NCBI RefSeq assembly: GCF_024281235.1
Contig: NZ_JAHWXY010000004.1
Coordinates: 186,001 to 250,000, forward strand
Direction of reading: 5' to 3'
DNA length: 64,000 nucleotides
Source of the DNA: Shinella daejeonensis
GTDB taxonomy: Bacteria; Pseudomonadota; Alphaproteobacteria; Rhizobiales; Rhizobiaceae
Positions 1 to 64,000 of the stretch are shown here, in pieces (positions within the stretch are counted from its first letter, which is position 1; each line of letters opens with the position of its first letter). The notes beneath the pieces are model-generated. The model searched no databases. It had not been told where the DNA came from and worked only from the letters and a program-made list of their open reading frames with translations. Position numbers and translations under genes: made by a program.

Positions 1-1
1 C

Positions 2-628
2 GATGCGGAAATCCCGCTCATCGTCTGCATCACGGAAGGCATTCCGGTCGCCGATATGGTGAAGGTCAAGGCGCGGCTCGATGCGTCGAAGTCGCGTCTC
101 ATCGGCCCGAATTGCCCCGGCGTCCTGACGCCGAACGAATGCAAGATCGGCATCATGCCGGGCAATATCTTCAAGAAGGGCTCGGTCGGGGTTCTTTCCC
201 GTTCCGGCACGCTGACCTATGAGGCGGTCTTCCAGACCACGAACGAAGGCCTCGGCCAGACGACGGCCGTCGGCATCGGCGGCGACCCCGTCAAGGGCAC
301 CGAGTTCATCGACGTGCTCGAAATGTTCCTCGCCGACGACGAGACCAAGTCGATCATCATGATCGGCGAGATCGGCGGCTCGGCCGAGGAAGAAGCGGCG
401 CAGTTCCTGAAGGACGAGGCGAAGCGCGGGCGCAGCAAGCCGACGGTCGGCTTCATCGCCGGCCGCACCGCTCCTCCCGGCCGCACCATGGGCCATGCCG
501 GGGCGGTGATCTCCGGCGGCAAGGGCGGCGCGGAAGACAAGATCGCGGCGATGGAAGCGGCGGGTATCCGCGTTTCCCCCTCGCCGGCGCGGCTGGGCAC
601 GACGCTGGTGGAAGTCCTCAAGGGCTGA
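2..628 (+). CDS. sucD: Succinyl-CoA synthetase alpha subunit (3' part, cut by window edge)
   Basis: The reading frame is open from the first bases of the window, so the gene begins upstream; about 208 C-terminal residues of a roughly 300-residue protein are present. SucD binds CoA and carries the histidine that is phosphorylated while succinyl-CoA is converted to succinate with ATP or GTP formation in the TCA cycle. The phosphohistidine loop is visible as GHAGAV near nt 490, followed by the glycine-rich GGKGGA stretch. The first ATG in the window (nt 56) is internal, because the codons before it still read as SucD. sucC should lie just upstream and sucA follows after 145 bp, the usual order in Rhizobiaceae. 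Confidence 0.96.
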
Positions 629-773
629 AACGAACGAAAGGGACAGGCCGGCGACAAGCCGGCCGATCCATATCTCCCCGGCGCATGCGGTCATGCGTTC
701 GCCGGGCGGCAAGCCGGGAAAACCCCGGTCAACACGATCGCTCGGGAGGCGGGTGCGATACCCGCAAGATACC

Positions 774-3770
774 ATGGCACGGCAAGACGCTAACGAACAA
801 TTCCTGGCCACTTCCTTCCTCGACGGCGCGAACGCGGCCTATATCGAACAGCTTTACGCGAAATACGAAGCCGACCCGTCCTCCGTCGGCGAGGAATGGC
901 GGACGTTCTTCGAGGCGCTCGCCGACCAGCCCTCCGACATCGTGAAGGCGGCAAGGGGCGCGTCCTGGAAGCGCGAGAACTGGCCGATCCCGGCCAACGG
1001 CGAGCTTGTCTCGGCGCTCGACGGCAACTGGGGCGCCGTCGAGAAGGTCATCGGGAAGAAGGTGCAGGCCAAGGCGGAAGCCGCCGCCGCCGCAACGGGC
1101 GCGCCGGTCGATGCCGCCGACGTCCGGCAGGCGACGAACGATTCGGTGCATGCCATCATGATGATCCGCGCCTATCGCGCCCGCGGCCATCTCCATGCCA
1201 AGCTCGATCCGCTCGGCATCGCCGCGCCGGTCGAGGATTACGACGAACTGTCGCCTTCGAACTACGGCTTCGAGGAGAAGGATCTCGACCGCAGGATCTT
1301 CATCGACAATGTTCTCGGCCTCGAATATGCGACCGTCCGCGAGATGGTCGATATCCTCACGCGCACCTATTGCTCGACCATCGGCGTCGAGTTCATGCAT
1401 ATCTCCAACCCGGAAGAAAAGGCCTGGATCCAGAGCCGGATCGAAGGTCCCGACAAGGGCGTCGGCTTCACGCCGGAAGGCAAGCGCGCGATCCTCCAGA
1501 AACTGATCGAGGCGGAGGGCTTCGAGCAGTTCATCGACGTCAAGTACAAGGGGACCAAGCGGTTCGGCCTCGACGGCGGCGAGTCGCTCATCCCGGCGCT
1601 GGAGCAGATCATTAAGCGCGGCGGCCAGCTCGGCCTCAAGGAGGTCGTGTTCGGCATGGCGCACCGCGGCCGCCTCAATGTCCTTTCGCAGGTGATGGGC
1701 AAGCCGCACCGCGCCATCTTCCACGAATTCAAGGGCGGCTCCTTCGCGCCGGACGACGTCGAGGGCTCGGGCGACGTGAAGTACCATCTCGGCGCGTCCT
1801 CCGACCGGGAGTTCGACGGCAACAGCGTGCATTTGTCGCTGACGGCCAACCCGTCTCATCTGGAGATCGTCAACCCCGTGGTGATGGGCAAGGCGCGCGC
1901 CAAGCAGGACGTGATGGCCACCGTCTTCGAGGGCGACATCATCCCCTTGCGCGAACGCGTCAAGGTGCTGCCGCTGCTGCTGCACGGCGATGCCGCCTTC
2001 GCCGGCCAGGGCGTCGTCGCCGAATGCCTCGGCCTGTCGGGCCTGCGCGGCCACCGGGTCGGCGGCACGCTGCATTTCATCATCAACAACCAGATCGGCT
2101 TCACCACCAATCCGGCCTTCTCGCGCTCCTCGCCCTATCCGTCCGACGTGGCGAAGATGATCGAGGCGCCGATCTTCCACGTCAACGGCGACGACCCCGA
2201 GGCCGTCACCTATGCCGCCAAGATCGCCACCGAATTCCGGATGAAGTTCCACAAGCCGGTCGTCGTCGACATGTTCTGCTATCGCCGCTTCGGCCATAAC
2301 GAAGGCGACGAGCCGGCGTTCACGCAGCCGAAGATGTATAAGGCGATCCGCGCCCACAAGACGGTCGTGCAGCTCTATGCCGCGCGCCTCATCGCCGAAG
2401 GCCTTATCACCGAGGGCGAATTCGAGAAGATGCGGGCGGACTGGCGCGCCAATCTCGAACAGGAATTCGAGGCCGGCCAGTCCTACAAGCCGAACAAGGC
2501 CGACTGGCTCGACGGCGCCTGGTCGGGGCTTCGCACGGCCGACAATCAGGACGAACAGCGCCGCGGCAAGACCTCGGTGCCGATGAAGTCGCTGAAGGAG
2601 ATCGGCCGCAAGATCTCGACCATCCCGGAAGGCTTCCGCGCCCATAAGACCATCCAGCGTTTCATGGACAATCGCGCCCAGATGATCGAGACGGGCGAAG
2701 GCATAGACTGGGCGATGGGCGAGGCGCTGGCCTTCGGCACGCTCTGCGTCGAAGGCACGAAGATCCGTCTTTCCGGACAGGACTGCGAACGCGGCACCTT
2801 CTCGCAGCGCCATTCGGTGCTCTACGATCAGGAGACCGAGGACCGCTATATTCCGCTCGCCAACCTCTCGCCGACCCAGGCGCGCTACGAGGTCATCAAT
2901 TCGATGCTGTCGGAAGAGGCCGTGCTCGGCTTCGAATACGGCTATTCGCTTGCCCGGCCGAATGCGCTGACGCTCTGGGAGGCCCAGTTCGGCGACTTCG
3001 CCAACGGTGCCCAGGTCCTCTTCGACCAGTTCATCTCGTCGGGCGAACGCAAGTGGCTGCGCATGTCGGGCCTCGTCTGCCTGCTGCCGCACGGCTATGA
3101 AGGCCAGGGGCCGGAACATTCTTCCGCGCGGCTGGAACGCTGGCTACAGATGTGCGCCGAGGACAATATGCAGGTCGCCAATGTTACGACGCCGGCGAAC
3201 TATTTCCACATCCTGCGCCGCCAGGTGAAGCGCGACTTCCGCAAGCCGCTGATCATGATGACGCCGAAGTCGCTGCTGCGCCACAAGCGCGCGGTGTCCT
3301 CGCTGTCGGAAATGGCGGGGGAAAGCTCGTTCCATCGCCTGCTGTGGGACGATGCCGAGGTCATCAAGGACGGTCCGATCAAGTTGCAGAAGGACGCCAG
3401 GATCCGGCGCGTCGTGATGTGCTCCGGCAAGGTCTATTTCGACCTTCTGGAAGAGCGCGAGAAGCGCGGCATCGACGATGTCTACCTGCTGCGCCTGGAA
3501 CAGCTTTATCCGTTCCCGGCCAAGGCGCTGATCAACGAGTTGTCGCGCTTCCGCAACGCCGAGATGGTCTGGTGCCAGGAAGAGCCCAAGAACATGGGCG
3601 CCTGGGCGTTCATCGATCCCTATCTCGAATGGGTGCTTGCCCATATCGAAGCCAAGTACCAGCGCGTGCGCTATACCGGGCGACCGGCCGCCGCCTCGCC
3701 GGCCACGGGCCTGATGTCGAAACATCTGGCGCAACTCGCCGCCTTCCTTGAGGATGCGCTGGGCGGTTGA
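774..3770 (+). CDS. sucA: 2-oxoglutarate dehydrogenase E1 component
   Basis: Thiamine-diphosphate-dependent E1 subunit of the 2-oxoglutarate dehydrogenase complex; it decarboxylates 2-oxoglutarate and transfers the succinyl group to the lipoyl domain of SucB. The 998-residue length is normal for rhizobial E1o. Visible landmarks are the N-terminal E2-binding helix (QFLATSFLDGANAAYIEQLY), the MAHRGRLNVL active-site loop near residue 295, and the ThDP/Mg region with GDAAFAGQG and INNQIGF near residues 404-440. The frame stays open upstream to nt 693, but the ATG at 774 begins the conserved N-terminus (MARQDANEQF); the nearest GGAGG lies about 25 nt upstream, so the ribosome site is not ideal. 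Confidence 0.96.
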   Translation: MARQDANEQFLATSFLDGANAAYIEQLYAKYEADPSSVGEEWRTFFEALADQPSDIVKAARGASWKRENWPIPANGELVSALDGNWGAVEKVIGKKVQAKAEAAAAATGAPVDAADVRQATNDSVHAIMMIRAYRARGHLHAKLDPLGIAAPVEDYDELSPSNYGFEEKDLDRRIFIDNVLGLEYATVREMVDILTRTYCSTIGVEFMHISNPEEKAWIQSRIEGPDKGVGFTPEGKRAILQKLIEAEGFEQFIDVKYKGTKRFGLDGGESLIPALEQIIKRGGQLGLKEVVFGMAHRGRLNVLSQVMGKPHRAIFHEFKGGSFAPDDVEGSGDVKYHLGASSDREFDGNSVHLSLTANPSHLEIVNPVVMGKARAKQDVMATVFEGDIIPLRERVKVLPLLLHGDAAFAGQGVVAECLGLSGLRGHRVGGTLHFIINNQIGFTTNPAFSRSSPYPSDVAKMIEAPIFHVNGDDPEAVTYAAKIATEFRMKFHKPVVVDMFCYRRFGHNEGDEPAFTQPKMYKAIRAHKTVVQLYAARLIAEGLITEGEFEKMRADWRANLEQEFEAGQSYKPNKADWLDGAWSGLRTADNQDEQRRGKTSVPMKSLKEIGRKISTIPEGFRAHKTIQRFMDNRAQMIETGEGIDWAMGEALAFGTLCVEGTKIRLSGQDCERGTFSQRHSVLYDQETEDRYIPLANLSPTQARYEVINSMLSEEAVLGFEYGYSLARPNALTLWEAQFGDFANGAQVLFDQFISSGERKWLRMSGLVCLLPHGYEGQGPEHSSARLERWLQMCAEDNMQVANVTTPANYFHILRRQVKRDFRKPLIMMTPKSLLRHKRAVSSLSEMAGESSFHRLLWDDAEVIKDGPIKLQKDARIRRVVMCSGKVYFDLLEEREKRGIDDVYLLRLEQLYPFPAKALINELSRFRNAEMVWCQEEPKNMGAWAFIDPYLEWVLAHIEAKYQRVRYTGRPAAASPATGLMSKHLAQLAAFLEDALGG

Positions 3771-3789
3771 TCCGCCCGGCAGCCTTTCG

Positions 3790-3839
3790 CGCAATTCCGG
3801 ACGAAGACCCGCATCACGGTCTTCCCGGTCTTGCTCCGG
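3790..3839. repeat. RIME-type palindromic repeat, half copy 1
   Basis: GCAATTCCGGACG on the left and a degenerate CGGTCTTGC on the right make an imperfect hairpin in the 107-bp gap between sucA and sucB. It matches the first palindrome of the two complete copies at 21481-21590 and 42432-42532. It probably forms an RNA hairpin in the sucA-sucB transcript. This is the most diverged copy I accept. Confidence 0.5.
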
Positions 3840-3877
3840 TCACAGCGACAAAGACACGAACGAACGGAACTTAAATC

Positions 3878-5101
3878 ATGGCTACCGAAATCCGCGTCCC
3901 GACCCTGGGAGAATCCGTCAGCGAAGCGACCGTCGGCACCTGGTTCAAGAAGGTCGGCGACGCCATCAAGGTCGACGAGCCGCTCTGCGAACTGGAAACC
4001 GACAAGGTGACGATCGAAGTGCCGGCGCCCGTTTCCGGCGTGCTGTCGGAAATCACCGCCAATGACGGCGAGACGGTCGAGCCGGGCGGCCTGCTCGGCC
4101 AGATCGCCGAGGGCGCTGCCGCTCCGGCCGCCGGGGCGGCTGAAAAGCCCGCCGCCGCAGAGGCCGGGCAGACCACAGCAGAGGCGAAGCCGGCTGCCGG
4201 ATCCACCATGCCGCCGGCGCCCGCCGCCGCCAAGATGCTTGCGGAAAACAACCTTTCGGCCGATCAGGTCGACGGTTCCGGCAAGCGCGGCCAGGTGCTG
4301 AAGGGCGATGTGATCGCCGCCGTCGCCAAGGGGATCACGGCTTCGGCCGCCGCCGAGCCGGCCAAGGCCGCCGCCCGTGCGCCGTCTTCCGAGGCCGATG
4401 CGCCGCGCGAGGAGCGGGTGAAGATGACGCGGCTGCGCCAGACCATCGCCAGACGCCTCAAGGATGCGCAGAACACCGCCGCCATGCTCACCACCTACAA
4501 TGAGGTGGACATGAAGGCCGTCATGGATCTGCGGACCCGCTACAAGGATCTGTTCGAGAAGAAGCATGGCGTGAAGCTCGGCTTCATGGGCTTCTTCACC
4601 AAGGCGATCACGCATGCGCTGAAGGAACTGCCGGCCGTCAACGCCGAGATCGACGGCACGGACATCATCTACAAGAACTATTGCCATATCGGCGTCGCCG
4701 TCGGCACGGACAAGGGCCTCGTCGTGCCGGTGGTGCGCGATGCCGATCAGATGGGGATCGCCGAGATCGAAAAGGAGATCGGCCGTCTCGGCCGGGCCGC
4801 CCGCGACGGCGAGCTTTCCATGGCGGACATGCAGGGCGGCACCTTCACCATCTCGAACGGCGGCGTCTACGGCTCGCTGATGTCCTCGCCGATCCTCAAT
4901 GCGCCGCAATCCGGCATTCTCGGAATGCACAAGATCCAGGAACGTCCGGTCGTCGTCGGCGGCCAGATCGTCATCCGGCCGATGATGTATCTGGCGCTCT
5001 CCTACGATCACCGCATCGTCGACGGCAAGGAGGCCGTGACCTTCCTCGTCCGCGTCAAGGAAAGCCTGGAAGACCCGGAACGGCTGGTTCTGGATCTCTG
5101 A
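3878..5101 (+). CDS. sucB: Dihydrolipoyllysine succinyltransferase (E2 of 2-oxoglutarate dehydrogenase)
   Basis: E2 core of the 2-oxoglutarate dehydrogenase complex, moving the succinyl group from lipoamide to CoA. One N-terminal lipoyl domain is seen with the lipoylated lysine in [12 protein letters not shown] at about residue 43. An Ala/Pro-rich linker follows (about 80-120), then the peripheral subunit-binding domain ([10 protein letters not shown] to [13 protein letters not shown], about 113-150), then the acyltransferase domain ending in the catalytic [12 protein letters not shown] near residue 376. The 407-residue length is usual for SucB. A GC-rich terminator-like hairpin follows directly, so lpdA downstream may have its own transcript. 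Confidence 0.97.
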
Positions 5102-5116
5102 GAGCGGGATATCGCA

Positions 5117-5145
5117 GGCGGCGCGGCCATGGGCGTCGCGCCGCC
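5117..5145 (+). terminator. Terminator-like hairpin after sucB
   Basis: A perfect 9-bp stem (GGCGGCGCG with CGCGCCGCC) and an 11-nt loop begin 15 nt after the sucB stop. Only a short TTAT follows, so it may be a weak or Rho-assisted terminator, or a 3'-end protecting hairpin. Confidence 0.5.
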
Positions 5146-5247
5146 TTATCCATCCGCATACCGATCGCCGGCGATCTCTGCTAGGAATGAGGTCGGGGCA
5201 AGCGGGCGGGACGCGGCGTTCCGGGGCAGGGCAGGGCAACAGGTCCC

Positions 5248-5709
5248 ATGAAAACGATACTCACCTACGGCACGTTCGATCTTCTCCATGTGGGCCATAT
5301 CCGGCTTCTGGAGCGGGCTCGCGGGCTGGGAGACCGCCTCGTCGTCGGCGTCTCATCGGACGAGTTCAACGCCGTCAAGGGCAAGCTCAGCGTCATTCCC
5401 TATGCCCACCGGGCGGAAATCCTTCAGGCGCTCACCTGCGTCGACGAGGTTTTTCCCGAACACGACTGGCAGCAGAAGGAGGACGATATCCGCCGTTTCC
5501 AGGCGTCGGTCCTCGTCATGGGCGACGACTGGCAGGGGAAGTTCGACCATTACGGCACGCTTTGCGAGGTCGCCTATCTTCCCCGCACCGGCGGTATTTC
5601 GAGCACGGAACTGAAAGCGGCGCTCAGCGCCTTCAAGGGCGACAAGATCGCGGAACTGCACCGCGGTCTCGAGGCGCTTCGCACGATCATCACCCAGCTG
5701 GATGCATGA
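5248..5709 (+). CDS. Cytidylyltransferase-family protein (glycerol-3-phosphate cytidylyltransferase-like)
   Basis: A 153-residue single-domain nucleotidyltransferase. The signature TYGTFDLLHVGHIRLL has the HxGH nucleotide-binding motif at about residues 15-18, and the C-terminal RTGGISSTELK is the family's second signature (RTxGIST type), near residues 112-122. These features fit the TagD-like group that activates glycerol-3-phosphate or a similar polyol/alkyl phosphate with CTP, but the substrate cannot be read from the sequence. No teichoic-acid or obvious polysaccharide gene is adjacent; it sits between sucB and an SDR gene, upstream of lpdA. Most likely cytosolic and feeding surface-glycan or lipid-headgroup synthesis. 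Confidence 0.8.
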   Translation: MKTILTYGTFDLLHVGHIRLLERARGLGDRLVVGVSSDEFNAVKGKLSVIPYAHRAEILQALTCVDEVFPEHDWQQKEDDIRRFQASVLVMGDDWQGKFDHYGTLCEVAYLPRTGGISSTELKAALSAFKGDKIAELHRGLEALRTIITQLDA

Positions 5710-5828
5710 GCGGAAGGGACGGGCTTGGTCGATACGGCGATATTGCAGACCTGCCGGCAGCGTCGCATCCGAAGCGGGCGCGGCGGCGGGTACTTCCGGA
5801 ATATCTTCCCCTTGAAAGGATATGACGC

Positions 5829-6581
5829 ATGAGCACAGCCCGGGTTCTTCTCGTCACCGGCGGCAGCCGTGGCATCGGCGCAAGCGTATGCCGGCTGGCG
5901 GCGGCCGCCGGCTGGCAGGTGGCGGTAAACTACGTCTCGAATATCGAGGCCGCCGACGCGGTGGTGGCGGATATCCGCGCGGCCGGAGGGTCGGCGCTTG
6001 CCGTCCAGGGCGACGTCGGCTCGGAACCCGGCCTCGCATCGATCTTCGCCGCCGTCGACGGAGCCTTCGGCCGGCTCGACGGGCTTGTCAACAACGCCGG
6101 GATCGTCGCCCTGCCGCAACGGGTCGACGAGATATCCGCCGAACGGCTGGAGCGCATGTTCGCCGTCAACGTCATCGGCTCGATCCGTTGCGCGCAGGAG
6201 GCGGTGCGCCGCATGTCGACGCGTCATGGCGGACGGGGCGGGGCCATCGTCAATCTTTCCTCCATGGCGGCGATCCTCGGTGCGGCCGGCCAATATGTCG
6301 ACTACGCCGCCAGCAAGGGGGCGATCGAGAGTTTCACCGTGGGGCTTTCCCGCGAGGTGGCGGCGGAGGGCATCCGCGTCAATCTCGTGCGTCCCGGCGT
6401 GATCGAGACCGATATCCATGCGGCCGGCGGCCTGCCGGACCGGGCGCGCGAAATGGCGCCGCTTATCCCCATGCAGCGCCCCGGCACCGCCGACGAGGTC
6501 GCGCATTCCATTGTCTATCTTCTCTCCGATGCGGCATCCTATGTGACGGGTGCCGCCCTCAACGTCAGCGGCGGCCGCTAG
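5829..6581 (+). CDS. Short-chain dehydrogenase/reductase (SDR), YgfF-like
   Basis: Classical SDR of 250 residues. It shows the NAD(P)-binding TGGSRGIG motif near residue 10, NNAG near residue 88, a catalytic Ser in NLSSMAA, and the YxxxK pair in YAASKGA near residue 158. Its closest familiar relatives are the YgfF / glucose-1-dehydrogenase-like proteins, whose substrates are poorly defined; no specific reaction is claimed. A GAAAGGA ribosome site precedes the ATG. It lies 119 bp after the cytidylyltransferase and 24 bp before lpdA, so it is probably co-transcribed with lpdA. Confidence 0.85.
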   Translation: MSTARVLLVTGGSRGIGASVCRLAAAAGWQVAVNYVSNIEAADAVVADIRAAGGSALAVQGDVGSEPGLASIFAAVDGAFGRLDGLVNNAGIVALPQRVDEISAERLERMFAVNVIGSIRCAQEAVRRMSTRHGGRGGAIVNLSSMAAILGAAGQYVDYAASKGAIESFTVGLSREVAAEGIRVNLVRPGVIETDIHAAGGLPDRAREMAPLIPMQRPGTADEVAHSIVYLLSDAASYVTGAALNVSGGR

Positions 6582-6605
6582 GCGCCCGTGCAGGAAGGAC
6601 TTGTC

Positions 6606-8012
6606 ATGGCATATGATCTCATCGTTATCGGCTCCGGTCCCGGCGGCTATGTCTGCGCGATCAAGGCGGCCCAGCTCGGTCTCAAGGTGGCGGTGGTCGA
6701 AAGGCGCGCCACCTACGGCGGCACCTGCCTCAATATCGGCTGCATTCCCTCCAAGGCGCTGCTGCACGCCTCGGAGACCTACGCCCATGCCGCCCACGGC
6801 ATGGAGCCGCTCGGCATCGAGGGCGTGAAGCCGACGCTCAACCTTGCGAAGATGATGGGGCATAAGGATGCGACGGTGAAGGCCAATGTCGACGGCGTCG
6901 CCTTTCTGTTCAAGAAGAACAAGATCGACGGTATCCGCGGCACCGGCAAGGTGCTGGGCCAGGGTAAGGTTTCCGTCACGGGCGACAATGGCGAGGAACA
7001 GGTGCTGGAGACGAAGAGCATCGTTATCGCCACCGGCTCGGACGTCGCCGGCATTCCGGGCGTTCCCGTCGAGATCGACGAAAAGGTGATCGTGTCCTCG
7101 ACCGGCGGCATCGCGCTCGAAAAGGTGCCGGGCCATCTCGTGGTCGTCGGGGGCGGGGTGATCGGCCTCGAACTCGGCTCCGTCTGGGGCCGCCTTGGTT
7201 CCAAGGTGACGGTGGTCGAATATCTCGACACGATCCTCGGCGGCATGGACGGCGAGGTTTCCAAACAGTACCGGCGCATGCTGGCCAAGCAGGGCATGGA
7301 CTTCAAGCTCGGCGCGAAAGTGACCGGGGTGGAGAAGGGCGGCAAGGGCGCGAAGGTGACCTTCGAGCCGGTCAAGGGCGGCGAGGCGACGGTGCTGGAC
7401 GCCGATGTCGTGCTGATCGCCACCGGCCGCAAGCCCTATACGGACGGTCTCGGGCTCGCCGAGGCCGGTGTCGCCATGGACAGCCGCGGCCGCGTCGAGA
7501 TCGACGGTCATTTCCGCACCAGCGTCGAGGGCGTCTATGCGATCGGCGACGTGGTGCGCGGGCCGATGCTCGCCCACAAGGCCGAGGACGAAGGCGTGGC
7601 GCTCGCGGAGATCCTTGCCGGCCAGGCCGGCCATGTGAACTACGACGTCATCCCTAGCGTGGTCTATACCCAGCCGGAAGTCGCGTCCGTCGGCCAGACG
7701 GAGGAAGAACTGAAGACTGCCGGCGTCGCCTATAAGGCGGGCAAGTTTCCCTTCACGGCCAATGGCCGCGCCCGCGCGATGATGGCGACCGACGGTTTCG
7801 TGAAGGTCCTGTCGGACAAGGAGACCGATCGGGTGCTCGGCGTGCATATCGTCGGCTTCGGTGCCGGCGAGATGATCCACGAGGCGGCCGTGCTGATGGA
7901 GTTCGGCGGCTCGGCGGAGGATCTCGCCCGCACCTGCCACGCGCATCCGACGATGTCGGAAGCCGTGAAGGAAGCAGCGCTCGCCGCCTTCTTCAAGCCG
8001 CTTCATATGTGA
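6606..8012 (+). CDS. lpdA: Dihydrolipoyl dehydrogenase (E3)
   Basis: FAD flavoprotein that reoxidises the dihydrolipoyl groups of SucB (and possibly of other 2-oxoacid dehydrogenases or the glycine cleavage system) with NAD. The 468 residues contain the FAD-binding GSGPGGYVCA, the redox-active disulfide in GGTCLNIGCIPSK (about residues 41 and 46), the NAD Rossmann motif GGGVIGLELGSVWGRLG, and the catalytic His-Glu loop CHAHPTMSEA near residue 445. The ATG at 6606 has a strong AGGAAGGA site 7 nt upstream; an upstream in-frame start at 6588 has none. Its place after sucA-sucB marks it as the E3 of the 2-oxoglutarate complex. Confidence 0.96.
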   Translation: MAYDLIVIGSGPGGYVCAIKAAQLGLKVAVVERRATYGGTCLNIGCIPSKALLHASETYAHAAHGMEPLGIEGVKPTLNLAKMMGHKDATVKANVDGVAFLFKKNKIDGIRGTGKVLGQGKVSVTGDNGEEQVLETKSIVIATGSDVAGIPGVPVEIDEKVIVSSTGGIALEKVPGHLVVVGGGVIGLELGSVWGRLGSKVTVVEYLDTILGGMDGEVSKQYRRMLAKQGMDFKLGAKVTGVEKGGKGAKVTFEPVKGGEATVLDADVVLIATGRKPYTDGLGLAEAGVAMDSRGRVEIDGHFRTSVEGVYAIGDVVRGPMLAHKAEDEGVALAEILAGQAGHVNYDVIPSVVYTQPEVASVGQTEEELKTAGVAYKAGKFPFTANGRARAMMATDGFVKVLSDKETDRVLGVHIVGFGAGEMIHEAAVLMEFGGSAEDLARTCHAHPTMSEAVKEAALAAFFKPLHM

Positions 8013-8149
8013 GGCGGCCGTAGTACGGAGCTTGTGAAGAATCAGGCGGCCTGCCGTTCGCCGGCCGCCTTCGGGCGGCTGCGACAACGGGCCGCCTGTT
8101 CCGCCGCCGTAAACGGGCACACCATGGGACCTCGCAAAGGATGGTTCAT

Positions 8150-8698
8150 ATGTCCCCCGTTTCGAGGCCTGTCTTTCTTCCTCACCCGCTGCTGCCGGAT
8201 GCCGACTGGGCCGACCGTTTCACCCTGCGTCTGCCGGCCGGCGGCCTGACGGCGCGGCACGCGGCCCGTCTGACGCTGGAGCGTCCGCCGTTGCGCATCC
8301 GCGCCTTCCTCGTCTCGCGCAACCGTCTGGTCGCGCCCTTCGGCTGGAAGAAAACGCCCGCAGAGGACGGCGCGACGATCGGCGGGATCCCGGTGATCAG
8401 CGCCGGCGACGACCGTGTCGTGCTCGGCGCCGATGGCCGGCATCTGGATTTCCGCATCGTCATCGATGTCCGGCAGGACCGGCCGCGCGGCCAGACGCTG
8501 AGCTTCATGACGTTGCTGCGCCGCAGGAGCCTGCCCGCAAGGCTCTATCTCGCCGCCGTCCTGCCTTTTCACAAATATGTGCTGCGCGGCCTGCTCGCCG
8601 GGATCGACCGGCCCGGGCCCCGCGAACGGAAGAGGACAGGCGAAGCCTATGGAGATGGCGACGCGGCGCTGACGCTCACTCGACGCGGGAAAGGGTGA
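8150..8698 (+). CDS. DUF2867-like hypothetical protein
   Basis: A 182-residue soluble protein with no signal peptide or membrane segment. The central part (LRIRAFLVSRNRLVAP, then VVLGADGRHLDFRIVID) resembles DUF2867-family proteins of rhizobia, a family without known function; this assignment is from memory of the pattern. I chose the ATG at 8150 because AAAGGA lies 8 nt upstream (8136-8141), whereas the ATG at 8141 overlaps that site. The 3' end overlaps the convergent TraB/GumN gene by 23 bp. No function is proposed. Confidence 0.7.
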   Translation: MSPVSRPVFLPHPLLPDADWADRFTLRLPAGGLTARHAARLTLERPPLRIRAFLVSRNRLVAPFGWKKTPAEDGATIGGIPVISAGDDRVVLGADGRHLDFRIVIDVRQDRPRGQTLSFMTLLRRRSLPARLYLAAVLPFHKYVLRGLLAGIDRPGPRERKRTGEAYGDGDAALTLTRRGKG

Positions 8699-9782
8699 AA
8701 CCCTGCCGGCGGAGGAGTTCCACGACCCCTTCTTCGCCCGGCAGATGCAGCGCGCCGACCGCCATGAAGGCATTGCCCCGCGCAAGCATCGGTGCGGCGC
8801 GTTCGGCCATGAGATGATTACGGTCGACGATGATGCGCTGCTCGAAATCCGCATAGGCTTCGGCGTCATCACCGGTGGCTTCGGCGCCGTCGGCGGTTTC
8901 GGGCGTTGCCGCGCGCATCATCGGCATGATCGTTCCGGTCTCGCCAGCGAGGTAAAGCTGGATCATCGTCTCCGTCACGTCTTGCAGGGCGTCGCCGAGC
9001 TTCAGCGTCTGGATCAGTCCCTGGACCTGCGGCTCCATCGGTAAAGAGTCGAGCGCGGAAATCTGCTCGACCAGCGTTTCCAGCCCTTGCAGCGTCTTGC
9101 CCTCGGCAAGCGCGTCGCGCGCAAGACGCTGATCGAGAAAGGCGATGCCTTTCGCCTTGCGGGCCGTCTCGCAGGCCGGCAGCGCCACGAAGCTCATGAT
9201 CATCCAGGGTTTCATGCGCACGACGGCGGAAAGGGGAATGCCGCGCTTGCGAAGCCCTTCGGAAAGCACCTCCGTTTCCCTGGCGTCGATAAGATCGGTG
9301 ATGCGCCCTCCCGCCGCGAACATCGTGAGGTCGGGACGGGCGAGGATGGCCGCTCCGGCCTTCTTCTCGTCGGCGATCTCGTCCGATTCGATAATAACGG
9401 TTCCGGCGGCGGCGAAGGCCGCGCGGGCGGGCTCCGGCATGGCGACCACCCGCGGATCGGTTACATGCATGGTGCCGAGCAGCCAGGAGGGCTCCACGCC
9501 ATCCTTCTCGATCTTCCAGAAGATGCCCTTGCCGTTTCGGACCGCGTCCGCTTCGGCGCGCACCGTCGCGAAGGCGGTGGGATCGTCCTTCTCCATCCGG
9601 ACGAGCAGGTTGTCGCCGCCGCATTCCGCCGCCGTCTGCGCGCGCGCCGGCGAGAGGGAAAACAGCACGATGAGGACGGCGAGCGCGGCAAGCACATGGA
9701 CGGCGGCCAGCATCCCGAGCGCCGCGTCGGCGAGCCGGTCGGCAAGCGGGCCGCGCTGGCGTGCGAAGGATCGAGCGGTCAT
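8676..9782 (-). CDS. TraB/GumN-family protein, secreted or membrane anchored
   Basis: A 368-residue protein of the TraB/GumN (TIKI/ChaN-like) superfamily. An N-terminal hydrophobic segment (about residues 20-47, ending ARAQ) is a signal peptide or anchor. The domain then starts with WLLGTMHVTDPRV (conserved GxxH-type motif near residue 100) and ends with NAFMAVGALHLPGEEGVVELLRRQG, the second conserved GxxHL motif. Some members are proposed metalloproteases; the role in rhizobia is unknown. Translation can also be read upstream into the xerC region, but the ATG at 9782 has an AGGAG site and begins the signal-like segment, so the longer frame is rejected. Confidence 0.85.
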   Translation of the reverse strand: MTARSFARQRGPLADRLADAALGMLAAVHVLAALAVLIVLFSLSPARAQTAAECGGDNLLVRMEKDDPTAFATVRAEADAVRNGKGIFWKIEKDGVEPSWLLGTMHVTDPRVVAMPEPARAAFAAAGTVIIESDEIADEKKAGAAILARPDLTMFAAGGRITDLIDARETEVLSEGLRKRGIPLSAVVRMKPWMIMSFVALPACETARKAKGIAFLDQRLARDALAEGKTLQGLETLVEQISALDSLPMEPQVQGLIQTLKLGDALQDVTETMIQLYLAGETGTIMPMMRAATPETADGAEATGDDAEAYADFEQRIIVDRNHLMAERAAPMLARGNAFMAVGALHLPGEEGVVELLRRQGFTLSRVE

Positions 9783-9822
9783 GGAGACTCCTGTCGTTTC
9801 GCGGCGATGCCAGAGCACTTCC

Positions 9823-9866
9823 GCATTGCCGGACGCAAAACCGCTGCGCACCTCTGCTGGAATGAC
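9823..9866 (-). repeat. RIME-type palindromic repeat, half copy 2
   Basis: In the 149-bp gap between xerC and the TraB/GumN gene. GCATTGCCGGACGCAAAACCG followed by TGCTGGAATGAC is the reverse-complement orientation of the first palindrome of the full repeat. It lies in the 5' leader of the TraB/GumN transcript or downstream of xerC. Confidence 0.65.
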
Positions 9867-9931
9867 CCTAGCGTCCGATTTCTTATAATGTCTTAAATGC
9901 GGGCGCATCCGGGCGGGGCTTGCGCACCGGT

Positions 9932-10867
9932 TCAGGCGCGTGGATGCGCGCGGTCGTAGATCTCCAGCAGCCGCGCCGAATCGACGCCCGTATAGACCTG
10001 GGTCGTCGACAGGCTGGCGTGGCCGAGCAGTTCCTGGATGGTTCGCAGGTCGCCGCCGCCGGCCAGCAGATGCGTCGCGAAGGAGTGCCGCAGCGCATGG
10101 GGCGTGGCGCTGTCGGGCAGGCCAAGCGCGCCGCGCAGCTTCTGCATCTCGCGCTGGATGATGGCCGGCTGCAACGGGCCGCCGCGCGCGCCGCGAAAGA
10201 GCGGCCTGTCTTCGGCAAGCACCATGGGGCAAAGGCCGAGATAGAGGTCGACGGCGGCCCGCGCCGCCGCGATCAACGGCACGATGCGGGTCTTGCCGCC
10301 CTTGCCGGTGATGCGCAGCGCCGTCGGCGCGCCGGAAAAATCGACGGGCGTCAGCCCCAGCGCCTCGGAGATCCGCAGGCCGCAGCCGTAGAGCAGCGTC
10401 AGAACGGCGGCGTTGCGCGCCCGGATCCACGGTTCCTCCGCAAGCTGTTCGCCGGCGTCGACGACGGCGACGGCCTGCCGGTCGGTCAGCGGCTTCGGCA
10501 GGGACTTCGGCTGTTTCGGCGATGTGATCGCCGCCGCGCCCGCCGCATTGGCGAGCCCCTTGCGCTCCAGATAGCGCAGGAAGGAGCGCAGGCCCGCAAG
10601 TCCCCGCCCCAGCGTGCGCGCGCCGGCGCCGTCCCGCCGCCGTGCGGCAAGAAACCCCCGCAGGTCCGCCGGGCGAAGCGCGCCGATATCCTGGAGCCGC
10701 GCCGGCTGGGCAAGATGGCCGGTGAGGAAGGTGAAGAACTGCCGGGTGTCGCGCTCATAGGCGTCGAGCGTGTGCTTCGACAGGCGCCGCTCGTCCGCAA
10801 GCGTTGCAAGCCAGGCCTGCCGTTGCGCCAATAGCGCCGGATCGGCGATGATGAGAAATTCGTTCAT
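9932..10867 (-). CDS. xerC: Tyrosine recombinase XerC
   Basis: Site-specific recombinase that, with XerD at dif, resolves chromosome dimers at division. The 311 residues comprise an N-terminal SAM-like core-binding domain (about 15-105) and the C-terminal catalytic domain. Catalytic residues are visible: R165 in CGLRISEAL, lysine in GKGGKTR (189/192), H257 and R260 in HALRHSFAT, H283 in LLGHASL, and nucleophile Y292 in VYTGV. Length, motifs and divergent position against priA fit the housekeeping XerC of Rhizobiaceae rather than a phage or island integrase; no att sites or cargo are seen. Confidence 0.92.
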   Translation of the reverse strand: MNEFLIIADPALLAQRQAWLATLADERRLSKHTLDAYERDTRQFFTFLTGHLAQPARLQDIGALRPADLRGFLAARRRDGAGARTLGRGLAGLRSFLRYLERKGLANAAGAAAITSPKQPKSLPKPLTDRQAVAVVDAGEQLAEEPWIRARNAAVLTLLYGCGLRISEALGLTPVDFSGAPTALRITGKGGKTRIVPLIAAARAAVDLYLGLCPMVLAEDRPLFRGARGGPLQPAIIQREMQKLRGALGLPDSATPHALRHSFATHLLAGGGDLRTIQELLGHASLSTTQVYTGVDSARLLEIYDRAHPRA

Positions 10868-11076
10868 TGCATGTGCGAATTCGTTGACAAGCGCTCGCGC
10901 CTTTCCGCCGGCCTCGCGATCGAGGCGCCTTTCCGATGATCGCCGGTTTCCGTTAGGGATTTGCTAACGCTTGCCGCCCTCCCGGCAAGAAGGCCGGCCA
11001 TCCATTTATCCTCCGTCAGGAAGACGGAAATCTTTACGGTTTCCTTCCGGTCGCGACGGGGGCATCTTCGCCGCGC

Positions 11077-13293
11077 ATGAACAAGGACATGACCAGCGAT
11101 TCGACCGATCTTTTCGGGGAGAAGCTCTTTCCGCGCACCGTGCCCGTACTGGTGCCGGTGCCGACGCCTGCGCCCTATTCCTATCGCGTGCCGGACGGCA
11201 TGGCGGTCGAGCCCGGCTCGATCGTGCAGGTGCCGCTCGGGCCGCGTCTGGTGGCGGGCGTGGTCTGGGAGGGCGGCGACGACGGCGGCATCGATCCAAA
11301 GAAGCTGCGACCCATCGAGAAGGTGTTCGATTGCCCGCCGCTGTCGAGGGAGATGCGCGACTTCCTCGACTGGGTCTCCGCCTATACGCTGACGCCGCCC
11401 GGCCTCGTGGCGCGCATGGCGTTGCGTGCGCCGGCCGCCTTCGATCCCGAACCGATGATCGAGGGGCTTCGCTATACCGGCCACCGGCCGGAACGGCTGA
11501 CGAGCGCCCGCGAACGGGTGCTGGAGCTGATCGGGGACGGCGCCGCCTGGACCCGCTCCGGCCTTGCGCACGCCTCCGGCACGTCGGCGAGCGTCATCGA
11601 CGGGCTTGTGAGACAGGGCACGTTCGAGACCGTCTTCCTGCCGCCGCCGCCGGTCGTCGCTCCGCCCGATCCGGATTACGTCGCGCCGCGCCTCGAAGGC
11701 CCGCAGACGCAGAGCGCGGCGGAACTGGTCGAGAGCGTGCGGACGGGCGAATTTTCCGTTTCGCTGATCGATGGCATCACCGGCTCGGGCAAGACGGAAG
11801 TCTATTTCGAGGCGATCGCCGAGGTGCTCAGAAAGGGCCGGCAAGTGCTGATCCTCCTGCCGGAGATCGCGCTGACGGCGAGCTTCCTGGAGCGTTTCCA
11901 GGACCGTTTCGGGGCAAAGCCCGCAGAATGGCATTCCGACCTTGCGCCCCGCACCCGCGAAAAGGTCTGGCGGCAGGTGACGACCGGCGATGTGCGCGTG
12001 GTGGCCGGTGCGCGCTCGGCGCTCTTCCTGCCGTTTGAGAACCTCGGGCTCGTCATCGTCGACGAGGAGCACGATCCGGCCTACAAACAGGAGGATCGCG
12101 TCTTCTACAACGCCCGCGACATGGCGGTGGTGCGCGCGCGCATCGGCGATTTCCCCGCCGTCCTCGTCTCGGCGACGCCCTCGGTGGAAAGCCGGGTCAA
12201 CAGCGACGTCGGGCGCTATCGCAAGCTGCATCTGCCAACCCGCTACGGCGATGCGGCGCTCCCCGACCTCCATCTCGTCGACATGCGCCGCCATCCGCCG
12301 GCGCGCGGCGGCTTCCTCTCTCCGGTCATGCTGCGCGGCATTGCCCGCACCATCGAAAAGCGCGAGCAGGCGCTGCTGTTCCTGAACCGTCGCGGCTATG
12401 CGCCGCTGACGCTCTGCCGGGTCTGCGGCCATCGCTTCCAGTGCCCGCAATGCTCAAGCTGGCTGGTCGAGCACCGTTTCCGCGGCCAGATCCAGTGCCA
12501 TCATTGCGGCTATGGCGAGCGCACGCCGGAAGCCTGTCCGGAATGCGGCACCTTCGACCATCTCGCCGCCTGCGGGCCGGGTATCGAGCGCATCGCTGAG
12601 GAGGTGGAGCGTCACTTCCCCGAAGCGCGCACCATCGTTTTGTCGTCCGACCTGATGGGCGTGAAGCGGCTGAGGCTGGAACTGGAGGCGATCGCCCGGG
12701 GCGAGGCGGATATCGTCATCGGCACGCAGCTCGTCGCCAAGGGGCACAATTTCCCGCGGATGTCGCTGGTCGGCGTCGTCGATGCGGATCTCGGGCTTTC
12801 GAACGGCGATCCGCGCGCGGCCGAACGCACCTTCCAGCTGCTTTATCAGGTGACCGGCCGCGCCGGCCGCGCCGGGCTGAAGAGCCATGGCCTCATCCAG
12901 ACCTACCAGCCGCTCCACCCGGTCATGCAGGCAATCGTCTCGGGCGATCCGGACGCCTTCTACGATCGCGAGGTCGGGGAAAGGGAAAAGGCGCTGCTGC
13001 CGCCGTTCGGCCGGCTGGCTTCGGTCATCGTCTCCGCCGACAATCGCGGCGAGGCGGAGACCCACGCGCGCGCGTTGCGTCAGGCCGCGCCCCAGGCCGA
13101 CGGCATTTCCGTGCTCGGGCCGGCGGAGGCTCCGCTGGCGCTGATCCGCGGCCGTCATCGCTTCCGGTTGCTGGTGCATGGCCGTCGCGGCAGCGACATG
13201 CAGGGTTTCCTGCGCCGGATGCTGGCGCAGGGACCGAAGGAACGGGCCTCGCTCCAGGTTCAGATCGACATCGATCCCCAGAGCTTTCTGTGA
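11077..13293 (+). CDS. priA: Primosomal protein N' (replication restart helicase PriA)
   Basis: 3'-to-5' DNA helicase that reloads the replisome at stalled forks. The 738 residues show the N-terminal DNA-binding region (VPVPTPAPYSYRVP onward), the Walker A motif GITGSGKTEVY near residue 233, the Walker B DEEH near 329, the paired zinc-binding cysteine clusters between about 448 and 492 (CRVCGHRFQCPQC and CHHCGYGERTPEACPEC), and the helicase C-terminal motifs (GTQLVAKGHNFP, TGRAGRAG). An alternative ATG four codons downstream (11089) has an AAGGA too close to be useful, so the first ATG is kept, with some doubt. Confidence 0.94.
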   Translation: MNKDMTSDSTDLFGEKLFPRTVPVLVPVPTPAPYSYRVPDGMAVEPGSIVQVPLGPRLVAGVVWEGGDDGGIDPKKLRPIEKVFDCPPLSREMRDFLDWVSAYTLTPPGLVARMALRAPAAFDPEPMIEGLRYTGHRPERLTSARERVLELIGDGAAWTRSGLAHASGTSASVIDGLVRQGTFETVFLPPPPVVAPPDPDYVAPRLEGPQTQSAAELVESVRTGEFSVSLIDGITGSGKTEVYFEAIAEVLRKGRQVLILLPEIALTASFLERFQDRFGAKPAEWHSDLAPRTREKVWRQVTTGDVRVVAGARSALFLPFENLGLVIVDEEHDPAYKQEDRVFYNARDMAVVRARIGDFPAVLVSATPSVESRVNSDVGRYRKLHLPTRYGDAALPDLHLVDMRRHPPARGGFLSPVMLRGIARTIEKREQALLFLNRRGYAPLTLCRVCGHRFQCPQCSSWLVEHRFRGQIQCHHCGYGERTPEACPECGTFDHLAACGPGIERIAEEVERHFPEARTIVLSSDLMGVKRLRLELEAIARGEADIVIGTQLVAKGHNFPRMSLVGVVDADLGLSNGDPRAAERTFQLLYQVTGRAGRAGLKSHGLIQTYQPLHPVMQAIVSGDPDAFYDREVGEREKALLPPFGRLASVIVSADNRGEAETHARALRQAAPQADGISVLGPAEAPLALIRGRHRFRLLVHGRRGSDMQGFLRRMLAQGPKERASLQVQIDIDPQSFL

Positions 13294-13362
13294 GGGCTTT
13301 GCGGCGGCCGGGCGCTATGCGATAGACAGGTGAAAGCGGACGCCGACAGGGGGAGACGCGGC

Positions 13363-13746
13363 ATGGAATTTTACATACCGGAGGAAACCGGCGAGCTTCT
13401 GGCCTTTTGCGCGGCCCTTCTGACCGGCGTCATCGGACTTTTCGGGCTCTTCGCGCCGCGCCTGACGTTGCGGCTGGCCGGCCTTTCGCTTGCCGGGCCT
13501 TCCCGCGAGGGGCTGGCCTTCGCCCGCTCGGCCGGCGGCTTTCGGGCCGGGCTCGCCGTCGTCGCGCTGCTGATGGCGCAAAGCTGGATCTATATGGCGA
13601 TCGGCGGCGCTTTCGCCCTTGCCGCCTTCGGCCGCATCCTGTCTTTGATGTCGGACGGTTCCGCCTCACCCGGCAACCTTGCAATCCTCGCCGTGGAGAT
13701 CGTTCTGGCCGGCCTGCCGCTCGGCTATGCCTTCGGTTTCCTGTAG
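13363..13746 (+). CDS. Small membrane protein, DUF4345-like
   Basis: A 127-residue protein with about four hydrophobic segments (LLAFCAALLTGVIGLFGLF, FRAGLAVVALLMAQSWIYMAI, a segment around FALAAFGRIL, and LAILAVEIVLAGLPLGYAF). The RSAGGFRAGL...FGRILSL pattern resembles DUF4345 inner-membrane proteins of unknown function. An earlier ATG at 13330 is possible, but the ATG at 13363 follows a GGGGGAG ribosome site at about 7 nt. It sits 69 bp after priA and may be read through from it; the atp operon follows 232 bp later. Confidence 0.75.
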   Translation: MEFYIPEETGELLAFCAALLTGVIGLFGLFAPRLTLRLAGLSLAGPSREGLAFARSAGGFRAGLAVVALLMAQSWIYMAIGGAFALAAFGRILSLMSDGSASPGNLAILAVEIVLAGLPLGYAFGFL

Positions 13747-13978
13747 GGGCAGCAGCGGGGCGCGGAACTTTTTGTGTCCTCCAGGCCCGAGTTAGGCGCA
13801 TTCCTTCGGCAGGCGTGTTGCGAGTCCGCACGTCCTATGCTAGACGAACCGCGAAATTCAGGAAAAGCGGACCTAAAGACCTGTAATACCTGAAAATTAC
13901 CGCAACGATGTCAACATCTTGGAACAGCAGCCTCGCTGCCGCCGGGGCTGTTGATGAAAAGAAGAGAAGCTCGAGCCC

Positions 13979-14539
13979 GTGGCAGACACATCCCAGCTTG
14001 TTTCCGGTGTTGCAGAAAGATACGCATCCTCGCTTTTCGACCTCGCGCTGGAAGCCGGCTCCGCCGACAGCGTCGGCGCTGAACTGGACCGGGTCCAGGC
14101 GATGATCGACGAGAGCAGCGATCTCAAGCGGCTGATTACCAGCCCCGTCTTTTCCGCCGAAGAGCAGACCAGGGCGATCGCCGCCGTCGCCGCCAAGGCA
14201 GGCATTGCGGGCCTCGTCGGCAACTTCCTCCAGGTGGTGGCCTCCAACAGGCGTCTTTTCGCCATTCCCGGCATGATCAAGGCCTATCGCGCTATCGCGG
14301 CGCGCCATCGCGGCGAGATCAATGCCGAGGTCACCTCCGCCCATGCGCTTTCCGCAGCGCAGGAAACTGAATTGAAGGCGGCGCTGAAAGGCGTCACCGG
14401 CAAAGACGTGGCGGTTTCCGTCACCGTCGACCCGTCCATTCTCGGTGGCCTGATCGTCAAGGTCGGTTCCCGCCAGATCGACACTTCCCTTCGCACCAAA
14501 CTCTCTACCCTTAAGCTTGCACTGAAAGAGGTCGGCTGA
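13979..14539 (+). CDS. atpH: ATP synthase F1 delta subunit
   Basis: Stalk subunit of F1Fo ATP synthase that fixes the alpha3-beta3 head to the peripheral stalk (OSCP homologue). The 186-residue protein begins with GTG and reads [17 protein letters not shown], the standard delta N-terminus; the C-terminal [26 protein letters not shown] is the family signature. The stop overlaps the atpA start by one base (TGATG), so translation is coupled. It is the first gene of the F1 operon; the F0 genes (atpI, B, E, F) are absent here, as expected in Rhizobiales, where they form a separate operon. Confidence 0.95.
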
Positions 14540-16068
14540 TGGATATCCGCGCCGCGGAAATTTCCGCAATTCTCAAAGATCAGATCAAAAATTTCGGCAA
14601 AGAGGCGGAAGTCTCGGAAGTCGGCCAGGTGCTCTCCGTCGGTGACGGCATCGCCCGCGTTTACGGCCTCGACAATGTTCAGGCCGGTGAAATGGTGGAG
14701 TTCCCCGGTGGTATCCGTGGCATGGCGCTGAACCTGGAAAGCGACAACGTCGGTGTCGTTATCTTCGGTTCGGACCGTGACATCAAGGAAGGCGACACCG
14801 TCAAGCGGACCGGCGCCATCGTTGACGTCCCGGTCGGTCCGGAACTGCTCGGCCGCGTCGTCGACGCGCTCGGCAACCCGATCGACGGCAAGGGCCCGAT
14901 CAACGCCAAGCAGCGTTCGCGTGTTGACGTGAAGGCTCCGGGCATCATTCCGCGCAAGTCGGTGCATGAGCCGATGTCGACCGGCCTCAAGGCCATCGAC
15001 GCCCTCATCCCGGTCGGCCGCGGCCAGCGCGAGCTGGTCATCGGTGACCGCCAGACCGGCAAGACCGCGATCATTCTGGACACGATCCTGAACCAGAAGG
15101 CGATCCACGACAACGGCCCGGACGGCGACAAGCTCTTCTGCGTCTACGTCGCCATCGGCCAGAAGCGTTCGACCGTCGCCCAGTTCGTGAAGGTGCTCGA
15201 AGAGCGCGGCGCTCTCCAGTATTCGATCATCGTTGCCGCGACGGCGTCCGATCCGGCGCCGATGCAGTATCTCGCACCGTTCGCCGGTTGCGCGATGGGC
15301 GAATACTTCCGTGACAACGGCCAGCACGCCCTCATCGGTTACGACGACCTTTCCAAGCAGGCCGTTTCCTACCGTCAGATGTCGCTGCTGCTGCGCCGCC
15401 CGCCGGGCCGCGAAGCCTATCCGGGCGACGTCTTCTATCTGCACTCGCGTCTTCTCGAGCGTGCTGCAAAGCTCAACGACGACATGGGCGCCGGCTCGCT
15501 GACGGCCCTTCCGGTCATCGAGACCCAGGGCAACGACGTTTCGGCGTTCATCCCGACCAACGTGATCTCGATCACCGATGGCCAGATCTTCCTTGAGACG
15601 GACCTGTTCTACCAGGGTATCCGCCCGGCCGTGAACGTCGGCCTGTCGGTTTCCCGCGTCGGCTCGTCGGCCCAGATCAAGGCGATGAAGCAGGTCGCCG
15701 GCTCGATCAAGGGCGAGCTTGCCCAGTATCGCGAAATGGCCGCCTTCGCCCAGTTCGGCTCGGACCTCGACGCCGCCACGCAGCGCCTCCTCAATCGTGG
15801 CGCCCGCCTGACGGAACTCCTGAAGCAGCCGCAGTTCTCGCCGCTCAAGACGGAAGAACAGGTCGCGGTGATCTTCGCCGGCGTTAACGGCTATCTCGAC
15901 AAGATCGCCGTCGGCGATGTCGGCAAGTTCGAGCAGGGCCTGCTCGCCTACCTGCGTTCGGAAGGCAAGGCCATCCTCGACACGATCCGCACCGAAAAGG
16001 CGATCAGCGACGAGACCAAGGGCAAGCTCAAGGACGCCCTCGACGCCTACGCCAAGAGCTTCGGCTGA
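14539..16068 (+). CDS. atpA: ATP synthase F1 alpha subunit
   Basis: Regulatory nucleotide-binding subunit of F1. The 509-residue protein has the N-terminal beta-barrel region ([14 protein letters not shown]), the P-loop GDRQTGKT near residue 170, and the alpha signature [20 protein letters not shown]. Length and motifs are canonical. Synonymous codon use (frequent GGT, CGT, GTT) appears slightly different from that of the neighbouring genes, fitting a highly expressed gene. A 118-bp gap separates it from atpG. Confidence 0.98.
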
Positions 16069-16186
16069 GGCGACGCCTCTCGTCAACGTCCTGCGCGCTC
16101 GGCGCGCGGGATCGCCCGGGAACTTTGATTGACGCATGATCCAGGCCGGAGATTTTCTCCGGGATCGTGTTACAGGACGGAAACGG

Positions 16187-18621
<2,435 letters not shown>

Positions 18622-18664
18622 CGAACGACGGGCGTCCGCAGGCCGGGCGCCCTTTCCTGCTGTC

Positions 18665-18708
18665 GCAATTCCGGGTGGAAAACCGCGCGGTATTTTTCCC
18701 GGAATTGC
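18665..18708. repeat. RIME-type palindromic repeat, half copy 3 (inside atp operon)
   Basis: GCAATTCCGGG and CCCGGAATTGC form a perfect 11-bp inverted repeat around a 22-nt loop that itself contains the self-complementary CCGCGCGG. It belongs to the same repeat family as the copies at 36754-36797 and 42432-42532. It lies between atpD and atpC within one transcription unit, so it will form a hairpin in the mRNA. Confidence 0.75.
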
Positions 18709-18743
18709 TCCCGGCCGTATGAAATCAGAAGAAGTGAATGGTC

Positions 18744-19151
18744 ATGGCTGACAATTTCAACTTTGAACTCGTTTCTCCCGAGCGCCTGCTGGTTTCCGGC
18801 AGCGTCAGCGAAGTCGTCATCCCGGCGAGCGAGGGCGAGATGACCGTCATGGCTAATCATGCGCCGACGATGACGACGATCAAGCCCGGCGTCGTCACGA
18901 TCAAGTTCGCCGATGGCAAGAACGACAGCTATGTGGTTTTCGGCGGTTTCGCGGATATCGTCCCGACCGGTTGCACGCTGCTGGCCGAATCGGCGGTCCA
19001 TATCGAGGAGGTCAAGAGCGAGGACATCGTGCGCCGTATCGAAGCCGCGCGGGCCGAGCTGGAGAACGCCAGGGAAGACGACCACAAATACGGTCTTCAG
19101 AGCTACCTCGCGGAGCTTACCACGCTACAAGGTATCGTCGTCCCGGTCTGA
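18744..19151 (+). CDS. atpC: ATP synthase F1 epsilon subunit
   Basis: Rotor subunit that links gamma to the c-ring and can inhibit ATP hydrolysis. 135 residues: an N-terminal beta-sandwich (FNFELVSPERLLVSG, ANHAPTMTTIKPGV) and a C-terminal helical pair (EDIVRRIEAARAELENA). I prefer the ATG at 18744 (MADNFNF), the usual rhizobial start, over the ATG two codons earlier. It is the last gene of the F1 operon and is followed by a strong terminator. Confidence 0.96.
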   Translation: MADNFNFELVSPERLLVSGSVSEVVIPASEGEMTVMANHAPTMTTIKPGVVTIKFADGKNDSYVVFGGFADIVPTGCTLLAESAVHIEEVKSEDIVRRIEAARAELENAREDDHKYGLQSYLAELTTLQGIVVPV

Positions 19152-19179
19152 CGCCGGCCGGAACATGCCTGCCTTTCCC

Positions 19180-19204
19180 GACAGCCCGCCTTTGGCGGGC
19201 TGTC
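19180..19204 (+). terminator. Rho-independent terminator of the atp operon
   Basis: A perfect 11-bp stem (GACAGCCCGCC with GGCGGGCTGTC) closed by a TTT loop, followed by GCCTTTT, 28 nt after the atpC stop. The stem is strong; the T run is short. Confidence 0.8.
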
Positions 19205-19347
19205 GCCTTTTCGGGCAAGGAACCGATGCGCCGGGGAAAGATTTCGACTTCTTCGCTTGCATCCTCCGCTTGCATGATTCCTTAATCGGATTCCGCTTTA
19301 AAATCCTGAACAGACGGACGCGGACGAAGGGCAAGGAGAGCCGGATC

Positions 19348-20775
19348 ATGACCAGCAAGATCGTACCCGTAATCATGGCAGGCGGTAAGGGAACCCGTCT
19401 GTGGCCGCTTTCCCGCTCTTCCGCGCCGAAGCAGTTTCTCGAGTTTCTCGGGGAAAAGACGCTGTTCCAGAAGACGCTGGAGCGCGTGTCGGACCGCAAG
19501 CTCTATAGTCCGGCGATCGTCGTGACGAATGCCGACTTCCGGTTCCTCGTCGCGGAACAGGCGCGGGCTGCCGGCGCGGCGCTTGCCACCATCCTGCTCG
19601 AACCCGTGCCGCGCAACACCGCCCCGGCGCTTGCCGCCGCGGCGATCGTGGCGGAGGCCCGCCACGGCGACGACGCCATCATGCAGGTTCTGGCCTCCGA
19701 TCACGAGATCGACGCCGGCGAGGCCTATTTCGACTGCATTCTCAAGGCGCGCGATGCGGCGCGGGACGATCACCTCGTCACCTTCGGCATCGCGCCGACG
19801 GAGCCGGCCACCGGTTACGGCTATATCGAGATCGGCGAGGCTGTCGGCAATGGCGCACATGCGGTTCGCCGTTTCGTGGAGAAGCCTGATCGGGAAAATG
19901 CGCAAGCCATGCTCGATCAGGGCGGCTACCTCTGGAACTCCGGCATGTTCATGCTGCCGGTCGGCCTGTTTCTCAGCGAATTGCGCCAATATGCGCCCGC
20001 CGTGCTGGACGCCGCCCGCTCCGCCGTCGAGAAAGCCCGCCACGATCTCGATTTCGAGCGTCTGGACGAGGAGGCCTTCGCCCGTGCGCCGGATATCTCC
20101 GTCGACTACGCGATCTTCGAAAAGACGCCGATTGCCGCCGTCGTTCCCTCGCCTTTCCGGTGGTCGGACCTCGGCAGCTGGGACGCCGTGTGGAAGACCG
20201 GAAAGCGCGATGAGGCCGGCAATGTCGCGGACGGCAGTACCACCTTGCTCGATACGCGCAACTCGCTGGTCATTTCCCGCGATATCCATGTCGCCGTGCA
20301 GGGGCTGGACGACCTCGCGGTGATCGCCAGCGAGGACGCCGTCTATGTGGGGCGCATGGAGGACAGCCAGGACGTCGGAAAACTGGTCAAGCATCTGGCG
20401 GCGGCCGCCAGAACCTCGAAGCTCACCGAGACCCATCCGACGTCCTATCGCCCCTGGGGCGGCTATACGTCGGTGCTGAACGGCGAGCGGTTTCAGGTGA
20501 AGCGGCTGTTCGTGACGCCCGGCAAGCGGCTGTCCCTGCAAAAACACCATCATCGCTCGGAACATTGGGTCGTGGTGCGCGGTACGGCGGAGGTCACCAT
20601 CGGCGACAGGACCATGTCGCTGCGTGAAAACGAGTCGGTCTATATTCCCCAGGGCGAGATGCACCGGCTGGCCAATCCGGGAAAGATCCTGCTCGAACTG
20701 ATCGAAGTCCAGACCGGATCCTATCTGGGAGAAGACGACATCATCCGTATCGAGGATGAATTCGGCCGCGGCTGA
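19348..20775 (+). CDS. manC: Mannose-1-phosphate guanylyltransferase / mannose-6-phosphate isomerase
   Basis: Bifunctional enzyme making GDP-mannose: the N-terminal nucleotidyltransferase (IMAGGKGTRLWPLSRSSAPKQF, FVEKPDREN) activates mannose-1-phosphate with GTP, and the C-terminal type II phosphomannose isomerase cupin (about residues 345-475, with PGKRLSLQKHHHRSEHWVVV and the FPQGE-like IPQGEMHRLANPG) interconverts fructose-6-P and mannose-6-P. 475 residues, the usual length (also called XanB, CpsB or NoeJ). AAGGAG lies 9 nt before the ATG at 19348; the frame is open much further upstream through atpC, but that part is not conserved. The product would supply mannose for surface polysaccharide, LPS or glycosylation. 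Confidence 0.93.
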   Translation: MTSKIVPVIMAGGKGTRLWPLSRSSAPKQFLEFLGEKTLFQKTLERVSDRKLYSPAIVVTNADFRFLVAEQARAAGAALATILLEPVPRNTAPALAAAAIVAEARHGDDAIMQVLASDHEIDAGEAYFDCILKARDAARDDHLVTFGIAPTEPATGYGYIEIGEAVGNGAHAVRRFVEKPDRENAQAMLDQGGYLWNSGMFMLPVGLFLSELRQYAPAVLDAARSAVEKARHDLDFERLDEEAFARAPDISVDYAIFEKTPIAAVVPSPFRWSDLGSWDAVWKTGKRDEAGNVADGSTTLLDTRNSLVISRDIHVAVQGLDDLAVIASEDAVYVGRMEDSQDVGKLVKHLAAAARTSKLTETHPTSYRPWGGYTSVLNGERFQVKRLFVTPGKRLSLQKHHHRSEHWVVVRGTAEVTIGDRTMSLRENESVYIPQGEMHRLANPGKILLELIEVQTGSYLGEDDIIRIEDEFGRG

Positions 20776-20787
20776 TCTGGACGGCGT

Positions 20788-21420
20788 TCAGCGTTTTTCG
20801 CCCGGCGGGCATCGCCGGGTTTCGCGGCACCGCGCGTCGGCCCAGATGCCCTTGCGCATCCGCATGGCCTCTTCCTGCGCTGCGGCCAGCGCGGGCAGGG
20901 CGGCCCATCCGGCGCCGTTCTCGATAATGACCGTGGCAAGATCCCGGCCCTGCCGGCGGCAGGTGACGAAGGAGACCGTTGCGAGACGGAAATCCTCCTC
21001 ACAGGCGAGCGCCACGTTCTGGACGAGCCGGCGCAGGAGCACCCGGGCCTGCTGTCCGCAGATGGCGAGGCCGCCATCCGCCTGCCGGCAGCGCCGCCCC
21101 GGGTCGACCGCAACGACGCCCGTCAGGACGTAGATGCGCCCGCCGTCGCGAAAGGACGCGCTATCGAAAACGGTGGCGCGGGATGATATCCGCAGCGGGA
21201 AGCGCTCCGGCAGGCGCTCGACGGCGATACGCTCGTAGGGCTGGTTGTTGCGATCGATGCGTATCGGCCGGTCGGTCCAGACCGGCTCGTCGTGTCGCAG
21301 GTTTCCGCTGTCGCCGGCCCAGGGCGCGCCGGCGGGCGGGAGACTGAGAAGAATGAGCGCGCAAACGGCATGAACGCCGCCTCGCCATCTCCTTCCGCGT
21401 TTCCCCGTCCGGCAGGTCAT
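20788..21420 (-). CDS. Secreted SNase-like protein with degenerate active site
   Basis: A 210-residue exported protein: Arg-rich start, hydrophobic segment VCALILLSLPPAGAPWAG, then a domain with the staphylococcal-nuclease-like layout (IYVLTGVVAVDP, ICGQQARVLLRRLVQ, ALACEE, VIIENGAGWAALPA, AAQEEAMRMRKGIWAD). The usual catalytic Arg-Asp-Glu set (as in RLAGIDAPE and DRYGR of active members) is not recognisable: the corresponding places read VLTGVVAVDP and FRLATVSF. It is therefore probably non-nucleolytic. The start at 21420 has an AGGAGG site 8 nt upstream; nine extra codons to 21447 are possible. Four cysteines could form periplasmic disulfides. Confidence 0.65.
   Translation of the reverse strand: MTCRTGKRGRRWRGGVHAVCALILLSLPPAGAPWAGDSGNLRHDEPVWTDRPIRIDRNNQPYERIAVERLPERFPLRISSRATVFDSASFRDGGRIYVLTGVVAVDPGRRCRQADGGLAICGQQARVLLRRLVQNVALACEEDFRLATVSFVTCRRQGRDLATVIIENGAGWAALPALAAAQEEAMRMRKGIWADARCRETRRCPPGEKR
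20801..20819 (+). terminator. Possible terminator of manC inside the 3' end of the opposing gene
   Basis: A CCCGGCG / CGCCGGG 7-bp stem with a 5-nt loop, followed by TTTCG, 25 nt after the manC stop. It overlaps the last codons of the convergent gene on the minus strand, so coding constraint may also explain it. Confidence 0.4.
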
Positions 21421-21480
21421 CGTCCTGTCCTCCTGCTCCGACGCCAAGGCAATTCCGGTGAAATCCGGCGCATCGGGATT

Positions 21481-21590
21481 GCTCTATAGCGGTTCCGGTT
21501 TTCACAGAATCGGCAGAGCCGCTCTATCTCTTTGTTTTAGCCGCATTTCCGGACGCAAAACCGTTTCACACTTTTGCTGGAAATGCTCTA
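21481..21590 (-). repeat. RIME1-type intergenic element, full two-palindrome copy
   Basis: About 110 bp. Read on the minus strand it aligns almost base for base with the copy at 42432-42532: first palindrome AGCATTTCCAGCAAAAGTG...CGTCCGGAAATGC, then an AAAGAGAT-type linker, then the second palindrome with GAGCGGCTCTGCCG...CGCT. This two-palindrome layout of roughly 100-110 bp is that described for Rhizobium-specific intergenic mosaic elements. It fills the gap between two minus-strand genes. Confidence 0.8.
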
Positions 21591-21614
21591 ACATATCGCT
21601 TCTACCGGCTTCAC

Positions 21615-22457
21615 CTACGGCCCTTCGCGAAGCGGCAGCCAGCGGCTGCGGTCGAAGTAATCCGGCAGATAGCTGCCGCGATTGCGCTTGCGGTCGGGCG
21701 TCACGATGAAATTATAGCGCGGCGTTTCCGAAAATTCCTTGCCGAGCCGGATGCGATTGCCGAAGCGGATGAGATCGAACTCCTTAAGGGCGCGAAGGTC
21801 GGCAAAAATGTCCGGCGCCTCTTCCCAGCGCACCTCGTCGAGGAAAACGCCGATGGCGGCAAGGGTGACGTCGATCACGCGGTCCCGGGTCTGCGGGTTC
21901 TCGATATTGAGCTTGATGCGGAAGGAGGAGATCCGCGTCTCGGCATTGCCGCGGATCGACAGGAACGCCGAGGAGGGAGCGGTGGTGTCGCTGTCTGCGG
22001 GGAAGTCGCGATAGGACTGGCACTCCCAGCTTTGCTTGTCGAAAACGCCGGTCCGCCAGCCGGAATTGGGAAAGCCCGCCTCCGTCAGCGCCGCGCAAAG
22101 CCGTTCGGGCGGCTGGCGGATAGTGCGCACGAATTGGGCCGGCGCCATTGCGACCGGCGCGAAGAGACGATCCGGCAGCAAGCCGCGCGGGCGAGGCATG
22201 CGGTTTCCCCGCAGTTCCTGCGACGGCGGATCATCCCGGCTTCGTCCGACCTCGATCGGCGGGAGATCGAAAGAGAGCAGCAGGCGGTTGAGGTTGCGAT
22301 AGCCGTTGGCCATCAGCACGGTCGCGCCGATCGCGCCGACGAGAAGGGTCGCCAGCAGCGCAAAGACGGTCAAGCCCGATCTGCCCTTCGTTCGCGTCGT
22401 CATGCCGATCGCGACCTCGTCCCAAACGCTGCGGCTTGCGGCATTGCGGATGTTCAC
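21615..22457 (-). CDS. Membrane-anchored hypothetical protein (possibly DUF6030)
   Basis: A 280-residue protein with a single N-terminal membrane segment (LTVFALLATLLVGAIGATVLM, about residues 29-49) and an exported C-terminal domain beginning near residue 105 (PPERLCAALTEAGFP, WECQSYRDF, FLSIRGNAETRISSFRIKLNIENP). The pattern recalls DUF6030, a rhizobial family of unknown function; this is from memory and unverified. A shorter start at the ATG 22403 (MTTRTKGRS) would put the membrane segment closer to the N-terminus. The ubiG gene is divergent, 157 bp away. Confidence 0.65.
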   Translation of the reverse strand: MNIRNAASRSVWDEVAIGMTTRTKGRSGLTVFALLATLLVGAIGATVLMANGYRNLNRLLLSFDLPPIEVGRSRDDPPSQELRGNRMPRPRGLLPDRLFAPVAMAPAQFVRTIRQPPERLCAALTEAGFPNSGWRTGVFDKQSWECQSYRDFPADSDTTAPSSAFLSIRGNAETRISSFRIKLNIENPQTRDRVIDVTLAAIGVFLDEVRWEEAPDIFADLRALKEFDLIRFGNRIRLGKEFSETPRYNFIVTPDRKRNRGSYLPDYFDRSRWLPLREGP

Positions 22458-22614
22458 CCCGAACGGCGCGCCGGCAAGCCTTCGATCCGCCGATCCCTCG
22501 CTTTCTGATAGGCTACAAGCGCAGGGCTCGCAAGCGTCACCGGCCGCGCCCCCTTGACATCCGGGGCCGCCGGGTCGACTTCACAGGATGAAGCGATGCG
22601 AGGGAGACCGGACC

Positions 22615-23394
22615 ATGAGCGAAGAGACAGCAGGCGAAGGCGCCACCAGGCAAGCGCCCCGCACCACGATCGATCCGGCGGAAGTCGAGCGTTTTTCGGC
22701 CATGGCGGCGGAATGGTGGGATCCGACCGGAAAGTTCCGGCCGCTGCACAAGTTCAATCCCATCCGCCTTTCCTATGTCCGCGATCTCGTTTCCGCCCAG
22801 TTCGGCCGCGACCCGGCGTCGCACCGCCCGCTGGAGGGCCTGCGCGTTCTCGATATCGGCTGTGGCGGCGGGCTCCTTTCCGAGCCGGTCGCCCGCATGG
22901 GCGCGGATGTGCTGGGGGCCGACGCCTCGGAGAAGAACATCGGCATCGCCCGGACCCATGCCGCCGGCAGCGGCGTGCCGGTCGACTACCGCGCGGTGAC
23001 GGCGGAAGCACTCGCCGAAGCCGGGGAGACCTTCGACGTGGTGCTCAATATGGAGGTCGTCGAACATGTCGCCGACGTCGACTTCTTCCTCACCACCTGC
23101 GCCTCCATGGTGCGGCCGGGCGGCATGATGTTCGTCGCAACGATCAACCGCACGATGAAGGCGGCGGCGCTTGCCATTTTCGCCGCCGAGAACGTGCTGC
23201 GCTGGCTGCCGCGCGGCACCCACCAATATGAGAAGCTGGTGCGGCCGGAAGAGATCGAGAGGCCGCTTGCCGCTTCCGGCCTGACGATCACCGACCGGAC
23301 CGGTGTGTTCTTCAATCCGCTCGCCAACCAGTGGAGCCTCTCGAAGGACATGGACGTCAACTATATGCTCGTCGCCCGCCGCCCGGCGGTCTGA
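22615..23394 (+). CDS. ubiG: Bifunctional demethylmenaquinone-type/ubiquinone O-methyltransferase UbiG
   Basis: SAM-dependent enzyme that performs both O-methylations of ubiquinone synthesis (2-polyprenyl-6-hydroxyphenol and 3-demethylubiquinol). 259 residues: the UbiG N-terminal signature [25 protein letters not shown] motif [15 protein letters not shown] near residue 82, and [19 protein letters not shown] lies 8 nt upstream of the ATG at 22615; an earlier ATG (22588) adds nine unconserved residues. It is a single-gene unit facing an aldehyde dehydrogenase gene that ends 22 bp away on the opposite strand. Confidence 0.94.
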
Positions 23395-23416
23395 GCCGGG
23401 CGGGGGAGCGGCGGCG

Positions 23417-24847
23417 TCAGCCGCTGATCAGCTTGACTTCCATGAAGTCCTCGAGACCCCAGGCGCCGCCCTCGCGGCCGACGCCGGACTGCTTGTAACC
23501 GCCGAAGGGCGTTCCCGGCGCGCGCGAGGTTCCATTGATCTGCACCATGCCGGTGCGCAGCCGCCGCGCCACCCGCTGCGCCCGCTCCGGCGAGCCGGTC
23601 TGGACATAGCCGGAAAGGCCGTAGACCGTATCGTTGGCAATGCGGATGGCGTCTTCCTCGTCCTCGAAGGGGATCATCGCCAGAACCGGCCCGAAGACTT
23701 CCTCGCGCGCGATGGTCATGTCGTTGTCGACGTCGGCGAAGATCGTCGGGCGGACGAAATAGCCGCGTTCGAGACCGTCCGGACGCCCCGGGCCGCCAAG
23801 TACGAGGCGCGCGCCTTCGGCAATGCCCTTGTCGATCATCGAGGAGACCTTGTCGAACTGCGCCCTGGAGGAGAGCGGGCCGATATGGTCTCCGTCCCGG
23901 GCCGGGTCGTCGACCTTCACCTTCGCCCCGGCCTCGATGGCGAGCCGTACGGCCTCGTCGTAGACGGAGCGCTCCACCAGCATGCGCGTCGGCGCGTTGC
24001 ACGACTGGCCGGTGTTTTCGAAGCAGTGCTGGATGCCCCGCTCGATCGCCGCCGGCAGGTCGCAATCGGCAAAGACGATATTGGGCGACTTGCCGCCGAG
24101 TTCCAGGGAAACGCGCTTGACGGTTGCCGCCGAGGCCCGGGAAACGGCGGTGCCGGCCCGGGTCGAGCCGGTGAAGGACATCATGTCGACGTCCGGATGG
24201 CCGGACAGCGCCTCTCCCACCACCACGCCTTCGCCGTTCACGAGGTTGAACACGCCTTTCGGCAGGCCGGCCTCGTCGACGAATTCGGCAAAGAGCATCG
24301 CCGAGAGCGGTGCGATCTCCGATGGCTTCAGCACCACCGTGCAGCCGACGGCGATGGCCGGCACCACCTTGAGGGCGATCTGGTTCATCGGCCAGTTCCA
24401 GGGCGTGATGAGGCCGCAGACGCCGATGGGCTCATGGACGACGCGCTGTTCCGACTGTTCGGGGTTGGGCTGCCGCTCGAAGTCATAAGCCTTGAAGGCG
24501 CGGATGAAGGCTTCCAGATGCGAAAGGCCGACGGCGGCCTGGGAATTGCGCGCAAGCCTGATCGGCGCGCCCATCTCCAGACTGATCGTCTCGGCCATTT
24601 CGTCCATACGGCGGCGATAGATCGCCGCAAGCCGTTCGAGGAAGGCGACCCGCTCCTCGCGCGCCGTGGCGCTCCAGCCGTCGAAGGCGCGCCGCGCTGC
24701 CGCCACGGCCTGATCGATATCGGCCGCAGAACCCGCCGAAATCCGCGCGAAGGCCGCCTCGGTCGCCGGGTTCACCACCTCGATCACCGGAGCGTCGGCA
24801 GGCCGCACCCACTGGCCATCGATGTAGAAATTCAGTCTGTCGGTCAT
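23417..24847 (-). CDS. NAD(P)-dependent aldehyde dehydrogenase
   Basis: Aldehyde dehydrogenase superfamily, about 476 residues from the ATG at 24847 (MTDRLNFYIDGQWV), with possible upstream starts to 24946. The catalytic glutamate is in LELGGKSPNIVF and the catalytic cysteine in NTGQSCNAPTRML; LITPWNWPMNQIALKVVPA is the cofactor-binding loop and FGGYKQSGVGREGG the C-terminal motif. It is similar to broad-range aldehyde or betaine-aldehyde-type enzymes, but the substrate is not determined. It stands alone between ubiG and the cobM end and has no obvious pathway partner nearby. Confidence 0.88.
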   Translation of the reverse strand: MTDRLNFYIDGQWVRPADAPVIEVVNPATEAAFARISAGSAADIDQAVAAARRAFDGWSATAREERVAFLERLAAIYRRRMDEMAETISLEMGAPIRLARNSQAAVGLSHLEAFIRAFKAYDFERQPNPEQSEQRVVHEPIGVCGLITPWNWPMNQIALKVVPAIAVGCTVVLKPSEIAPLSAMLFAEFVDEAGLPKGVFNLVNGEGVVVGEALSGHPDVDMMSFTGSTRAGTAVSRASAATVKRVSLELGGKSPNIVFADCDLPAAIERGIQHCFENTGQSCNAPTRMLVERSVYDEAVRLAIEAGAKVKVDDPARDGDHIGPLSSRAQFDKVSSMIDKGIAEGARLVLGGPGRPDGLERGYFVRPTIFADVDNDMTIAREEVFGPVLAMIPFEDEEDAIRIANDTVYGLSGYVQTGSPERAQRVARRLRTGMVQINGTSRAPGTPFGGYKQSGVGREGGAWGLEDFMEVKLISG

Positions 24848-24994
24848 TGCGTTCTTCTGAAGCATGCTGCTTTCCCGTCTGGCCGCCCTCCTCCGGGCGA
24901 TTGTTTCCTCACGAAGCCGCCCGCTGCGGCCGGACAATTTCAGCATATTCCCGTCCGGGCCGCCAGTCCGCCCGGTTCGTTGCCGGACTATCGG

Positions 24995-25756
24995 TTAGCC
25001 TTCGCGACCGCGGAAACGCCGCTGGTAGGCCGGATCGTAGAGCGAGCTTTCCCGGAAATCCGCCGCCGCCAGCGTTTGGCCGACGAAGATCAGCGCGGTG
25101 CGCTCGATCGGATCCTCGGCGACCCTTGCCGCGATATCGCCGAGCGTTCCGCGCAGGATCCGCTCATCCGGCCAGGAGGCCTTGACGATGATGGCGACCG
25201 GGCAATCCGCGCCGTAGAGCGGCGTCAGGTCACGCACCACGTCCTCCAGCGCGTGGATGGCGAGATGGATGGCGAGGGTTGCTCCCGTCGCGCCGAACGC
25301 CTGCAAGGTCTCGCGATTCGGCATCGGGGATGCCCGTCCCGAGACCCGGGTCAGCACCAGGCTCTGGGCGACGGCCGGAATGGTCAGTTCGCGGCCCAGC
25401 GCGGCGGCGGCGGCGGCGAAGGAGGGCACGCCCGGCGTCAGCGTATAGGCGATGCCATGGCGCTCGAGTCGCCGGATCTGCTCGGCCACGGCGCTCCAGA
25501 CCGAAAGGTCGCCGGAGTGCAGACGCGCCACGTCCTCGCCGGCTTCGGCCGCACGCAGATATTCCGCCTCGATCTCGTCGAGCGCCATCGGGGCGGTGTC
25601 GACGATGCGCGCGCCGGGCGGGCAATAGGCGAGAAGTTCCGGCGAGACGATGGATCCCGCGTAGAGGCAGACGGGGCATCGGCCGATGAGATCGCGCCCG
25701 CGCACCGTGATGAGATCGGCGGCGCCCGGTCCGGCGCCGATGAAATGGACCGTCAT
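24995..25756 (-). CDS. cobM: Precorrin-4 C11-methyltransferase
   Basis: SAM-dependent methyltransferase of aerobic cobalamin synthesis, methylating C11 of precorrin-4 to give precorrin-5. 253 residues with the tetrapyrrole-methylase N-terminus [31 protein letters not shown], and [16 protein letters not shown], which are characteristic of CobM/CbiF. The start at 25756 has a GAGGAAAG site; the frame is open 36 codons further upstream with no conserved sequence. It follows cobL by 68 bp on the same strand and is probably its operon partner. Confidence 0.95.
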
Positions 25757-25824
25757 GTTCTTTCCTCGATTTTCCGCACAGATTGATCCCCGTTCTTTCC
25801 GCCAGTCCGCCCGTCGGCCCGCCC

Positions 25825-27072
25825 TTACGGGCTCTCGCCGCTCTCCGGTTTCCTCCAGCGCCATTGCGTGACCGGCATGGCCGGCCGCCAGCCGGTCATC
25901 CGCCCTACCGGCGCGGCGCGGGCGATGTCGATGCGGATGAGGCTGCCGCCGAGGCGGGCATGATGGTCGAGAAGCACCCTCTCCATTTCGGTTGTCACCG
26001 CATTGGCGACGAGCCGCCCGCCCGGCCTGAGGCCGGCGAGCGCCGTCGCCATCACGCCCGGCTCGCTGCCGCCGCCGCCGATGAACACGGCGTCCGCTGC
26101 GGCAAGCGCCGCCAGCGCTGCCGGAGCCGCCCCTTCCACGACCGCAAGCGCCGGCACGCCGAAGCGGCCGGCGTTATACCGGATGCGCGCGGCGCGCGTC
26201 GCATCGGCCTCGATGGCGATGGCGGTGAGCGACGGATCGGCCAGCATCCACTCGATGCCGATGGAACCGGAGCCCGCGCCGATGTCCCAAAGCCGCTCGC
26301 CGCGTCGAGGGGCGAGCGCGGAAAGCGTCAGCGCCCGCACCTCCCGCTTGGTGATCTGCCCGTCGTGTTCGAAAAGGTCGTCGTCAAGGCCCGGCGTCAG
26401 CGCGAGCACCCGCGCGTGGTCTCCGGCTTCGACCTCGATGGCGCAGACGTTCAGCATGTCGGCGCCGGACAGCGCGAAATGTCCGGCGCGGTGATGGCTC
26501 ACCCGTTCACGCGGTCCCCCGAGCGCTTCCAGCACGCTGAGCGCGGATCCCCCGAAACCGTTCTCGACGAGAAGTTCCGCCAGCGCCGCCGGCCCGTCGC
26601 TGTCGGACGTCAGCGCCAGAATGCGGCTTTGCGGATGGAGATGGGGACGGATGAGATCGAGCGGGCGGCCGTGAAGCGAAAGGCAGATCGTATCCTGCAA
26701 GGCCCAGCCCATGCGGGCCGCCGCGAGGCTGAAGGCGGAGGGCGCGGAGAAAACCCGCATTTCCGCCCGCGGAACGCACCGCGACAGCGTCACCCCGACA
26801 CCGTAGAAGAAGGGATCGCCGGAGGCGAGCACGGCGACCGGTTGTCCGCGCGCGGCAAGCACCGCTTCGACGGAACGCTCGAACGGGCTGAGCCAGACGT
26901 GACGCTCGCCCCGGATCGCGTCGGCGGCCAGTTCCAGATGACGCGCGCCGCCGAAGACGATCGCCGCTTGCGCGATTGCCGCCTTGGCCGCATCGCCGAG
27001 ACCGGCTAGACCGTCCTCGCCGATACCGATGACGGCAAGCCACGGCGGAAGGGACGCATCAGCATTGGACAA
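25825..27072 (-). CDS. cobL: Precorrin-6Y C5,15-methyltransferase (decarboxylating)
   Basis: Bifunctional CbiE-CbiT fusion that methylates C5 and C15 and decarboxylates the C12 acetate, giving precorrin-8X. About 415 residues: N-terminal CbiE tetrapyrrole-methylase domain ([29 protein letters not shown]) and, from about residue 225, the CbiT SAM domain ([35 protein letters not shown]). I place the start at a TTG (27072) because GAGGA lies 8 nt upstream; an ATG at 27087 is in frame but lacks a ribosome site. Either start overlaps the divergent cobK start region. Confidence 0.93.
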
Positions 27073-27835
27073 GGCACGGATCCTCATTCTGGGCGGCACG
27101 GCCGAAGCCCGCGCGCTGGCGGCCCGCTTCGACGCCGGCGGCGAGCACCGCGTCACGCTGTCGCTGGCCGGCCGCACGCTCGATCCCGCCCGGCAGCCCG
27201 TTCCGGTCCGGACCGGCGGTTTCGGCGGGGTGGCCGGACTGGAGGCCTATCTCCGTCAGGAGCAGATCGACCTGCTGATCGATGCGACGCATCCTTTCGC
27301 GCGCCGGATCTCCGAAAATGCGGACGCGGCGGCGAAGGCCGCCGGCGTGCCGCTGCTGCGGCTCGAACGGCGCGGCTGGGAGGAGACGGAGACCGACCGC
27401 TGGATCCGGGTCGGTTCGATTGCAGAAGCGGTGACCGCCCTCGGCGAAAGGCCGCGCCGCGTTTTCCTCGCCATCGGCCGGCAGGAGGCCGGCGCCTTCG
27501 ACGCCGCGCCGCAGCATCACTATCTCGTGCGCAGCGTCGATCCGGTCGTTCCGCCGCTTGCCGCGCCGCATGTGGATTATCTGCTGGCGCGGGGACCCTT
27601 CGCGGTGGAGGCGGAGGTCGATCTCCTGAAGCGCCGCCGCATCGAGATGATCGTCAGCAAGAACAGCGGCGGCGAGGCGACGGCGGCAAAGATCGTCGCC
27701 GCCCGCATCCTCGACCTGCCCGTCGTGATGATCGATCGTGGGGCCTCCGGCGGGGAAAACCGCGCTGAAACGGTGGGGGAGGCGATGCGGCTTGCCGGTC
27801 ATCTGCTCGCGGCCCCCAGGAAGCGCGGCGTATAG
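27065..27835 (+). CDS. cobK: Precorrin-6A reductase
   Basis: NADPH-dependent reductase converting precorrin-6A to precorrin-6B (dihydro form). About 256 residues: nucleotide-binding ARILILGGTAEARALA, then DATHPFARRISENA, RRVFLAIGRQEAGAF and IVSKNSGGEATAAKI, all CobK/CbiJ signatures. The start is uncertain: a TTG at 27065 has GGAAGGGA 10 nt upstream and matches where related proteins begin; an ATG at 27029 would add 12 residues. It is the only cob gene here on the plus strand, head-to-head with cobL and ending 37 bp inside the 3' end of cobJ. Confidence 0.93.
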   Translation: MDKARILILGGTAEARALAARFDAGGEHRVTLSLAGRTLDPARQPVPVRTGGFGGVAGLEAYLRQEQIDLLIDATHPFARRISENADAAAKAAGVPLLRLERRGWEETETDRWIRVGSIAEAVTALGERPRRVFLAIGRQEAGAFDAAPQHHYLVRSVDPVVPPLAAPHVDYLLARGPFAVEAEVDLLKRRRIEMIVSKNSGGEATAAKIVAARILDLPVVMIDRGASGGENRAETVGEAMRLAGHLLAAPRKRGV

Positions 27836-28563
27836 ACGAGGTCGGGGCGGCCGGGACGGGCGATCACGCGGGTTTCCGGCGAGCCGATGACCACGCAGGT
27901 GGCCATGTCCGCCCGCTCCGCCTCGGCCAGCGCGAGCGGCATCACCAGCATCTGTTCGTCCGGCCGGCCGGCGGCGCGGCCGAAGACGACCGGGGTTTCG
28001 GCCGGCAGTACCTCGCGCAGGATCTCGAAGGCGCGCCCGAGCTGCCATGGCCGCGCCTTGCTGATCGGATTGTAGAGCGCGATGACGAGACCGGCTTGCG
28101 AGACGAGCCGCAGCCGGGTCTCGATGACCTCCCAGGGCTTCAGGTTGTCGGAAAGCGAAAGCGCGCAGAAGTCGTGGCCGAGCGGCGCGCCGATGCGGGC
28201 CGCGACCGCCAGCATGGCGGTGACGCCGGGGACCACGACGAGGTCGATGGCCTTCCATTCCTCCGGTCCCGCGTCGATCGCCTCGCAGACGGCGGCCGCC
28301 ATGGCGAAGACGCCCGGATCGCCCCCCGAGACGACGCAGACGTCGACGCCCGCCGCCGCGCGCGACAGCGCGGCCTGCGCCCGGTTCAGTTCCTCGCGGT
28401 TATCGGAGGCGACCCTTCGCTGATCGGGGCGTAGTTCCAGCCGGTCGATATAGGGGAAATAGCCGAAGAATTCGCGCGACGCCGCAACGGCCTGCCGCGC
28501 CTCCGGCGTCATCTGGTCCGGATTTCCGGGGCCGGTGCCGATCACAAACAGCCTGCCGGTCAT
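27799..28563 (-). CDS. cobJ: Precorrin-3B C17-methyltransferase
   Basis: Ring-contraction methyltransferase converting precorrin-3B to precorrin-4. 254 residues: LFVIGTGPGNPDQMTPEA, EFFGYFPYIDRL, CVVSGGDPGVFAMAAAV and LVVVPGVTAMLAVAARIGAPLGHDFCALSLSD are typical of CobJ. The start overlaps the cobI stop by the four bases ATGA, so translation is coupled. The 3' end overlaps convergent cobK by 37 bp. Last gene of the cobFGHIJ run. Confidence 0.95.
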   Translation of the reverse strand: MTGRLFVIGTGPGNPDQMTPEARQAVAASREFFGYFPYIDRLELRPDQRRVASDNREELNRAQAALSRAAAGVDVCVVSGGDPGVFAMAAAVCEAIDAGPEEWKAIDLVVVPGVTAMLAVAARIGAPLGHDFCALSLSDNLKPWEVIETRLRLVSQAGLVIALYNPISKARPWQLGRAFEILREVLPAETPVVFGRAAGRPDEQMLVMPLALAEAERADMATCVVIGSPETRVIARPGRPDLVYTPRFLGAASR

Positions 28564-29291
28564 GGCCTTGCACTCCAGCCGGGAACCAGCACCAGCGAGA
28601 AATAGGGCGCGATGTCGTCCGGCTTTTCGGCAAGGCGCAGCGAATGGCCCGCCGCCATGGTGCCGCGCTCCACATAGATCGCCTCGCCGAGCCGGCCGGC
28701 GGCGGCCAGCGCCCGGCGGATCTTCGGCAGGTTGCGGCCGACCTTCATGATGACGGCGGCCTGGGTATCGCCGAGCCGGCGCTCAAGATCCGCCTCGCCC
28801 ATCGTCCCCGGCAGCACGCTGAGCACGTCGTCGCCCTGCACGATCGGCAGGCCCGAAAGCGACCAGCAGCCGGACATTGCCGTGATGCCGGGAATGACCT
28901 CGGTCGGGAAGCGATGCGCCAGCCGCACATGCAGGTGCATGTAGGAGCCGTAGAACATCGGATCGCCCTCCGAGAGGATCGCCACGGTGCGCCCAGCCGA
29001 CAGTTCCGCCGCCACGGCGGCGGCCGATTCGTCGTAAAAGGCGGTGATCGGCCGGGTGTAGTCCTCGCGGTCCTTCTCCACTTCCGTGGTCACCGGATAG
29101 TAGAGCGGCAGTTCCGCAAGGCCCGGCTTCAGCAGGCCCTCGACGATGGCGCGACCGTTTCCGTTGCGCCCGGCCTTGGCGAACCAGGCAAGGACATCCG
29201 CCTCGCCGATGGCGCGCACGGCCTTCAGCGTCAGCAGCTCCGGATCGCCGGGGCCGGTGCCGACGCCGTAGAGCTTCCCCGCGCCGCTCAC
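28560..29291 (-). CDS. cobI: Precorrin-2 C20-methyltransferase
   Basis: Transfers the SAM methyl to C20 of precorrin-2, the branch step from sirohaem into cobalamin, giving precorrin-3A. 243 residues: KLYGVGTGPGDPELLTLKAV, ILSEGDPMFYGSYMHLHVRLA, VIPGITAMSGCWSLSGLPIVQGDD. The start overlaps the end of cobH (ATGA) and the stop overlaps cobJ in the same way. Confidence 0.95.
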   Translation of the reverse strand: MSGAGKLYGVGTGPGDPELLTLKAVRAIGEADVLAWFAKAGRNGNGRAIVEGLLKPGLAELPLYYPVTTEVEKDREDYTRPITAFYDESAAAVAAELSAGRTVAILSEGDPMFYGSYMHLHVRLAHRFPTEVIPGITAMSGCWSLSGLPIVQGDDVLSVLPGTMGEADLERRLGDTQAAVIMKVGRNLPKIRRALAAAGRLGEAIYVERGTMAAGHSLRLAEKPDDIAPYFSLVLVPGWSARP

Positions 29292-29920
29292 AGGCCGGGC
29301 CTTGCAAGCGCATTGAGGGCGGCGGCCGTCATGGCGCTGCCGCCGAGCCGGCCACGCACGATGGCGAAGGGCACGCCATAGGCGTTTTCGGCAAGCGCCT
29401 CCTTCGATTCGGCCGCCCCCACGAAACCGACCGGCATGCCGAGGATGGCCGCCGGCTTCGGTGCGCCGTCGCGCAGCAGTTCGAGCAGGTAGAAAAGCGC
29501 GGTCGGCGCGTTGCCGATGGCCACCACCGAGCCCGCCATGCGGTCGAGCCAGAGACGGATGGCCGCCGCCGAGCGGGTGTTGCCGATCTCATCGGCCAAT
29601 TGCGGCGTGCGCGGATCGCGCAGGGTGCAGAGAATATCGTTTTCCGCCGGAAGCCGCGCCGCCGTGACGCCGCGCGCCACCATTTCCGCATCGCAGAGGA
29701 TCGGCGCGCCGGCGACAAGCGCTCCGCGCGCCGCCGCCACGAAATCCGGCGAGAAGACGAAATGCTCCGCCGCCTCGACAAGGCCCGCCGCATGGATCAT
29801 GCGCACGGCGACATCGGCTTCGGCTTCGGAAAAGCGCGCAAGGTCGGCCTCCGCGCGGATGATGGCGAAGGAGCGCTCATAGATGGCCGCGCCATCCTTG
29901 ATATAGTCGTAGTGGATCAT
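29288..29920 (-). CDS. cobH: Precorrin-8X methylmutase
   Basis: Moves the C11 methyl to C12, converting precorrin-8X to hydrogenobyrinate without a cofactor. 210 residues; the catalytic histidine is in VRMIHAAGLVEAAEHF (about residue 42), with APILCDAEMVARGV, GNAPTALFYLLEL and GMPVGFVGAAESKEAL as further signatures. The start overlaps cobG and the end overlaps cobI by four bases each. Confidence 0.95.
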   Translation of the reverse strand: MIHYDYIKDGAAIYERSFAIIRAEADLARFSEAEADVAVRMIHAAGLVEAAEHFVFSPDFVAAARGALVAGAPILCDAEMVARGVTAARLPAENDILCTLRDPRTPQLADEIGNTRSAAAIRLWLDRMAGSVVAIGNAPTALFYLLELLRDGAPKPAAILGMPVGFVGAAESKEALAENAYGVPFAIVRGRLGGSAMTAAALNALARPGL

Positions 29921-31239
29921 ATCCTGCCCTGAAATGCGGTTTCAAACGGCTTTTCGCCCAGTCGGTCGTAAAGCGTGGAAAAGGTCTCGTCCGGCCGGCG
30001 TTCGCGCCGGACGAACGCGTCGAGGCGGGCAAGCGCGGCGGACAGATCGCCGGAGGCCACGACGGCGGCCGGTGCGTCGCCCGCCCTGCCGGACAGCACA
30101 AGGCCCGTTCCCTCTGGCGTGCCGACCAGCGTCAGCGACGCCCTGGCGGGATGGGCGCAGCCCTTCGGGCAGCCGGAGATATGGACGGACGCCGTGCCGT
30201 CGAGAAGCGTAGGCGCGGTTGCGCGAAGCGCGTCGGCGACGGCATGGGTGTCGAGCTTCGCCGCGGCGCAGCCGGCCGAGCCGGCGCAGACGGACAGCGC
30301 CAGGCCGGGATCGTCGGGATCGGTGCAGAAACCCCGGCCCTCCGCCCGTCGCCGGGCCGTGGCGATCTGCGCCTGGGCCAGTCCCCGCGCCAGCAGCGCG
30401 CGATGCGGCGCAAGGCGCATATCGGTGACGCCGAGTTCTTCGAGATCGTCGGCCAGCCCCGCCAGCCGGTCAGCGTCGACCTGGCCGTAGGGCAGGCGCA
30501 GGCCGAGTACGAAGGCGTCGTCCAGTGCGATCACGCCGACCGGCGGGCGAGGGGAAACGGGCCTCCATGCGGGGTCGTCCATGCGCTCTCCCGCCAGATC
30601 ACGTCCCCGCGCGGCGGGACCACGCGCGTCGAGCAGGCGGAGAAGACGCAGAACCTCTTTAATAGCCTGCGATGCATCGAGCAGGGCGACGGGGCGGGCG
30701 GAAAATGCATTGCCTGCGATGGAAATCCGCCACCGCACCGCGTCTGCGCACCTGACGGCATCGAGACGCAGGTCGGCAACCATATCGGCAAGCGACAGCA
30801 CGCCGCCGCCATCCACCACGATGGCGAGTTTCGGTGCAAGCGTCAGCGGCGGCTTGCAACCGGCGATCGCCGCTTCGAGGGCGGTGGCCAGAGGCCCGGC
30901 GTCCGCCGTCTCGGACGGGTCGAGCCCCGAAAGCGGCGGGGTCTCGATGGCGACCCCGGACCGCGGCGCGATGCCGGCTGCGTCGAGTGCTGCCCGAAGC
31001 TTCGGTGCGGTTTTGGCGGTGAGCCCCCGGATCTGGAGATTGCCCCGCGCGGTGATGTCGAGAATGCCGTTGCCGTGGCTGCGGGCAAGCTGCGCCAGGG
31101 TGCGCCATTGCGCGGGCGCAAGTCCGGCCGCCCGGGGCCTCAGCCGCACCAGCAATCCGTCGCCGGTTGGCATCGGCGTCAGGACCGAGGGGCAGGCGCC
31201 CCGCCGGAACGGGACTGTCAGGTCGGAGGCCGGGTTCAT
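29917..31239 (-). CDS. cobG: Precorrin-3B synthase (oxygen-dependent)
   Basis: Fe-S monooxygenase of the aerobic pathway that hydroxylates precorrin-3A at C20 and forms the gamma-lactone needed for ring contraction. 440 residues related to nitrite/sulfite reductases; the 4Fe-4S ligands are visible in SVCAGSAGCAAAK and ISGCPKGCAHPA, and the N-terminal RGACPSVLTPMPTGDGLL and DITARGNLQIRGL are family motifs. The ATG at 31239 overlaps the cobF stop (ATGA) and has a GGAGGG site. Presence of CobG shows that the O2-dependent, late-cobalt route is used. Confidence 0.94.
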   Translation of the reverse strand: MNPASDLTVPFRRGACPSVLTPMPTGDGLLVRLRPRAAGLAPAQWRTLAQLARSHGNGILDITARGNLQIRGLTAKTAPKLRAALDAAGIAPRSGVAIETPPLSGLDPSETADAGPLATALEAAIAGCKPPLTLAPKLAIVVDGGGVLSLADMVADLRLDAVRCADAVRWRISIAGNAFSARPVALLDASQAIKEVLRLLRLLDARGPAARGRDLAGERMDDPAWRPVSPRPPVGVIALDDAFVLGLRLPYGQVDADRLAGLADDLEELGVTDMRLAPHRALLARGLAQAQIATARRRAEGRGFCTDPDDPGLALSVCAGSAGCAAAKLDTHAVADALRATAPTLLDGTASVHISGCPKGCAHPARASLTLVGTPEGTGLVLSGRAGDAPAAVVASGDLSAALARLDAFVRRERRPDETFSTLYDRLGEKPFETAFQGRI

Positions 31240-32018
31240 TCGCCCTCCTCGCCGCCGCTTTCGACAGGGCGGCGGATCAGATAGGTATCCATGATCCAGC
31301 CATGTTCGGCGCGGGCGGCCCGCCGGGTTTCGGCGATCGTGCCGGCGATCTCGCAAAGTCGGCCCGACAGCGTGATCTCCATCGGCGTTCCCAGATAGGC
31401 GCCCCAATGGATGACCGCATCGGGATCGTCCACCGTCTCGAAGGCCTGCACGCCGTCGAGCATCACCGCGATGTCGCGCACGCTTTCCGGCCAGCCCGCG
31501 GAAAGCCGGCGGCCGGTGGTGACCTGGACGGGCAGGCCGATCCGGTTCAGCGGGATGCGGTGGCTGGCGCAAAGCGCCTGAAGGCTGGTGATGCCGGGAA
31601 TGACGTCATAGTCGAAGGCGACCCGCCCGGCGGTGCGTACCAGATCGATGATGCGGATGGTGCTGTCATAGAGCATCGGGTCGCCCCAGACGAGCAGGCC
31701 GAGGGTCTCGTCCGCGTCGAGATTTTCCAGCAGCATCCGCTCGTAGATCGCGGCGATTGCGGTGTGCCAATCGGTGACGCCGGCGCCGTAGTCGCCGTCG
31801 GCGCGCCGTTTGGGAACCGGGAACTCGTGGATACGGGGCATCCGGCCGGTGATGAAGCGCTCGCAGATATCGTGACGCAGCGTCGCCAGAAAGGCTTTCT
31901 CGTCGCCCTTGGTCGGAATAAACAGGACGTCGCAGGCGTTCAGCGCATCGATGGCCTGAACGGTCATGTGATCGGGATTTCCCGTTCCTATCCCGATGAT
32001 GCGAATGCGTCTCGTCAC
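31236..32018 (-). CDS. cobF: Precorrin-6A synthase (deacetylating), C1-methyltransferase
   Basis: Methylates C1 and releases acetate, converting precorrin-5 to precorrin-6A; specific to the aerobic pathway. 260 residues: IRIIGIGTGNPDHMTVQA, VLFIPTKGDEKAFL, LLVWGDPMLYDSTIRI and VIPGITSLQALCASHRIPLNRIG are typical of CobF. I start it at GTG 32018, which has GGAGG 6 nt upstream; the frame is open 26 codons further without conserved sequence. First gene of the coupled cobF-G-H-I-J run. No B12-box riboswitch is recognisable in the 131 bp before it. Confidence 0.93.
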   Translation of the reverse strand: MTRRIRIIGIGTGNPDHMTVQAIDALNACDVLFIPTKGDEKAFLATLRHDICERFITGRMPRIHEFPVPKRRADGDYGAGVTDWHTAIAAIYERMLLENLDADETLGLLVWGDPMLYDSTIRIIDLVRTAGRVAFDYDVIPGITSLQALCASHRIPLNRIGLPVQVTTGRRLSAGWPESVRDIAVMLDGVQAFETVDDPDAVIHWGAYLGTPMEITLSGRLCEIAGTIAETRRAARAEHGWIMDTYLIRRPVESGGEEGE

Positions 32019-32149
32019 GTCTGCCTCCGTGCGCTCTTGCGCTGCCGGCTGTTGCCGCGTCCCGGAATGGGTCCCGCTTCTCCTTCCTAATCTCAAACGG
32101 TGGTGGAAAACAGCCCCTGAAACGCGTCCTCGACCGGTCTTTTTGAGAC

Positions 32150-32971
32150 TCAGGCCCCCTGGCGGTTGTGGAAATAGAGTTTCGGGGCGCTGCCGAGCAT
32201 GCGCTTGAACATGGTGGTGAAGGCGGGAACGCTGTCATAGCCCGCCTCCAGCGCCACCTGGGTGACCGGCAGGCCGGCGGCAAGCTTCGGCAGGCAGGCG
32301 AAAATCACCGCCTGCTGACGCCAGGTGGAGAAGCTGACCCCCGTCTCCTCGCGAAACAGCCGGGTGAAGCTGCGCCGGCTCATGTGCAGGCGGGCCGCCC
32401 AGTCGTCGATCTTGGCGTCGGGCGCCGGATCGTCCATGAAGCGGCGGCAGAGCGCGGCAAGCCGGGCGTGGGAGGGAAACGGCAGACCCAGAGGCCGATC
32501 GCGCAGCCGGCCGATCTCGTCGAGGAGCAGCGCCATGACCAGTTCGGCCCGCCGGGAATCCGCTTCCATCGGCGTGAGCCGCACCGCCTCCGTCAGGAGT
32601 TGCTGCGCCAGTTCCGTCACTTCGAGCACGGCGGGTTCGGGCGAGGCCGCCAGTCCTTCGCCCGACATGACGTAGACGGAGCGCATCGTCACGTCGCTAT
32701 GCATTTCCACCGAATGCTCCAGCCCTCGCGGAATGAGCAGCGCGTGGCCCGGCGGGATCATCCAGCGTCCCCGCACCGTCGCCACTAGGACGACGCCCGC
32801 GAAGACGCAGAGAAACTGCGTGCGGCGATGCCGGTGCGGCGGAACGATATAGCCATGCGGCACTTCGGAATTATGCACGATGACGTCGGCGTTCGATTGC
32901 TCCACCCGGACGAGGTTCCGCAGATGATCGTCGTGAAGCGTGGCGTTGCGGCTGTGCGTCAATCTGTCCAT
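32150..32971 (-). CDS. AraC-family regulator with cupin sensor domain (NimR-like)
   Basis: A 273-residue regulator with an N-terminal cupin (VPPHRHRRTQFLCVFAG, WMIPPGHALLIPRGLEHSVEM; about residues 40-95) and a C-terminal double helix-turn-helix (KIDDWAARLHMSRRSFTRLFREETG and TQVALEAGYDSVPAFTTMFKRMLG; about 185-265). It is divergently arranged with an Fsr-type MFS exporter 105 bp away, the same layout as AraC/MFS efflux pairs such as NimR-NimT of E. coli, so it probably controls that exporter. It is also upstream of cobF on the same strand, but a role there is unsupported. Confidence 0.88.
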   Translation of the reverse strand: MDRLTHSRNATLHDDHLRNLVRVEQSNADVIVHNSEVPHGYIVPPHRHRRTQFLCVFAGVVLVATVRGRWMIPPGHALLIPRGLEHSVEMHSDVTMRSVYVMSGEGLAASPEPAVLEVTELAQQLLTEAVRLTPMEADSRRAELVMALLLDEIGRLRDRPLGLPFPSHARLAALCRRFMDDPAPDAKIDDWAARLHMSRRSFTRLFREETGVSFSTWRQQAVIFACLPKLAAGLPVTQVALEAGYDSVPAFTTMFKRMLGSAPKLYFHNRQGA

Positions 32972-33076
32972 ATTGGCCCGATCAAGAAAGAAATGGACCA
33001 GAACACGAAAGCAGGCCGTCTACAATCCCTGTATGGATGACGGCTGACAATTCCGTCCCTGACATTCGAGGTCCAG

Positions 33077-34273
33077 ATGTCGGCAGTCGCTCCTGCCGCG
33101 CCGTCTCCTGCGCGAACCACCTTCTCCATCATCCTCGCCGTCAGCCTGTGCCACATGCTGAACGACATCATGCAGTCGTTGCTGACGTCCCTTTATCCGT
33201 TGCTGAAGGAAAACTACGCGCTCGACTTCGTGCAGATCGGCCTTCTCACCATGGCTTTCCAGGTCACGGCCTCGATGCTCCAGCCGGCCGTGGGCATAGT
33301 CACCGACCGCTGGCCGATGCCCTTCTCGCTGCCCGTCGGCATGGGCAGCACGTTCTGCGGCCTGATCCTGCTCGCCTATGCGCACAGTTTTCCCGTTCTC
33401 GTCTTCGGGGCGTGCCTGATCGGCTTCGGCTCGGCGGTCTTCCATCCGGAGGCCTCGCGCGTGGCGCGGCTTGCCTCCGGCGGCCGGCACGGCTTCGCGC
33501 AATCGATGTTCCAGGTCGGCGGCAATGCCGGCACGGCGATGGGGCCGCTGCTTGCGGCCTTCATCGTGCTGCCTTTCGGCCAGACCAGCCTTGCCTGGTT
33601 CTCCGCCATCGCGCTGATCGGCATGGGGATCCTGAGCTGGGTCGGCAACTGGTATGCCGGCGAGCAGCGCCTTTCGGCCGGGCGGCCCGCCGCAAGCCGC
33701 GCCCTGCCGCTGCCGGGCGGCAAGGTCGCCTGGGCACTTGCCGTGCTGGTGCTGCTCACCACCACCAAGAACGTCTATCTTGCTAGCCTCTCGAGCTATT
33801 TCACCTTCTACACGATTGAGCATTTCGGCCTCAGCGTGCAGCAGGCGCAACTGATGCTGTTCCTGTTCCTCGGCGCTTCGGCTGTCGGCGTCTTTCTCGG
33901 CGGGCCGATCGGCGACCGCTACGGCGCGCGCTTCGTGATCTGGCTGTCGATCCTGGGCGTGATCCCGTTCACGCTGATCCTGCCCTATGCCGATCTGTTC
34001 TGGACCGGCGTGCTGACGGTGCTGATCGGCCTGATCTTCTCGTCCGCCTTCTCGGCCATCGTCGTCTTCGCGCAGGAGCTGGTGCCCGGCCGGGTCGGCC
34101 TGATCGCCGGCATCTTCTTCGGCTTCGCCTTCGGCGCGGGCGGTCTCGGCGCGGCGGTTCTAGGCCTGTTCGCCGACAGCCACGGCATCGACTTCGTCTA
34201 CCATATCTGCTCCTATCTGCCGCTGCTCGGGATCCTGACGATCCTGCTGCCGCGTCTGCCCGGCCGGCATTGA
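33077..34273 (+). CDS. MFS exporter, fosmidomycin-resistance (Fsr) type
   Basis: A 398-residue inner-membrane protein with about 12 hydrophobic segments, interrupted midway by a polar loop (EQRLSAGRPAASRALPLPGG, near residue 195). Fsr-group features include SLCHMLNDIMQSLLTSLYPLLK at the start, VGIVTDRWPMPFSLPVGM, GFGSAVFHPEASRVAR, and FFGFAFGAGGLGAAVLG. The family exports fosmidomycin and small phosphonate or aromatic compounds by proton antiport; the natural substrate here is unknown. GAGGTC precedes the ATG. Divergent from the AraC regulator that probably controls it. Confidence 0.9.
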   Translation: MSAVAPAAPSPARTTFSIILAVSLCHMLNDIMQSLLTSLYPLLKENYALDFVQIGLLTMAFQVTASMLQPAVGIVTDRWPMPFSLPVGMGSTFCGLILLAYAHSFPVLVFGACLIGFGSAVFHPEASRVARLASGGRHGFAQSMFQVGGNAGTAMGPLLAAFIVLPFGQTSLAWFSAIALIGMGILSWVGNWYAGEQRLSAGRPAASRALPLPGGKVAWALAVLVLLTTTKNVYLASLSSYFTFYTIEHFGLSVQQAQLMLFLFLGASAVGVFLGGPIGDRYGARFVIWLSILGVIPFTLILPYADLFWTGVLTVLIGLIFSSAFSAIVVFAQELVPGRVGLIAGIFFGFAFGAGGLGAAVLGLFADSHGIDFVYHICSYLPLLGILTILLPRLPGRH

Positions 34274-34339
34274 GGGCTCAGACGCCCGGCTCCGGCCGGG
34301 CGTATCCACAAGCAGGACAGGCAGCTTCCGGTGGCCGGG

Positions 34340-35623
34340 TCAGATCCGCGCGCCGGCGAAATGCGCGATCTGCGCACCGAGTTCGTAATAGCCTTCCCGC
34401 AGGGCAAGCAGGGAGCGGGCCTCGGGGTCGCTCACCGGCAGGGGCAGGTCCTTCTCGGTGATGTCGCCGGAAATCAGTTCGGCGAGCGTGCGGCCGAAGA
34501 CGGTGCCCGGCGCGATGCCGCGCCCGTTATAGCCGCTGAAGCCGACGACGTTTTCCGCCAGCCGGTGAAAGCGCGGCAACGAATCGGTGGTCATGCCGAT
34601 CTTGCCGTACCACTCCGCCTCGAAGGCGATGTTTCCAAGCGCCGGGAAGAGTTTCGCCAGCGCCCGCTGCGCCCAGGCCCTGTGGATGCCCGTGCCCGGG
34701 CCGCGCAGCGCCCCGACGCTGCCGAACACCAGCCGGCCGCGTTTGTCGAAGCGGAAGGAGGAAAGCACCTCCTTGGTATCCCAGACGCCCTGCCGCTCGG
34801 GCAGGATCTTCGCCTGCATTTCGGACGGCAGCGGCACGGTGGCGAAATTGAAATAGGGCAGGTGGACAAGCTCGGCGCGCACTTCGGGCCAGGGCGCGTT
34901 GGTATAGGCGTTGGTGGCGACGACCACCCAGTCGGCCGTGATCTCTCCACGCGCCGTCTTCACGGTCCAGCGCCGGCCGTTGCGTTCCGCGCCGATGACC
35001 GGGCTTGCGGTGAATACCTGCGTTCCGGCGGCGATCGCCGCGCGGGCAAGGCCGCGCACATAGGCAAGCGGCTGGATCGTGCCGGCCCGCAGGTCGAGCA
35101 GCGATCCGGCGTAGGCATCCGTCCCGACCTTCTGCGCCGTCTCGGTGGCATCGAGCAGGCGCACCGGCGCGCCGCGCCGGCTCCATTGCCCGGCGCGTTG
35201 CTCCAGCTCCCGCAAGCCGCTCCGGCCCACCGCGCAATGCAGCGTGCCGACCGGCATCGCCTCGCAATCCATGCCATGCTTTTCCACGAGGTCGAAGACC
35301 AGGCGCGGCGCATCGCCGAGCAATGCGAGAAGCCGCCCGCCATAGACCTCGCCGAGCGCTCCCGGCAGTTCGTCCGGCATCACCCACATGCCCGCGTTGA
35401 CGAGGCCGACATTGCGTCCCGAGCCTCCGAAGCCGATCTCGGCGCCTTCCAGCAGCACGACGCGCGTGCCGCGTTCGGCCAGATGCAAGGCCGTGGAAAA
35501 GCCCGTGAAGCCGCCGCCGACGACAACGACATCGGCCTCGGCACGGCCTGAAAAGGCGGCGGTTTCGGGAGCAGGCGGGGCGGTCACCTCCCAAAGGCCA
35601 TGGGAGCGCGGATCGTTGAGCAT
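34340..35623 (-). CDS. DadA-family FAD oxidoreductase, candidate L-pipecolate oxidase (AmaA-like)
   Basis: A 427-residue flavoprotein: FAD-binding VVVVGGGFTGFSTALHLAERG, GGSGRNVGLVNAGMWV, and C-terminal GFSGYNGRGIAPGTVFGRTLAELI. The family oxidises secondary or primary amines of amino acids to imines. Context points to lysine breakdown: in Pseudomonas putida (from memory) an AmaA pipecolate oxidase of about 428 residues lies beside amaB, a LysR regulator and hglS, and here the same three gene types are next door. It would then make piperideine-6-carboxylate, the AmaB substrate. A gamma-glutamylputrescine or other amine oxidase remains possible; a second member of the family is at 61486-62793. 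Confidence 0.8.
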   Translation of the reverse strand: MLNDPRSHGLWEVTAPPAPETAAFSGRAEADVVVVGGGFTGFSTALHLAERGTRVVLLEGAEIGFGGSGRNVGLVNAGMWVMPDELPGALGEVYGGRLLALLGDAPRLVFDLVEKHGMDCEAMPVGTLHCAVGRSGLRELEQRAGQWSRRGAPVRLLDATETAQKVGTDAYAGSLLDLRAGTIQPLAYVRGLARAAIAAGTQVFTASPVIGAERNGRRWTVKTARGEITADWVVVATNAYTNAPWPEVRAELVHLPYFNFATVPLPSEMQAKILPERQGVWDTKEVLSSFRFDKRGRLVFGSVGALRGPGTGIHRAWAQRALAKLFPALGNIAFEAEWYGKIGMTTDSLPRFHRLAENVVGFSGYNGRGIAPGTVFGRTLAELISGDITEKDLPLPVSDPEARSLLALREGYYELGAQIAHFAGARI

Positions 35624-35758
35624 GATCGTCTGTCTTTATTTCCGGAGAGGCGGTTGCGATGGCGCCACATTCCGGCATCGCGCGCAAGGGGAAAAACGAA
35701 ATTTCGGAACCGGGTCATGCCCATGCGGCATGACGGACCGCATCGGAAGCCGGATCCC

Positions 35759-36652
35759 TCATTCCACCTCGGCGGCGATCCAGGCGCGAAACGCCTGGCT
35801 GAGCGGATTCTCGAGCTTGCCCTCCGGTACGACGAGATAATAGCTGTTCTCGGTCTGCATCGGCCTGTCGAAGACGACCGACAGCCGGCCGGCGGCCAGT
35901 TCCTGCTCGATCAGATAGAGCGGAAGCAGGGCGAAGCCGAGGCCGCCGATGGCCGCCTCGATCACCATGGAGAACTGGTCGAAACGGTGGCCGCGATAGG
36001 CCGTCTCGGTCGCGCCGCCGTTGAGATCGAACCATTGCGCCCATAATTTGGGGCGGGTCGCCAGATGGAGAAGCGGCGCGTGCTCCAGTTCCTTCGGCTC
36101 GGCGGGCGTCGAGCGTTCAAGCAGCGCCGGGCTTGCCGCCGGCAGGATGATCTCGCTGCACAGATAGGAGCAGGAGGCCCGCGCCCAGACCGGCTGGCCG
36201 TAGTGGATCGCCAGGTCGAAATTCTCCTCGTCGAAATCGAAGGGCGCCGAGCGCGAGGCGATATTGAGGACGGTGCCGGGATGCTGCGCGAGGAAGCGGG
36301 GAACGCGCGGCGTCAGCCAGCGGCTGCCGAAGGTCGGCAGCGTCGCCACGCTGAGGCTGTGATCGGAAGAGGCCGACGCCATGGCGCGCAGCATCGTTTC
36401 CTCGGTCTGATGCAGGAGCTTGCGGACCTCCGGCAGGAACCGGCGGCCGTCGTCGGACAGGACGACGCGCTGGCGCACGCGCTCGAAAAGCAATACGCCG
36501 AGCTGTTCTTCCAGATCCTTGATCTGCCGGCTGACGGCGCTCTGGGTCAGGTTCAGCTCATGGGCGGCCTGGGTGAAGCTGCCGTGGCGCGCCGCACATT
36601 CGAAAGCCTGTAGCGTGGTGACGTCCGGAATCAACCGGCGACTGAGCTTCAT
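35759..36652 (-). CDS. LysR-family regulator (GcvA-like)
   Basis: A 297-residue LysR-type activator/repressor: N-terminal winged helix (DVTTLQAFECAARHGSFTQAAHELNLTQSAVSRQIKDLEEQLGV, seen in parts, residues about 9-58) and a periplasmic-binding-protein-like effector domain (about 95-295). It lies between the AmaA-like oxidase (same strand, downstream) and divergent hglS, with a 9-bp inverted repeat in the intergenic region that could be its operator. By position it should control the lysine/2-aminoadipate genes; the effector (perhaps 2-aminoadipate or pipecolate) is inference. Confidence 0.92.
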   Translation of the reverse strand: MKLSRRLIPDVTTLQAFECAARHGSFTQAAHELNLTQSAVSRQIKDLEEQLGVLLFERVRQRVVLSDDGRRFLPEVRKLLHQTEETMLRAMASASSDHSLSVATLPTFGSRWLTPRVPRFLAQHPGTVLNIASRSAPFDFDEENFDLAIHYGQPVWARASCSYLCSEIILPAASPALLERSTPAEPKELEHAPLLHLATRPKLWAQWFDLNGGATETAYRGHRFDQFSMVIEAAIGGLGFALLPLYLIEQELAAGRLSVVFDRPMQTENSYYLVVPEGKLENPLSQAFRAWIAAEVE

Positions 36653-36673
36653 TCGTTCCTCGCATCAACATAG

Positions 36674-36724
36674 TCAAAACGGTCGCAATCGCGGGGTAGA
36701 ACGATCCGGTATGATCCGTTTTGA
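36674..36724. promoter_or_regulatory. Candidate LysR operator between lysR and hglS
   Basis: Perfect 9-bp inverted repeat TCAAAACGG (36674-36682) and CCGTTTTGA (36716-36724), separated by 33 bp that include two copies of GATCCG (within 36702-36718). The roughly 50-bp span is the size usually bound by LysR tetramers. The binding protein is inferred from position. Confidence 0.5.
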
Positions 36725-36753
36725 GAATGATCAGGGCCTCCCACCCTTCTAAA

Positions 36754-36797
36754 GCAATTTCGCGAAAAGTGTGAAGCGGTTTTCCATCCGGAATTGC
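36754..36797 (+). repeat. RIME-type palindromic repeat, half copy 4 (hglS leader)
   Basis: GCAATTTC ... GGAATTGC ends around AAAGTGTGAAGCGGTTTTCCATCC, the first palindrome of the repeat family. It lies between the candidate LysR operator and the hglS start, so it will be in the 5' leader or promoter of the lysine operon. Confidence 0.75.
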
Positions 36798-36823
36798 GCA
36801 ACAATGAGACGAGACCGTTTGTC

Positions 36824-38221
36824 ATGACAGAAAATCCACACGTCCACGCCGACGATATCCGCTCCCGCTTCTCGGCGGCGATGTCCGCGATGTATCGCGA
36901 CGAGGTTCCGGCCTATGGTACGCTGATGTCGCTGGTTGCCGCCGTCAACGCGGAAACGCTTGCCGCCGATCCGGTCTTGCGGGAGCGGCTGGAAGCCACC
37001 GGTTCGCTCGATCGCATTTCCGAGGAGCGCCATGGCGCGATCCGTCTCGGCACGCCGGCGGAACTGTCCATGATGCGCCGGGTCTTCGCGGTGATGGGCA
37101 TGGACCCGGTCGGCTACTACGATCTTTCGACGGCCGGCGTCCCCGTCCATTCCACCGCCTTCCGCCCGGTCGGGGAGGAGAGCCTGAAGCGCAACCCGTT
37201 CCGCGTCTTCACCTCGCTGCTGCGTCTCGACCTCATCGCCGACGAGGCGTTGCGGGAGGAGGCCGCCGCCGTGCTCGCTACCCGCAGGATCTTCACGGAC
37301 GAAGCCGTCGCGCTCGTCGAGAAGGCCGAGCGTGACGGCGGCCTTGATGAGACCGATGCGGCGCGCTTCGTCTGCGAAGTGCTCGAAACCTTCCGCTGGC
37401 ACGATCATGCGATCGTCAGCGCCGGGATGTACGGGCGCCTGCACGATGCGCACCGGCTGATTGCCGATGTCGTGTCCTTCAGGGGGCCGCATATCAACCA
37501 CCTGACCCCGCGCACGCTCGATATCGACAAGGTGCAGGCGCGGATGCCGCAAGAGGGTATCGCTCCCAAGGCCGTCGTCGAAGGGCCGCCGACCCGGCGT
37601 TGCCCGATCCTGCTGCGCCAGACCTCCTTCAAGGCGCTGGACGAAGCCGTCTCCTTCGCCGGTCCGGACGGCAGCTGGCAGAAGGGCTCGCATACGGCCC
37701 GCTTCGGTGAGATCGAGCAGCGCGGCGTAGCCCTGACCCCGAAGGGCCGCGCGCTCTACGATCAGCTGCTGAGCGAGACCCGCGCCCGTGTGCGCCCGGC
37801 CGCCGACGGCTCCAATGCGGCAGAATACGAAGCAGCGCTCGCCGATGTCTTCAAGGCGTTTCCGGACGACTGGGACGACATGCGCAAGGCCGGCCTCGGT
37901 TACTTCAGCTATTCGCTGACGGAGAAGGGTAGGGCGGCCTCGGGCCGCAAGGCCGATCTCGAGACGGCCATCGAGGCGGGCCTCATCCGGTTCGATCCGA
38001 TCGTCTACGAGGACTTCCTGCCTGTCAGCGCCGCCGGCATCTTCCAGTCGAACCTCGGCGATGACGCGACGCAGGAATTTGCCGCCAGCCCCAACCAGCT
38101 GATGTTCGAGCGCGATCTGGGCGTGGCCGTGCTCGACGAGTTCGCGCATTATGCCGGCATCGAGCGTGCATCGCTTGAAATCTGCCTCACCATCGTCAAC
38201 ATGGCCGTCGCCGCGGAGTGA
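36824..38221 (+). CDS. hglS: 2-oxoadipate dioxygenase/decarboxylase (D-2-hydroxyglutarate synthase)
   Basis: Fe(II)-dependent VOC-superfamily enzyme (DUF1338, formerly YdcJ) converting 2-oxoadipate plus O2 to D-2-hydroxyglutarate plus CO2 in lysine degradation. 465 residues, like the P. putida enzyme (about 464). Residues matching its metal site and substrate arginine, as I remember the structure, are present at expected places: H70 and R74 in ERHGAIRLG, H226 in GPHINHLTPR, a glutamate at 296 in RFGEIEQRG, and V401 in FLPVSAAGIF. I choose the ATG at 36824; the upstream TTG at 36794 lies inside a repeat. The stop overlaps the next gene by four bases. Confidence 0.9.
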   Translation: MTENPHVHADDIRSRFSAAMSAMYRDEVPAYGTLMSLVAAVNAETLAADPVLRERLEATGSLDRISEERHGAIRLGTPAELSMMRRVFAVMGMDPVGYYDLSTAGVPVHSTAFRPVGEESLKRNPFRVFTSLLRLDLIADEALREEAAAVLATRRIFTDEAVALVEKAERDGGLDETDAARFVCEVLETFRWHDHAIVSAGMYGRLHDAHRLIADVVSFRGPHINHLTPRTLDIDKVQARMPQEGIAPKAVVEGPPTRRCPILLRQTSFKALDEAVSFAGPDGSWQKGSHTARFGEIEQRGVALTPKGRALYDQLLSETRARVRPAADGSNAAEYEAALADVFKAFPDDWDDMRKAGLGYFSYSLTEKGRAASGRKADLETAIEAGLIRFDPIVYEDFLPVSAAGIFQSNLGDDATQEFAASPNQLMFERDLGVAVLDEFAHYAGIERASLEICLTIVNMAVAAE

Positions 38222-39648
38222 CAGACAAGAGAATGATCGACGCCCATATCGAGGCATTGCAGAACCTGCTCGGCGAGAAAGGCCTTCTCGCTACGGCCTC
38301 CGATATGGCGGCCTATGAGACGGGCGCGCGCTACGATCACGGCGCGGCCGCCTTCGTGGCGCGGCCGGCCTCCACCGGGGAAGTCTCGGCGGTCGTCTCC
38401 TACTGCGTTCGAAACGGCATCGCGCTGATACCGCAATCCGGCAATACCGGCCTCGTCTCCGGCTCGACGCCGGACGATAGCGGCCGGCAGGGCGTCTTGA
38501 GCCTCGACCGGCTGACCGCGCCCTTCGCGCTCGACCGGGTGAACCGCACGGTGAAGGCCGGGGCAGGGCTTCGCCTGTCCGACCTCAACGGCAGGCTGGA
38601 GGAGGCCGGTCTTTTCTTCCCGATCGACCTCGGGGCGGATCCGTGTCTCGGCGGCATGATCGCCACCAATACCGGCGGCTCGCGTTTCCTGCGCTATGGC
38701 GACGTACGCCGCAATACGCTGGGCCTCACGGTCGTGCTTGCCGACGAGGACGGCACGGTGCTCGACCTGTCCTCGGGCCTGCGCAAGAACAATACGGGCA
38801 TCGACTGGAAACAGCTGTTCATCGGCACCTCGGGCGCCTTCGGCATCGTCACCGAATGCGTGCTGAACCTCGAGCCCCTGCCGCGCCAGACCGCGACCGC
38901 GCTGCTCGTGCCGGCCTCGACGGAGGCGGTTCCCGCCCTGCTCGTGGCGATGGAGGAGGCTCTCGGCAGCTATCTTTCCGCCTTCGAGGGCATGTCCGGC
39001 AATGCGGTGCGCGCGGCGCTTGACCATGTCGCTTCGCTCCGCAATCCATTTCAGGGCGGCATCGTTCCGGATTTCGTGATCCTTGCCGAGATTTCCCGCT
39101 CCAGCCCGCAGCGCGAGGGCGAGCAGCCGCTCGACGCGGTGCTGGAGGACGTGCTGGCGGCAATCTGGGAGCAGGAAGGCGCGCCGCTTGCCGATGCCTT
39201 CGTCGGTCCGCCGCACGAGATCTGGGCGCTGCGGCATGGGCTTTCGGAAGGTGTCAAACATAGCGGGCGATTGATCGCCTTCGATCTATCCTTCCGGCGG
39301 GGCGACATCATGCGTTTCCTCGACCATATGAAGGCGGAGATGCCGAAACGCTTTGCGGATGTGACCATCTGCGACTTCGGCCATATCGGCGACGGCGGCG
39401 TGCACTTCAACCTCGTTGTCGCCTGCGACGACCGGCGGCTTGCCGATCCGGGCTTCGAGCCGGGTTTGCGCGAATGGGTGTTCACGGCCGCCGTGGAAAC
39501 CTTCGGCGGCAGCTTCAGCGCGGAACATGCGATCGGCCGCAAGAACCAAGGCTTCTACGACAAATATACCCCGGATGAGATCCGCAAGCTGGCGGCCGGG
39601 CTGAAATCGATCACCTCGCCGGGTCCGCTCGGCGCCATGACATTCTGA
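38218..39648 (+). CDS. FAD-linked D-2-hydroxyglutarate dehydrogenase-like oxidoreductase
   Basis: A 476-residue FAD_binding_4 / FAD-oxidase C-terminal protein of the glycolate-D-lactate-D-2-hydroxyglutarate dehydrogenase group. Seen: PP-loop ALIPQSGNTGLVSGS near residue 80, LGADPCLGGMIATNTGGSRFLRYG, and the metal-binding DFGHIGDGGVHFNLV near residue 390 and AEHAIGRKNQ near the C-terminus. Its start (GTG) overlaps the hglS stop, so the two are coupled; that makes D-2-hydroxyglutarate, the HglS product, the natural substrate, giving 2-oxoglutarate. In P. putida a different FAD enzyme (YdiJ) does this step. An ATG at 38233 is an alternative start. Confidence 0.88.
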   Translation: MTDKRMIDAHIEALQNLLGEKGLLATASDMAAYETGARYDHGAAAFVARPASTGEVSAVVSYCVRNGIALIPQSGNTGLVSGSTPDDSGRQGVLSLDRLTAPFALDRVNRTVKAGAGLRLSDLNGRLEEAGLFFPIDLGADPCLGGMIATNTGGSRFLRYGDVRRNTLGLTVVLADEDGTVLDLSSGLRKNNTGIDWKQLFIGTSGAFGIVTECVLNLEPLPRQTATALLVPASTEAVPALLVAMEEALGSYLSAFEGMSGNAVRAALDHVASLRNPFQGGIVPDFVILAEISRSSPQREGEQPLDAVLEDVLAAIWEQEGAPLADAFVGPPHEIWALRHGLSEGVKHSGRLIAFDLSFRRGDIMRFLDHMKAEMPKRFADVTICDFGHIGDGGVHFNLVVACDDRRLADPGFEPGLREWVFTAAVETFGGSFSAEHAIGRKNQGFYDKYTPDEIRKLAAGLKSITSPGPLGAMTF

Positions 39649-39670
39649 CAGGACAATAGGGAGACATCTC

Positions 39671-41194
39671 ATGACGACAGTCGACGTGAAAAAGGAAACC
39701 GCAGCTCTTCTCGACAAGCTGGGCGTGCCGCGCGCGGCCTGGGAAGGCGGCGACATGGCCTCCTTCAGCCCGGTGAGCGGCGAGGAGATCGCCCGGCTGA
39801 AGACCGTTTCGGCCGAAGGCGCCGCCGGGGCGATCGACGCCGCCCATGCGGCCTTCAAGGAATGGCGTCTCGTGCCTGCGCCGAAGCGCGGCGAACTCGT
39901 ACGCCTGCTCGGCGAGGAATTGCGCGCCGCCAAGGACGATCTCGGTCGTCTCGTCTCGATCGAGGCCGGCAAGATCACGTCCGAGGGCCTCGGCGAAGTG
40001 CAGGAAATGATCGACATCTGCGATTTCGCCGTCGGACTTTCCCGCCAGCTCTACGGCCTGACCATCGCCACAGAGCGCCCCGGCCACCGCATGATGGAGA
40101 CCTGGCATCCGCTCGGCGTCGTCGGAGTCATCTCGGCCTTCAACTTCCCGGTCGCCGTCTGGTCGTGGAACACCGCGCTGGCGCTCGTCTGCGGCAATGC
40201 CGTCGTCTGGAAGCCCTCCGAAAAGGCGTCGCTGACCGCGCTCGCCAGCCAGGCGATCCTCGAGCGCGCCATCGCCCGCTTCGGCGACGCTCCGAAGAAC
40301 CTGTCGCAGGTTCTCATCGGCGACCGGGCGATCGGCGAAGTCCTCGTCGATCATCCGAAGGTCGCGCTCGTCTCGGCCACCGGCTCCACCCGCATGGGCC
40401 GGGAGGTCGGCCCGCGCCTGGCGAAGCGTTTCGCCCGTTCGATCCTCGAACTCGGCGGCAACAACGCCGGCATCGTCTGCCCTTCGGCCGATCTCGACAT
40501 GGCGCTGCGCGCCATCGCCTTCGGCGCCATGGGCACCGCCGGCCAGCGCTGCACGACGCTGCGTCGCCTGTTCGTGCATGACAGCGTCTACGACCAGCTC
40601 GTGCCTCGCCTGAAGAAAGCCTATACGAGCGTTTCCGTCGGCAACCCGCTGGAGACCTCGGCGCTGGTCGGCCCGCTGGTCGATAAGCAGGCCTATGACA
40701 ACATGCAGAAGGCGCTGGAAGCGGCGAAGGCGGCGGGCGGTTCCGTCACCGGCGGCGAGCGCGTCACGGACGCCGGCAAGGACACGGCCTACTATGTGAA
40801 GCCGGCGATCGTCGAAATGCCGAAGCAGGCCGGACCGGTTCTCGAAGAGACCTTCGCGCCGATCCTCTACGTCATGAAGTATTCCGACTTCGACAAGGCG
40901 CTGGAAGACCATAACGCGGTGGCGGCGGGCCTCTCCTCGTCGATCTTCACGCTGAACATGCAGGAGGCCGAGCGCTTCCTGTCGGCCGACGGCTCCGATT
41001 GCGGCATCGCCAATGTCAATATCGGCACATCGGGCGCGGAAATCGGCGGGGCGTTCGGCGGCGAGAAGGAAACCGGCGGCGGCCGCGAGAGCGGGTCCGA
41101 CGCCTGGAAGGCCTATATGCGCCGCGCGACCAACACCGTGAACTATTCGAAGGCGCTGCCGCTCGCCCAGGGCGTCTCCTTCGATATCGAGTAA
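39671..41194 (+). CDS. amaB: L-aminoadipate-semialdehyde dehydrogenase (piperideine-6-carboxylate dehydrogenase)
   Basis: ALDH7-family enzyme oxidising 2-aminoadipate-6-semialdehyde, in equilibrium with piperideine-6-carboxylate, to L-2-aminoadipate with NAD. 507 residues: VVGVISAFNFPVAVWSWNTALALVCGN is typical of ALDH7/AmaB, the catalytic Glu is in ILELGGNNAGIV, the catalytic Cys in GTAGQRCTTLRRL, and the C-terminus has GGAFGGEKETGGGRESGSDAWK. A GGGAG site precedes the ATG. It lies 22 bp after the FAD dehydrogenase and 6 bp before the aminotransferase, in one operon starting at hglS. Confidence 0.92.
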   Translation: MTTVDVKKETAALLDKLGVPRAAWEGGDMASFSPVSGEEIARLKTVSAEGAAGAIDAAHAAFKEWRLVPAPKRGELVRLLGEELRAAKDDLGRLVSIEAGKITSEGLGEVQEMIDICDFAVGLSRQLYGLTIATERPGHRMMETWHPLGVVGVISAFNFPVAVWSWNTALALVCGNAVVWKPSEKASLTALASQAILERAIARFGDAPKNLSQVLIGDRAIGEVLVDHPKVALVSATGSTRMGREVGPRLAKRFARSILELGGNNAGIVCPSADLDMALRAIAFGAMGTAGQRCTTLRRLFVHDSVYDQLVPRLKKAYTSVSVGNPLETSALVGPLVDKQAYDNMQKALEAAKAAGGSVTGGERVTDAGKDTAYYVKPAIVEMPKQAGPVLEETFAPILYVMKYSDFDKALEDHNAVAAGLSSSIFTLNMQEAERFLSADGSDCGIANVNIGTSGAEIGGAFGGEKETGGGRESGSDAWKAYMRRATNTVNYSKALPLAQGVSFDIE

Positions 41195-42431
<1,237 letters not shown>

Positions 42432-42433
<2 letters not shown>

Positions 42434-42532
42434 GCATTTCCAGCAAAAGTGCGTAGCGGTTTTGCGTCCGGAAATACGGCTACGAGAAAGAGAGAGCGGC
42501 TCTACCGAACCTGTGAAAAGCGGAATCGCTCT
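42432..42532 (+). repeat. RIME1-type intergenic element, full two-palindrome copy
   Basis: About 101 bp beginning within the stop codon of the aminotransferase gene. First palindrome: AGCATTTCCAGCAAAAGTGC ... GCGTCCGGAAATAC; linker with GAGAAAGAGA; second palindrome: AGAGCGGCTCTACCG ... AGCGGAATCGCTCT. Reverse-complement alignment with 21481-21590 is nearly continuous. A strong terminator follows 34 bp later. Confidence 0.85.
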
Positions 42533-42566
42533 CAGCCGATGGCCAGACGACGGGCAAACAAGAAAA

Positions 42567-42590
42567 GGGGGGCGCTGGCCCCCCATTTTT
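42567..42590 (+). terminator. Rho-independent terminator of the hglS-aminotransferase operon
   Basis: GGGGGGC and GCCCCCC form a 7-bp GC stem with a GCTG loop, preceded by AAAA and followed by ATTTTT. It is a strong terminator on the plus strand and, because of the AAAA, could also work on the minus strand. Confidence 0.85.
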
Positions 42591-42652
42591 ATTGGTCCGC
42601 GCCCTTGGCGGGCGTTCTCTCTTCCCCGCGGAGTGAGCCGCAGACAGGCGAA

Positions 42653-42674
42653 CGCCCCGGCTGAAACCGGGGCG
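42653..42674 (-). terminator. Hairpin downstream of the lysine dehydrogenase gene
   Basis: CGCCCCGG and CCGGGGCG form a perfect 8-bp stem with a 6-nt loop, 20 nt past the end of the minus-strand gene. There is no clear T run, so termination could be Rho-assisted. Confidence 0.45.
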
Positions 42675-42693
42675 TGTCGGAAGATTCTGGCAA

Positions 42694-43794
42694 TCAGGCG
42701 GCGCGCGCGCCGTGATGCTCCTGCGCGTAGTAACGGCCGAAGCGGTTGGCGAGGAAGGCGGACAGCGCGATTTCCTCCTGGCGGACGAAGCCCCTGGCGC
42801 CGAGCGTTCCGTCGGCCAGCATGTCGAGCACGGCGCAGATCGAGCCTGCGGTGGTGATCTGGATCGCCGAGTGCAGGCGGCCGGCGACCGGCGCGCTATA
42901 GACCTTGTTTGCGTAGGTTTCCTGCACGAGGCGGCCGGCCTTGCGGCCGGAGACGGTCACGAAGATGATGACGACGTCCTGCGTGGTGGTGGGCAGGGCG
43001 TTCTCGAAGATATCCTTCAGCACGTCGCGGCGATGGCGAAGCCCGAGATCGTTCAGGAGCGCCTTCATGATGGCGACATGGCCCGGATAGCGAATGGTCT
43101 TGTAGTTCAGCGTGCGGACCTTGTCCTTCAGCGTGTCGCAGAGCGTGCCGAGGCCGCCCGATGTGTTGAACGCCTCATAGGTCACGCCGTCGAGCGAGAA
43201 CTCCTCGCGTTCCTCCAGCGCCGGCACCTCGATCAGCGCGCCTTCGACGATCGCCTCGCAGGGTTCGATATATTCGTTGATGACGCCGTCCGTGCTCCAG
43301 GTGAGATTGTAGTTCAGCGCGTTGGACGGATACTGCGGCAGCGCGCCGACGCGCATGCGCACGCTGTCGAGCGTATCGAAGCGGCTGGCGAGATCGTTGG
43401 CGACGATGGAGATGAAGCCCGGCGCAAGGCCGCACTGGGGAATGAAGGCGGTCTTCGCCTCTGCGGCGATGCGCTTGACCTGACGGGTGGATTCGACGTC
43501 TTCGGTGAGGTCGAGATAGTGCACGCCGGCGTCGGCGGCCGCCTCGGCGATGGCGACGGTCAGGTGATAGGGCGCGGCGGAAAGGACGGCGAACCTGCCG
43601 GCAAGCAGCTTGCGCATGGCCGCCCCGTCCGCGATGTCGACGACTGCCGTCGATATGGCGTCGTGCTGCTCGATGGCGGCGAGCTGTTCTTCCGCCCGGT
43701 CGGCGATCGTAACCCGATAGTCGCCGCTATGGGCCAGAATCCTGGCGATGGTGGAACCGATCTTGCCGGCGCCGATGACGACGATATCCTTCAT
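42694..43794 (-). CDS. Saccharopine-dehydrogenase-fold protein, probable lysine 6-dehydrogenase
   Basis: A 366-residue NAD(P)-dependent oxidoreductase: Rossmann start IVVIGAGKIGSTIARILA, then VHYLDLTEDVESTRQVKR, FIPQCGLAPGFISIVANDLA and a C-terminal domain of the saccharopine dehydrogenase type. It is a stand-alone domain of about the size of Agrobacterium and Geobacillus lysine 6-dehydrogenases, which deaminate the epsilon-amino group of L-lysine to give 2-aminoadipate semialdehyde. Convergent with the amaB operon and divergent from an Lrp regulator, it would supply the AmaB substrate. The ATG at 43794 has a GGAGGAAA site. A saccharopine or carboxyspermidine reductase is the alternative. Confidence 0.85.
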   Translation of the reverse strand: MKDIVVIGAGKIGSTIARILAHSGDYRVTIADRAEEQLAAIEQHDAISTAVVDIADGAAMRKLLAGRFAVLSAAPYHLTVAIAEAAADAGVHYLDLTEDVESTRQVKRIAAEAKTAFIPQCGLAPGFISIVANDLASRFDTLDSVRMRVGALPQYPSNALNYNLTWSTDGVINEYIEPCEAIVEGALIEVPALEEREEFSLDGVTYEAFNTSGGLGTLCDTLKDKVRTLNYKTIRYPGHVAIMKALLNDLGLRHRRDVLKDIFENALPTTTQDVVIIFVTVSGRKAGRLVQETYANKVYSAPVAGRLHSAIQITTAGSICAVLDMLADGTLGARGFVRQEEIALSAFLANRFGRYYAQEHHGARAA

Positions 43795-43862
43795 GCTTTC
43801 CTCCAGAATGCAGTTCGCATGGAGTCTGATGATAAAGGCCGTCGATTTAAAGCGCCGTTTCA

Positions 43863-43893
43863 GGCATAATGAATGATCGATATCGGCATAATG
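43863..43893. promoter_or_regulatory. Direct repeat in the Lrp / lysine dehydrogenase intergenic region
   Basis: GGCATAATGA occurs at 43863-43872 and again at 43884-43893, 21 bp apart start to start, which is two helical turns. It lies where the first in-frame start codons of the Lrp gene occur, so if the start is the ATG at 43903 the repeat is upstream and could be the binding site of the Lrp protein. Confidence 0.45.
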
Positions 43894-44343
43894 ACGGTTG
43901 TCATGGACATTAAGACGATAAATCCCAAGGATCGCGAACTGCTGGCCATCCTCAGCGAAAACGCCCGCGAGCAGACGGCGGCCATTGCGCGCCGGCTCGG
44001 TCTGTCGCGAACCACCGTGCAGGCGAAGATCGAACGGCTGGAACGGGAAGGCATCATCGAGGGCTATGGCGTCAAGCTGTCGGCGGCTTACGAGAGCGGT
44101 ATGGTGAAGGCGCATGTGCTGATCACCATCGCGCCGAAGACGCTTGCCCGGGTAACGGCGGAACTGCACGGCATTTCGGCCGTGCGCACATTGCACTCCG
44201 TCAGCGGCAGCTTCGATCTCATCGCGGTGGTCGCCGCCGCCTCGATTGCCGAACTCGACCATCTGATCGACCGGATCGGCGAGATCGAGGGCGTGGAGCG
44301 AACGCTCTCCTCGATCATCCTGTCCACCCGGATCCGCCGTTAG
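43873..44343 (+). CDS. Lrp/AsnC-family regulator
   Basis: A 156-residue Lrp-type protein with an N-terminal helix-turn-helix (LLAILSENAREQTAAIARRLG, SRTTVQAKIERLEREGII) and a C-terminal RAM effector domain (VKAHVLITIAPKTLARVTAEL, VSGSFDLIAVVAAAS, LSSIILSTRIRR). The start may be the ATG at 43903 (MDIKTINPKDREL), giving 146 residues, closer to the usual length; the longer frame is reported. It is divergent from the lysine dehydrogenase gene, the typical place for a lysine-responsive Lrp regulator, but the ligand is inferred. Confidence 0.9.
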   Translation: MIDIGIMTVVMDIKTINPKDRELLAILSENAREQTAAIARRLGLSRTTVQAKIERLEREGIIEGYGVKLSAAYESGMVKAHVLITIAPKTLARVTAELHGISAVRTLHSVSGSFDLIAVVAAASIAELDHLIDRIGEIEGVERTLSSIILSTRIRR

Positions 44344-44350
44344 CGCGGTC

Positions 44351-44398
44351 TTCCGGACGCAAAAGCGGGGAACCGGTCTTGCACCCGGAGTTATCCGG
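44351..44398 (-). repeat. RIME-type palindromic repeat, half copy 5
   Basis: TTCCGGACGCAAAAGCGGGGAAC followed by a degenerate right arm (GGTCTTGCACCCGGAGTT) fills the 61-bp gap between the convergent Lrp and DUF1178 genes. The left half matches the consensus of the family closely, the right half poorly. Confidence 0.5.
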
Positions 44399-44404
44399 CG
44401 TGGA

Positions 44405-44821
44405 TCAGTTCACGTCTTCCGGCAGGATCGGAAGGGGAGTGACCTCGACGCCTTCCTCCAGCAGTTCGCGCGCCTCATCCAGCGTCGCCCGGCCGATCAG
44501 GCCGCGCTGCTCCGCCTCGCCGTAATGGATCTTGCGGGCTTCCTCGGGGAAGCGGTCGCCGACATCCTCCGAATTGGCGCGGATCTTCGCGACGGTCTCG
44601 CGCAACTGCGCGACCGCCTCCCGGCGTCCGCTCTGCGACCTCTCCTCCCGGCGGCGAGCCGTCGATACGGAGGGCGCCATCAATTGCTTGACGACATGCG
44701 GCGAGCCGCAGGTCGGACAGGTGACGAGCGCCATCGCCTGCTGCCGGTCGAAATCCTCGCCGGAACTGAACCAGCCCTCGAAGACATGGCCGTTATCGCA
44801 GGAAAGACCGTAGCGGATCAA
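44405..44821 (-). CDS. DUF1178 protein
   Basis: A 138-residue protein beginning IRYGLSCDNGHVFEGWFSSGEDFDRQ with a CPTCGS pair near residue 35, a zinc-ribbon-like layout, then a charged helical middle and IHYGEAEQRGLIGRAT; this is DUF1178, function unknown, widespread in Alphaproteobacteria. The start is TTG, supported by a GGAGG site about 9 nt upstream, and it overlaps the stop of the nitrilase gene, so the two are coupled. Confidence 0.85.
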   Translation of the reverse strand: MIRYGLSCDNGHVFEGWFSSGEDFDRQQAMALVTCPTCGSPHVVKQLMAPSVSTARRREERSQSGRREAVAQLRETVAKIRANSEDVGDRFPEEARKIHYGEAEQRGLIGRATLDEARELLEEGVEVTPLPILPEDVN

Positions 44822-45675
44822 AGGCCTACGCCTCCTCTCGTGCCGGCTTCCACCGTTTCGAGCGTAAACGACCGTCCGTTGCGCAGATTGGGGATCCTGT
44901 CGCGTGCGGCCTTGACCGCGGCGATGTCGATTTCCGCCAGCACGACCGCCTCGCCGGTGCCGCCGGCCGCCGCCAGCACGCGGCCCCAGGGGTCGACGAT
45001 CATGGAGTGACCGAAGGTTTCACGACCGTCTTCATGACGGCCCGCCTGGGCGGCGGCGACGATATAGACGCCGTTTTCGATGGCGCGGGCGCGCAACAGC
45101 GTTTCCCAATGCGCTTCGCCGGTCTGGCGGGTGAAGGCGGCGGGAACGGAGATCATCTCCGCGCCGGCCTGTGCCTGTGTCTTGAAGAGTTCGGGAAAAC
45201 GCAGATCGTAGCAGATGGTGAAGCCCAGACGCGCGAAGGGCAGCGTCGCCATGCGCGCGACCGCGCCCGGCGAATAGACCGCGCTTTCACGCCAGCTCTC
45301 GCCATTGTCCAGATCGACGTCGAACATGTGGATCTTGTCGTAGCGGCAGACGCGTTCGCCATCCGGCCCGAACAGGAAACCGCGATTGGCCACCCGGCCA
45401 TCGGCAAGCGCGATGGCGGTGGAGCCGACATGAACATGGATGCCGAGTTCGCCGGCAAGGGCGGCGGCGGCGCGCACGACGGGATCGTCGTCCTCGGTAG
45501 CCAGTACGGAACGCAGGCCCTCGCGATCCCGCTGCACCGCGCCGGTCATTTCCGGCGTCTGGACGTAGATCGCGCCGCGTGCGGCGGCGTCGCGGACGAG
45601 CCGCTGCATCGTCGCGACGTTGCGATGGGGATCGATGCCGGAGCACATCTGGAGGGCGGCGATCTTGATGGGCAT
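44818..45675 (-). CDS. Carbon-nitrogen hydrolase (nitrilase superfamily, NIT-like)
   Basis: A 285-residue amidase with the Glu-Lys-Cys triad: E in QTPEMTGAVQ (about residue 42), K in YDKIHMFDVDL (about 111), and C in FTICYDLRFPELF (about 154). The NIT-like group includes deaminated-glutathione amidase and omega-amidase; rhizobial members next to grxC are usually annotated only as carbon-nitrogen hydrolases. A role in hydrolysing deaminated glutathione would fit the glutaredoxin neighbour, but this is inference. GGGGAG precedes the ATG. Confidence 0.88.
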   Translation of the reverse strand: MPIKIAALQMCSGIDPHRNVATMQRLVRDAAARGAIYVQTPEMTGAVQRDREGLRSVLATEDDDPVVRAAAALAGELGIHVHVGSTAIALADGRVANRGFLFGPDGERVCRYDKIHMFDVDLDNGESWRESAVYSPGAVARMATLPFARLGFTICYDLRFPELFKTQAQAGAEMISVPAAFTRQTGEAHWETLLRARAIENGVYIVAAAQAGRHEDGRETFGHSMIVDPWGRVLAAAGGTGEAVVLAEIDIAAVKAARDRIPNLRNGRSFTLETVEAGTRGGVGL

Positions 45676-45690
45676 GATCCGGTCTCCCCT

Positions 45691-45948
45691 TCAGGCGGCC
45701 AGCAGGGCGTCAAGCTCGCCCGAGCGGTCCAGCGCATGCAGGTCGTCACAGCCGCCGACGTGGCGGTCGCCGATGAAGATCTGCGGGAAGGTGCGCCGTC
45801 CGTTGGTGCGCTGGGTCATCTCCTCGCGCAGCGCCGGCGCATGGGTGGCGTCGTGTTCCTCATAGGCCACACCCTTGGAATCGAGAAGCCGCTTGGCGGC
45901 GCTGCAATAGCCGCAGAACTGGCGCGTATAGATGACAACCGAAGCCAT
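45691..45948 (-). CDS. grxC: Glutaredoxin 3
   Basis: An 85-residue glutathione-dependent oxidoreductase: VVIYTRQFCGYCSAAKRLLD with the CGYC active site at residues 11-14, the TFPQIFIGDRHVGGCDDL cis-proline and glutathione-binding region, typical GrxC length. The ATG at 45948 starts the conserved domain; an open frame continues upstream to 46014 without similarity. It is 15 bp upstream of the nitrilase gene and probably co-transcribed with it and DUF1178. Confidence 0.94.
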   Translation of the reverse strand: MASVVIYTRQFCGYCSAAKRLLDSKGVAYEEHDATHAPALREEMTQRTNGRRTFPQIFIGDRHVGGCDDLHALDRSGELDALLAA

Positions 45949-45985
45949 GAAGAGACACCTGCTCCAACCGTTAAAACCGTTCCCC

Positions 45986-46777
45986 TCATATAGGGGCCGC
46001 CAAGGCCCTTGCAAAGGTCAAAACAGTCACGTCGACGGCACCTGCCCGCCGTATCGCGCGCGTGACGGCGGCGACGGTCGCCCCCGTCGTATAGACATCG
46101 TCGACCAGTATGACGCGGCGGCCGAACAACGCCTCCCGACCCGCCGGCGTCACCGCGAAGGCGCCGCGCACGTTTTCCTCGCGCGCCCGCTGGCGCAATC
46201 CGACCTGGCTGCGGGTATGACGGACGCGCCGCACGGCGTCGAACAGCACGGGACGGCCGGCGAGCATGCCGAGCGCGCGGGCCAGTTCGGCCGACTGGTT
46301 GAACTTGCGCCGAACGAGACGGAAAGGATGCAGCGGCACCGGCACGATCGCGTCGGCCTCGCCCACCGCGCCCTCCGCCGCCCGCAGCATCCAGCCCGCC
46401 ATCATCGGCGCGAGGTCCGTCCGGTCGCGATATTTCAGCGCCTGCACCAGCGCCCGCGCGGTCTCGTCATAAAGGGCGACGGAGCGCAGCCGCTCGAAAG
46501 GCGGCGGATCGGCGATCGCGCCGGCGCTGAGGATGCCGGGGCCGAGATCCTGCGAAAAGGGCGTGCCCAGTATCTCGCAGAAGGGACGCTCGATGAGCGA
46601 CATATGCGACCAGCAGCCGGCGCATAGTCCCACCCGGCCGCCGAGCAGCACGCTGCAACCGGGGCAGGCCGGCGGATAGGCAAGGTCAAGCAGCCTGCCG
46701 GCGAAACGGGAAAACAGCCCCGCCGCCCTCCGAAATCCTGCCGTAGACGCCCGGATCCGCTTTCTCGTTTCACGCAT
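45986..46777 (-). CDS. ComF-family phosphoribosyltransferase-like protein
   Basis: A 263-residue protein with an N-terminal zinc-finger region (LAYPPACPGCSVLLGG, GLCAGCW; residues about 32-58) and a C-terminal PRTase domain with the PRPP loop RRVILVDDVYTTGATVAAV near residue 225. ComF proteins act in DNA uptake in naturally competent bacteria; in Rhizobiaceae the role is not known and no competence genes are nearby. The ATG at 46777 is chosen; an upstream in-frame start (46825) would cut into the spacer with the divergent methyltransferase gene. Confidence 0.88.
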   Translation of the reverse strand: MRETRKRIRASTAGFRRAAGLFSRFAGRLLDLAYPPACPGCSVLLGGRVGLCAGCWSHMSLIERPFCEILGTPFSQDLGPGILSAGAIADPPPFERLRSVALYDETARALVQALKYRDRTDLAPMMAGWMLRAAEGAVGEADAIVPVPLHPFRLVRRKFNQSAELARALGMLAGRPVLFDAVRRVRHTRSQVGLRQRAREENVRGAFAVTPAGREALFGRRVILVDDVYTTGATVAAVTRAIRRAGAVDVTVLTFARALAAPI

Positions 46778-46852
46778 GCGGTTGACAATAGCCCGTCCAG
46801 GCGGCCAAAGCGATGCTGGCCGCATTCAAAAGCGGCGACGGAGTCCCGACAG

Positions 46853-47722
46853 ATGGAAACGCTCTTCGACCACGGTCTGATCGACGCCAACCGGCGGCGG
46901 GCGCTCGCCGGCGCCCCGGCCGATTTCCTGCTGGAGATCGTCGCAGACGAACTTTCCGAACGGCTCGCCGCCATCGAGCGCCGCTTCGAGCGGGCGGTCG
47001 AACTGCATGGGCATACCGGCGCCGTCGCCCGCGCGCTGCGGGAAACAGGCAAGATCGGCGCTCTGGAGCGGATCGAGAGCGATCCGCGCTTTGCAGCGCC
47101 GGGCGAGACGCTGACCGTGTCGCCGCTTGAAACGGTGCCGCTGGAGCCGCAATCGGTCAATCTGATCGTGTCGCCGCTCTCCCTCCATCTCACCAACGAC
47201 ACGCCGGGCGTCTTCGTCCAGATCCGCCGGGCGCTCCAGCCCGATGGCCTGTTTCTGGCCGCCATCCCCGGCGGCGGCACATTGCAGGAATTGCGCGAGG
47301 TGCTGCTTGCCGCCGAAAGCGAGCTGACAGGCGGGGCCAGTCCGCGCGTCATCCCCTTTCCCGACGTGCGCGACGTCGGCGCGCTTCTCCAGCGCGGTGG
47401 CTTCGCCCTGCCGGTCACCGACCGGGAGACCTACACCGTTCGCTATGACACGCTGTTTGCGCTGATGCGCGACCTGCGGGCGATGGGCATGGCCAATCCG
47501 TTGCGCGGCCGCAGCCGGCGTCCGCTTTCCCGAAGCGTGCTGATGCGGGCGGCGGAGCTTTATGCCGAACGCTTCAGCGATCCGGACGGGCGCGTGCGTG
47601 CGACATTCTCGATCATCTATGTTTCCGGCTGGGCGCCGCACGAAAGCCAGCAGAAACCGCTGAAGCCCGGTTCCGCGCGGATGCGCCTTGCCGATGCGCT
47701 GAAATCCACCGGCGGCGAATAG
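46853..47722 (+). CDS. Methyltransferase-fold protein, NDUFAF5-like
   Basis: A 289-residue protein with a class I SAM-methyltransferase fold resembling mitochondrial NDUFAF5 (C20orf7), a complex I assembly factor, and the distant BioC group: SVNLIVSPLSLHLTNDTPGVFVQIRRALQPDGLFLAAIPGG (seen in parts) and RDVGALLQRGGFALPV. The glycine-rich SAM motif I is degenerate (VELHGHTGAVARAL). In mitochondria NDUFAF5 hydroxylates an arginine of NDUFS7; a matching role on rhizobial NuoB is plausible but inferred. Divergent from comF by 75 bp. Confidence 0.8.
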   Translation: METLFDHGLIDANRRRALAGAPADFLLEIVADELSERLAAIERRFERAVELHGHTGAVARALRETGKIGALERIESDPRFAAPGETLTVSPLETVPLEPQSVNLIVSPLSLHLTNDTPGVFVQIRRALQPDGLFLAAIPGGGTLQELREVLLAAESELTGGASPRVIPFPDVRDVGALLQRGGFALPVTDRETYTVRYDTLFALMRDLRAMGMANPLRGRSRRPLSRSVLMRAAELYAERFSDPDGRVRATFSIIYVSGWAPHESQQKPLKPGSARMRLADALKSTGGE

Positions 47723-47739
47723 GCGCTCTGTCTCCCGCC

Positions 47740-47907
47740 CTAGGGGACGGTGATCCGCTCGCTGACGGTGGTGAATATCAGACTCAGGGAATCGCTGAAG
47801 ATCGTAAGCCCGCCGATCAGGCCGATGGCGATCAGGGAGACGATCAGCCCGTATTCGATGGCGGTCGCGCCGCTGTCATCGAAGAGGAATGCTTTCAGCC
47901 TGTCCAT
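47740..47907 (-). CDS. Flp-family type IVb pilin
   Basis: A 55-residue prepilin: short basic leader MDRLKAFLFDDSG, then the conserved ATAIEYGLIVSLIAIGLIGG membrane helix with Glu at +5 after the presumed prepilin-peptidase site (Gly13/Ala14), then a short C-terminal tail. AGAGGA lies 7 nt before the ATG. Flp pilins are assembled by Tad/Cpa machinery for adhesion; no tad or cpa genes are in this window, so the assembly genes must lie elsewhere or the pilin is an orphan. Its neighbour upstream on the same strand is an unrelated single-pass membrane protein. Confidence 0.88.
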   Translation of the reverse strand: MDRLKAFLFDDSGATAIEYGLIVSLIAIGLIGGLTIFSDSLSLIFTTVSERITVP

Positions 47908-47949
47908 GCCATTCCTCTTCTCTTTTGCCGGCCGCGGGCCAGCCGAGGC

Positions 47950-48267
47950 TCAGCAGCCGTTGTCGCGTCCGCTGCCATCGACGATGCAGACGGAGCCCGG
48001 CATTTCCTGAAGCACGGAACGGCGCACGGTGTAGCGCTTGCCCTGCCCGGCGGGGATGGAGCCGGTCGAGATCATATCGAATTCATCCGGCATGTTCGCC
48101 ATGATCCGCCGGTCGGTTCCCGATGACAAGAGCGGCGTCATGATGAGCGCGAGCGCGATGACGGCGGTTCCGAAAAGCAGCGCGAGATTCAGCGCGCCCG
48201 TGCGGGTCGTCCCGCCGGATCCGAGGTCTTTCTCCTGTACGGTTTCCCAGAAGTCTTCGTCACGCAT
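47950..48267 (-). CDS. Small single-pass membrane protein, conserved in rhizobia
   Basis: A 105-residue protein with a charged N-terminus (RDEDFWETVQEKDLGSGG), one membrane helix (LNLALLFGTAVIALALIMTPLL, about residues 28-49), and a periplasmic tail ending YTVRRSVLQEMPGSVCIVDGSGRDNGC with two cysteines. I recognise the RRSVLQEMPGSVCI pattern as recurring in rhizobial proteins but know no function. The ATG at 48267 is preferred over 48297. It lies 42 bp upstream of the Flp pilin on the same strand and could be co-expressed. Confidence 0.75.
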   Translation of the reverse strand: MRDEDFWETVQEKDLGSGGTTRTGALNLALLFGTAVIALALIMTPLLSSGTDRRIMANMPDEFDMISTGSIPAGQGKRYTVRRSVLQEMPGSVCIVDGSGRDNGC

Positions 48268-48363
48268 CGCAAGGTCTCGCAGGCAACAGTGTTCCATGCC
48301 GATATTTGACCGATGGTGATAAACTTTTGCTTAACGGGATGTGGAATTTACTGCCGCAGCAGT

Positions 48364-48786
48364 TCACAGCAGGTCCATCAGAAAGGGAATGAGCGGTTCG
48401 TCGGCGGGCGGCATGGGATAGTCGCGCAGCGCCTTCGGCCGCACCCATTTGATCGCCTGTCCCTCGCGGCCCACGGCCGTTCCCTCGAAGCGGCGGCAGA
48501 TATAGAGCGGCATCAGCAGATGGAAGGTCTCGTAGGTGTGGCTGGCGAAGGTCAGCGGAGCCAGGCACGGGATGCGGGTGTGGATGCCGAGCTCCTCCTC
48601 CAGTTCGCGGATGAGGGTTTCCTCCGGCGTCTCGCCCGGCTCGATCTTGCCGCCGGGAAACTCCCAGAGGCCGGCAAGCGCCTTGCCTTCGGGCCGCTGC
48701 GCCAGCAGGACGCGGCCGTCGGCATCGACCAGCGCGCAGGCGGCGACGAGCAGGATCGGATGAGTTTTCAGCCGTGGTTCGCTCAT
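48364..48786 (-). CDS. mutT: 8-oxo-dGTP diphosphatase (Nudix)
   Basis: Cleans the nucleotide pool by hydrolysing 8-oxo-dGTP. 140 residues with a full Nudix box GGKIEPGETPEETLIRELEEELG (residues about 43-65) and RVLLAQRPEGKALAGLWEFPGG ahead of it, typical of MutT. The start at 48786 overlaps the stop of the GNAT gene (ATGA), so it is coupled to it. The open frame upstream of 48786 is the out-of-frame 3' end of that GNAT gene. Confidence 0.92.
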   Translation of the reverse strand: MSEPRLKTHPILLVAACALVDADGRVLLAQRPEGKALAGLWEFPGGKIEPGETPEETLIRELEEELGIHTRIPCLAPLTFASHTYETFHLLMPLYICRRFEGTAVGREGQAIKWVRPKALRDYPMPPADEPLIPFLMDLL

Positions 48787-49541
48787 CGGGCGTCCGGCCC
48801 CCGGTAGCTGTAACGATAGATCTCGTGGAAGCCGGCACGGCGATAAAGCGCCAGCGCCGCCGTATTGCAGGCCTCTACCTGCAACCATGCATGCCGCGCG
48901 CCGCGCAGCCGCGCCCAGCGCAGCGCCGCATTGAGGATGGCCGCGCCGATGCCTTTGCGGCGATGCGAGGGAGCGACGCCCATTTGCAGGATGCCGGCAA
49001 GATCGTTGTCCTGGACGACGAGCGCGACGGCGGTCGGGCCGTGGCCCGGTTCCTCGAAGATGAAAAGGCCCGTCTCCGGCCTGATGGCGTTGATGATCTC
49101 GGTGAGGCCGGGCTTCAGTCCCGCATCGTCGCCGGTCACGGCAAGGCGCGCATCCACGAAACGGCCGACGTCGCGTGTCGGAAGGTGCTCGACGACCTCG
49201 TCGCGCGGCAACGTCGCGAGATCGGCCATCATCACGGCGGTCTCGCCGATGTGGTCCCAGCCGGCCTCGTCCATGAAGGCGACGAGCTTCGGCGGCGTCA
49301 GCGGCGTCTGGCGTACCAGAAGCGGGCGTCCGTAATCGGAAAAGCGCTTGGCGGCCTTTTCGAGGCGGATGGCGATATCGCGGATATCCGAGGGATCGAG
49401 AGGATTGATCGAATTCAGCCGGCGGGACGGATGCCCGGCCGTCAGCCGGCAGAGCCAGCTTCCGTCATATTGGACGACCGCCGCCGGCCAGGCGCGGAAA
49501 CCGACGGCCTCCAGCCGGCGGACTTTCGGAAGATCGCTCAT
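48783..49541 (-). CDS. GNAT-family N-acetyltransferase
   Basis: A 252-residue protein with a C-terminal GNAT domain (about 125-250): GILQMGVAPSHRRKGIGAAILNAALRWARLRGARHAWLQVE (seen in parts) contains the acetyl-CoA loop RRKGIG, and NTAALALYRRAGFHEIYRYSYR is the final motif. The N-terminal half is a degenerate, probably second, GNAT-like region. Substrate unknown. In rhizobia it regularly sits between argJ and mutT; 39 bp separate it from argJ, so argJ, this gene and mutT probably form one operon. Confidence 0.88.
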   Translation of the reverse strand: MSDLPKVRRLEAVGFRAWPAAVVQYDGSWLCRLTAGHPSRRLNSINPLDPSDIRDIAIRLEKAAKRFSDYGRPLLVRQTPLTPPKLVAFMDEAGWDHIGETAVMMADLATLPRDEVVEHLPTRDVGRFVDARLAVTGDDAGLKPGLTEIINAIRPETGLFIFEEPGHGPTAVALVVQDNDLAGILQMGVAPSHRRKGIGAAILNAALRWARLRGARHAWLQVEACNTAALALYRRAGFHEIYRYSYRGPDAR

Positions 49542-49580
49542 GAGGACGGCTCCGTGCGGGCGAATGGCCTGTGCTGCGGC

Positions 49581-50825
49581 TCAACTGCGGTAATCGCCAT
49601 TGATCTCGACATATTCCTTCGTCAGGTCGCAGGTCCAGACGGTCGCCCGTCCATCGCCGAGGCCGATATCGACCCGGATCGGAATGTCCTGCTTTTTCAT
49701 CACGGCGCTGGCCGCTTCTTCGCTATAGACGGGGTCGCGCTCGCCGTCGACGGCAACGCGTATATCGCCGAACCAGATGGCCAGCCGGTCGCGGTCGGCC
49801 GCCTCGCCGGATTTTCCGACCGCCATGACGACGCGGCCCCAGTTGGCGTCTTCGCCGGCGACGGCGGTCTTGACCAGCGGCGAGTTGGCGATGGAAAACG
49901 CGATGCGCCTGGCGGCCGCGTCGTTTTCAGCGCCCTCGACGGTGATTTCCACCATCTTGCGCGCCCCTTCCCCATCGCGCACGACCTGAAGCGCCAGATC
50001 GCGCAGCAGATCGTCGAGCGCGGCGCGGAAGCCATCGAGCGCGGCGTCGTCCGGGCTGCCGGTCACCGGCTCCTGGCCGTCGGCGGCCGCGGCCCCGGTG
50101 GCGAAAAGCATCAGCGTGTCCGACGTCGAGGTATCGCTGTCGACGGTGATGGAATTGAAGGTCGGGCCGACGCCGGCCGAAAGCAGCGACTGGAGCACCG
50201 GTGCGGGAATATCGGCATCGGTGACGACGAAGGAAAGCATGGTCGCCATGTCGGGCGCGATCATGCCCGCGCCCTTGGCGATGCCGTTCAAGGTGACGGT
50301 GACGCCGCCGAGGTCGGCGCGGCGGGTGGCGACCTTCGGATAGGTATCGGTGGTCATGATCGCCCTGGCGGCCTCGACCCAGAAATCCTCGCTGCCCGAA
50401 ACGGCGAGGCCGTCGAGCACGCCGGAAAATTTCGCGGCGTCGAGCGGCTCGCCGATAACGCCGGTCGAGGCGAGGAAGACCTCGCCTTCATCGCAGCCGA
50501 CGGCCTTTGCGGCGGCTGCGGCCGTCATCGCCGTCGCTTTGCGGCCCTTGCGGCCGGTAAACGCGTTGGCGTTGCCGGAATTGACCACCACGGCCCGGGC
50601 AATGCCGCCGGGAAGATTGGCGCGGCAGAAATCGACGGGAGCGGAGGGGCATTTCGAGCGGGTGAAGACACCGGCGACGGCGGCGGGCCGGTCGAAGACC
50701 ATCATCAGCACGTCCGTCCGGTCCCGGTACTTGATGCCGGCGGCGGCCGTCGCCATGCGCACTCCGCGAAGTGCTGGCATCTCTACGGGGCGTTCGGGAG
50801 CGAGCGGGGAGATGGAACCGGACAT
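49581..50825 (-). CDS. argJ: Bifunctional glutamate N-acetyltransferase / ornithine acetyltransferase
   Basis: Recycles the acetyl group in arginine synthesis, transferring it from N-acetylornithine to glutamate, and in bifunctional members also acetylates glutamate with acetyl-CoA. 414 residues; the self-cleavage and nucleophile site is [16 protein letters not shown] with Thr195, and [22 protein letters not shown] and the C-terminal [17 protein letters not shown] are typical. Precursor autoproteolysis into alpha and beta chains is expected. First gene of the argJ-GNAT-mutT run, 88 bp from the parvulin gene. Confidence 0.95.
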
Positions 50826-50913
50826 GGTCGTGACCTGCTTTACGGGAACATCGTTTGGAAGAATGAATGAAATTGCAAGAACCGCCGCCGGATCGGCGGC
50901 GGTCCCGGCCGTC

Positions 50914-51813
50914 TTATTCCTGTTCCTGGGCTGCCGGGGCTTCCGGCTCGCCTTCGCCTTCCGCTTGCGGATTGCTCACCGCCTCATAGGCGGTCTTGAG
51001 GGCCGGATCGGCGATCTCGACCGACGATGCAGCCTTCGCCTTTTCGAGGAAATCCAGATACTTGTCGCGCATGACGAGCTGGCGGACCTGTCTTTCGACC
51101 TGATCCAGCGCCGGGGGCTGCTGCTTGCGCTTGTCCTCGATGCGGATGACGTGATAGCCGAACTGGGTCTTCACCGGCTCCTTCGAATAGGCGCCTTTTT
51201 CCAGCGCAAAGGCAGCGGCTTCGAATTCCGGCACCATGCGACCCTTGGAGAAATAGCCGAGATCGCCGCCTTCCGACTTGTTCGGATCGGTGGATTTCTC
51301 CTTGGCGATTTCGATGAAATCCTTGCCGGCGTCGAGATCGGCGATGATGACCTTGGCCTCTTCCTCGGTTTTCACGAGAATATGGCGGGCGTGCACCTCG
51401 TCCTCGGGGACGATCGTCGCGATTTCCTTGTCGTAGCGCGCCTTGACCTCCTCGGGCGTGATCGAATCGATGACATGCTTCTTGAAGAAGGCATTGTGCA
51501 GCTCGCGCTCGGTCAGATAGCCGATGCGCTGCTTGAATTCGTCCGTCTCGTTCAGGCCTTCTTTCGTGGCGTCGGCCGCCAGAAGCTTGATGTCGATGAG
51601 CGAGGACAGCGCCGCCACGCGCTTCTGTTCGTCCGGCAGGTTGGCAAGCTGCGGGTCGAGGCCGGCGATGGCCAGCTGCATCTCGGATTCGCGAATTTCC
51701 GCCGGTCCGATCGTGGCGACGACCGGATCGGCGGCGTCCTCGGCCTGCACCGCGCCGGTGGCGGCAGCCAGTGCGATCAACGCGGCGGCGGCGAATCTGC
51801 TGTATTTGCGCAT
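50914..51813 (-). CDS. Periplasmic parvulin-type peptidylprolyl isomerase
   Basis: A 299-residue exported protein: signal peptide [23 protein letters not shown] (residues 2-24, cleavage near AVQA-ED), a SurA-like N-terminal helical region, and a PpiC rotamase domain at about 135-235 ([56 protein letters not shown]). Ends in an Ala/Glu/Pro-rich tail. Helps fold outer-membrane or secreted proteins. Divergent from secA with 235 bp between, a sensible neighbour since SecA exports its clients; a GAAAGG site precedes the start. Confidence 0.93.
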
Positions 51814-51913
51814 ACTGAAAGACCTTTCAAATCCTCGCCGGAATCGGGCCGATATCCGGTGTCGACCGGCTCAACACCACGGGAATGTGGCGGTTCTAGA
51901 GCTGCGTCAGCCG

Positions 51914-51942
51914 TTGACATCATTCGACCCCCCTCTTATCTG
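51914..51942 (+). promoter_or_regulatory. Sigma70-type promoter of secA
   Basis: TTGACA (51914-51919), a 17-bp spacer, and TATCTG (51937-51942): a perfect -35 and a good -10. It lies about 107 bp upstream of the secA start, leaving a leader of roughly 100 nt. Confidence 0.7.
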
Positions 51943-52048
51943 TCACGCAATCCTGCGTCCAGAACAGTTTCGGGGCGTTTCACGGGTTTGCGCGCAATCG
52001 TGCGCCCTGACACGCGCCTGGAGCCCCACGAAAGAAAGGACCATCGCG

Positions 52049-54739
<2,691 letters not shown>

Positions 54740-54759
54740 CTTTTCTCAAACCTCCCGGC

Positions 54760-54781
54760 AATGCCGCCTTCGGGCGGCATT
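54760..54781 (+). terminator. Rho-independent terminator of secA
   Basis: AATGCCGCC and GGCGGCATT form a 9-bp stem with a TTCG tetraloop, running into TTTTCG. It starts 20 nt after the secA stop. Confidence 0.8.
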
Positions 54782-54875
54782 TTCGCGTGGTCTTCCTGGG
54801 GGCCGGTCTCACGCTTTGTTAACCGTGACCTGACAAGAGTGGGCTCCTCGAGTTCTGCGTTGCGTACGGGTATCA

Positions 54876-56303
54876 GTGTTGATTGCGGTCCTTCAGTCGG
54901 CGGAGAAATTGCTGCCATCCGCTCTGCGTGCGAAAGCGCAGGGTGCGTTGGGCCGGGTCGCGGCTGCCATCGGCGGGGACGATCCGCAGGCCCTCGTGCA
55001 GCGCATGGCGCTCATCGCCTTCGCCATCCGTGTCGCCAGCGCCGCGATCGCCTTCGTCTCGCAGATCGTGCTCGCCCGCACCATGGGCGAATTCGAATAC
55101 GGCATCTTCGTCTTCGTCTGGGCGCTGGTGGTGATCTTCGGCGATCTGTCCTGTCTCGGCTTCCAGACCACGGTGATCCGCTTCCTGCCTGATTATGCAG
55201 GCCGTGCGGCCTATCCGGAAATCCGCGGCCTCACCGCGACCGCGCGGGTCTTCGCCATCCTGTCGTCCACCCTGCTGGCGCTGACCGGCGGGCTCTGGCT
55301 CTGGTTCCTTGCCGATTCGATCGCCTCCTACTACGTGATCCCGCTCTTCCTCGGTTTTTTCTGCATGCCGATGATCGCGCTTGGCGACGTTCTGGAAGGC
55401 ACCGCACGCGCCCATGGCTGGGCCGTCGTGGCGCTGAGCCCGACCTATATCGTGCGGCCGCTGCTCATTCTCGCCTTCATGCTGGCCGCCATCGCCTGGG
55501 GCGCGCCGCATACCGCCCTGACCGCCATGGTCGCGGCCCTCGCGGCGACCTATGTCACGACGGTCGGCCAGTTCCTCAATGTCGTGCGGCGGCTCGGCCG
55601 GCGCTATCTGGCCGGTCCCAGCCGGCTGGAATTCTCTCTCTGGCTGAAGGCGGCGCTGCCGATCTTCCTGGTCGAAGGCTTCGGCTTCCTTCTGACCAAT
55701 TCCGACGTCATCGTCGTCGGCTTCTTCCTCGACCCGGAAAGCGTGGCGGTCTATTTCGCGGCGGCCAAGACGATGGCGCTGGTGCATTTCGTGACCTTCT
55801 CGGTCAAGGCGGCCGCCGCCCCGCGTTTTGCCGCCCTGTTTTCCGAGGGCGACCGGCCGGCGCTGGCGCGTTTTGCCGGCGAGACGGCGCGCTGGAGCTT
55901 CTGGCCGTCGCTGGCGCTGGGCCTTGCCGTCCTTGCCGCCGGCCATATGCTGCTGTCGCTGTTCGGCCCCGCCTTCACCGCCGGCTACAGCCTCATGGCC
56001 ATCCTGTTTGCCGGCATCATCGCCAAGGCGCTGGTGGGGCCGGGAGAGACGCTGCTCATCATGGTCGGTCAACAGAGGCTGTGCGTGGTCGTCTATGCCG
56101 CAGCGCTTGCCGTCAATATCGGCTTCAACGTCACGCTCATCCCGATTTTCGGCCTGACGGGCGCGGCCGCCGCCACCGCCGGCGCAATGGTGGTCGAAGC
56201 CATCCTGCTGCACATCGCCGTGCGGCGCAAACTCTCGATCGTGCTCTTCGCCTTCGCCAACCCGCGACAGGGGCACGCGCAGCAACGGAACGCGATACCA
56301 TGA
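54876..56303 (+). CDS. Polysaccharide flippase (Wzx/MATE-like oligosaccharide transporter)
   Basis: A 475-residue membrane protein of the MOP superfamily with about 12-14 hydrophobic segments, spread from residue 45 to 455 (VASAAIAFVSQIVLARTMG, ALVVIFGDLSCLGFQTTVIRFLP, AAAKTMALVHFVTFSVKAAAAPRFAALFSEGD). It probably flips a lipid-linked glycan across the inner membrane. The start is GTG (54876, with TTG as the next codon), with no good ribosome site visible. Its stop overlaps the start of the next gene by four bases (ATGA), so the flippase and the acyltransferase are made together. Confidence 0.85.
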   Translation: MLIAVLQSAEKLLPSALRAKAQGALGRVAAAIGGDDPQALVQRMALIAFAIRVASAAIAFVSQIVLARTMGEFEYGIFVFVWALVVIFGDLSCLGFQTTVIRFLPDYAGRAAYPEIRGLTATARVFAILSSTLLALTGGLWLWFLADSIASYYVIPLFLGFFCMPMIALGDVLEGTARAHGWAVVALSPTYIVRPLLILAFMLAAIAWGAPHTALTAMVAALAATYVTTVGQFLNVVRRLGRRYLAGPSRLEFSLWLKAALPIFLVEGFGFLLTNSDVIVVGFFLDPESVAVYFAAAKTMALVHFVTFSVKAAAAPRFAALFSEGDRPALARFAGETARWSFWPSLALGLAVLAAGHMLLSLFGPAFTAGYSLMAILFAGIIAKALVGPGETLLIMVGQQRLCVVVYAAALAVNIGFNVTLIPIFGLTGAAAATAGAMVVEAILLHIAVRRKLSIVLFAFANPRQGHAQQRNAIP

Positions 56304-57574
56304 CCGACAGCCACGGCCTCGACCACGCTTTCGCCGGGGGACGCGCCCATTCCGCCATCCCGGTCGCGCCGCAGCCGCCGCCGCTGGCGCCGGCCGATGC
56401 GCAGATCTCCGTCGGTCGGCCGGGGCGCTCGCTCGCCCTCTATCCGGCGGCGGCCGGCTACGACCTGCAACAGGAACTGGATTTCCTGTCCAACCGTGCG
56501 ATGGAGCCGAACGTCTTCTTCACCGGCCGTTTCCTGGCTCCCGCCATGCCGCGCCTCGAAGACAGGACCGTGCGTCTTTCGGTGCTGCGCGACGAGGGCG
56601 GGGGGCGCAGCCGCATCCGCTTCCTCATGCCGTTCTCGGTCGAAAAGCCGGGCTTTTCCATCGGCTCCAGCATCCTGCGCGGCTGGTCCAATCCGTTCGG
56701 GCCGCTCGGCACGCCGCTGGTCGACGTGGAGGACGCCGCCGAAACGCTGGACAACGTGCTGGATGCGGTCGCCGCCCCGGCCTTGCGGCTGCCGCAGGTG
56801 CTGGTGCTGCCGGATCTCCGGCTCGACGGCCCGTTCGCACGGCTGATGCGCGCGGTGGCGATCGGACGCAACCTGCCGCTCACCGTGACGGACACCTATC
56901 GCCGGCCGATGCTGGAAAGCCTGCTCGACGGAGAAACCTATCTGCGCCGGGCGATCTCGCCGGCTCACTTCCGCGAGCTGCGCCGTCAGTGGCGCAAGCT
57001 CGACCGGCTCGGCGCGCTGCGTTACAACGTCTCCCGCCAGCCCTCGGAAATCCGGCTGCGCATGGAGGAGTTCCTGCTGCTGGAGGCCGCCGGCTGGAAG
57101 GGGCGCGCGCGCTCGGCGATGATCAACGATCGCTATCGCGCCGCCTTCGCCCGTGAGGCGGTGACCAATCTCGCCGAGATGGACGGGGTGCGGATTCACA
57201 CGCTCGACCTCGACGGCCGCGCCATCGCCTCGATGATTGTCTTCATGATGGGCGGCGAGGCCTACACCTGGAAGACGGCCTATGATGAGGCCTACGCCGC
57301 CTATTCGCCGGGCAAGCTTCTGGTCGCGGAACTGACGGAATGGCACCTCGACGACGCGAATATCTCCCGTTCCGATTCCTGCGCCGTGCCGGACCACCCG
57401 ATCATGAGCCGCTTCTGGGAGGAGCGCGAGGACATGGGCACGCTGGTCATCGGGCTCCAGCAAAACCGCGACCGCGAGGTGCGGCAGGTGGGAGCCCAGC
57501 TTCACCTTTATCGCAACACCCGCAATGTCGCGCGGCGGCTGCGCGAGCGTATCCGCTCGCTGGCGCGGCGCTGA
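56300..57574 (+). CDS. GNAT-fold acyltransferase, CelD/BcsL type
   Basis: A 424-residue protein of the Acetyltransf_6 (CelD/BcsL, FemAB-like) group: RPMLESLLDGETYLRRAISPAHFRELRRQWRKLDRLG (seen in parts, about 210-245), FLLLEAAGWKGRARSAMIND, and a C-terminal GNAT core with MIVFMMGGEAYTWKTAYDEAYAAYSPGKLL and LTEWHLDDANISRSDSCAV. Family members are found with cellulose and exopolysaccharide genes and are thought to acylate sugars or peptides. Translational coupling to the flippase suggests it decorates the exported glycan, but donor and acceptor are unknown. The N-terminal 40 residues are Pro/Ala-rich and probably disordered. Confidence 0.8.
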   Translation: MTDSHGLDHAFAGGRAHSAIPVAPQPPPLAPADAQISVGRPGRSLALYPAAAGYDLQQELDFLSNRAMEPNVFFTGRFLAPAMPRLEDRTVRLSVLRDEGGGRSRIRFLMPFSVEKPGFSIGSSILRGWSNPFGPLGTPLVDVEDAAETLDNVLDAVAAPALRLPQVLVLPDLRLDGPFARLMRAVAIGRNLPLTVTDTYRRPMLESLLDGETYLRRAISPAHFRELRRQWRKLDRLGALRYNVSRQPSEIRLRMEEFLLLEAAGWKGRARSAMINDRYRAAFAREAVTNLAEMDGVRIHTLDLDGRAIASMIVFMMGGEAYTWKTAYDEAYAAYSPGKLLVAELTEWHLDDANISRSDSCAVPDHPIMSRFWEEREDMGTLVIGLQQNRDREVRQVGAQLHLYRNTRNVARRLRERIRSLARR

Positions 57575-57588
57575 GCAGGACGGGCGTC

Positions 57589-59247
57589 CTACGCGGAGGC
57601 GGCGAGCGTCGCCTCCCGCGCCGCCTCGCTGCGCAGCAGGTGACGGATGACCTTGCCGGAGGTCGTCAGCGGCAAGGCGTCGATAAAGGCCACCTCGCGC
57701 GGATATTCGTGCATCGAAAGGCGTGATTTCACCCATTCGCGGATATCGGCGGCCAGTTCCTCCGATGCGGAAAAGCCCGGCCGCAGAACGATATAGGCCT
57801 TGACGATCTCGGTGCGCAGCGGATCCGGCTTGCCGACGGCGGCGGCAAGCTCAACGGCGGGATGCGCGGCCAGGCAATCCTCGATCTCGCCCGGCCCGAT
57901 ACGATAGCCGGAGGAGGTGATGACATCGTCGTTGCGGCCGAAGAAGGTGACGTAGCCTTCCTCGTCCATGCGGGCGAGATCGCCGGTCGTCATCCAGTCG
58001 CCGACGAATTTCTCCGCCGTCGCCCTTTCGGCGTTCCAGTAGCCGAGGAACATTACCGGATCGGGCCGCCGGACGGCCAGTTGCCCCACCGTTCCGGGCG
58101 GCAACGCGCGTCCCGCGCCGTCGATGATCGCCACCTCATGGCCCGGCACCGGCCGGCCGATCGGCCCCGGCCGGGAAACCCCGAGCCTGCCGATGGAGCC
58201 GAGGACCATGTTGCATTCGGTCTGGCCGTAGAATTCGTTGACGGTGACGCCGAGCGCGTCGCGCACCCATTCCCAGGTCTCGCGGCCGAGCGATTCGCCG
58301 GCCGAGCCGATGGTGCGCAGGTTCAGACGGTATTTCCCGCGCGGGTTTTCCACCGTCTTCATCAGCCGCAGCGCCGTCGGCGGAATGAAGGCGTTGCGCA
58401 CCTGCATCGCCTGCATGATCCGATAGGCCATTTCGGGATCGAACTTCTGCGCGGGGGAGGAAACCACCGGCACGCCGAGAAGAAGAGCCGGCAGCAGCAC
58501 GTTGAGCAGGCCGCCGGCCCAGGCCCAGTCCGAAGGCGTCCAGATGCGGTCTCCGGGCTGCGGCAGGAATTCGTTGTACATCTGGAAGCCCGGAACATGG
58601 CCGAGCAGCACGCGGTGGCCGTGCAGGGCGCCCTTGGGCGGCCCGGTCGTGCCGGAGGTATAGATCATCATCGCCGGATCGTCCGGCCCGCTGTCGATGG
58701 CTTCGAACGACCCCGCATGCGCCGCCTCCAGTGCGGCGAAGGAGGAGACCGCCGGATCGTCGACGGGATCGGTGGAGATGACGAGATCGAGACCCGGCAG
58801 GTCCGTGCGGATGGAACGCAGTCGCTCCAGGCCGAATGTGTTCGTCACGATGGCGCGTGCGCCGGAGTCGAGAAGCCTGAAGCGCAGTGCGTCCGCGCCG
58901 AAGAGGAGCGCCAGCGGCAGCGCGATGGCTCCGAGCTTGTAGATGGCGACATGGGCGATAACGGTCTCGAAGCCCTGCGGCAGCAGGATCGCCACCCGGT
59001 CGCCGGGCTTGACGCCGGTTGCGGCAAGCGCCCGCGCGAAAGCATCGGAGCGGGCGGCAAGTGCGCCATAGGTCAGCGAAAGCGCGGGGGCCTCCGGCAG
59101 GAAATGCTGGAGGCAGGCCCGGTCCGGCTCCTGCGCCGCCCAGGCGTTCGAAACCGCCGTGCCGATATTGAAGCGTGCCGGGATCTGCCAGCGGAAGTCC
59201 CGGTAAAGCGCCTCATAGCTGCTGGTCTCGACGAGCATCCGTCCCAT
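57589..59247 (-). CDS. AMP-forming acyl-CoA synthetase, medium-chain/benzoate-like
   Basis: A 552-residue ANL-superfamily enzyme. Seen: the P-loop-like AMIYTSGTTGPPKGALHGH (as MMIYTSGTTGPPKG), NEFYGQTECNMVLG, the adenylate-binding TGDLARMDEEGYVTFFGRNDDVITSSGYRIGPGEIE (in parts), and the catalytic lysine in TTSGKVIRH. Activates a carboxylic acid with ATP and CoA; related to AcsM/medium-chain and acetoacetyl-type enzymes, exact substrate unknown. The ATG at 59247 is chosen over 59238. It lies 61 bp after the GntR gene on the same strand, so the regulator may be co-transcribed with it. Confidence 0.86.
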   Translation of the reverse strand: MGRMLVETSSYEALYRDFRWQIPARFNIGTAVSNAWAAQEPDRACLQHFLPEAPALSLTYGALAARSDAFARALAATGVKPGDRVAILLPQGFETVIAHVAIYKLGAIALPLALLFGADALRFRLLDSGARAIVTNTFGLERLRSIRTDLPGLDLVISTDPVDDPAVSSFAALEAAHAGSFEAIDSGPDDPAMMIYTSGTTGPPKGALHGHRVLLGHVPGFQMYNEFLPQPGDRIWTPSDWAWAGGLLNVLLPALLLGVPVVSSPAQKFDPEMAYRIMQAMQVRNAFIPPTALRLMKTVENPRGKYRLNLRTIGSAGESLGRETWEWVRDALGVTVNEFYGQTECNMVLGSIGRLGVSRPGPIGRPVPGHEVAIIDGAGRALPPGTVGQLAVRRPDPVMFLGYWNAERATAEKFVGDWMTTGDLARMDEEGYVTFFGRNDDVITSSGYRIGPGEIEDCLAAHPAVELAAAVGKPDPLRTEIVKAYIVLRPGFSASEELAADIREWVKSRLSMHEYPREVAFIDALPLTTSGKVIRHLLRSEAAREATLAASA

Positions 59248-59308
59248 CGCTCCGGTTTTGCTGCGCCGCACATAGCATTTTACGCCGCCGTGCGCCAAGC
59301 CGGATGCG

Positions 59309-60004
59309 CTATTGTCCCGCCAGCCGCAGCAGGTTTTCGATCGCCGAGCGTTCGAGGCCGCCGATGCCTTCGCAGATATCGGCGTTGATCGCCGCGGCCA
59401 CCGCATCCTCGTCCCGCTTGCGCAGGGCGGCGATGGCTTCCTGGTGGCGGTCGACGAAATAAAGCTGCGCCACATGTTCCATGGCGATGCCGAGGACCGG
59501 GCCGAGTTGCAGCCATGCGCTCTCCACCATCGGCATGACGACCTGCTCGGGGTTGGCGGTATAAAGCATGCGATGGAATTCCTGGTTCAGAAGCAGGGCC
59601 GTCGTATTGTCCTTGCGGGCGATCGCCTCGTCCTGGGCCCGGTCGATTTCCACCAGCTTGTCGATCCGGCGCTCGGTGATGAAGGGCACGGCGCGCCGCG
59701 CCGCATGCTGTTCCAGAAGGCCGCGCAGCGAAATCAGCTCGCTGAAACGGTCGGCCGTCATGCGCGGCACCATGATGCGGCGATTGTCGAGCACGCGCAG
59801 CGCCCCTTCGGAACTCAGCCGTCGCAGCGCCTCGCGAACCGGGGTCGGGCTCGATTCCATCGCCTCCGCGATGCCGCGGATCGTCAGGGATTCACCCGGC
59901 CGGATCGAGCCGACCATGATCGCCTGGCGCAGCCGCCGATGCGCATACTCATGGGTCGTCATGCCTTCCGGCCGGTCCAGCGGCTCCAGCGCCAAGGTGC
60001 CCAA
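59309..60004 (-). CDS. GntR-family regulator, FCD subfamily
   Basis: A 231-residue regulator: N-terminal winged helix (HEYAHRRLRQAIMVGSI, SLTIRGIAEAMESSPTPVREALRRLSSEGAL in parts; about residues 17-80) and an all-helical FCD ligand domain (about 90-225) with metal-ligand-type residues in NQEFHRML and HQEAIAALRKRD. Start is TTG at 60004 with AGGAGG 7 nt upstream; ATG 59962 is an alternative. Divergent from puuA by 132 bp, where a palindrome lies over the start region, so puuA-puuB are its likely targets. Confidence 0.9.
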   Translation of the reverse strand: MGTLALEPLDRPEGMTTHEYAHRRLRQAIMVGSIRPGESLTIRGIAEAMESSPTPVREALRRLSSEGALRVLDNRRIMVPRMTADRFSELISLRGLLEQHAARRAVPFITERRIDKLVEIDRAQDEAIARKDNTTALLLNQEFHRMLYTANPEQVVMPMVESAWLQLGPVLGIAMEHVAQLYFVDRHQEAIAALRKRDEDAVAAAINADICEGIGGLERSAIENLLRLAGQ

Positions 60005-60063
60005 TCCAATCCTCCTGCGGCCCTGCCGGCCAATTCATGTGCCAATCTTCGGCTTTTAGCAGC

Positions 60064-60127
60064 TTGACCGTCGACAAGAAAGTGTGCATATCCTAGAAAT
60101 GTGATCACAAAAATACTTATGTGATAT
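60064..60127 (+). promoter_or_regulatory. puuA promoter and candidate GntR operator
   Basis: TTGACC (60064-60069) and CATATC (60087-60092) with 17-bp spacing form a moderate promoter. Just downstream lies the perfect palindrome TGTGATCACA (60100-60109) and a half-site TGTGATAT (60120-60127), 20 bp apart. Binding here by the divergent GntR/FCD protein would block puuA transcription. The site assignment is from symmetry and position. Confidence 0.5.
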
Positions 60128-60136
60128 GGAAAAACA

Positions 60137-61486
60137 ATGGTTTTGAACGAAGTTTCCAGCTGGCTGGCCAACGCGGAAGGCGTGGAAAGCATCCAGGCGG
60201 TCGTCTGCGACCTGAACGGCATCCTGCGCGGCAAGCGCGTTCCGGTCGGACAGGTCGAAAAGGTCCTGAAGGGCGGGATCCGCATGCCGCTTTCCATCGC
60301 CGGCGTCGATGTCTGGGGAGAGGATATCATCGGTTCGAGCCATGTCTTCGCCAGCGGCGATATCGACGGCGTCTGTAGCCCGACGGGGCGCGGCATCCTG
60401 CCGATCAACTGGACGCTGAAGCCATCGGCCGTCGTGCCGCTCTGGCTGTTCAAGGAAAACGGCGAGCCGTTCCTTGCCGATCCGCGTCAGGCGCTTGCCG
60501 AGATCGTGCGCCAGTATCGCGAACTCGGGCTGCGCCCGGTCGTCGCGTCCGAAATGGAATTCTACCTCATCGACGCCGAGCCGGATCATGCGGAGCCGCC
60601 GATCTCGCCCTACACGGGAAAACGGCTCGATTCCGACGCCATTCTCTCGATCGACGAACTCGACGACTTCGGCGAATTCTTTTCCGACGTTTACGCCGAA
60701 TGCGAACGGCAGGACGTCCCGGCCGATTCCGCCGTCGCGGAAAACGGCATCGGCCAGTTCGAAATCAACCTGATGCATTGCGACGATCCGCTGAAGGCGG
60801 CCGACGATGCGCTCTATTTCAAGCGCATCATCAAGGGCGTCGCCCGCAAGCACGGCTTCGCCGCCACCTTCATGGCCAAGCCCTACGGCCTGCGCTCGGG
60901 TAGCGGCATGCACATGCATTTCAGCCTGATCGACGAAGACGGCCGCAACGTCTTCGACGACGGTACGGCGGAAGGATCCGACATCATGCGCCACGCCGTG
61001 GCCGGCATGATGCGCGGCATGGCGGAATCCACCCTGCTTTTCGCCCCGCACTACAATTCCTACCGGCGGCTGCGGCCCGACACGCACGCTCCGACCTCGA
61101 TTTCCTGGGGGTATGAGAATCGCACGGCGGCTATCCGCATTCCGGGCGGCAGCCACAAGGCCCGCCGCATCGAGCATCGTGTCCCCGGCGCCGATTCCAA
61201 CCCCTATCTGGCGATGGCCGCCATGCTCGGCGCAGCGCTGGTCGGCATCCGCAATGCCTGGGAGCCGCCCGCGCCCGTCTCGGGCCGCGCCTATCTCTCG
61301 GAGCTGCCGCGCATCCCGAGCGAATGGGGCTCCGCCGTCACCCTGTTCGAAAACGGCCCGATCATCTCGGAGATCTTCCACCCCGACCTGCGGTCGATGC
61401 TGATCGCCTGCAAGCGGCAGGAGATCGCGGGCTTCGCCGAACAGGTCACGGATTTCGAATTCAGCGCCTATCTGGAAATCGTCTAA
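60137..61486 (+). CDS. puuA: Glutamine-synthetase-like gamma-glutamylpolyamine synthetase (PuuA-like)
   Basis: A 449-residue protein of the glutamine synthetase fold. Catalytic landmarks: SEMEFYLID (metal glutamates, about residue 140), NGIGQFEINL, SGSGMHMHFSLID (metal and ATP site), and SSWGYENRTAAIRIP-like SISWGYENRTAAIRIPGG and ADSNPYLAMAAML. It lacks the adenylylation loop region of GlnA, as PuuA members do. Ligates glutamate to an amine, by family and by its partner probably putrescine or a similar amine. Its stop overlaps the start of the FAD oxidase gene by one base, so the pair is coupled. Confidence 0.85.
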   Translation: MVLNEVSSWLANAEGVESIQAVVCDLNGILRGKRVPVGQVEKVLKGGIRMPLSIAGVDVWGEDIIGSSHVFASGDIDGVCSPTGRGILPINWTLKPSAVVPLWLFKENGEPFLADPRQALAEIVRQYRELGLRPVVASEMEFYLIDAEPDHAEPPISPYTGKRLDSDAILSIDELDDFGEFFSDVYAECERQDVPADSAVAENGIGQFEINLMHCDDPLKAADDALYFKRIIKGVARKHGFAATFMAKPYGLRSGSGMHMHFSLIDEDGRNVFDDGTAEGSDIMRHAVAGMMRGMAESTLLFAPHYNSYRRLRPDTHAPTSISWGYENRTAAIRIPGGSHKARRIEHRVPGADSNPYLAMAAMLGAALVGIRNAWEPPAPVSGRAYLSELPRIPSEWGSAVTLFENGPIISEIFHPDLRSMLIACKRQEIAGFAEQVTDFEFSAYLEIV

Positions 61487-62793
61487 TGGCTCGTAACGCA
61501 TCCTATGCCGGAAACGGCGCCTATCCCGACAGCTATTATGCCGCCTCGCGCAACATCGTCCGCACTCCGAAAGTGCTGGAAGGCGCGACGACGGCGGATA
61601 TCGCGGTGCTGGGCGCCGGCTATTCCGGTCTTTCCACGGCCATCCATCTGGCCGAGAAGGGCTACAAGGTCGCCCTGATCGAGGGCGCCGGCATCGGCTG
61701 GGGCGCATCGGGGCGCAACGGCGGCCAGATCGTCAACGGCCTCAACGCCAGCCTCGACACCATCCGGCGTCGCTACGGCGACGCGGCGGGCGCCTTCGTC
61801 GGCGGTCTGGTGCAGGAAGGCGGCAAGATCATCCGCCGCCTCGTCTCGCAATATGCCATCGACTGCGATCTCAAGGACGGCAATATCTATGCCGCCTATA
61901 CGCCCGCCCATATGAAGGAGCTGGAGCACAAGAAGGCGCTGTGGAAGAGCTACGGCATGGACGACCACCAGATGCTCGACAAGGCGGCCATCCGCAAGCT
62001 CGTCGACACCGACGCCTATCTCGGCGGCATGCTGGACACCACCGGCGGCCACATGCATCCGCTCAATCTCACGCTCGGCGAGGCCCGGGCGCTGGAAACG
62101 CTCGGTGGCGTCATCTACGAACAGTCGCCGGTCATCCGCGTCGAGCACGAGGCGGAAAAACCCGTCATCCATACCGCCCGGGGCAGCGTGACGGCCAATG
62201 TCGCCGTGCTCTGCGGGAATGCCTATCTCGGCCATGTGGTGCCGAAACTCGTCTCGCGCGTCATGCCGGTGTCGACCCAGATGATCGCCACGGAACCGCT
62301 CGGGGCCGAACGCGCCGACGCATTGATCCCCTCCGACATGTGCGTCGAGGACGTGCGCTACATTCTCGATTATTTCCGGCTTTCGGCCGACAAGCGCATG
62401 ATCTTCGGGGGCGGCACCGTCTATGGCGGCACCGATCCGGCAGACGTGCGCGCCAAGCTTCGCCCGAACCTCGAAAAGGTCTTTCCGTCGCTGAAGGGCG
62501 TGAAGATCGATTATGCCTGGAGCGGCAATTTCGCGCTCTCCTTCTCGCGCGTGCCGCAGATGGGCAAGATCGGCAAGAACACCTATTTCGCCCATGGCTA
62601 CAGCGGCCACGGCGTCACCGGCTCGCATCTCTTCGGCAAAATCCTGAGCGAGGCGATCGATGGCGATCTTTCCCGTTTCAGCCAGTTCGAGAAACTGCCC
62701 TGGATCCCCTTCCCGGGCGGGCGGATGTTCCGCGCGCAATATTCCACCATCGGTTCCTGGTGGTATCAGTTCAAGGACGCCTTCGGCCTTTAA
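61486..62793 (+). CDS. puuB: FAD oxidoreductase, gamma-glutamylputrescine oxidase (PuuB-like)
   Basis: A 435-residue DadA-family flavoprotein: IAVLGAGYSGLSTAIHLAEKG near residue 37, WGASGRNGGQIVNGL near 76, and FAHGYSGHGVTGSHLFGKILSEAI near the end. Following puuA with a one-base overlap, it would oxidise the gamma-glutamylated amine to the aldehyde with H2O2 release. PuuC (aldehyde dehydrogenase) and PuuD (hydrolase) are not adjacent; the unassigned aldehyde dehydrogenase at 23417-24847 could serve but is far away. It ends at a hairpin shared with convergent purU. Confidence 0.86.
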   Translation: MARNASYAGNGAYPDSYYAASRNIVRTPKVLEGATTADIAVLGAGYSGLSTAIHLAEKGYKVALIEGAGIGWGASGRNGGQIVNGLNASLDTIRRRYGDAAGAFVGGLVQEGGKIIRRLVSQYAIDCDLKDGNIYAAYTPAHMKELEHKKALWKSYGMDDHQMLDKAAIRKLVDTDAYLGGMLDTTGGHMHPLNLTLGEARALETLGGVIYEQSPVIRVEHEAEKPVIHTARGSVTANVAVLCGNAYLGHVVPKLVSRVMPVSTQMIATEPLGAERADALIPSDMCVEDVRYILDYFRLSADKRMIFGGGTVYGGTDPADVRAKLRPNLEKVFPSLKGVKIDYAWSGNFALSFSRVPQMGKIGKNTYFAHGYSGHGVTGSHLFGKILSEAIDGDLSRFSQFEKLPWIPFPGGRMFRAQYSTIGSWWYQFKDAFGL

Positions 62794-62812
62794 GGCCGCA
62801 TCCCCGATACAG

Positions 62813-62838
62813 GAAGGCCGGCATGATCGCCGGCCTTC
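62813..62838. terminator. Bidirectional terminator between puuB and purU
   Basis: GAAGGCCGGC and GCCGGCCTTC form a perfect 10-bp stem with a 6-nt loop in the 51-bp gap between convergent genes. On the plus strand GTCGTTTC follows. Symmetric position suggests use from both sides. Confidence 0.7.
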
Positions 62839-62844
62839 GTCGTT

Positions 62845-63729
62845 TCAGCCCATGCGTTCGGACTTGTAGGTTCCCGGGCTCGGCGGGAAGACGATGGTCT
62901 TGTTGCCGTTCATGAAGACGCGGTGGTGGATATGGGCGTGCACCGCGCGGGCCAGCACCTGGCTCTCCACGTCGCGGCCGATCGAGACATAGTCATCCGC
63001 CGATTGCGCATGGGTGATGCGCGCGACGTCCTGCTCGATGATCGGACCCTCGTCGAGGTCCTCCGTCACATAATGCGCCGTCGCGCCGATCAGCTTCACG
63101 CCGCGCTCGAAGGCCTGCTTGTAGGGGTTCGCGCCCTTGAACGACGGCAGGAAGGAGTGGTGGATGTTGATGATCCGCCCCGACATCTTCTTGCAGACCG
63201 CATCCGACAGCACCTGCATGTAGCGGGCGAGCACGATGAGGTCCGCGCCGGACTGCTCCACGACGTCCATCAGCCGGGCCTCGGCCTGCGGCTTGTTTTC
63301 TTTCGTCACCTTGATGTGGTGGAAGGGGATGTCGTGGTTGACGATGACCTTCTGGTAATCGAAATGGTTGGAGACGACGCCGACGATATCGATCGGCAGC
63401 GCCCCGATCTTCCAGCGGTAGAGCAGGTCGTTGAGGCAGTGGCCGAAGCGCGAGACCATGAGCAGCACCTTCATGCGCTCGCTGCTGTTGTGGAACTGCC
63501 AGGTCATCCCGAACGTCTTGGCGACCGGTGCAAAGCCCGCCGTCAGATCCTCCTCCGTCGCGCCCTCCTGGCTGACGAAGGTCAGGCGCATGAAGAACAG
63601 GCCGGTCTCCAGATCGTCGAACTGGGAACTGTCATGGATGTTGCAACCCTTTTCGGCGAGGAAGCCGGTGATTGCGGCGACGATGCCGCGGGTCGATTTG
63701 CAGGATACGGTCAGCACATAGCTCGTCAT
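62845..63729 (-). CDS. purU: Formyltetrahydrofolate deformylase
   Basis: Hydrolyses 10-formyl-THF to formate and THF, balancing one-carbon pools and feeding purine synthesis (PurT). 294 residues: N-terminal ACT domain (YVLTVSCKSTRGIVAAITGFLAEKGCNI in parts, residues 3-80) and a C-terminal formyltransferase-like domain with VLLMVSRFGHCLNDLLYRW, VNHDIPFHHIKV, LARYMQVLS, INIHHSFLPSFKGANPYKQA and the catalytic Asp in TEDLDEGPIIEQDV. The ATG at 63729 begins the ACT domain; the ribosome site is weak. Confidence 0.95.
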   Translation of the reverse strand: MTSYVLTVSCKSTRGIVAAITGFLAEKGCNIHDSSQFDDLETGLFFMRLTFVSQEGATEEDLTAGFAPVAKTFGMTWQFHNSSERMKVLLMVSRFGHCLNDLLYRWKIGALPIDIVGVVSNHFDYQKVIVNHDIPFHHIKVTKENKPQAEARLMDVVEQSGADLIVLARYMQVLSDAVCKKMSGRIINIHHSFLPSFKGANPYKQAFERGVKLIGATAHYVTEDLDEGPIIEQDVARITHAQSADDYVSIGRDVESQVLARAVHAHIHHRVFMNGNKTIVFPPSPGTYKSERMG

Positions 63730-64000
63730 CGATCTTTGTCTCGCGTTCGGCCGGTGCGTGTTCACACGCCGGCGATCCCCTTGTTCTTGCCGCCGCAGGA
63801 CTGCGACATGGCGCATATCTCAGGCCGCTTGCCTTCGCGCAAGCCCCTGCAATGGTCAGAAGCTACGATGCCGTATTCAAGCAGACATTCCGGTTCGCGA
63901 CATGGAATGCATGGAAAATGCCAAGCCCCTGAAGTTCTGGTCGATTGCGCCGGCCAGCCGGCCGCCACGCCCGTCTCTTCCTGAAAGCCCGCCGGGCCGA
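63730..64000. other. Unassigned right edge
   Basis: A 271-bp stretch upstream of purU that runs to the end of the window. I see no RNA gene, repeat or recognised motif. A frame beginning at the ATG at 63911 (MENAKPLKFW) stays open to the window end (30 codons) and could be the start of a plus-strand gene, but it has no clear ribosome site and no similarity that I can recognise. Confidence 0.35.

Follow-up and report, generated by a model that had tools for sequence, protein, structure and literature searches.

Organization of the locus

A sequence-only reading had assigned eight genes to lysine catabolism within the window, that is, the whole 64-kb stretch of Shinella daejeonensis DNA analysed here. 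The ORF check and the translations showed that all eight are intact and open at the coordinates then given (34340-44343; Table 1), and their families agree with the identities proposed, with the calls for AmaA and the FAD dehydrogenase being the weaker ones. Pfam matches over the cluster correspond to DAO oxidoreductase, LysR, HGLS, FAD_binding_4 plus FAD-oxidase_C, Aldedh, Aminotran_1_2, Sacchrp_dh_NADP plus Sacchrp_dh_C, and AsnC/Lrp.

Table 1. Genes and other features of the putative lysine catabolic cluster
Feature	Position	Strand	Basis
AmaA-like FAD oxidoreductase (DAO family), probable L-pipecolate oxidase	34340..35623	-	NF050086 best NCBIfam match, below cut-off
LysR-type regulator, divergent from HglS	35759..36652	-	PF00126, PF03466
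HglS, 2-oxoadipate dioxygenase/decarboxylase	36794..38221	+	NF049974, PF07063, PDB 6w1g, residues
FAD-linked 2-hydroxyacid dehydrogenase, HglS partner, probable non-canonical D-2-hydroxyglutarate dehydrogenase	38218..39648	+	Adjacency, residues
AmaB, L-piperideine-6-carboxylate / 2-aminoadipate semialdehyde dehydrogenase (ALDH7 type)	39671..41194	+	NF050084, C294 and E260
AatB-type aminotransferase, probable 2-aminoadipate aminotransferase	41201..42433	+	PDB 6f35, HglS proximity
Intrinsic-terminator-like hairpin between two convergent units	42567..42584	both	Terminator scan
Lysine 6-dehydrogenase-like protein (LysDH), saccharopine-dehydrogenase superfamily	42694..43794	-	PF03435, PF16653, 3abi
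Lrp/AsnC regulator, divergent from LysDH gene	43873..44343	+	PF01037, HTH

The HglS and FAD dehydrogenase genes share a GTGA overlap (38218-38221), and the coordinates leave 22 nt between the FAD gene and the AmaB gene and 6 nt between the latter and the aminotransferase gene, the end of which is separated from the convergent LysDH gene by the hairpin. The stretch contains nine, partly overlapping, terminator-like matches, compared to 0.5 expected in shuffles. Alignments of the divergent intergenic regions (20 and 12 sequences), inspected by eye, showed brief stretches of conservation, but no palindrome shared convincingly enough to be proposed as an operator for LysR or Lrp. Searches of the 64-kb window detected no RNA families at gathering score and no tRNA.

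AmaB, the aminotransferase, HglS and the AmaA-like protein

AmaB passes the NF050084 model (826.7, cut-off 730), and C294 and E260, which we take to be the catalytic Cys and Glu, are present in 55 of 55 aligned rows. The aminotransferase matches AatB of S. meliloti (PDB 6f35) with 748.9 bits over 410 aa (E 1e-224), and its K249, presumably the PLP lysine, is found in all 27 aligned rows; it does not reach the cut-off of the 'aspartate transaminase' equivalog NF004769 (564.6 versus 617). HglS scores above the cut-offs of both NCBIfam NF049974 (757.9 bits versus 550) and Pfam PF07063 (558.9 bits versus 25) and retrieves PDB 6w1g with an E value of 3e-171. The HHE iron triad (H80, H236 and E306) and R84, the counterpart of Arg74, are conserved in 55 of 56 rows, the remaining row being a gap, and V411 and S412 also are kept in the alignment. 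The residues checked bind the metal and 2-oxoadipate (PMC7286885), and Thompson et al. cite S. meliloti fitness data for HglS.

The AmaA-like protein falls short of the NF050086 (pipecolate_AmaA) cut-off (464.6 versus 600 bits) and is accordingly named AmaA-like only. Nevertheless, this model is its best NCBIfam match and the gene sits beside LysR-HglS; the protein, which matches homologues from Phaeobacter plasmids at 47-48%, is probably an L-pipecolate oxidase.

The FAD dehydrogenase adjacent to HglS

In 34 of the 36 sampled genomes with a close relative of the FAD protein, the gene lies directly beside that of HglS, no more than 66 nt from it. An overlap between the FAD gene and that of an HglS homologue (56-70% to the HglS of the window) is also seen in Aureimonas, Paracoccus, Mameliella, Roseovarius and Variovorax, and sequence comparison identified the genes annotated as 'VOC family protein' beside FAD genes as HglS homologues. 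In Aureimonas and Variovorax, ETF genes are located a few kb downstream of the HglS-FAD pair. The protein is not a YdiJ, given its score against NF049975 (37.2, cut-off 1350) and its length (476 aa versus about 1000 aa).

As read from the alignment, R339, H389, H396, E436 and H437 correspond to human R386, H434, H441, E475 and H476, so that the Zn ligands, the C1-carboxylate Arg and the catalytic His of canonical D-2-hydroxyglutarate dehydrogenases (D-2-HGDH) are kept in 35 of 35 rows; N443 is kept as well. By contrast, the C5-carboxylate Lys (human K401) is replaced by A354, and among the 34 genomes with an HglS-adjacent gene, the window's included, this position is occupied by Ala in 30, Gly in four and Lys in none. 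Furthermore, human T390 and Y432 are substituted by Ser and Phe, respectively. R361 and R418 are invariant in the alignment of the FAD protein. Mutation of K401 abolished the activity of human D-2-HGDH, and this Lys is described as strictly conserved in D-2-HGDH orthologues (PMC7801405).

The newest part of our finding is that the FAD protein probably is a dedicated partner of HglS with non-canonical substrate recognition. We lean slightly towards a distinct class of D-2-hydroxyglutarate dehydrogenases, dedicated to HglS in alphaproteobacteria and at least one betaproteobacterium, which might take D-2-hydroxyglutarate directly from HglS. If this is the substrate, its C5-carboxylate would be held by residues other than Lys, with R361 and R418 being candidates. 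In that case, the residue rule that sets these enzymes apart from D-lactate and glycolate dehydrogenases would need revision, and a set of proteins that carry no more than the label 'FAD-binding oxidoreductase' in the records inspected would gain a function.

Conservation across genomes

We surveyed 46 HglS loci with 10-kb flanks. The order and strands of the eight genes are the same in 14 of these, including all 12 Shinella loci, and 27 contain only AmaA-LysR-HglS-AmaB within the flanks. A LysR match adjoins HglS in every locus (46/46), and the AmaA-like gene occupies the same position beside LysR-HglS in 41. Across 247 genomes of the family, LysDH and HglS co-occur in 58, compared to 27.9 expected, although the genomes are related and the significance of this excess is thereby overstated. 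Given the recurrence of the eight-gene order, the cluster is more than chance, and the conserved order together with the co-occurrence counts argues against a fortuitous grouping of unrelated genes.

Of the 58 genomes encoding both, 12 have LysDH no farther than 15 kb from HglS and 46 do not, although broken contigs might hide some cases. The arrangement, which had been called uncommon, is thus indeed the minority form, but it is the form found throughout the sampled Shinella loci and has a parallel, with YdiJ, on rhizobial plasmids. The divergent LysDH-Lrp pair recurs in 50 loci besides the window, a count to which one genome can contribute several loci, and persists where LysDH lies away from HglS.

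A proposed route from L-lysine to 2-oxoglutarate

From gene order, family membership, conserved residues and conservation across genomes, we infer each substrate and all regulation, and consider it likely that this is a dedicated catabolic cluster for L-lysine, and probably also L-pipecolate, of the Shinella branch of Rhizobiaceae. LysDH would convert L-lysine and NAD+ to 2-aminoadipate semialdehyde/piperideine-6-carboxylate and ammonia, whereas the AmaA-like oxidase would yield the same intermediate from L-pipecolate. AmaB would then produce 2-aminoadipate, the amino group of which would be transferred by the AatB-type enzyme to 2-oxoglutarate, with 2-oxoadipate and glutamate as products. HglS would use O2 to convert 2-oxoadipate to D-2-hydroxyglutarate and CO2, and the FAD enzyme would oxidize D-2-hydroxyglutarate to 2-oxoglutarate, with the electrons probably passing to ETF. 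LysR would govern the hglS side, and Lrp would govern lysDH.

As had been proposed, a single locus holds what looks like a complete route for L-lysine, with aminoadipate semialdehyde, 2-aminoadipate, 2-oxoadipate and D-2-hydroxyglutarate as intermediates, and combines LysDH with the HglS branch. The same proposal had linked the product of the route to SucA and SucB at the left end of the window. The 2-oxoglutarate dehydrogenase genes are present (SucA, 693-3770; SucB, 3878-5101; Lpd, 6588-8012; read from translations), but about 30 kb away, and the common substrate 2-oxoglutarate is the sole link. No D-lysine enzyme was read among the eight genes. Elsewhere in the genome, three Ldh_2 (PF02615) proteins score over the cut-off, but their best NCBIfam matches are other dehydrogenases, below cut-off, and we therefore make no claim for entry of D-lysine by DpkA-type enzymes. 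Our literature searches recognized no publication on this cluster, which is not to claim its absence from print.

Alternative substrates

The step from D-2-hydroxyglutarate to 2-oxoglutarate, which the sequence-only reading had assigned to a coupled FAD dehydrogenase, retains the adjacency to HglS in its favour, whereas the lack of the canonical Lys and the presence of two other candidates in the genome count against it. These candidates, a Lys-bearing D-2-HGDH-like paralogue (C3:71637) and a YdiJ over its cut-off (C22:378586), could catalyse the last step if the FAD enzyme acted on another 2-hydroxyacid. They also could mask the accumulation of D-2-hydroxyglutarate in a single FAD mutant. In the tree, some members of the FAD-protein clade are found without adjacent HglS, amid other catabolic genes, so the substrate range of the clade probably is wider. 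Nevertheless, the retained N443, Zn ligands and catalytic His, as well as the replacement of the FAD protein by YdiJ in sister clusters, speak for D-2-hydroxyglutarate; among solved structures, 3pm9 (a putative oxidoreductase) and the D-2-HGDH 6lpn are the nearest to the FAD protein and rank well above D-lactate and glycolate enzymes. We thus regard a different 2-hydroxyacid as rather unlikely and retain the FAD protein as the probable D-2-hydroxyglutarate dehydrogenase.

The aminotransferase, in turn, might be a general aspartate or aromatic transaminase present here by history, and its S. meliloti counterpart was deposited in the PDB as aspartate aminotransferase B. However, of the 39 genomes in which a close relative occurs, 35 keep it within 6 kb of HglS, a 71% relative is retained inside the clusters of Aureimonas and Paracoccus, and in the window the gene nearly abuts that of AmaB. 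A general transaminase therefore appears unlikely, and the AatB-type protein is probably a 2-aminoadipate aminotransferase. It seems more improbable still that the LysDH-like protein acts on a substrate other than lysine, such as saccharopine, with the cluster serving only L-pipecolate and 2-aminoadipate. The LysDH superfamily does include saccharopine and carboxynorspermidine enzymes, the LysDH-Lrp pair is separable (it is remote from HglS in S. meliloti), and the loci confined to the four-gene form, as in Brucella and Phyllobacterium, where LysDH is not nearby, may be such a case. No NCBIfam model covers LysDH. Its best full-length solved relative, however, is 3abi (365 aa; 89.8 bits versus at most 52.6 for saccharopine dehydrogenases of 450-497 aa), which carries only the name PH1688 in the PDB and which we take to be an L-lysine 6-dehydrogenase. 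Furthermore, the sole other PF16653 protein of the genome resembles carboxynorspermidine synthase (447 bits, model cut-off 800), so that no saccharopine dehydrogenase partner set is seen and the genome is unlikely to encode a saccharopine pathway. Structure models of LysDH and the FAD protein (mean pLDDT 47.5 and 40.3, respectively) were built from shallow alignments and were not used for any inference. Overall, a route from lysine to 2-oxoglutarate is the best reading of the cluster, assembled from known parts and not unique to this genome.

Comparison with known systems

The route and its parts are mostly known; the unusual element is the enzyme of the last step. The D-lysine/L-pipecolate route of P. 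putida, reportedly running through AmaA, AmaB and HglS (Thompson et al. 2019), shares the AmaB and HglS chemistry and the AmaA-like oxidase and LysR beside HglS. The window cluster further includes LysDH, by which L-lysine would enter directly, as well as the aminotransferase and the short FAD dehydrogenase, whereas P. putida presumably relies on a YdiJ-type last enzyme and a distant aminotransferase. Plasmid clusters of Mameliella and Roseovarius encode the aminotransferase, AmaB, an AmaA-like protein and an HglS whose gene overlaps that of an FAD dehydrogenase of the type found in the window, but on a single strand throughout and in another gene order, and no LysDH match was found in the stretches fetched. 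In Ruegeria pomeroyi, lysdh and aasadh (SPO0234-SPO0235) have consecutive locus tags, so that, by description, a lysine dehydrogenase likewise lies next to an aminoadipate semialdehyde dehydrogenase. The source states that genes of both lysine pathways were verified there and describes the pathway as leading to aminoadipate (PMC4334477).

Further parallels come from Rhizobiales. The hglS cluster of S. meliloti Ak57 has LysR-HglS-FAD-AmaB-AatB in identical order, including a near-identical copy of the solved AatB, but LysDH-Lrp is found on the same record at a distance of about 250 kb, and no AmaA match was found beside HglS at this locus. Clusters on rhizobial plasmids (A. fabrum pRiA4b, R. 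tropici pRtrCIAT899c and Rhizobium sp. 007) combine LysR-HglS-AmaB-aminotransferase with LysDH-Lrp into a complete L-lysine route. No AmaA match was detected in the stretches fetched of these three clusters, and the short FAD protein is replaced by a YdiJ-type D-2-HGDH, which is over its cut-off in both copies scanned. These comparisons suggest that plant-associated bacteria carry one-locus HglS lysine routes with LysDH joined, some of them on conjugative plasmids, and that two kinds of last enzyme, the short FAD protein and YdiJ, are apparently interchangeable.

Cluster organization and gene assignments

The putative lysine-degradation gene cluster recognized in the sequence-only reading is confirmed as eight intact genes (see the table below); the window spans C32:186001-250000 of a host genome of 4.66 Mb. 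Within the rightward run, HglS and the FAD dehydrogenase gene overlap by 4 nt (GTGA) and the subsequent gaps are 22 and 6 nt, while the Lrp gene diverges from the lysine dehydrogenase (LysDH)-like gene. Protein similarity places the host in Shinella or a close sister group: its HglS shares 86-87% identity with seven Shinella HglS, which are 89-94% identical among themselves. The regulator and transporter genes left of the cluster are retained beside it in 9 of 46 compared loci.

Features of the window, its genome and the comparison loci (L numbers)
Location	Coordinates	Direction	Feature
Window	29917-32096	minus strand	Presumably cobalamin-synthesis-like genes: one CobG-like, one CobF-like protein
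Window	32150-34273		AraC-type regulator and MFS transporter, presumably fosmidomycin-resistance-like, left of AmaA
Window	34340-44343		Eight-gene cluster
Window		leftward	AmaA-like gene, LysR
Window		rightward	HglS, FAD dehydrogenase, AmaB, aminotransferase, from divergent promoter region
Window	38218-39648	rightward	FAD dehydrogenase
Window	42567-42584		Terminator-like hairpin between rightward run and convergent LysDH-like gene
Same genome, C3	71637-72905		D-2-hydroxyglutarate dehydrogenase candidate with canonical lysine
Same genome, C22	378586-381585		D-2-hydroxyglutarate dehydrogenase candidate, YdiJ above cut-off
L053, A. leguminum pTi	20031-41410		HglS-FAD-AmaB-aminotransferase about 14 kb from LysDH-Lrp; between them a lysA-like gene, amino-acid ABC transporter, paired FAD oxidoreductases
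L054, Rhizobium sp. 007 plasmid	2835-20980		lysA, dapF, ABC transporter beside HglS-YdiJ-LysDH cluster
L057, Paracoccus sp. MA	13386-13883		Only a short gene after HglS, annotated FAD-binding protein
L097, Mameliella plasmid	3708-10371	one strand	Aminotransferase, AmaB, AmaA-like, HglS, FAD gene
L103, Roseovarius plasmid	3637-10305	one strand	As L097
L100	8983-10404		FAD protein of the same clade, without HglS nearby
L101	8968-12309		As L100
L102	8980-10404		As L100
L104	8968-12271		As L100

We infer every functional assignment in the cluster. At the sequence level, the identities of HglS and AmaB are secure: both proteins pass curated equivalog cut-offs and keep the catalytic residues in aligned relatives (one of 56 rows of the HglS alignment is a gap at the catalytic columns). 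PMC7286885 cites fitness data on the S. meliloti HglS. The aminotransferase closely resembles AatB of S. meliloti (PDB 6f35). In S. meliloti Ak57, the hglS cluster includes a gene for a near-identical copy of AatB, and the position of the aminotransferase gene suggests 2-aminoadipate as the substrate. The nearest full-length solved structure to the LysDH-like protein is 3abi (PH1688; 89.8 bits, versus 52.6 for the best saccharopine dehydrogenase), which we take to be the first L-lysine 6-dehydrogenase structure. The AmaA-like protein scores 464.6 bits, short of the AmaA cut-off of 600. A homologue (47-48% identity) is encoded on Phaeobacter plasmids and is surrounded by unrelated genes in the single region examined of a P. 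inhibens plasmid. Curing of the 262-kb plasmid, which bears a putative pipecolate oxidase gene, is reported to cause L-pipecolate accumulation in P. inhibens (PMC5653290); the homologue may be that gene.

The HglS-coupled FAD dehydrogenase

The proposed route to 2-oxoglutarate largely stands, although the FAD dehydrogenase of its last step presents a puzzle that the sequence-only reading missed. Among solved structures, this protein best matches the putative oxidoreductase 3pm9 (284 bits with a profile), followed by mitochondrial D-2-hydroxyglutarate dehydrogenase 6lpn (255 bits), with lactate and glycolate enzymes at 179 or less. In the human enzyme, R386, H434, H441, E475 and H476 are described as handling zinc and the lactate end of the substrate, and K401, mutation of which abolishes activity, as binding the C5-carboxylate (PMC7801405). 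By sequence alignment, the former five are retained as R339, H389, H396, E436 and H437, and N443 as N398, but K401, T390 and Y432 are replaced by A354, S343 and F387. The HglS-adjacent proteins of 34 sampled genomes, including this one, carry Ala (30) or Gly (4) and never Lys in the K401 column (35 alignment rows, one genome present twice), and Ala occurs in all eight HglS-adjacent proteins of a wider comparison (Rhizobiaceae, Aureimonas, Paracoccus, Mameliella, Roseovarius, one Variovorax), down to 44% identity. The lysine is present in the paralogue at C3 and in an S. meliloti plasmid protein. An HglS-coupled FAD dehydrogenase without this lysine is the notable element of the cluster.

In a 31-row tree, the lysine-bearing proteins are separated from the HglS-adjacent ones, which nevertheless form no single clean clade: a few members not adjacent to HglS are mixed in (three label changes), so the link to HglS is not fixed throughout the clade. 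Clade members without HglS nearby (L100-L102, L104), which neighbour ETF, CoA-type degradation, gluconolactonase-like or aminotransferase genes, likely act on other 2-hydroxyacids. Given the YdiJ in the same genome, a mutant in the FAD gene alone may show no phenotype. ETF beta subunit and FAD-binding protein genes in Aureimonas, and ETF beta and alpha genes in Variovorax, lie downstream at a distance of a few kb from the HglS-FAD pair, suggesting ETF as the electron acceptor. PMC8651671 counts ETF among the genes often found next to bacterial d2hgdh; HglS does not occur in the available text of that paper.

Distribution and comparison with related loci

Of 247 family genomes, 36 encode FAD-protein relatives (E <= 1e-120), and 34 of these have the gene no more than 66 nt from HglS; the other two proteins (48-50% identity) are from genomes lacking an HglS match at E <= 1e-100, and none was found around the FAD gene (10 kb; 5.2-kb contig). 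Of 39 genomes with a relative of the aminotransferase (E <= 1e-190), 35 have its gene no more than 6 kb from HglS. LysDH is found in 85 genomes, HglS in 81 and both in 58 (27.9 expected, although relatedness overstates the significance). LysDH lies within 15 kb of HglS in 12 genomes, and is thus mostly encoded elsewhere, making the one-locus form a minority, although broken contigs may hide cases; 10 genomes, among them the four listed of the window's genus, hold all four genes together. In G096, G170 and G230, the three listed genomes of one genus, one stop codon lies within the LysDH frame.

Among 46 loci found via close HglS relatives (match thresholds: 40% identity and half length), 14 have the full eight-gene order, 27 the AmaA-LysR-HglS-AmaB form (one with AmaB in two pieces), two LysR-HglS-AmaB-aminotransferase-YdiJ and one LysR-HglS-FAD-AmaB-aminotransferase-AmaA without LysDH; two are otherwise arranged. 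In Brucella pituitosa (L021), AmaB matches are split in two pieces. The Mameliella and Roseovarius clusters may represent a compact pipecolate-to-2-oxoglutarate form in Rhodobacterales. With lysA read as diaminopimelate decarboxylase and dapF as epimerase, L054 suggests a plasmid-borne island leading from diaminopimelate via lysine to 2-oxoglutarate.

The pathway belongs to a known type, and its compact one-locus form represents a variant conserved at clade level. In R. tropici, A. fabrum (pRi) and Rhizobium sp. 007, plasmids instead carry LysR-HglS-AmaB-aminotransferase-YdiJ plus LysDH-Lrp, with YdiJ above its cut-off in both copies scanned (A. fabrum, Rhizobium sp. 007). Across 60 loci, the short FAD gene is present in 20, including this one, and YdiJ in seven, never both, some having neither. 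That two very different dehydrogenases replace each other in one pathway is the strongest evidence for their performing the same step.
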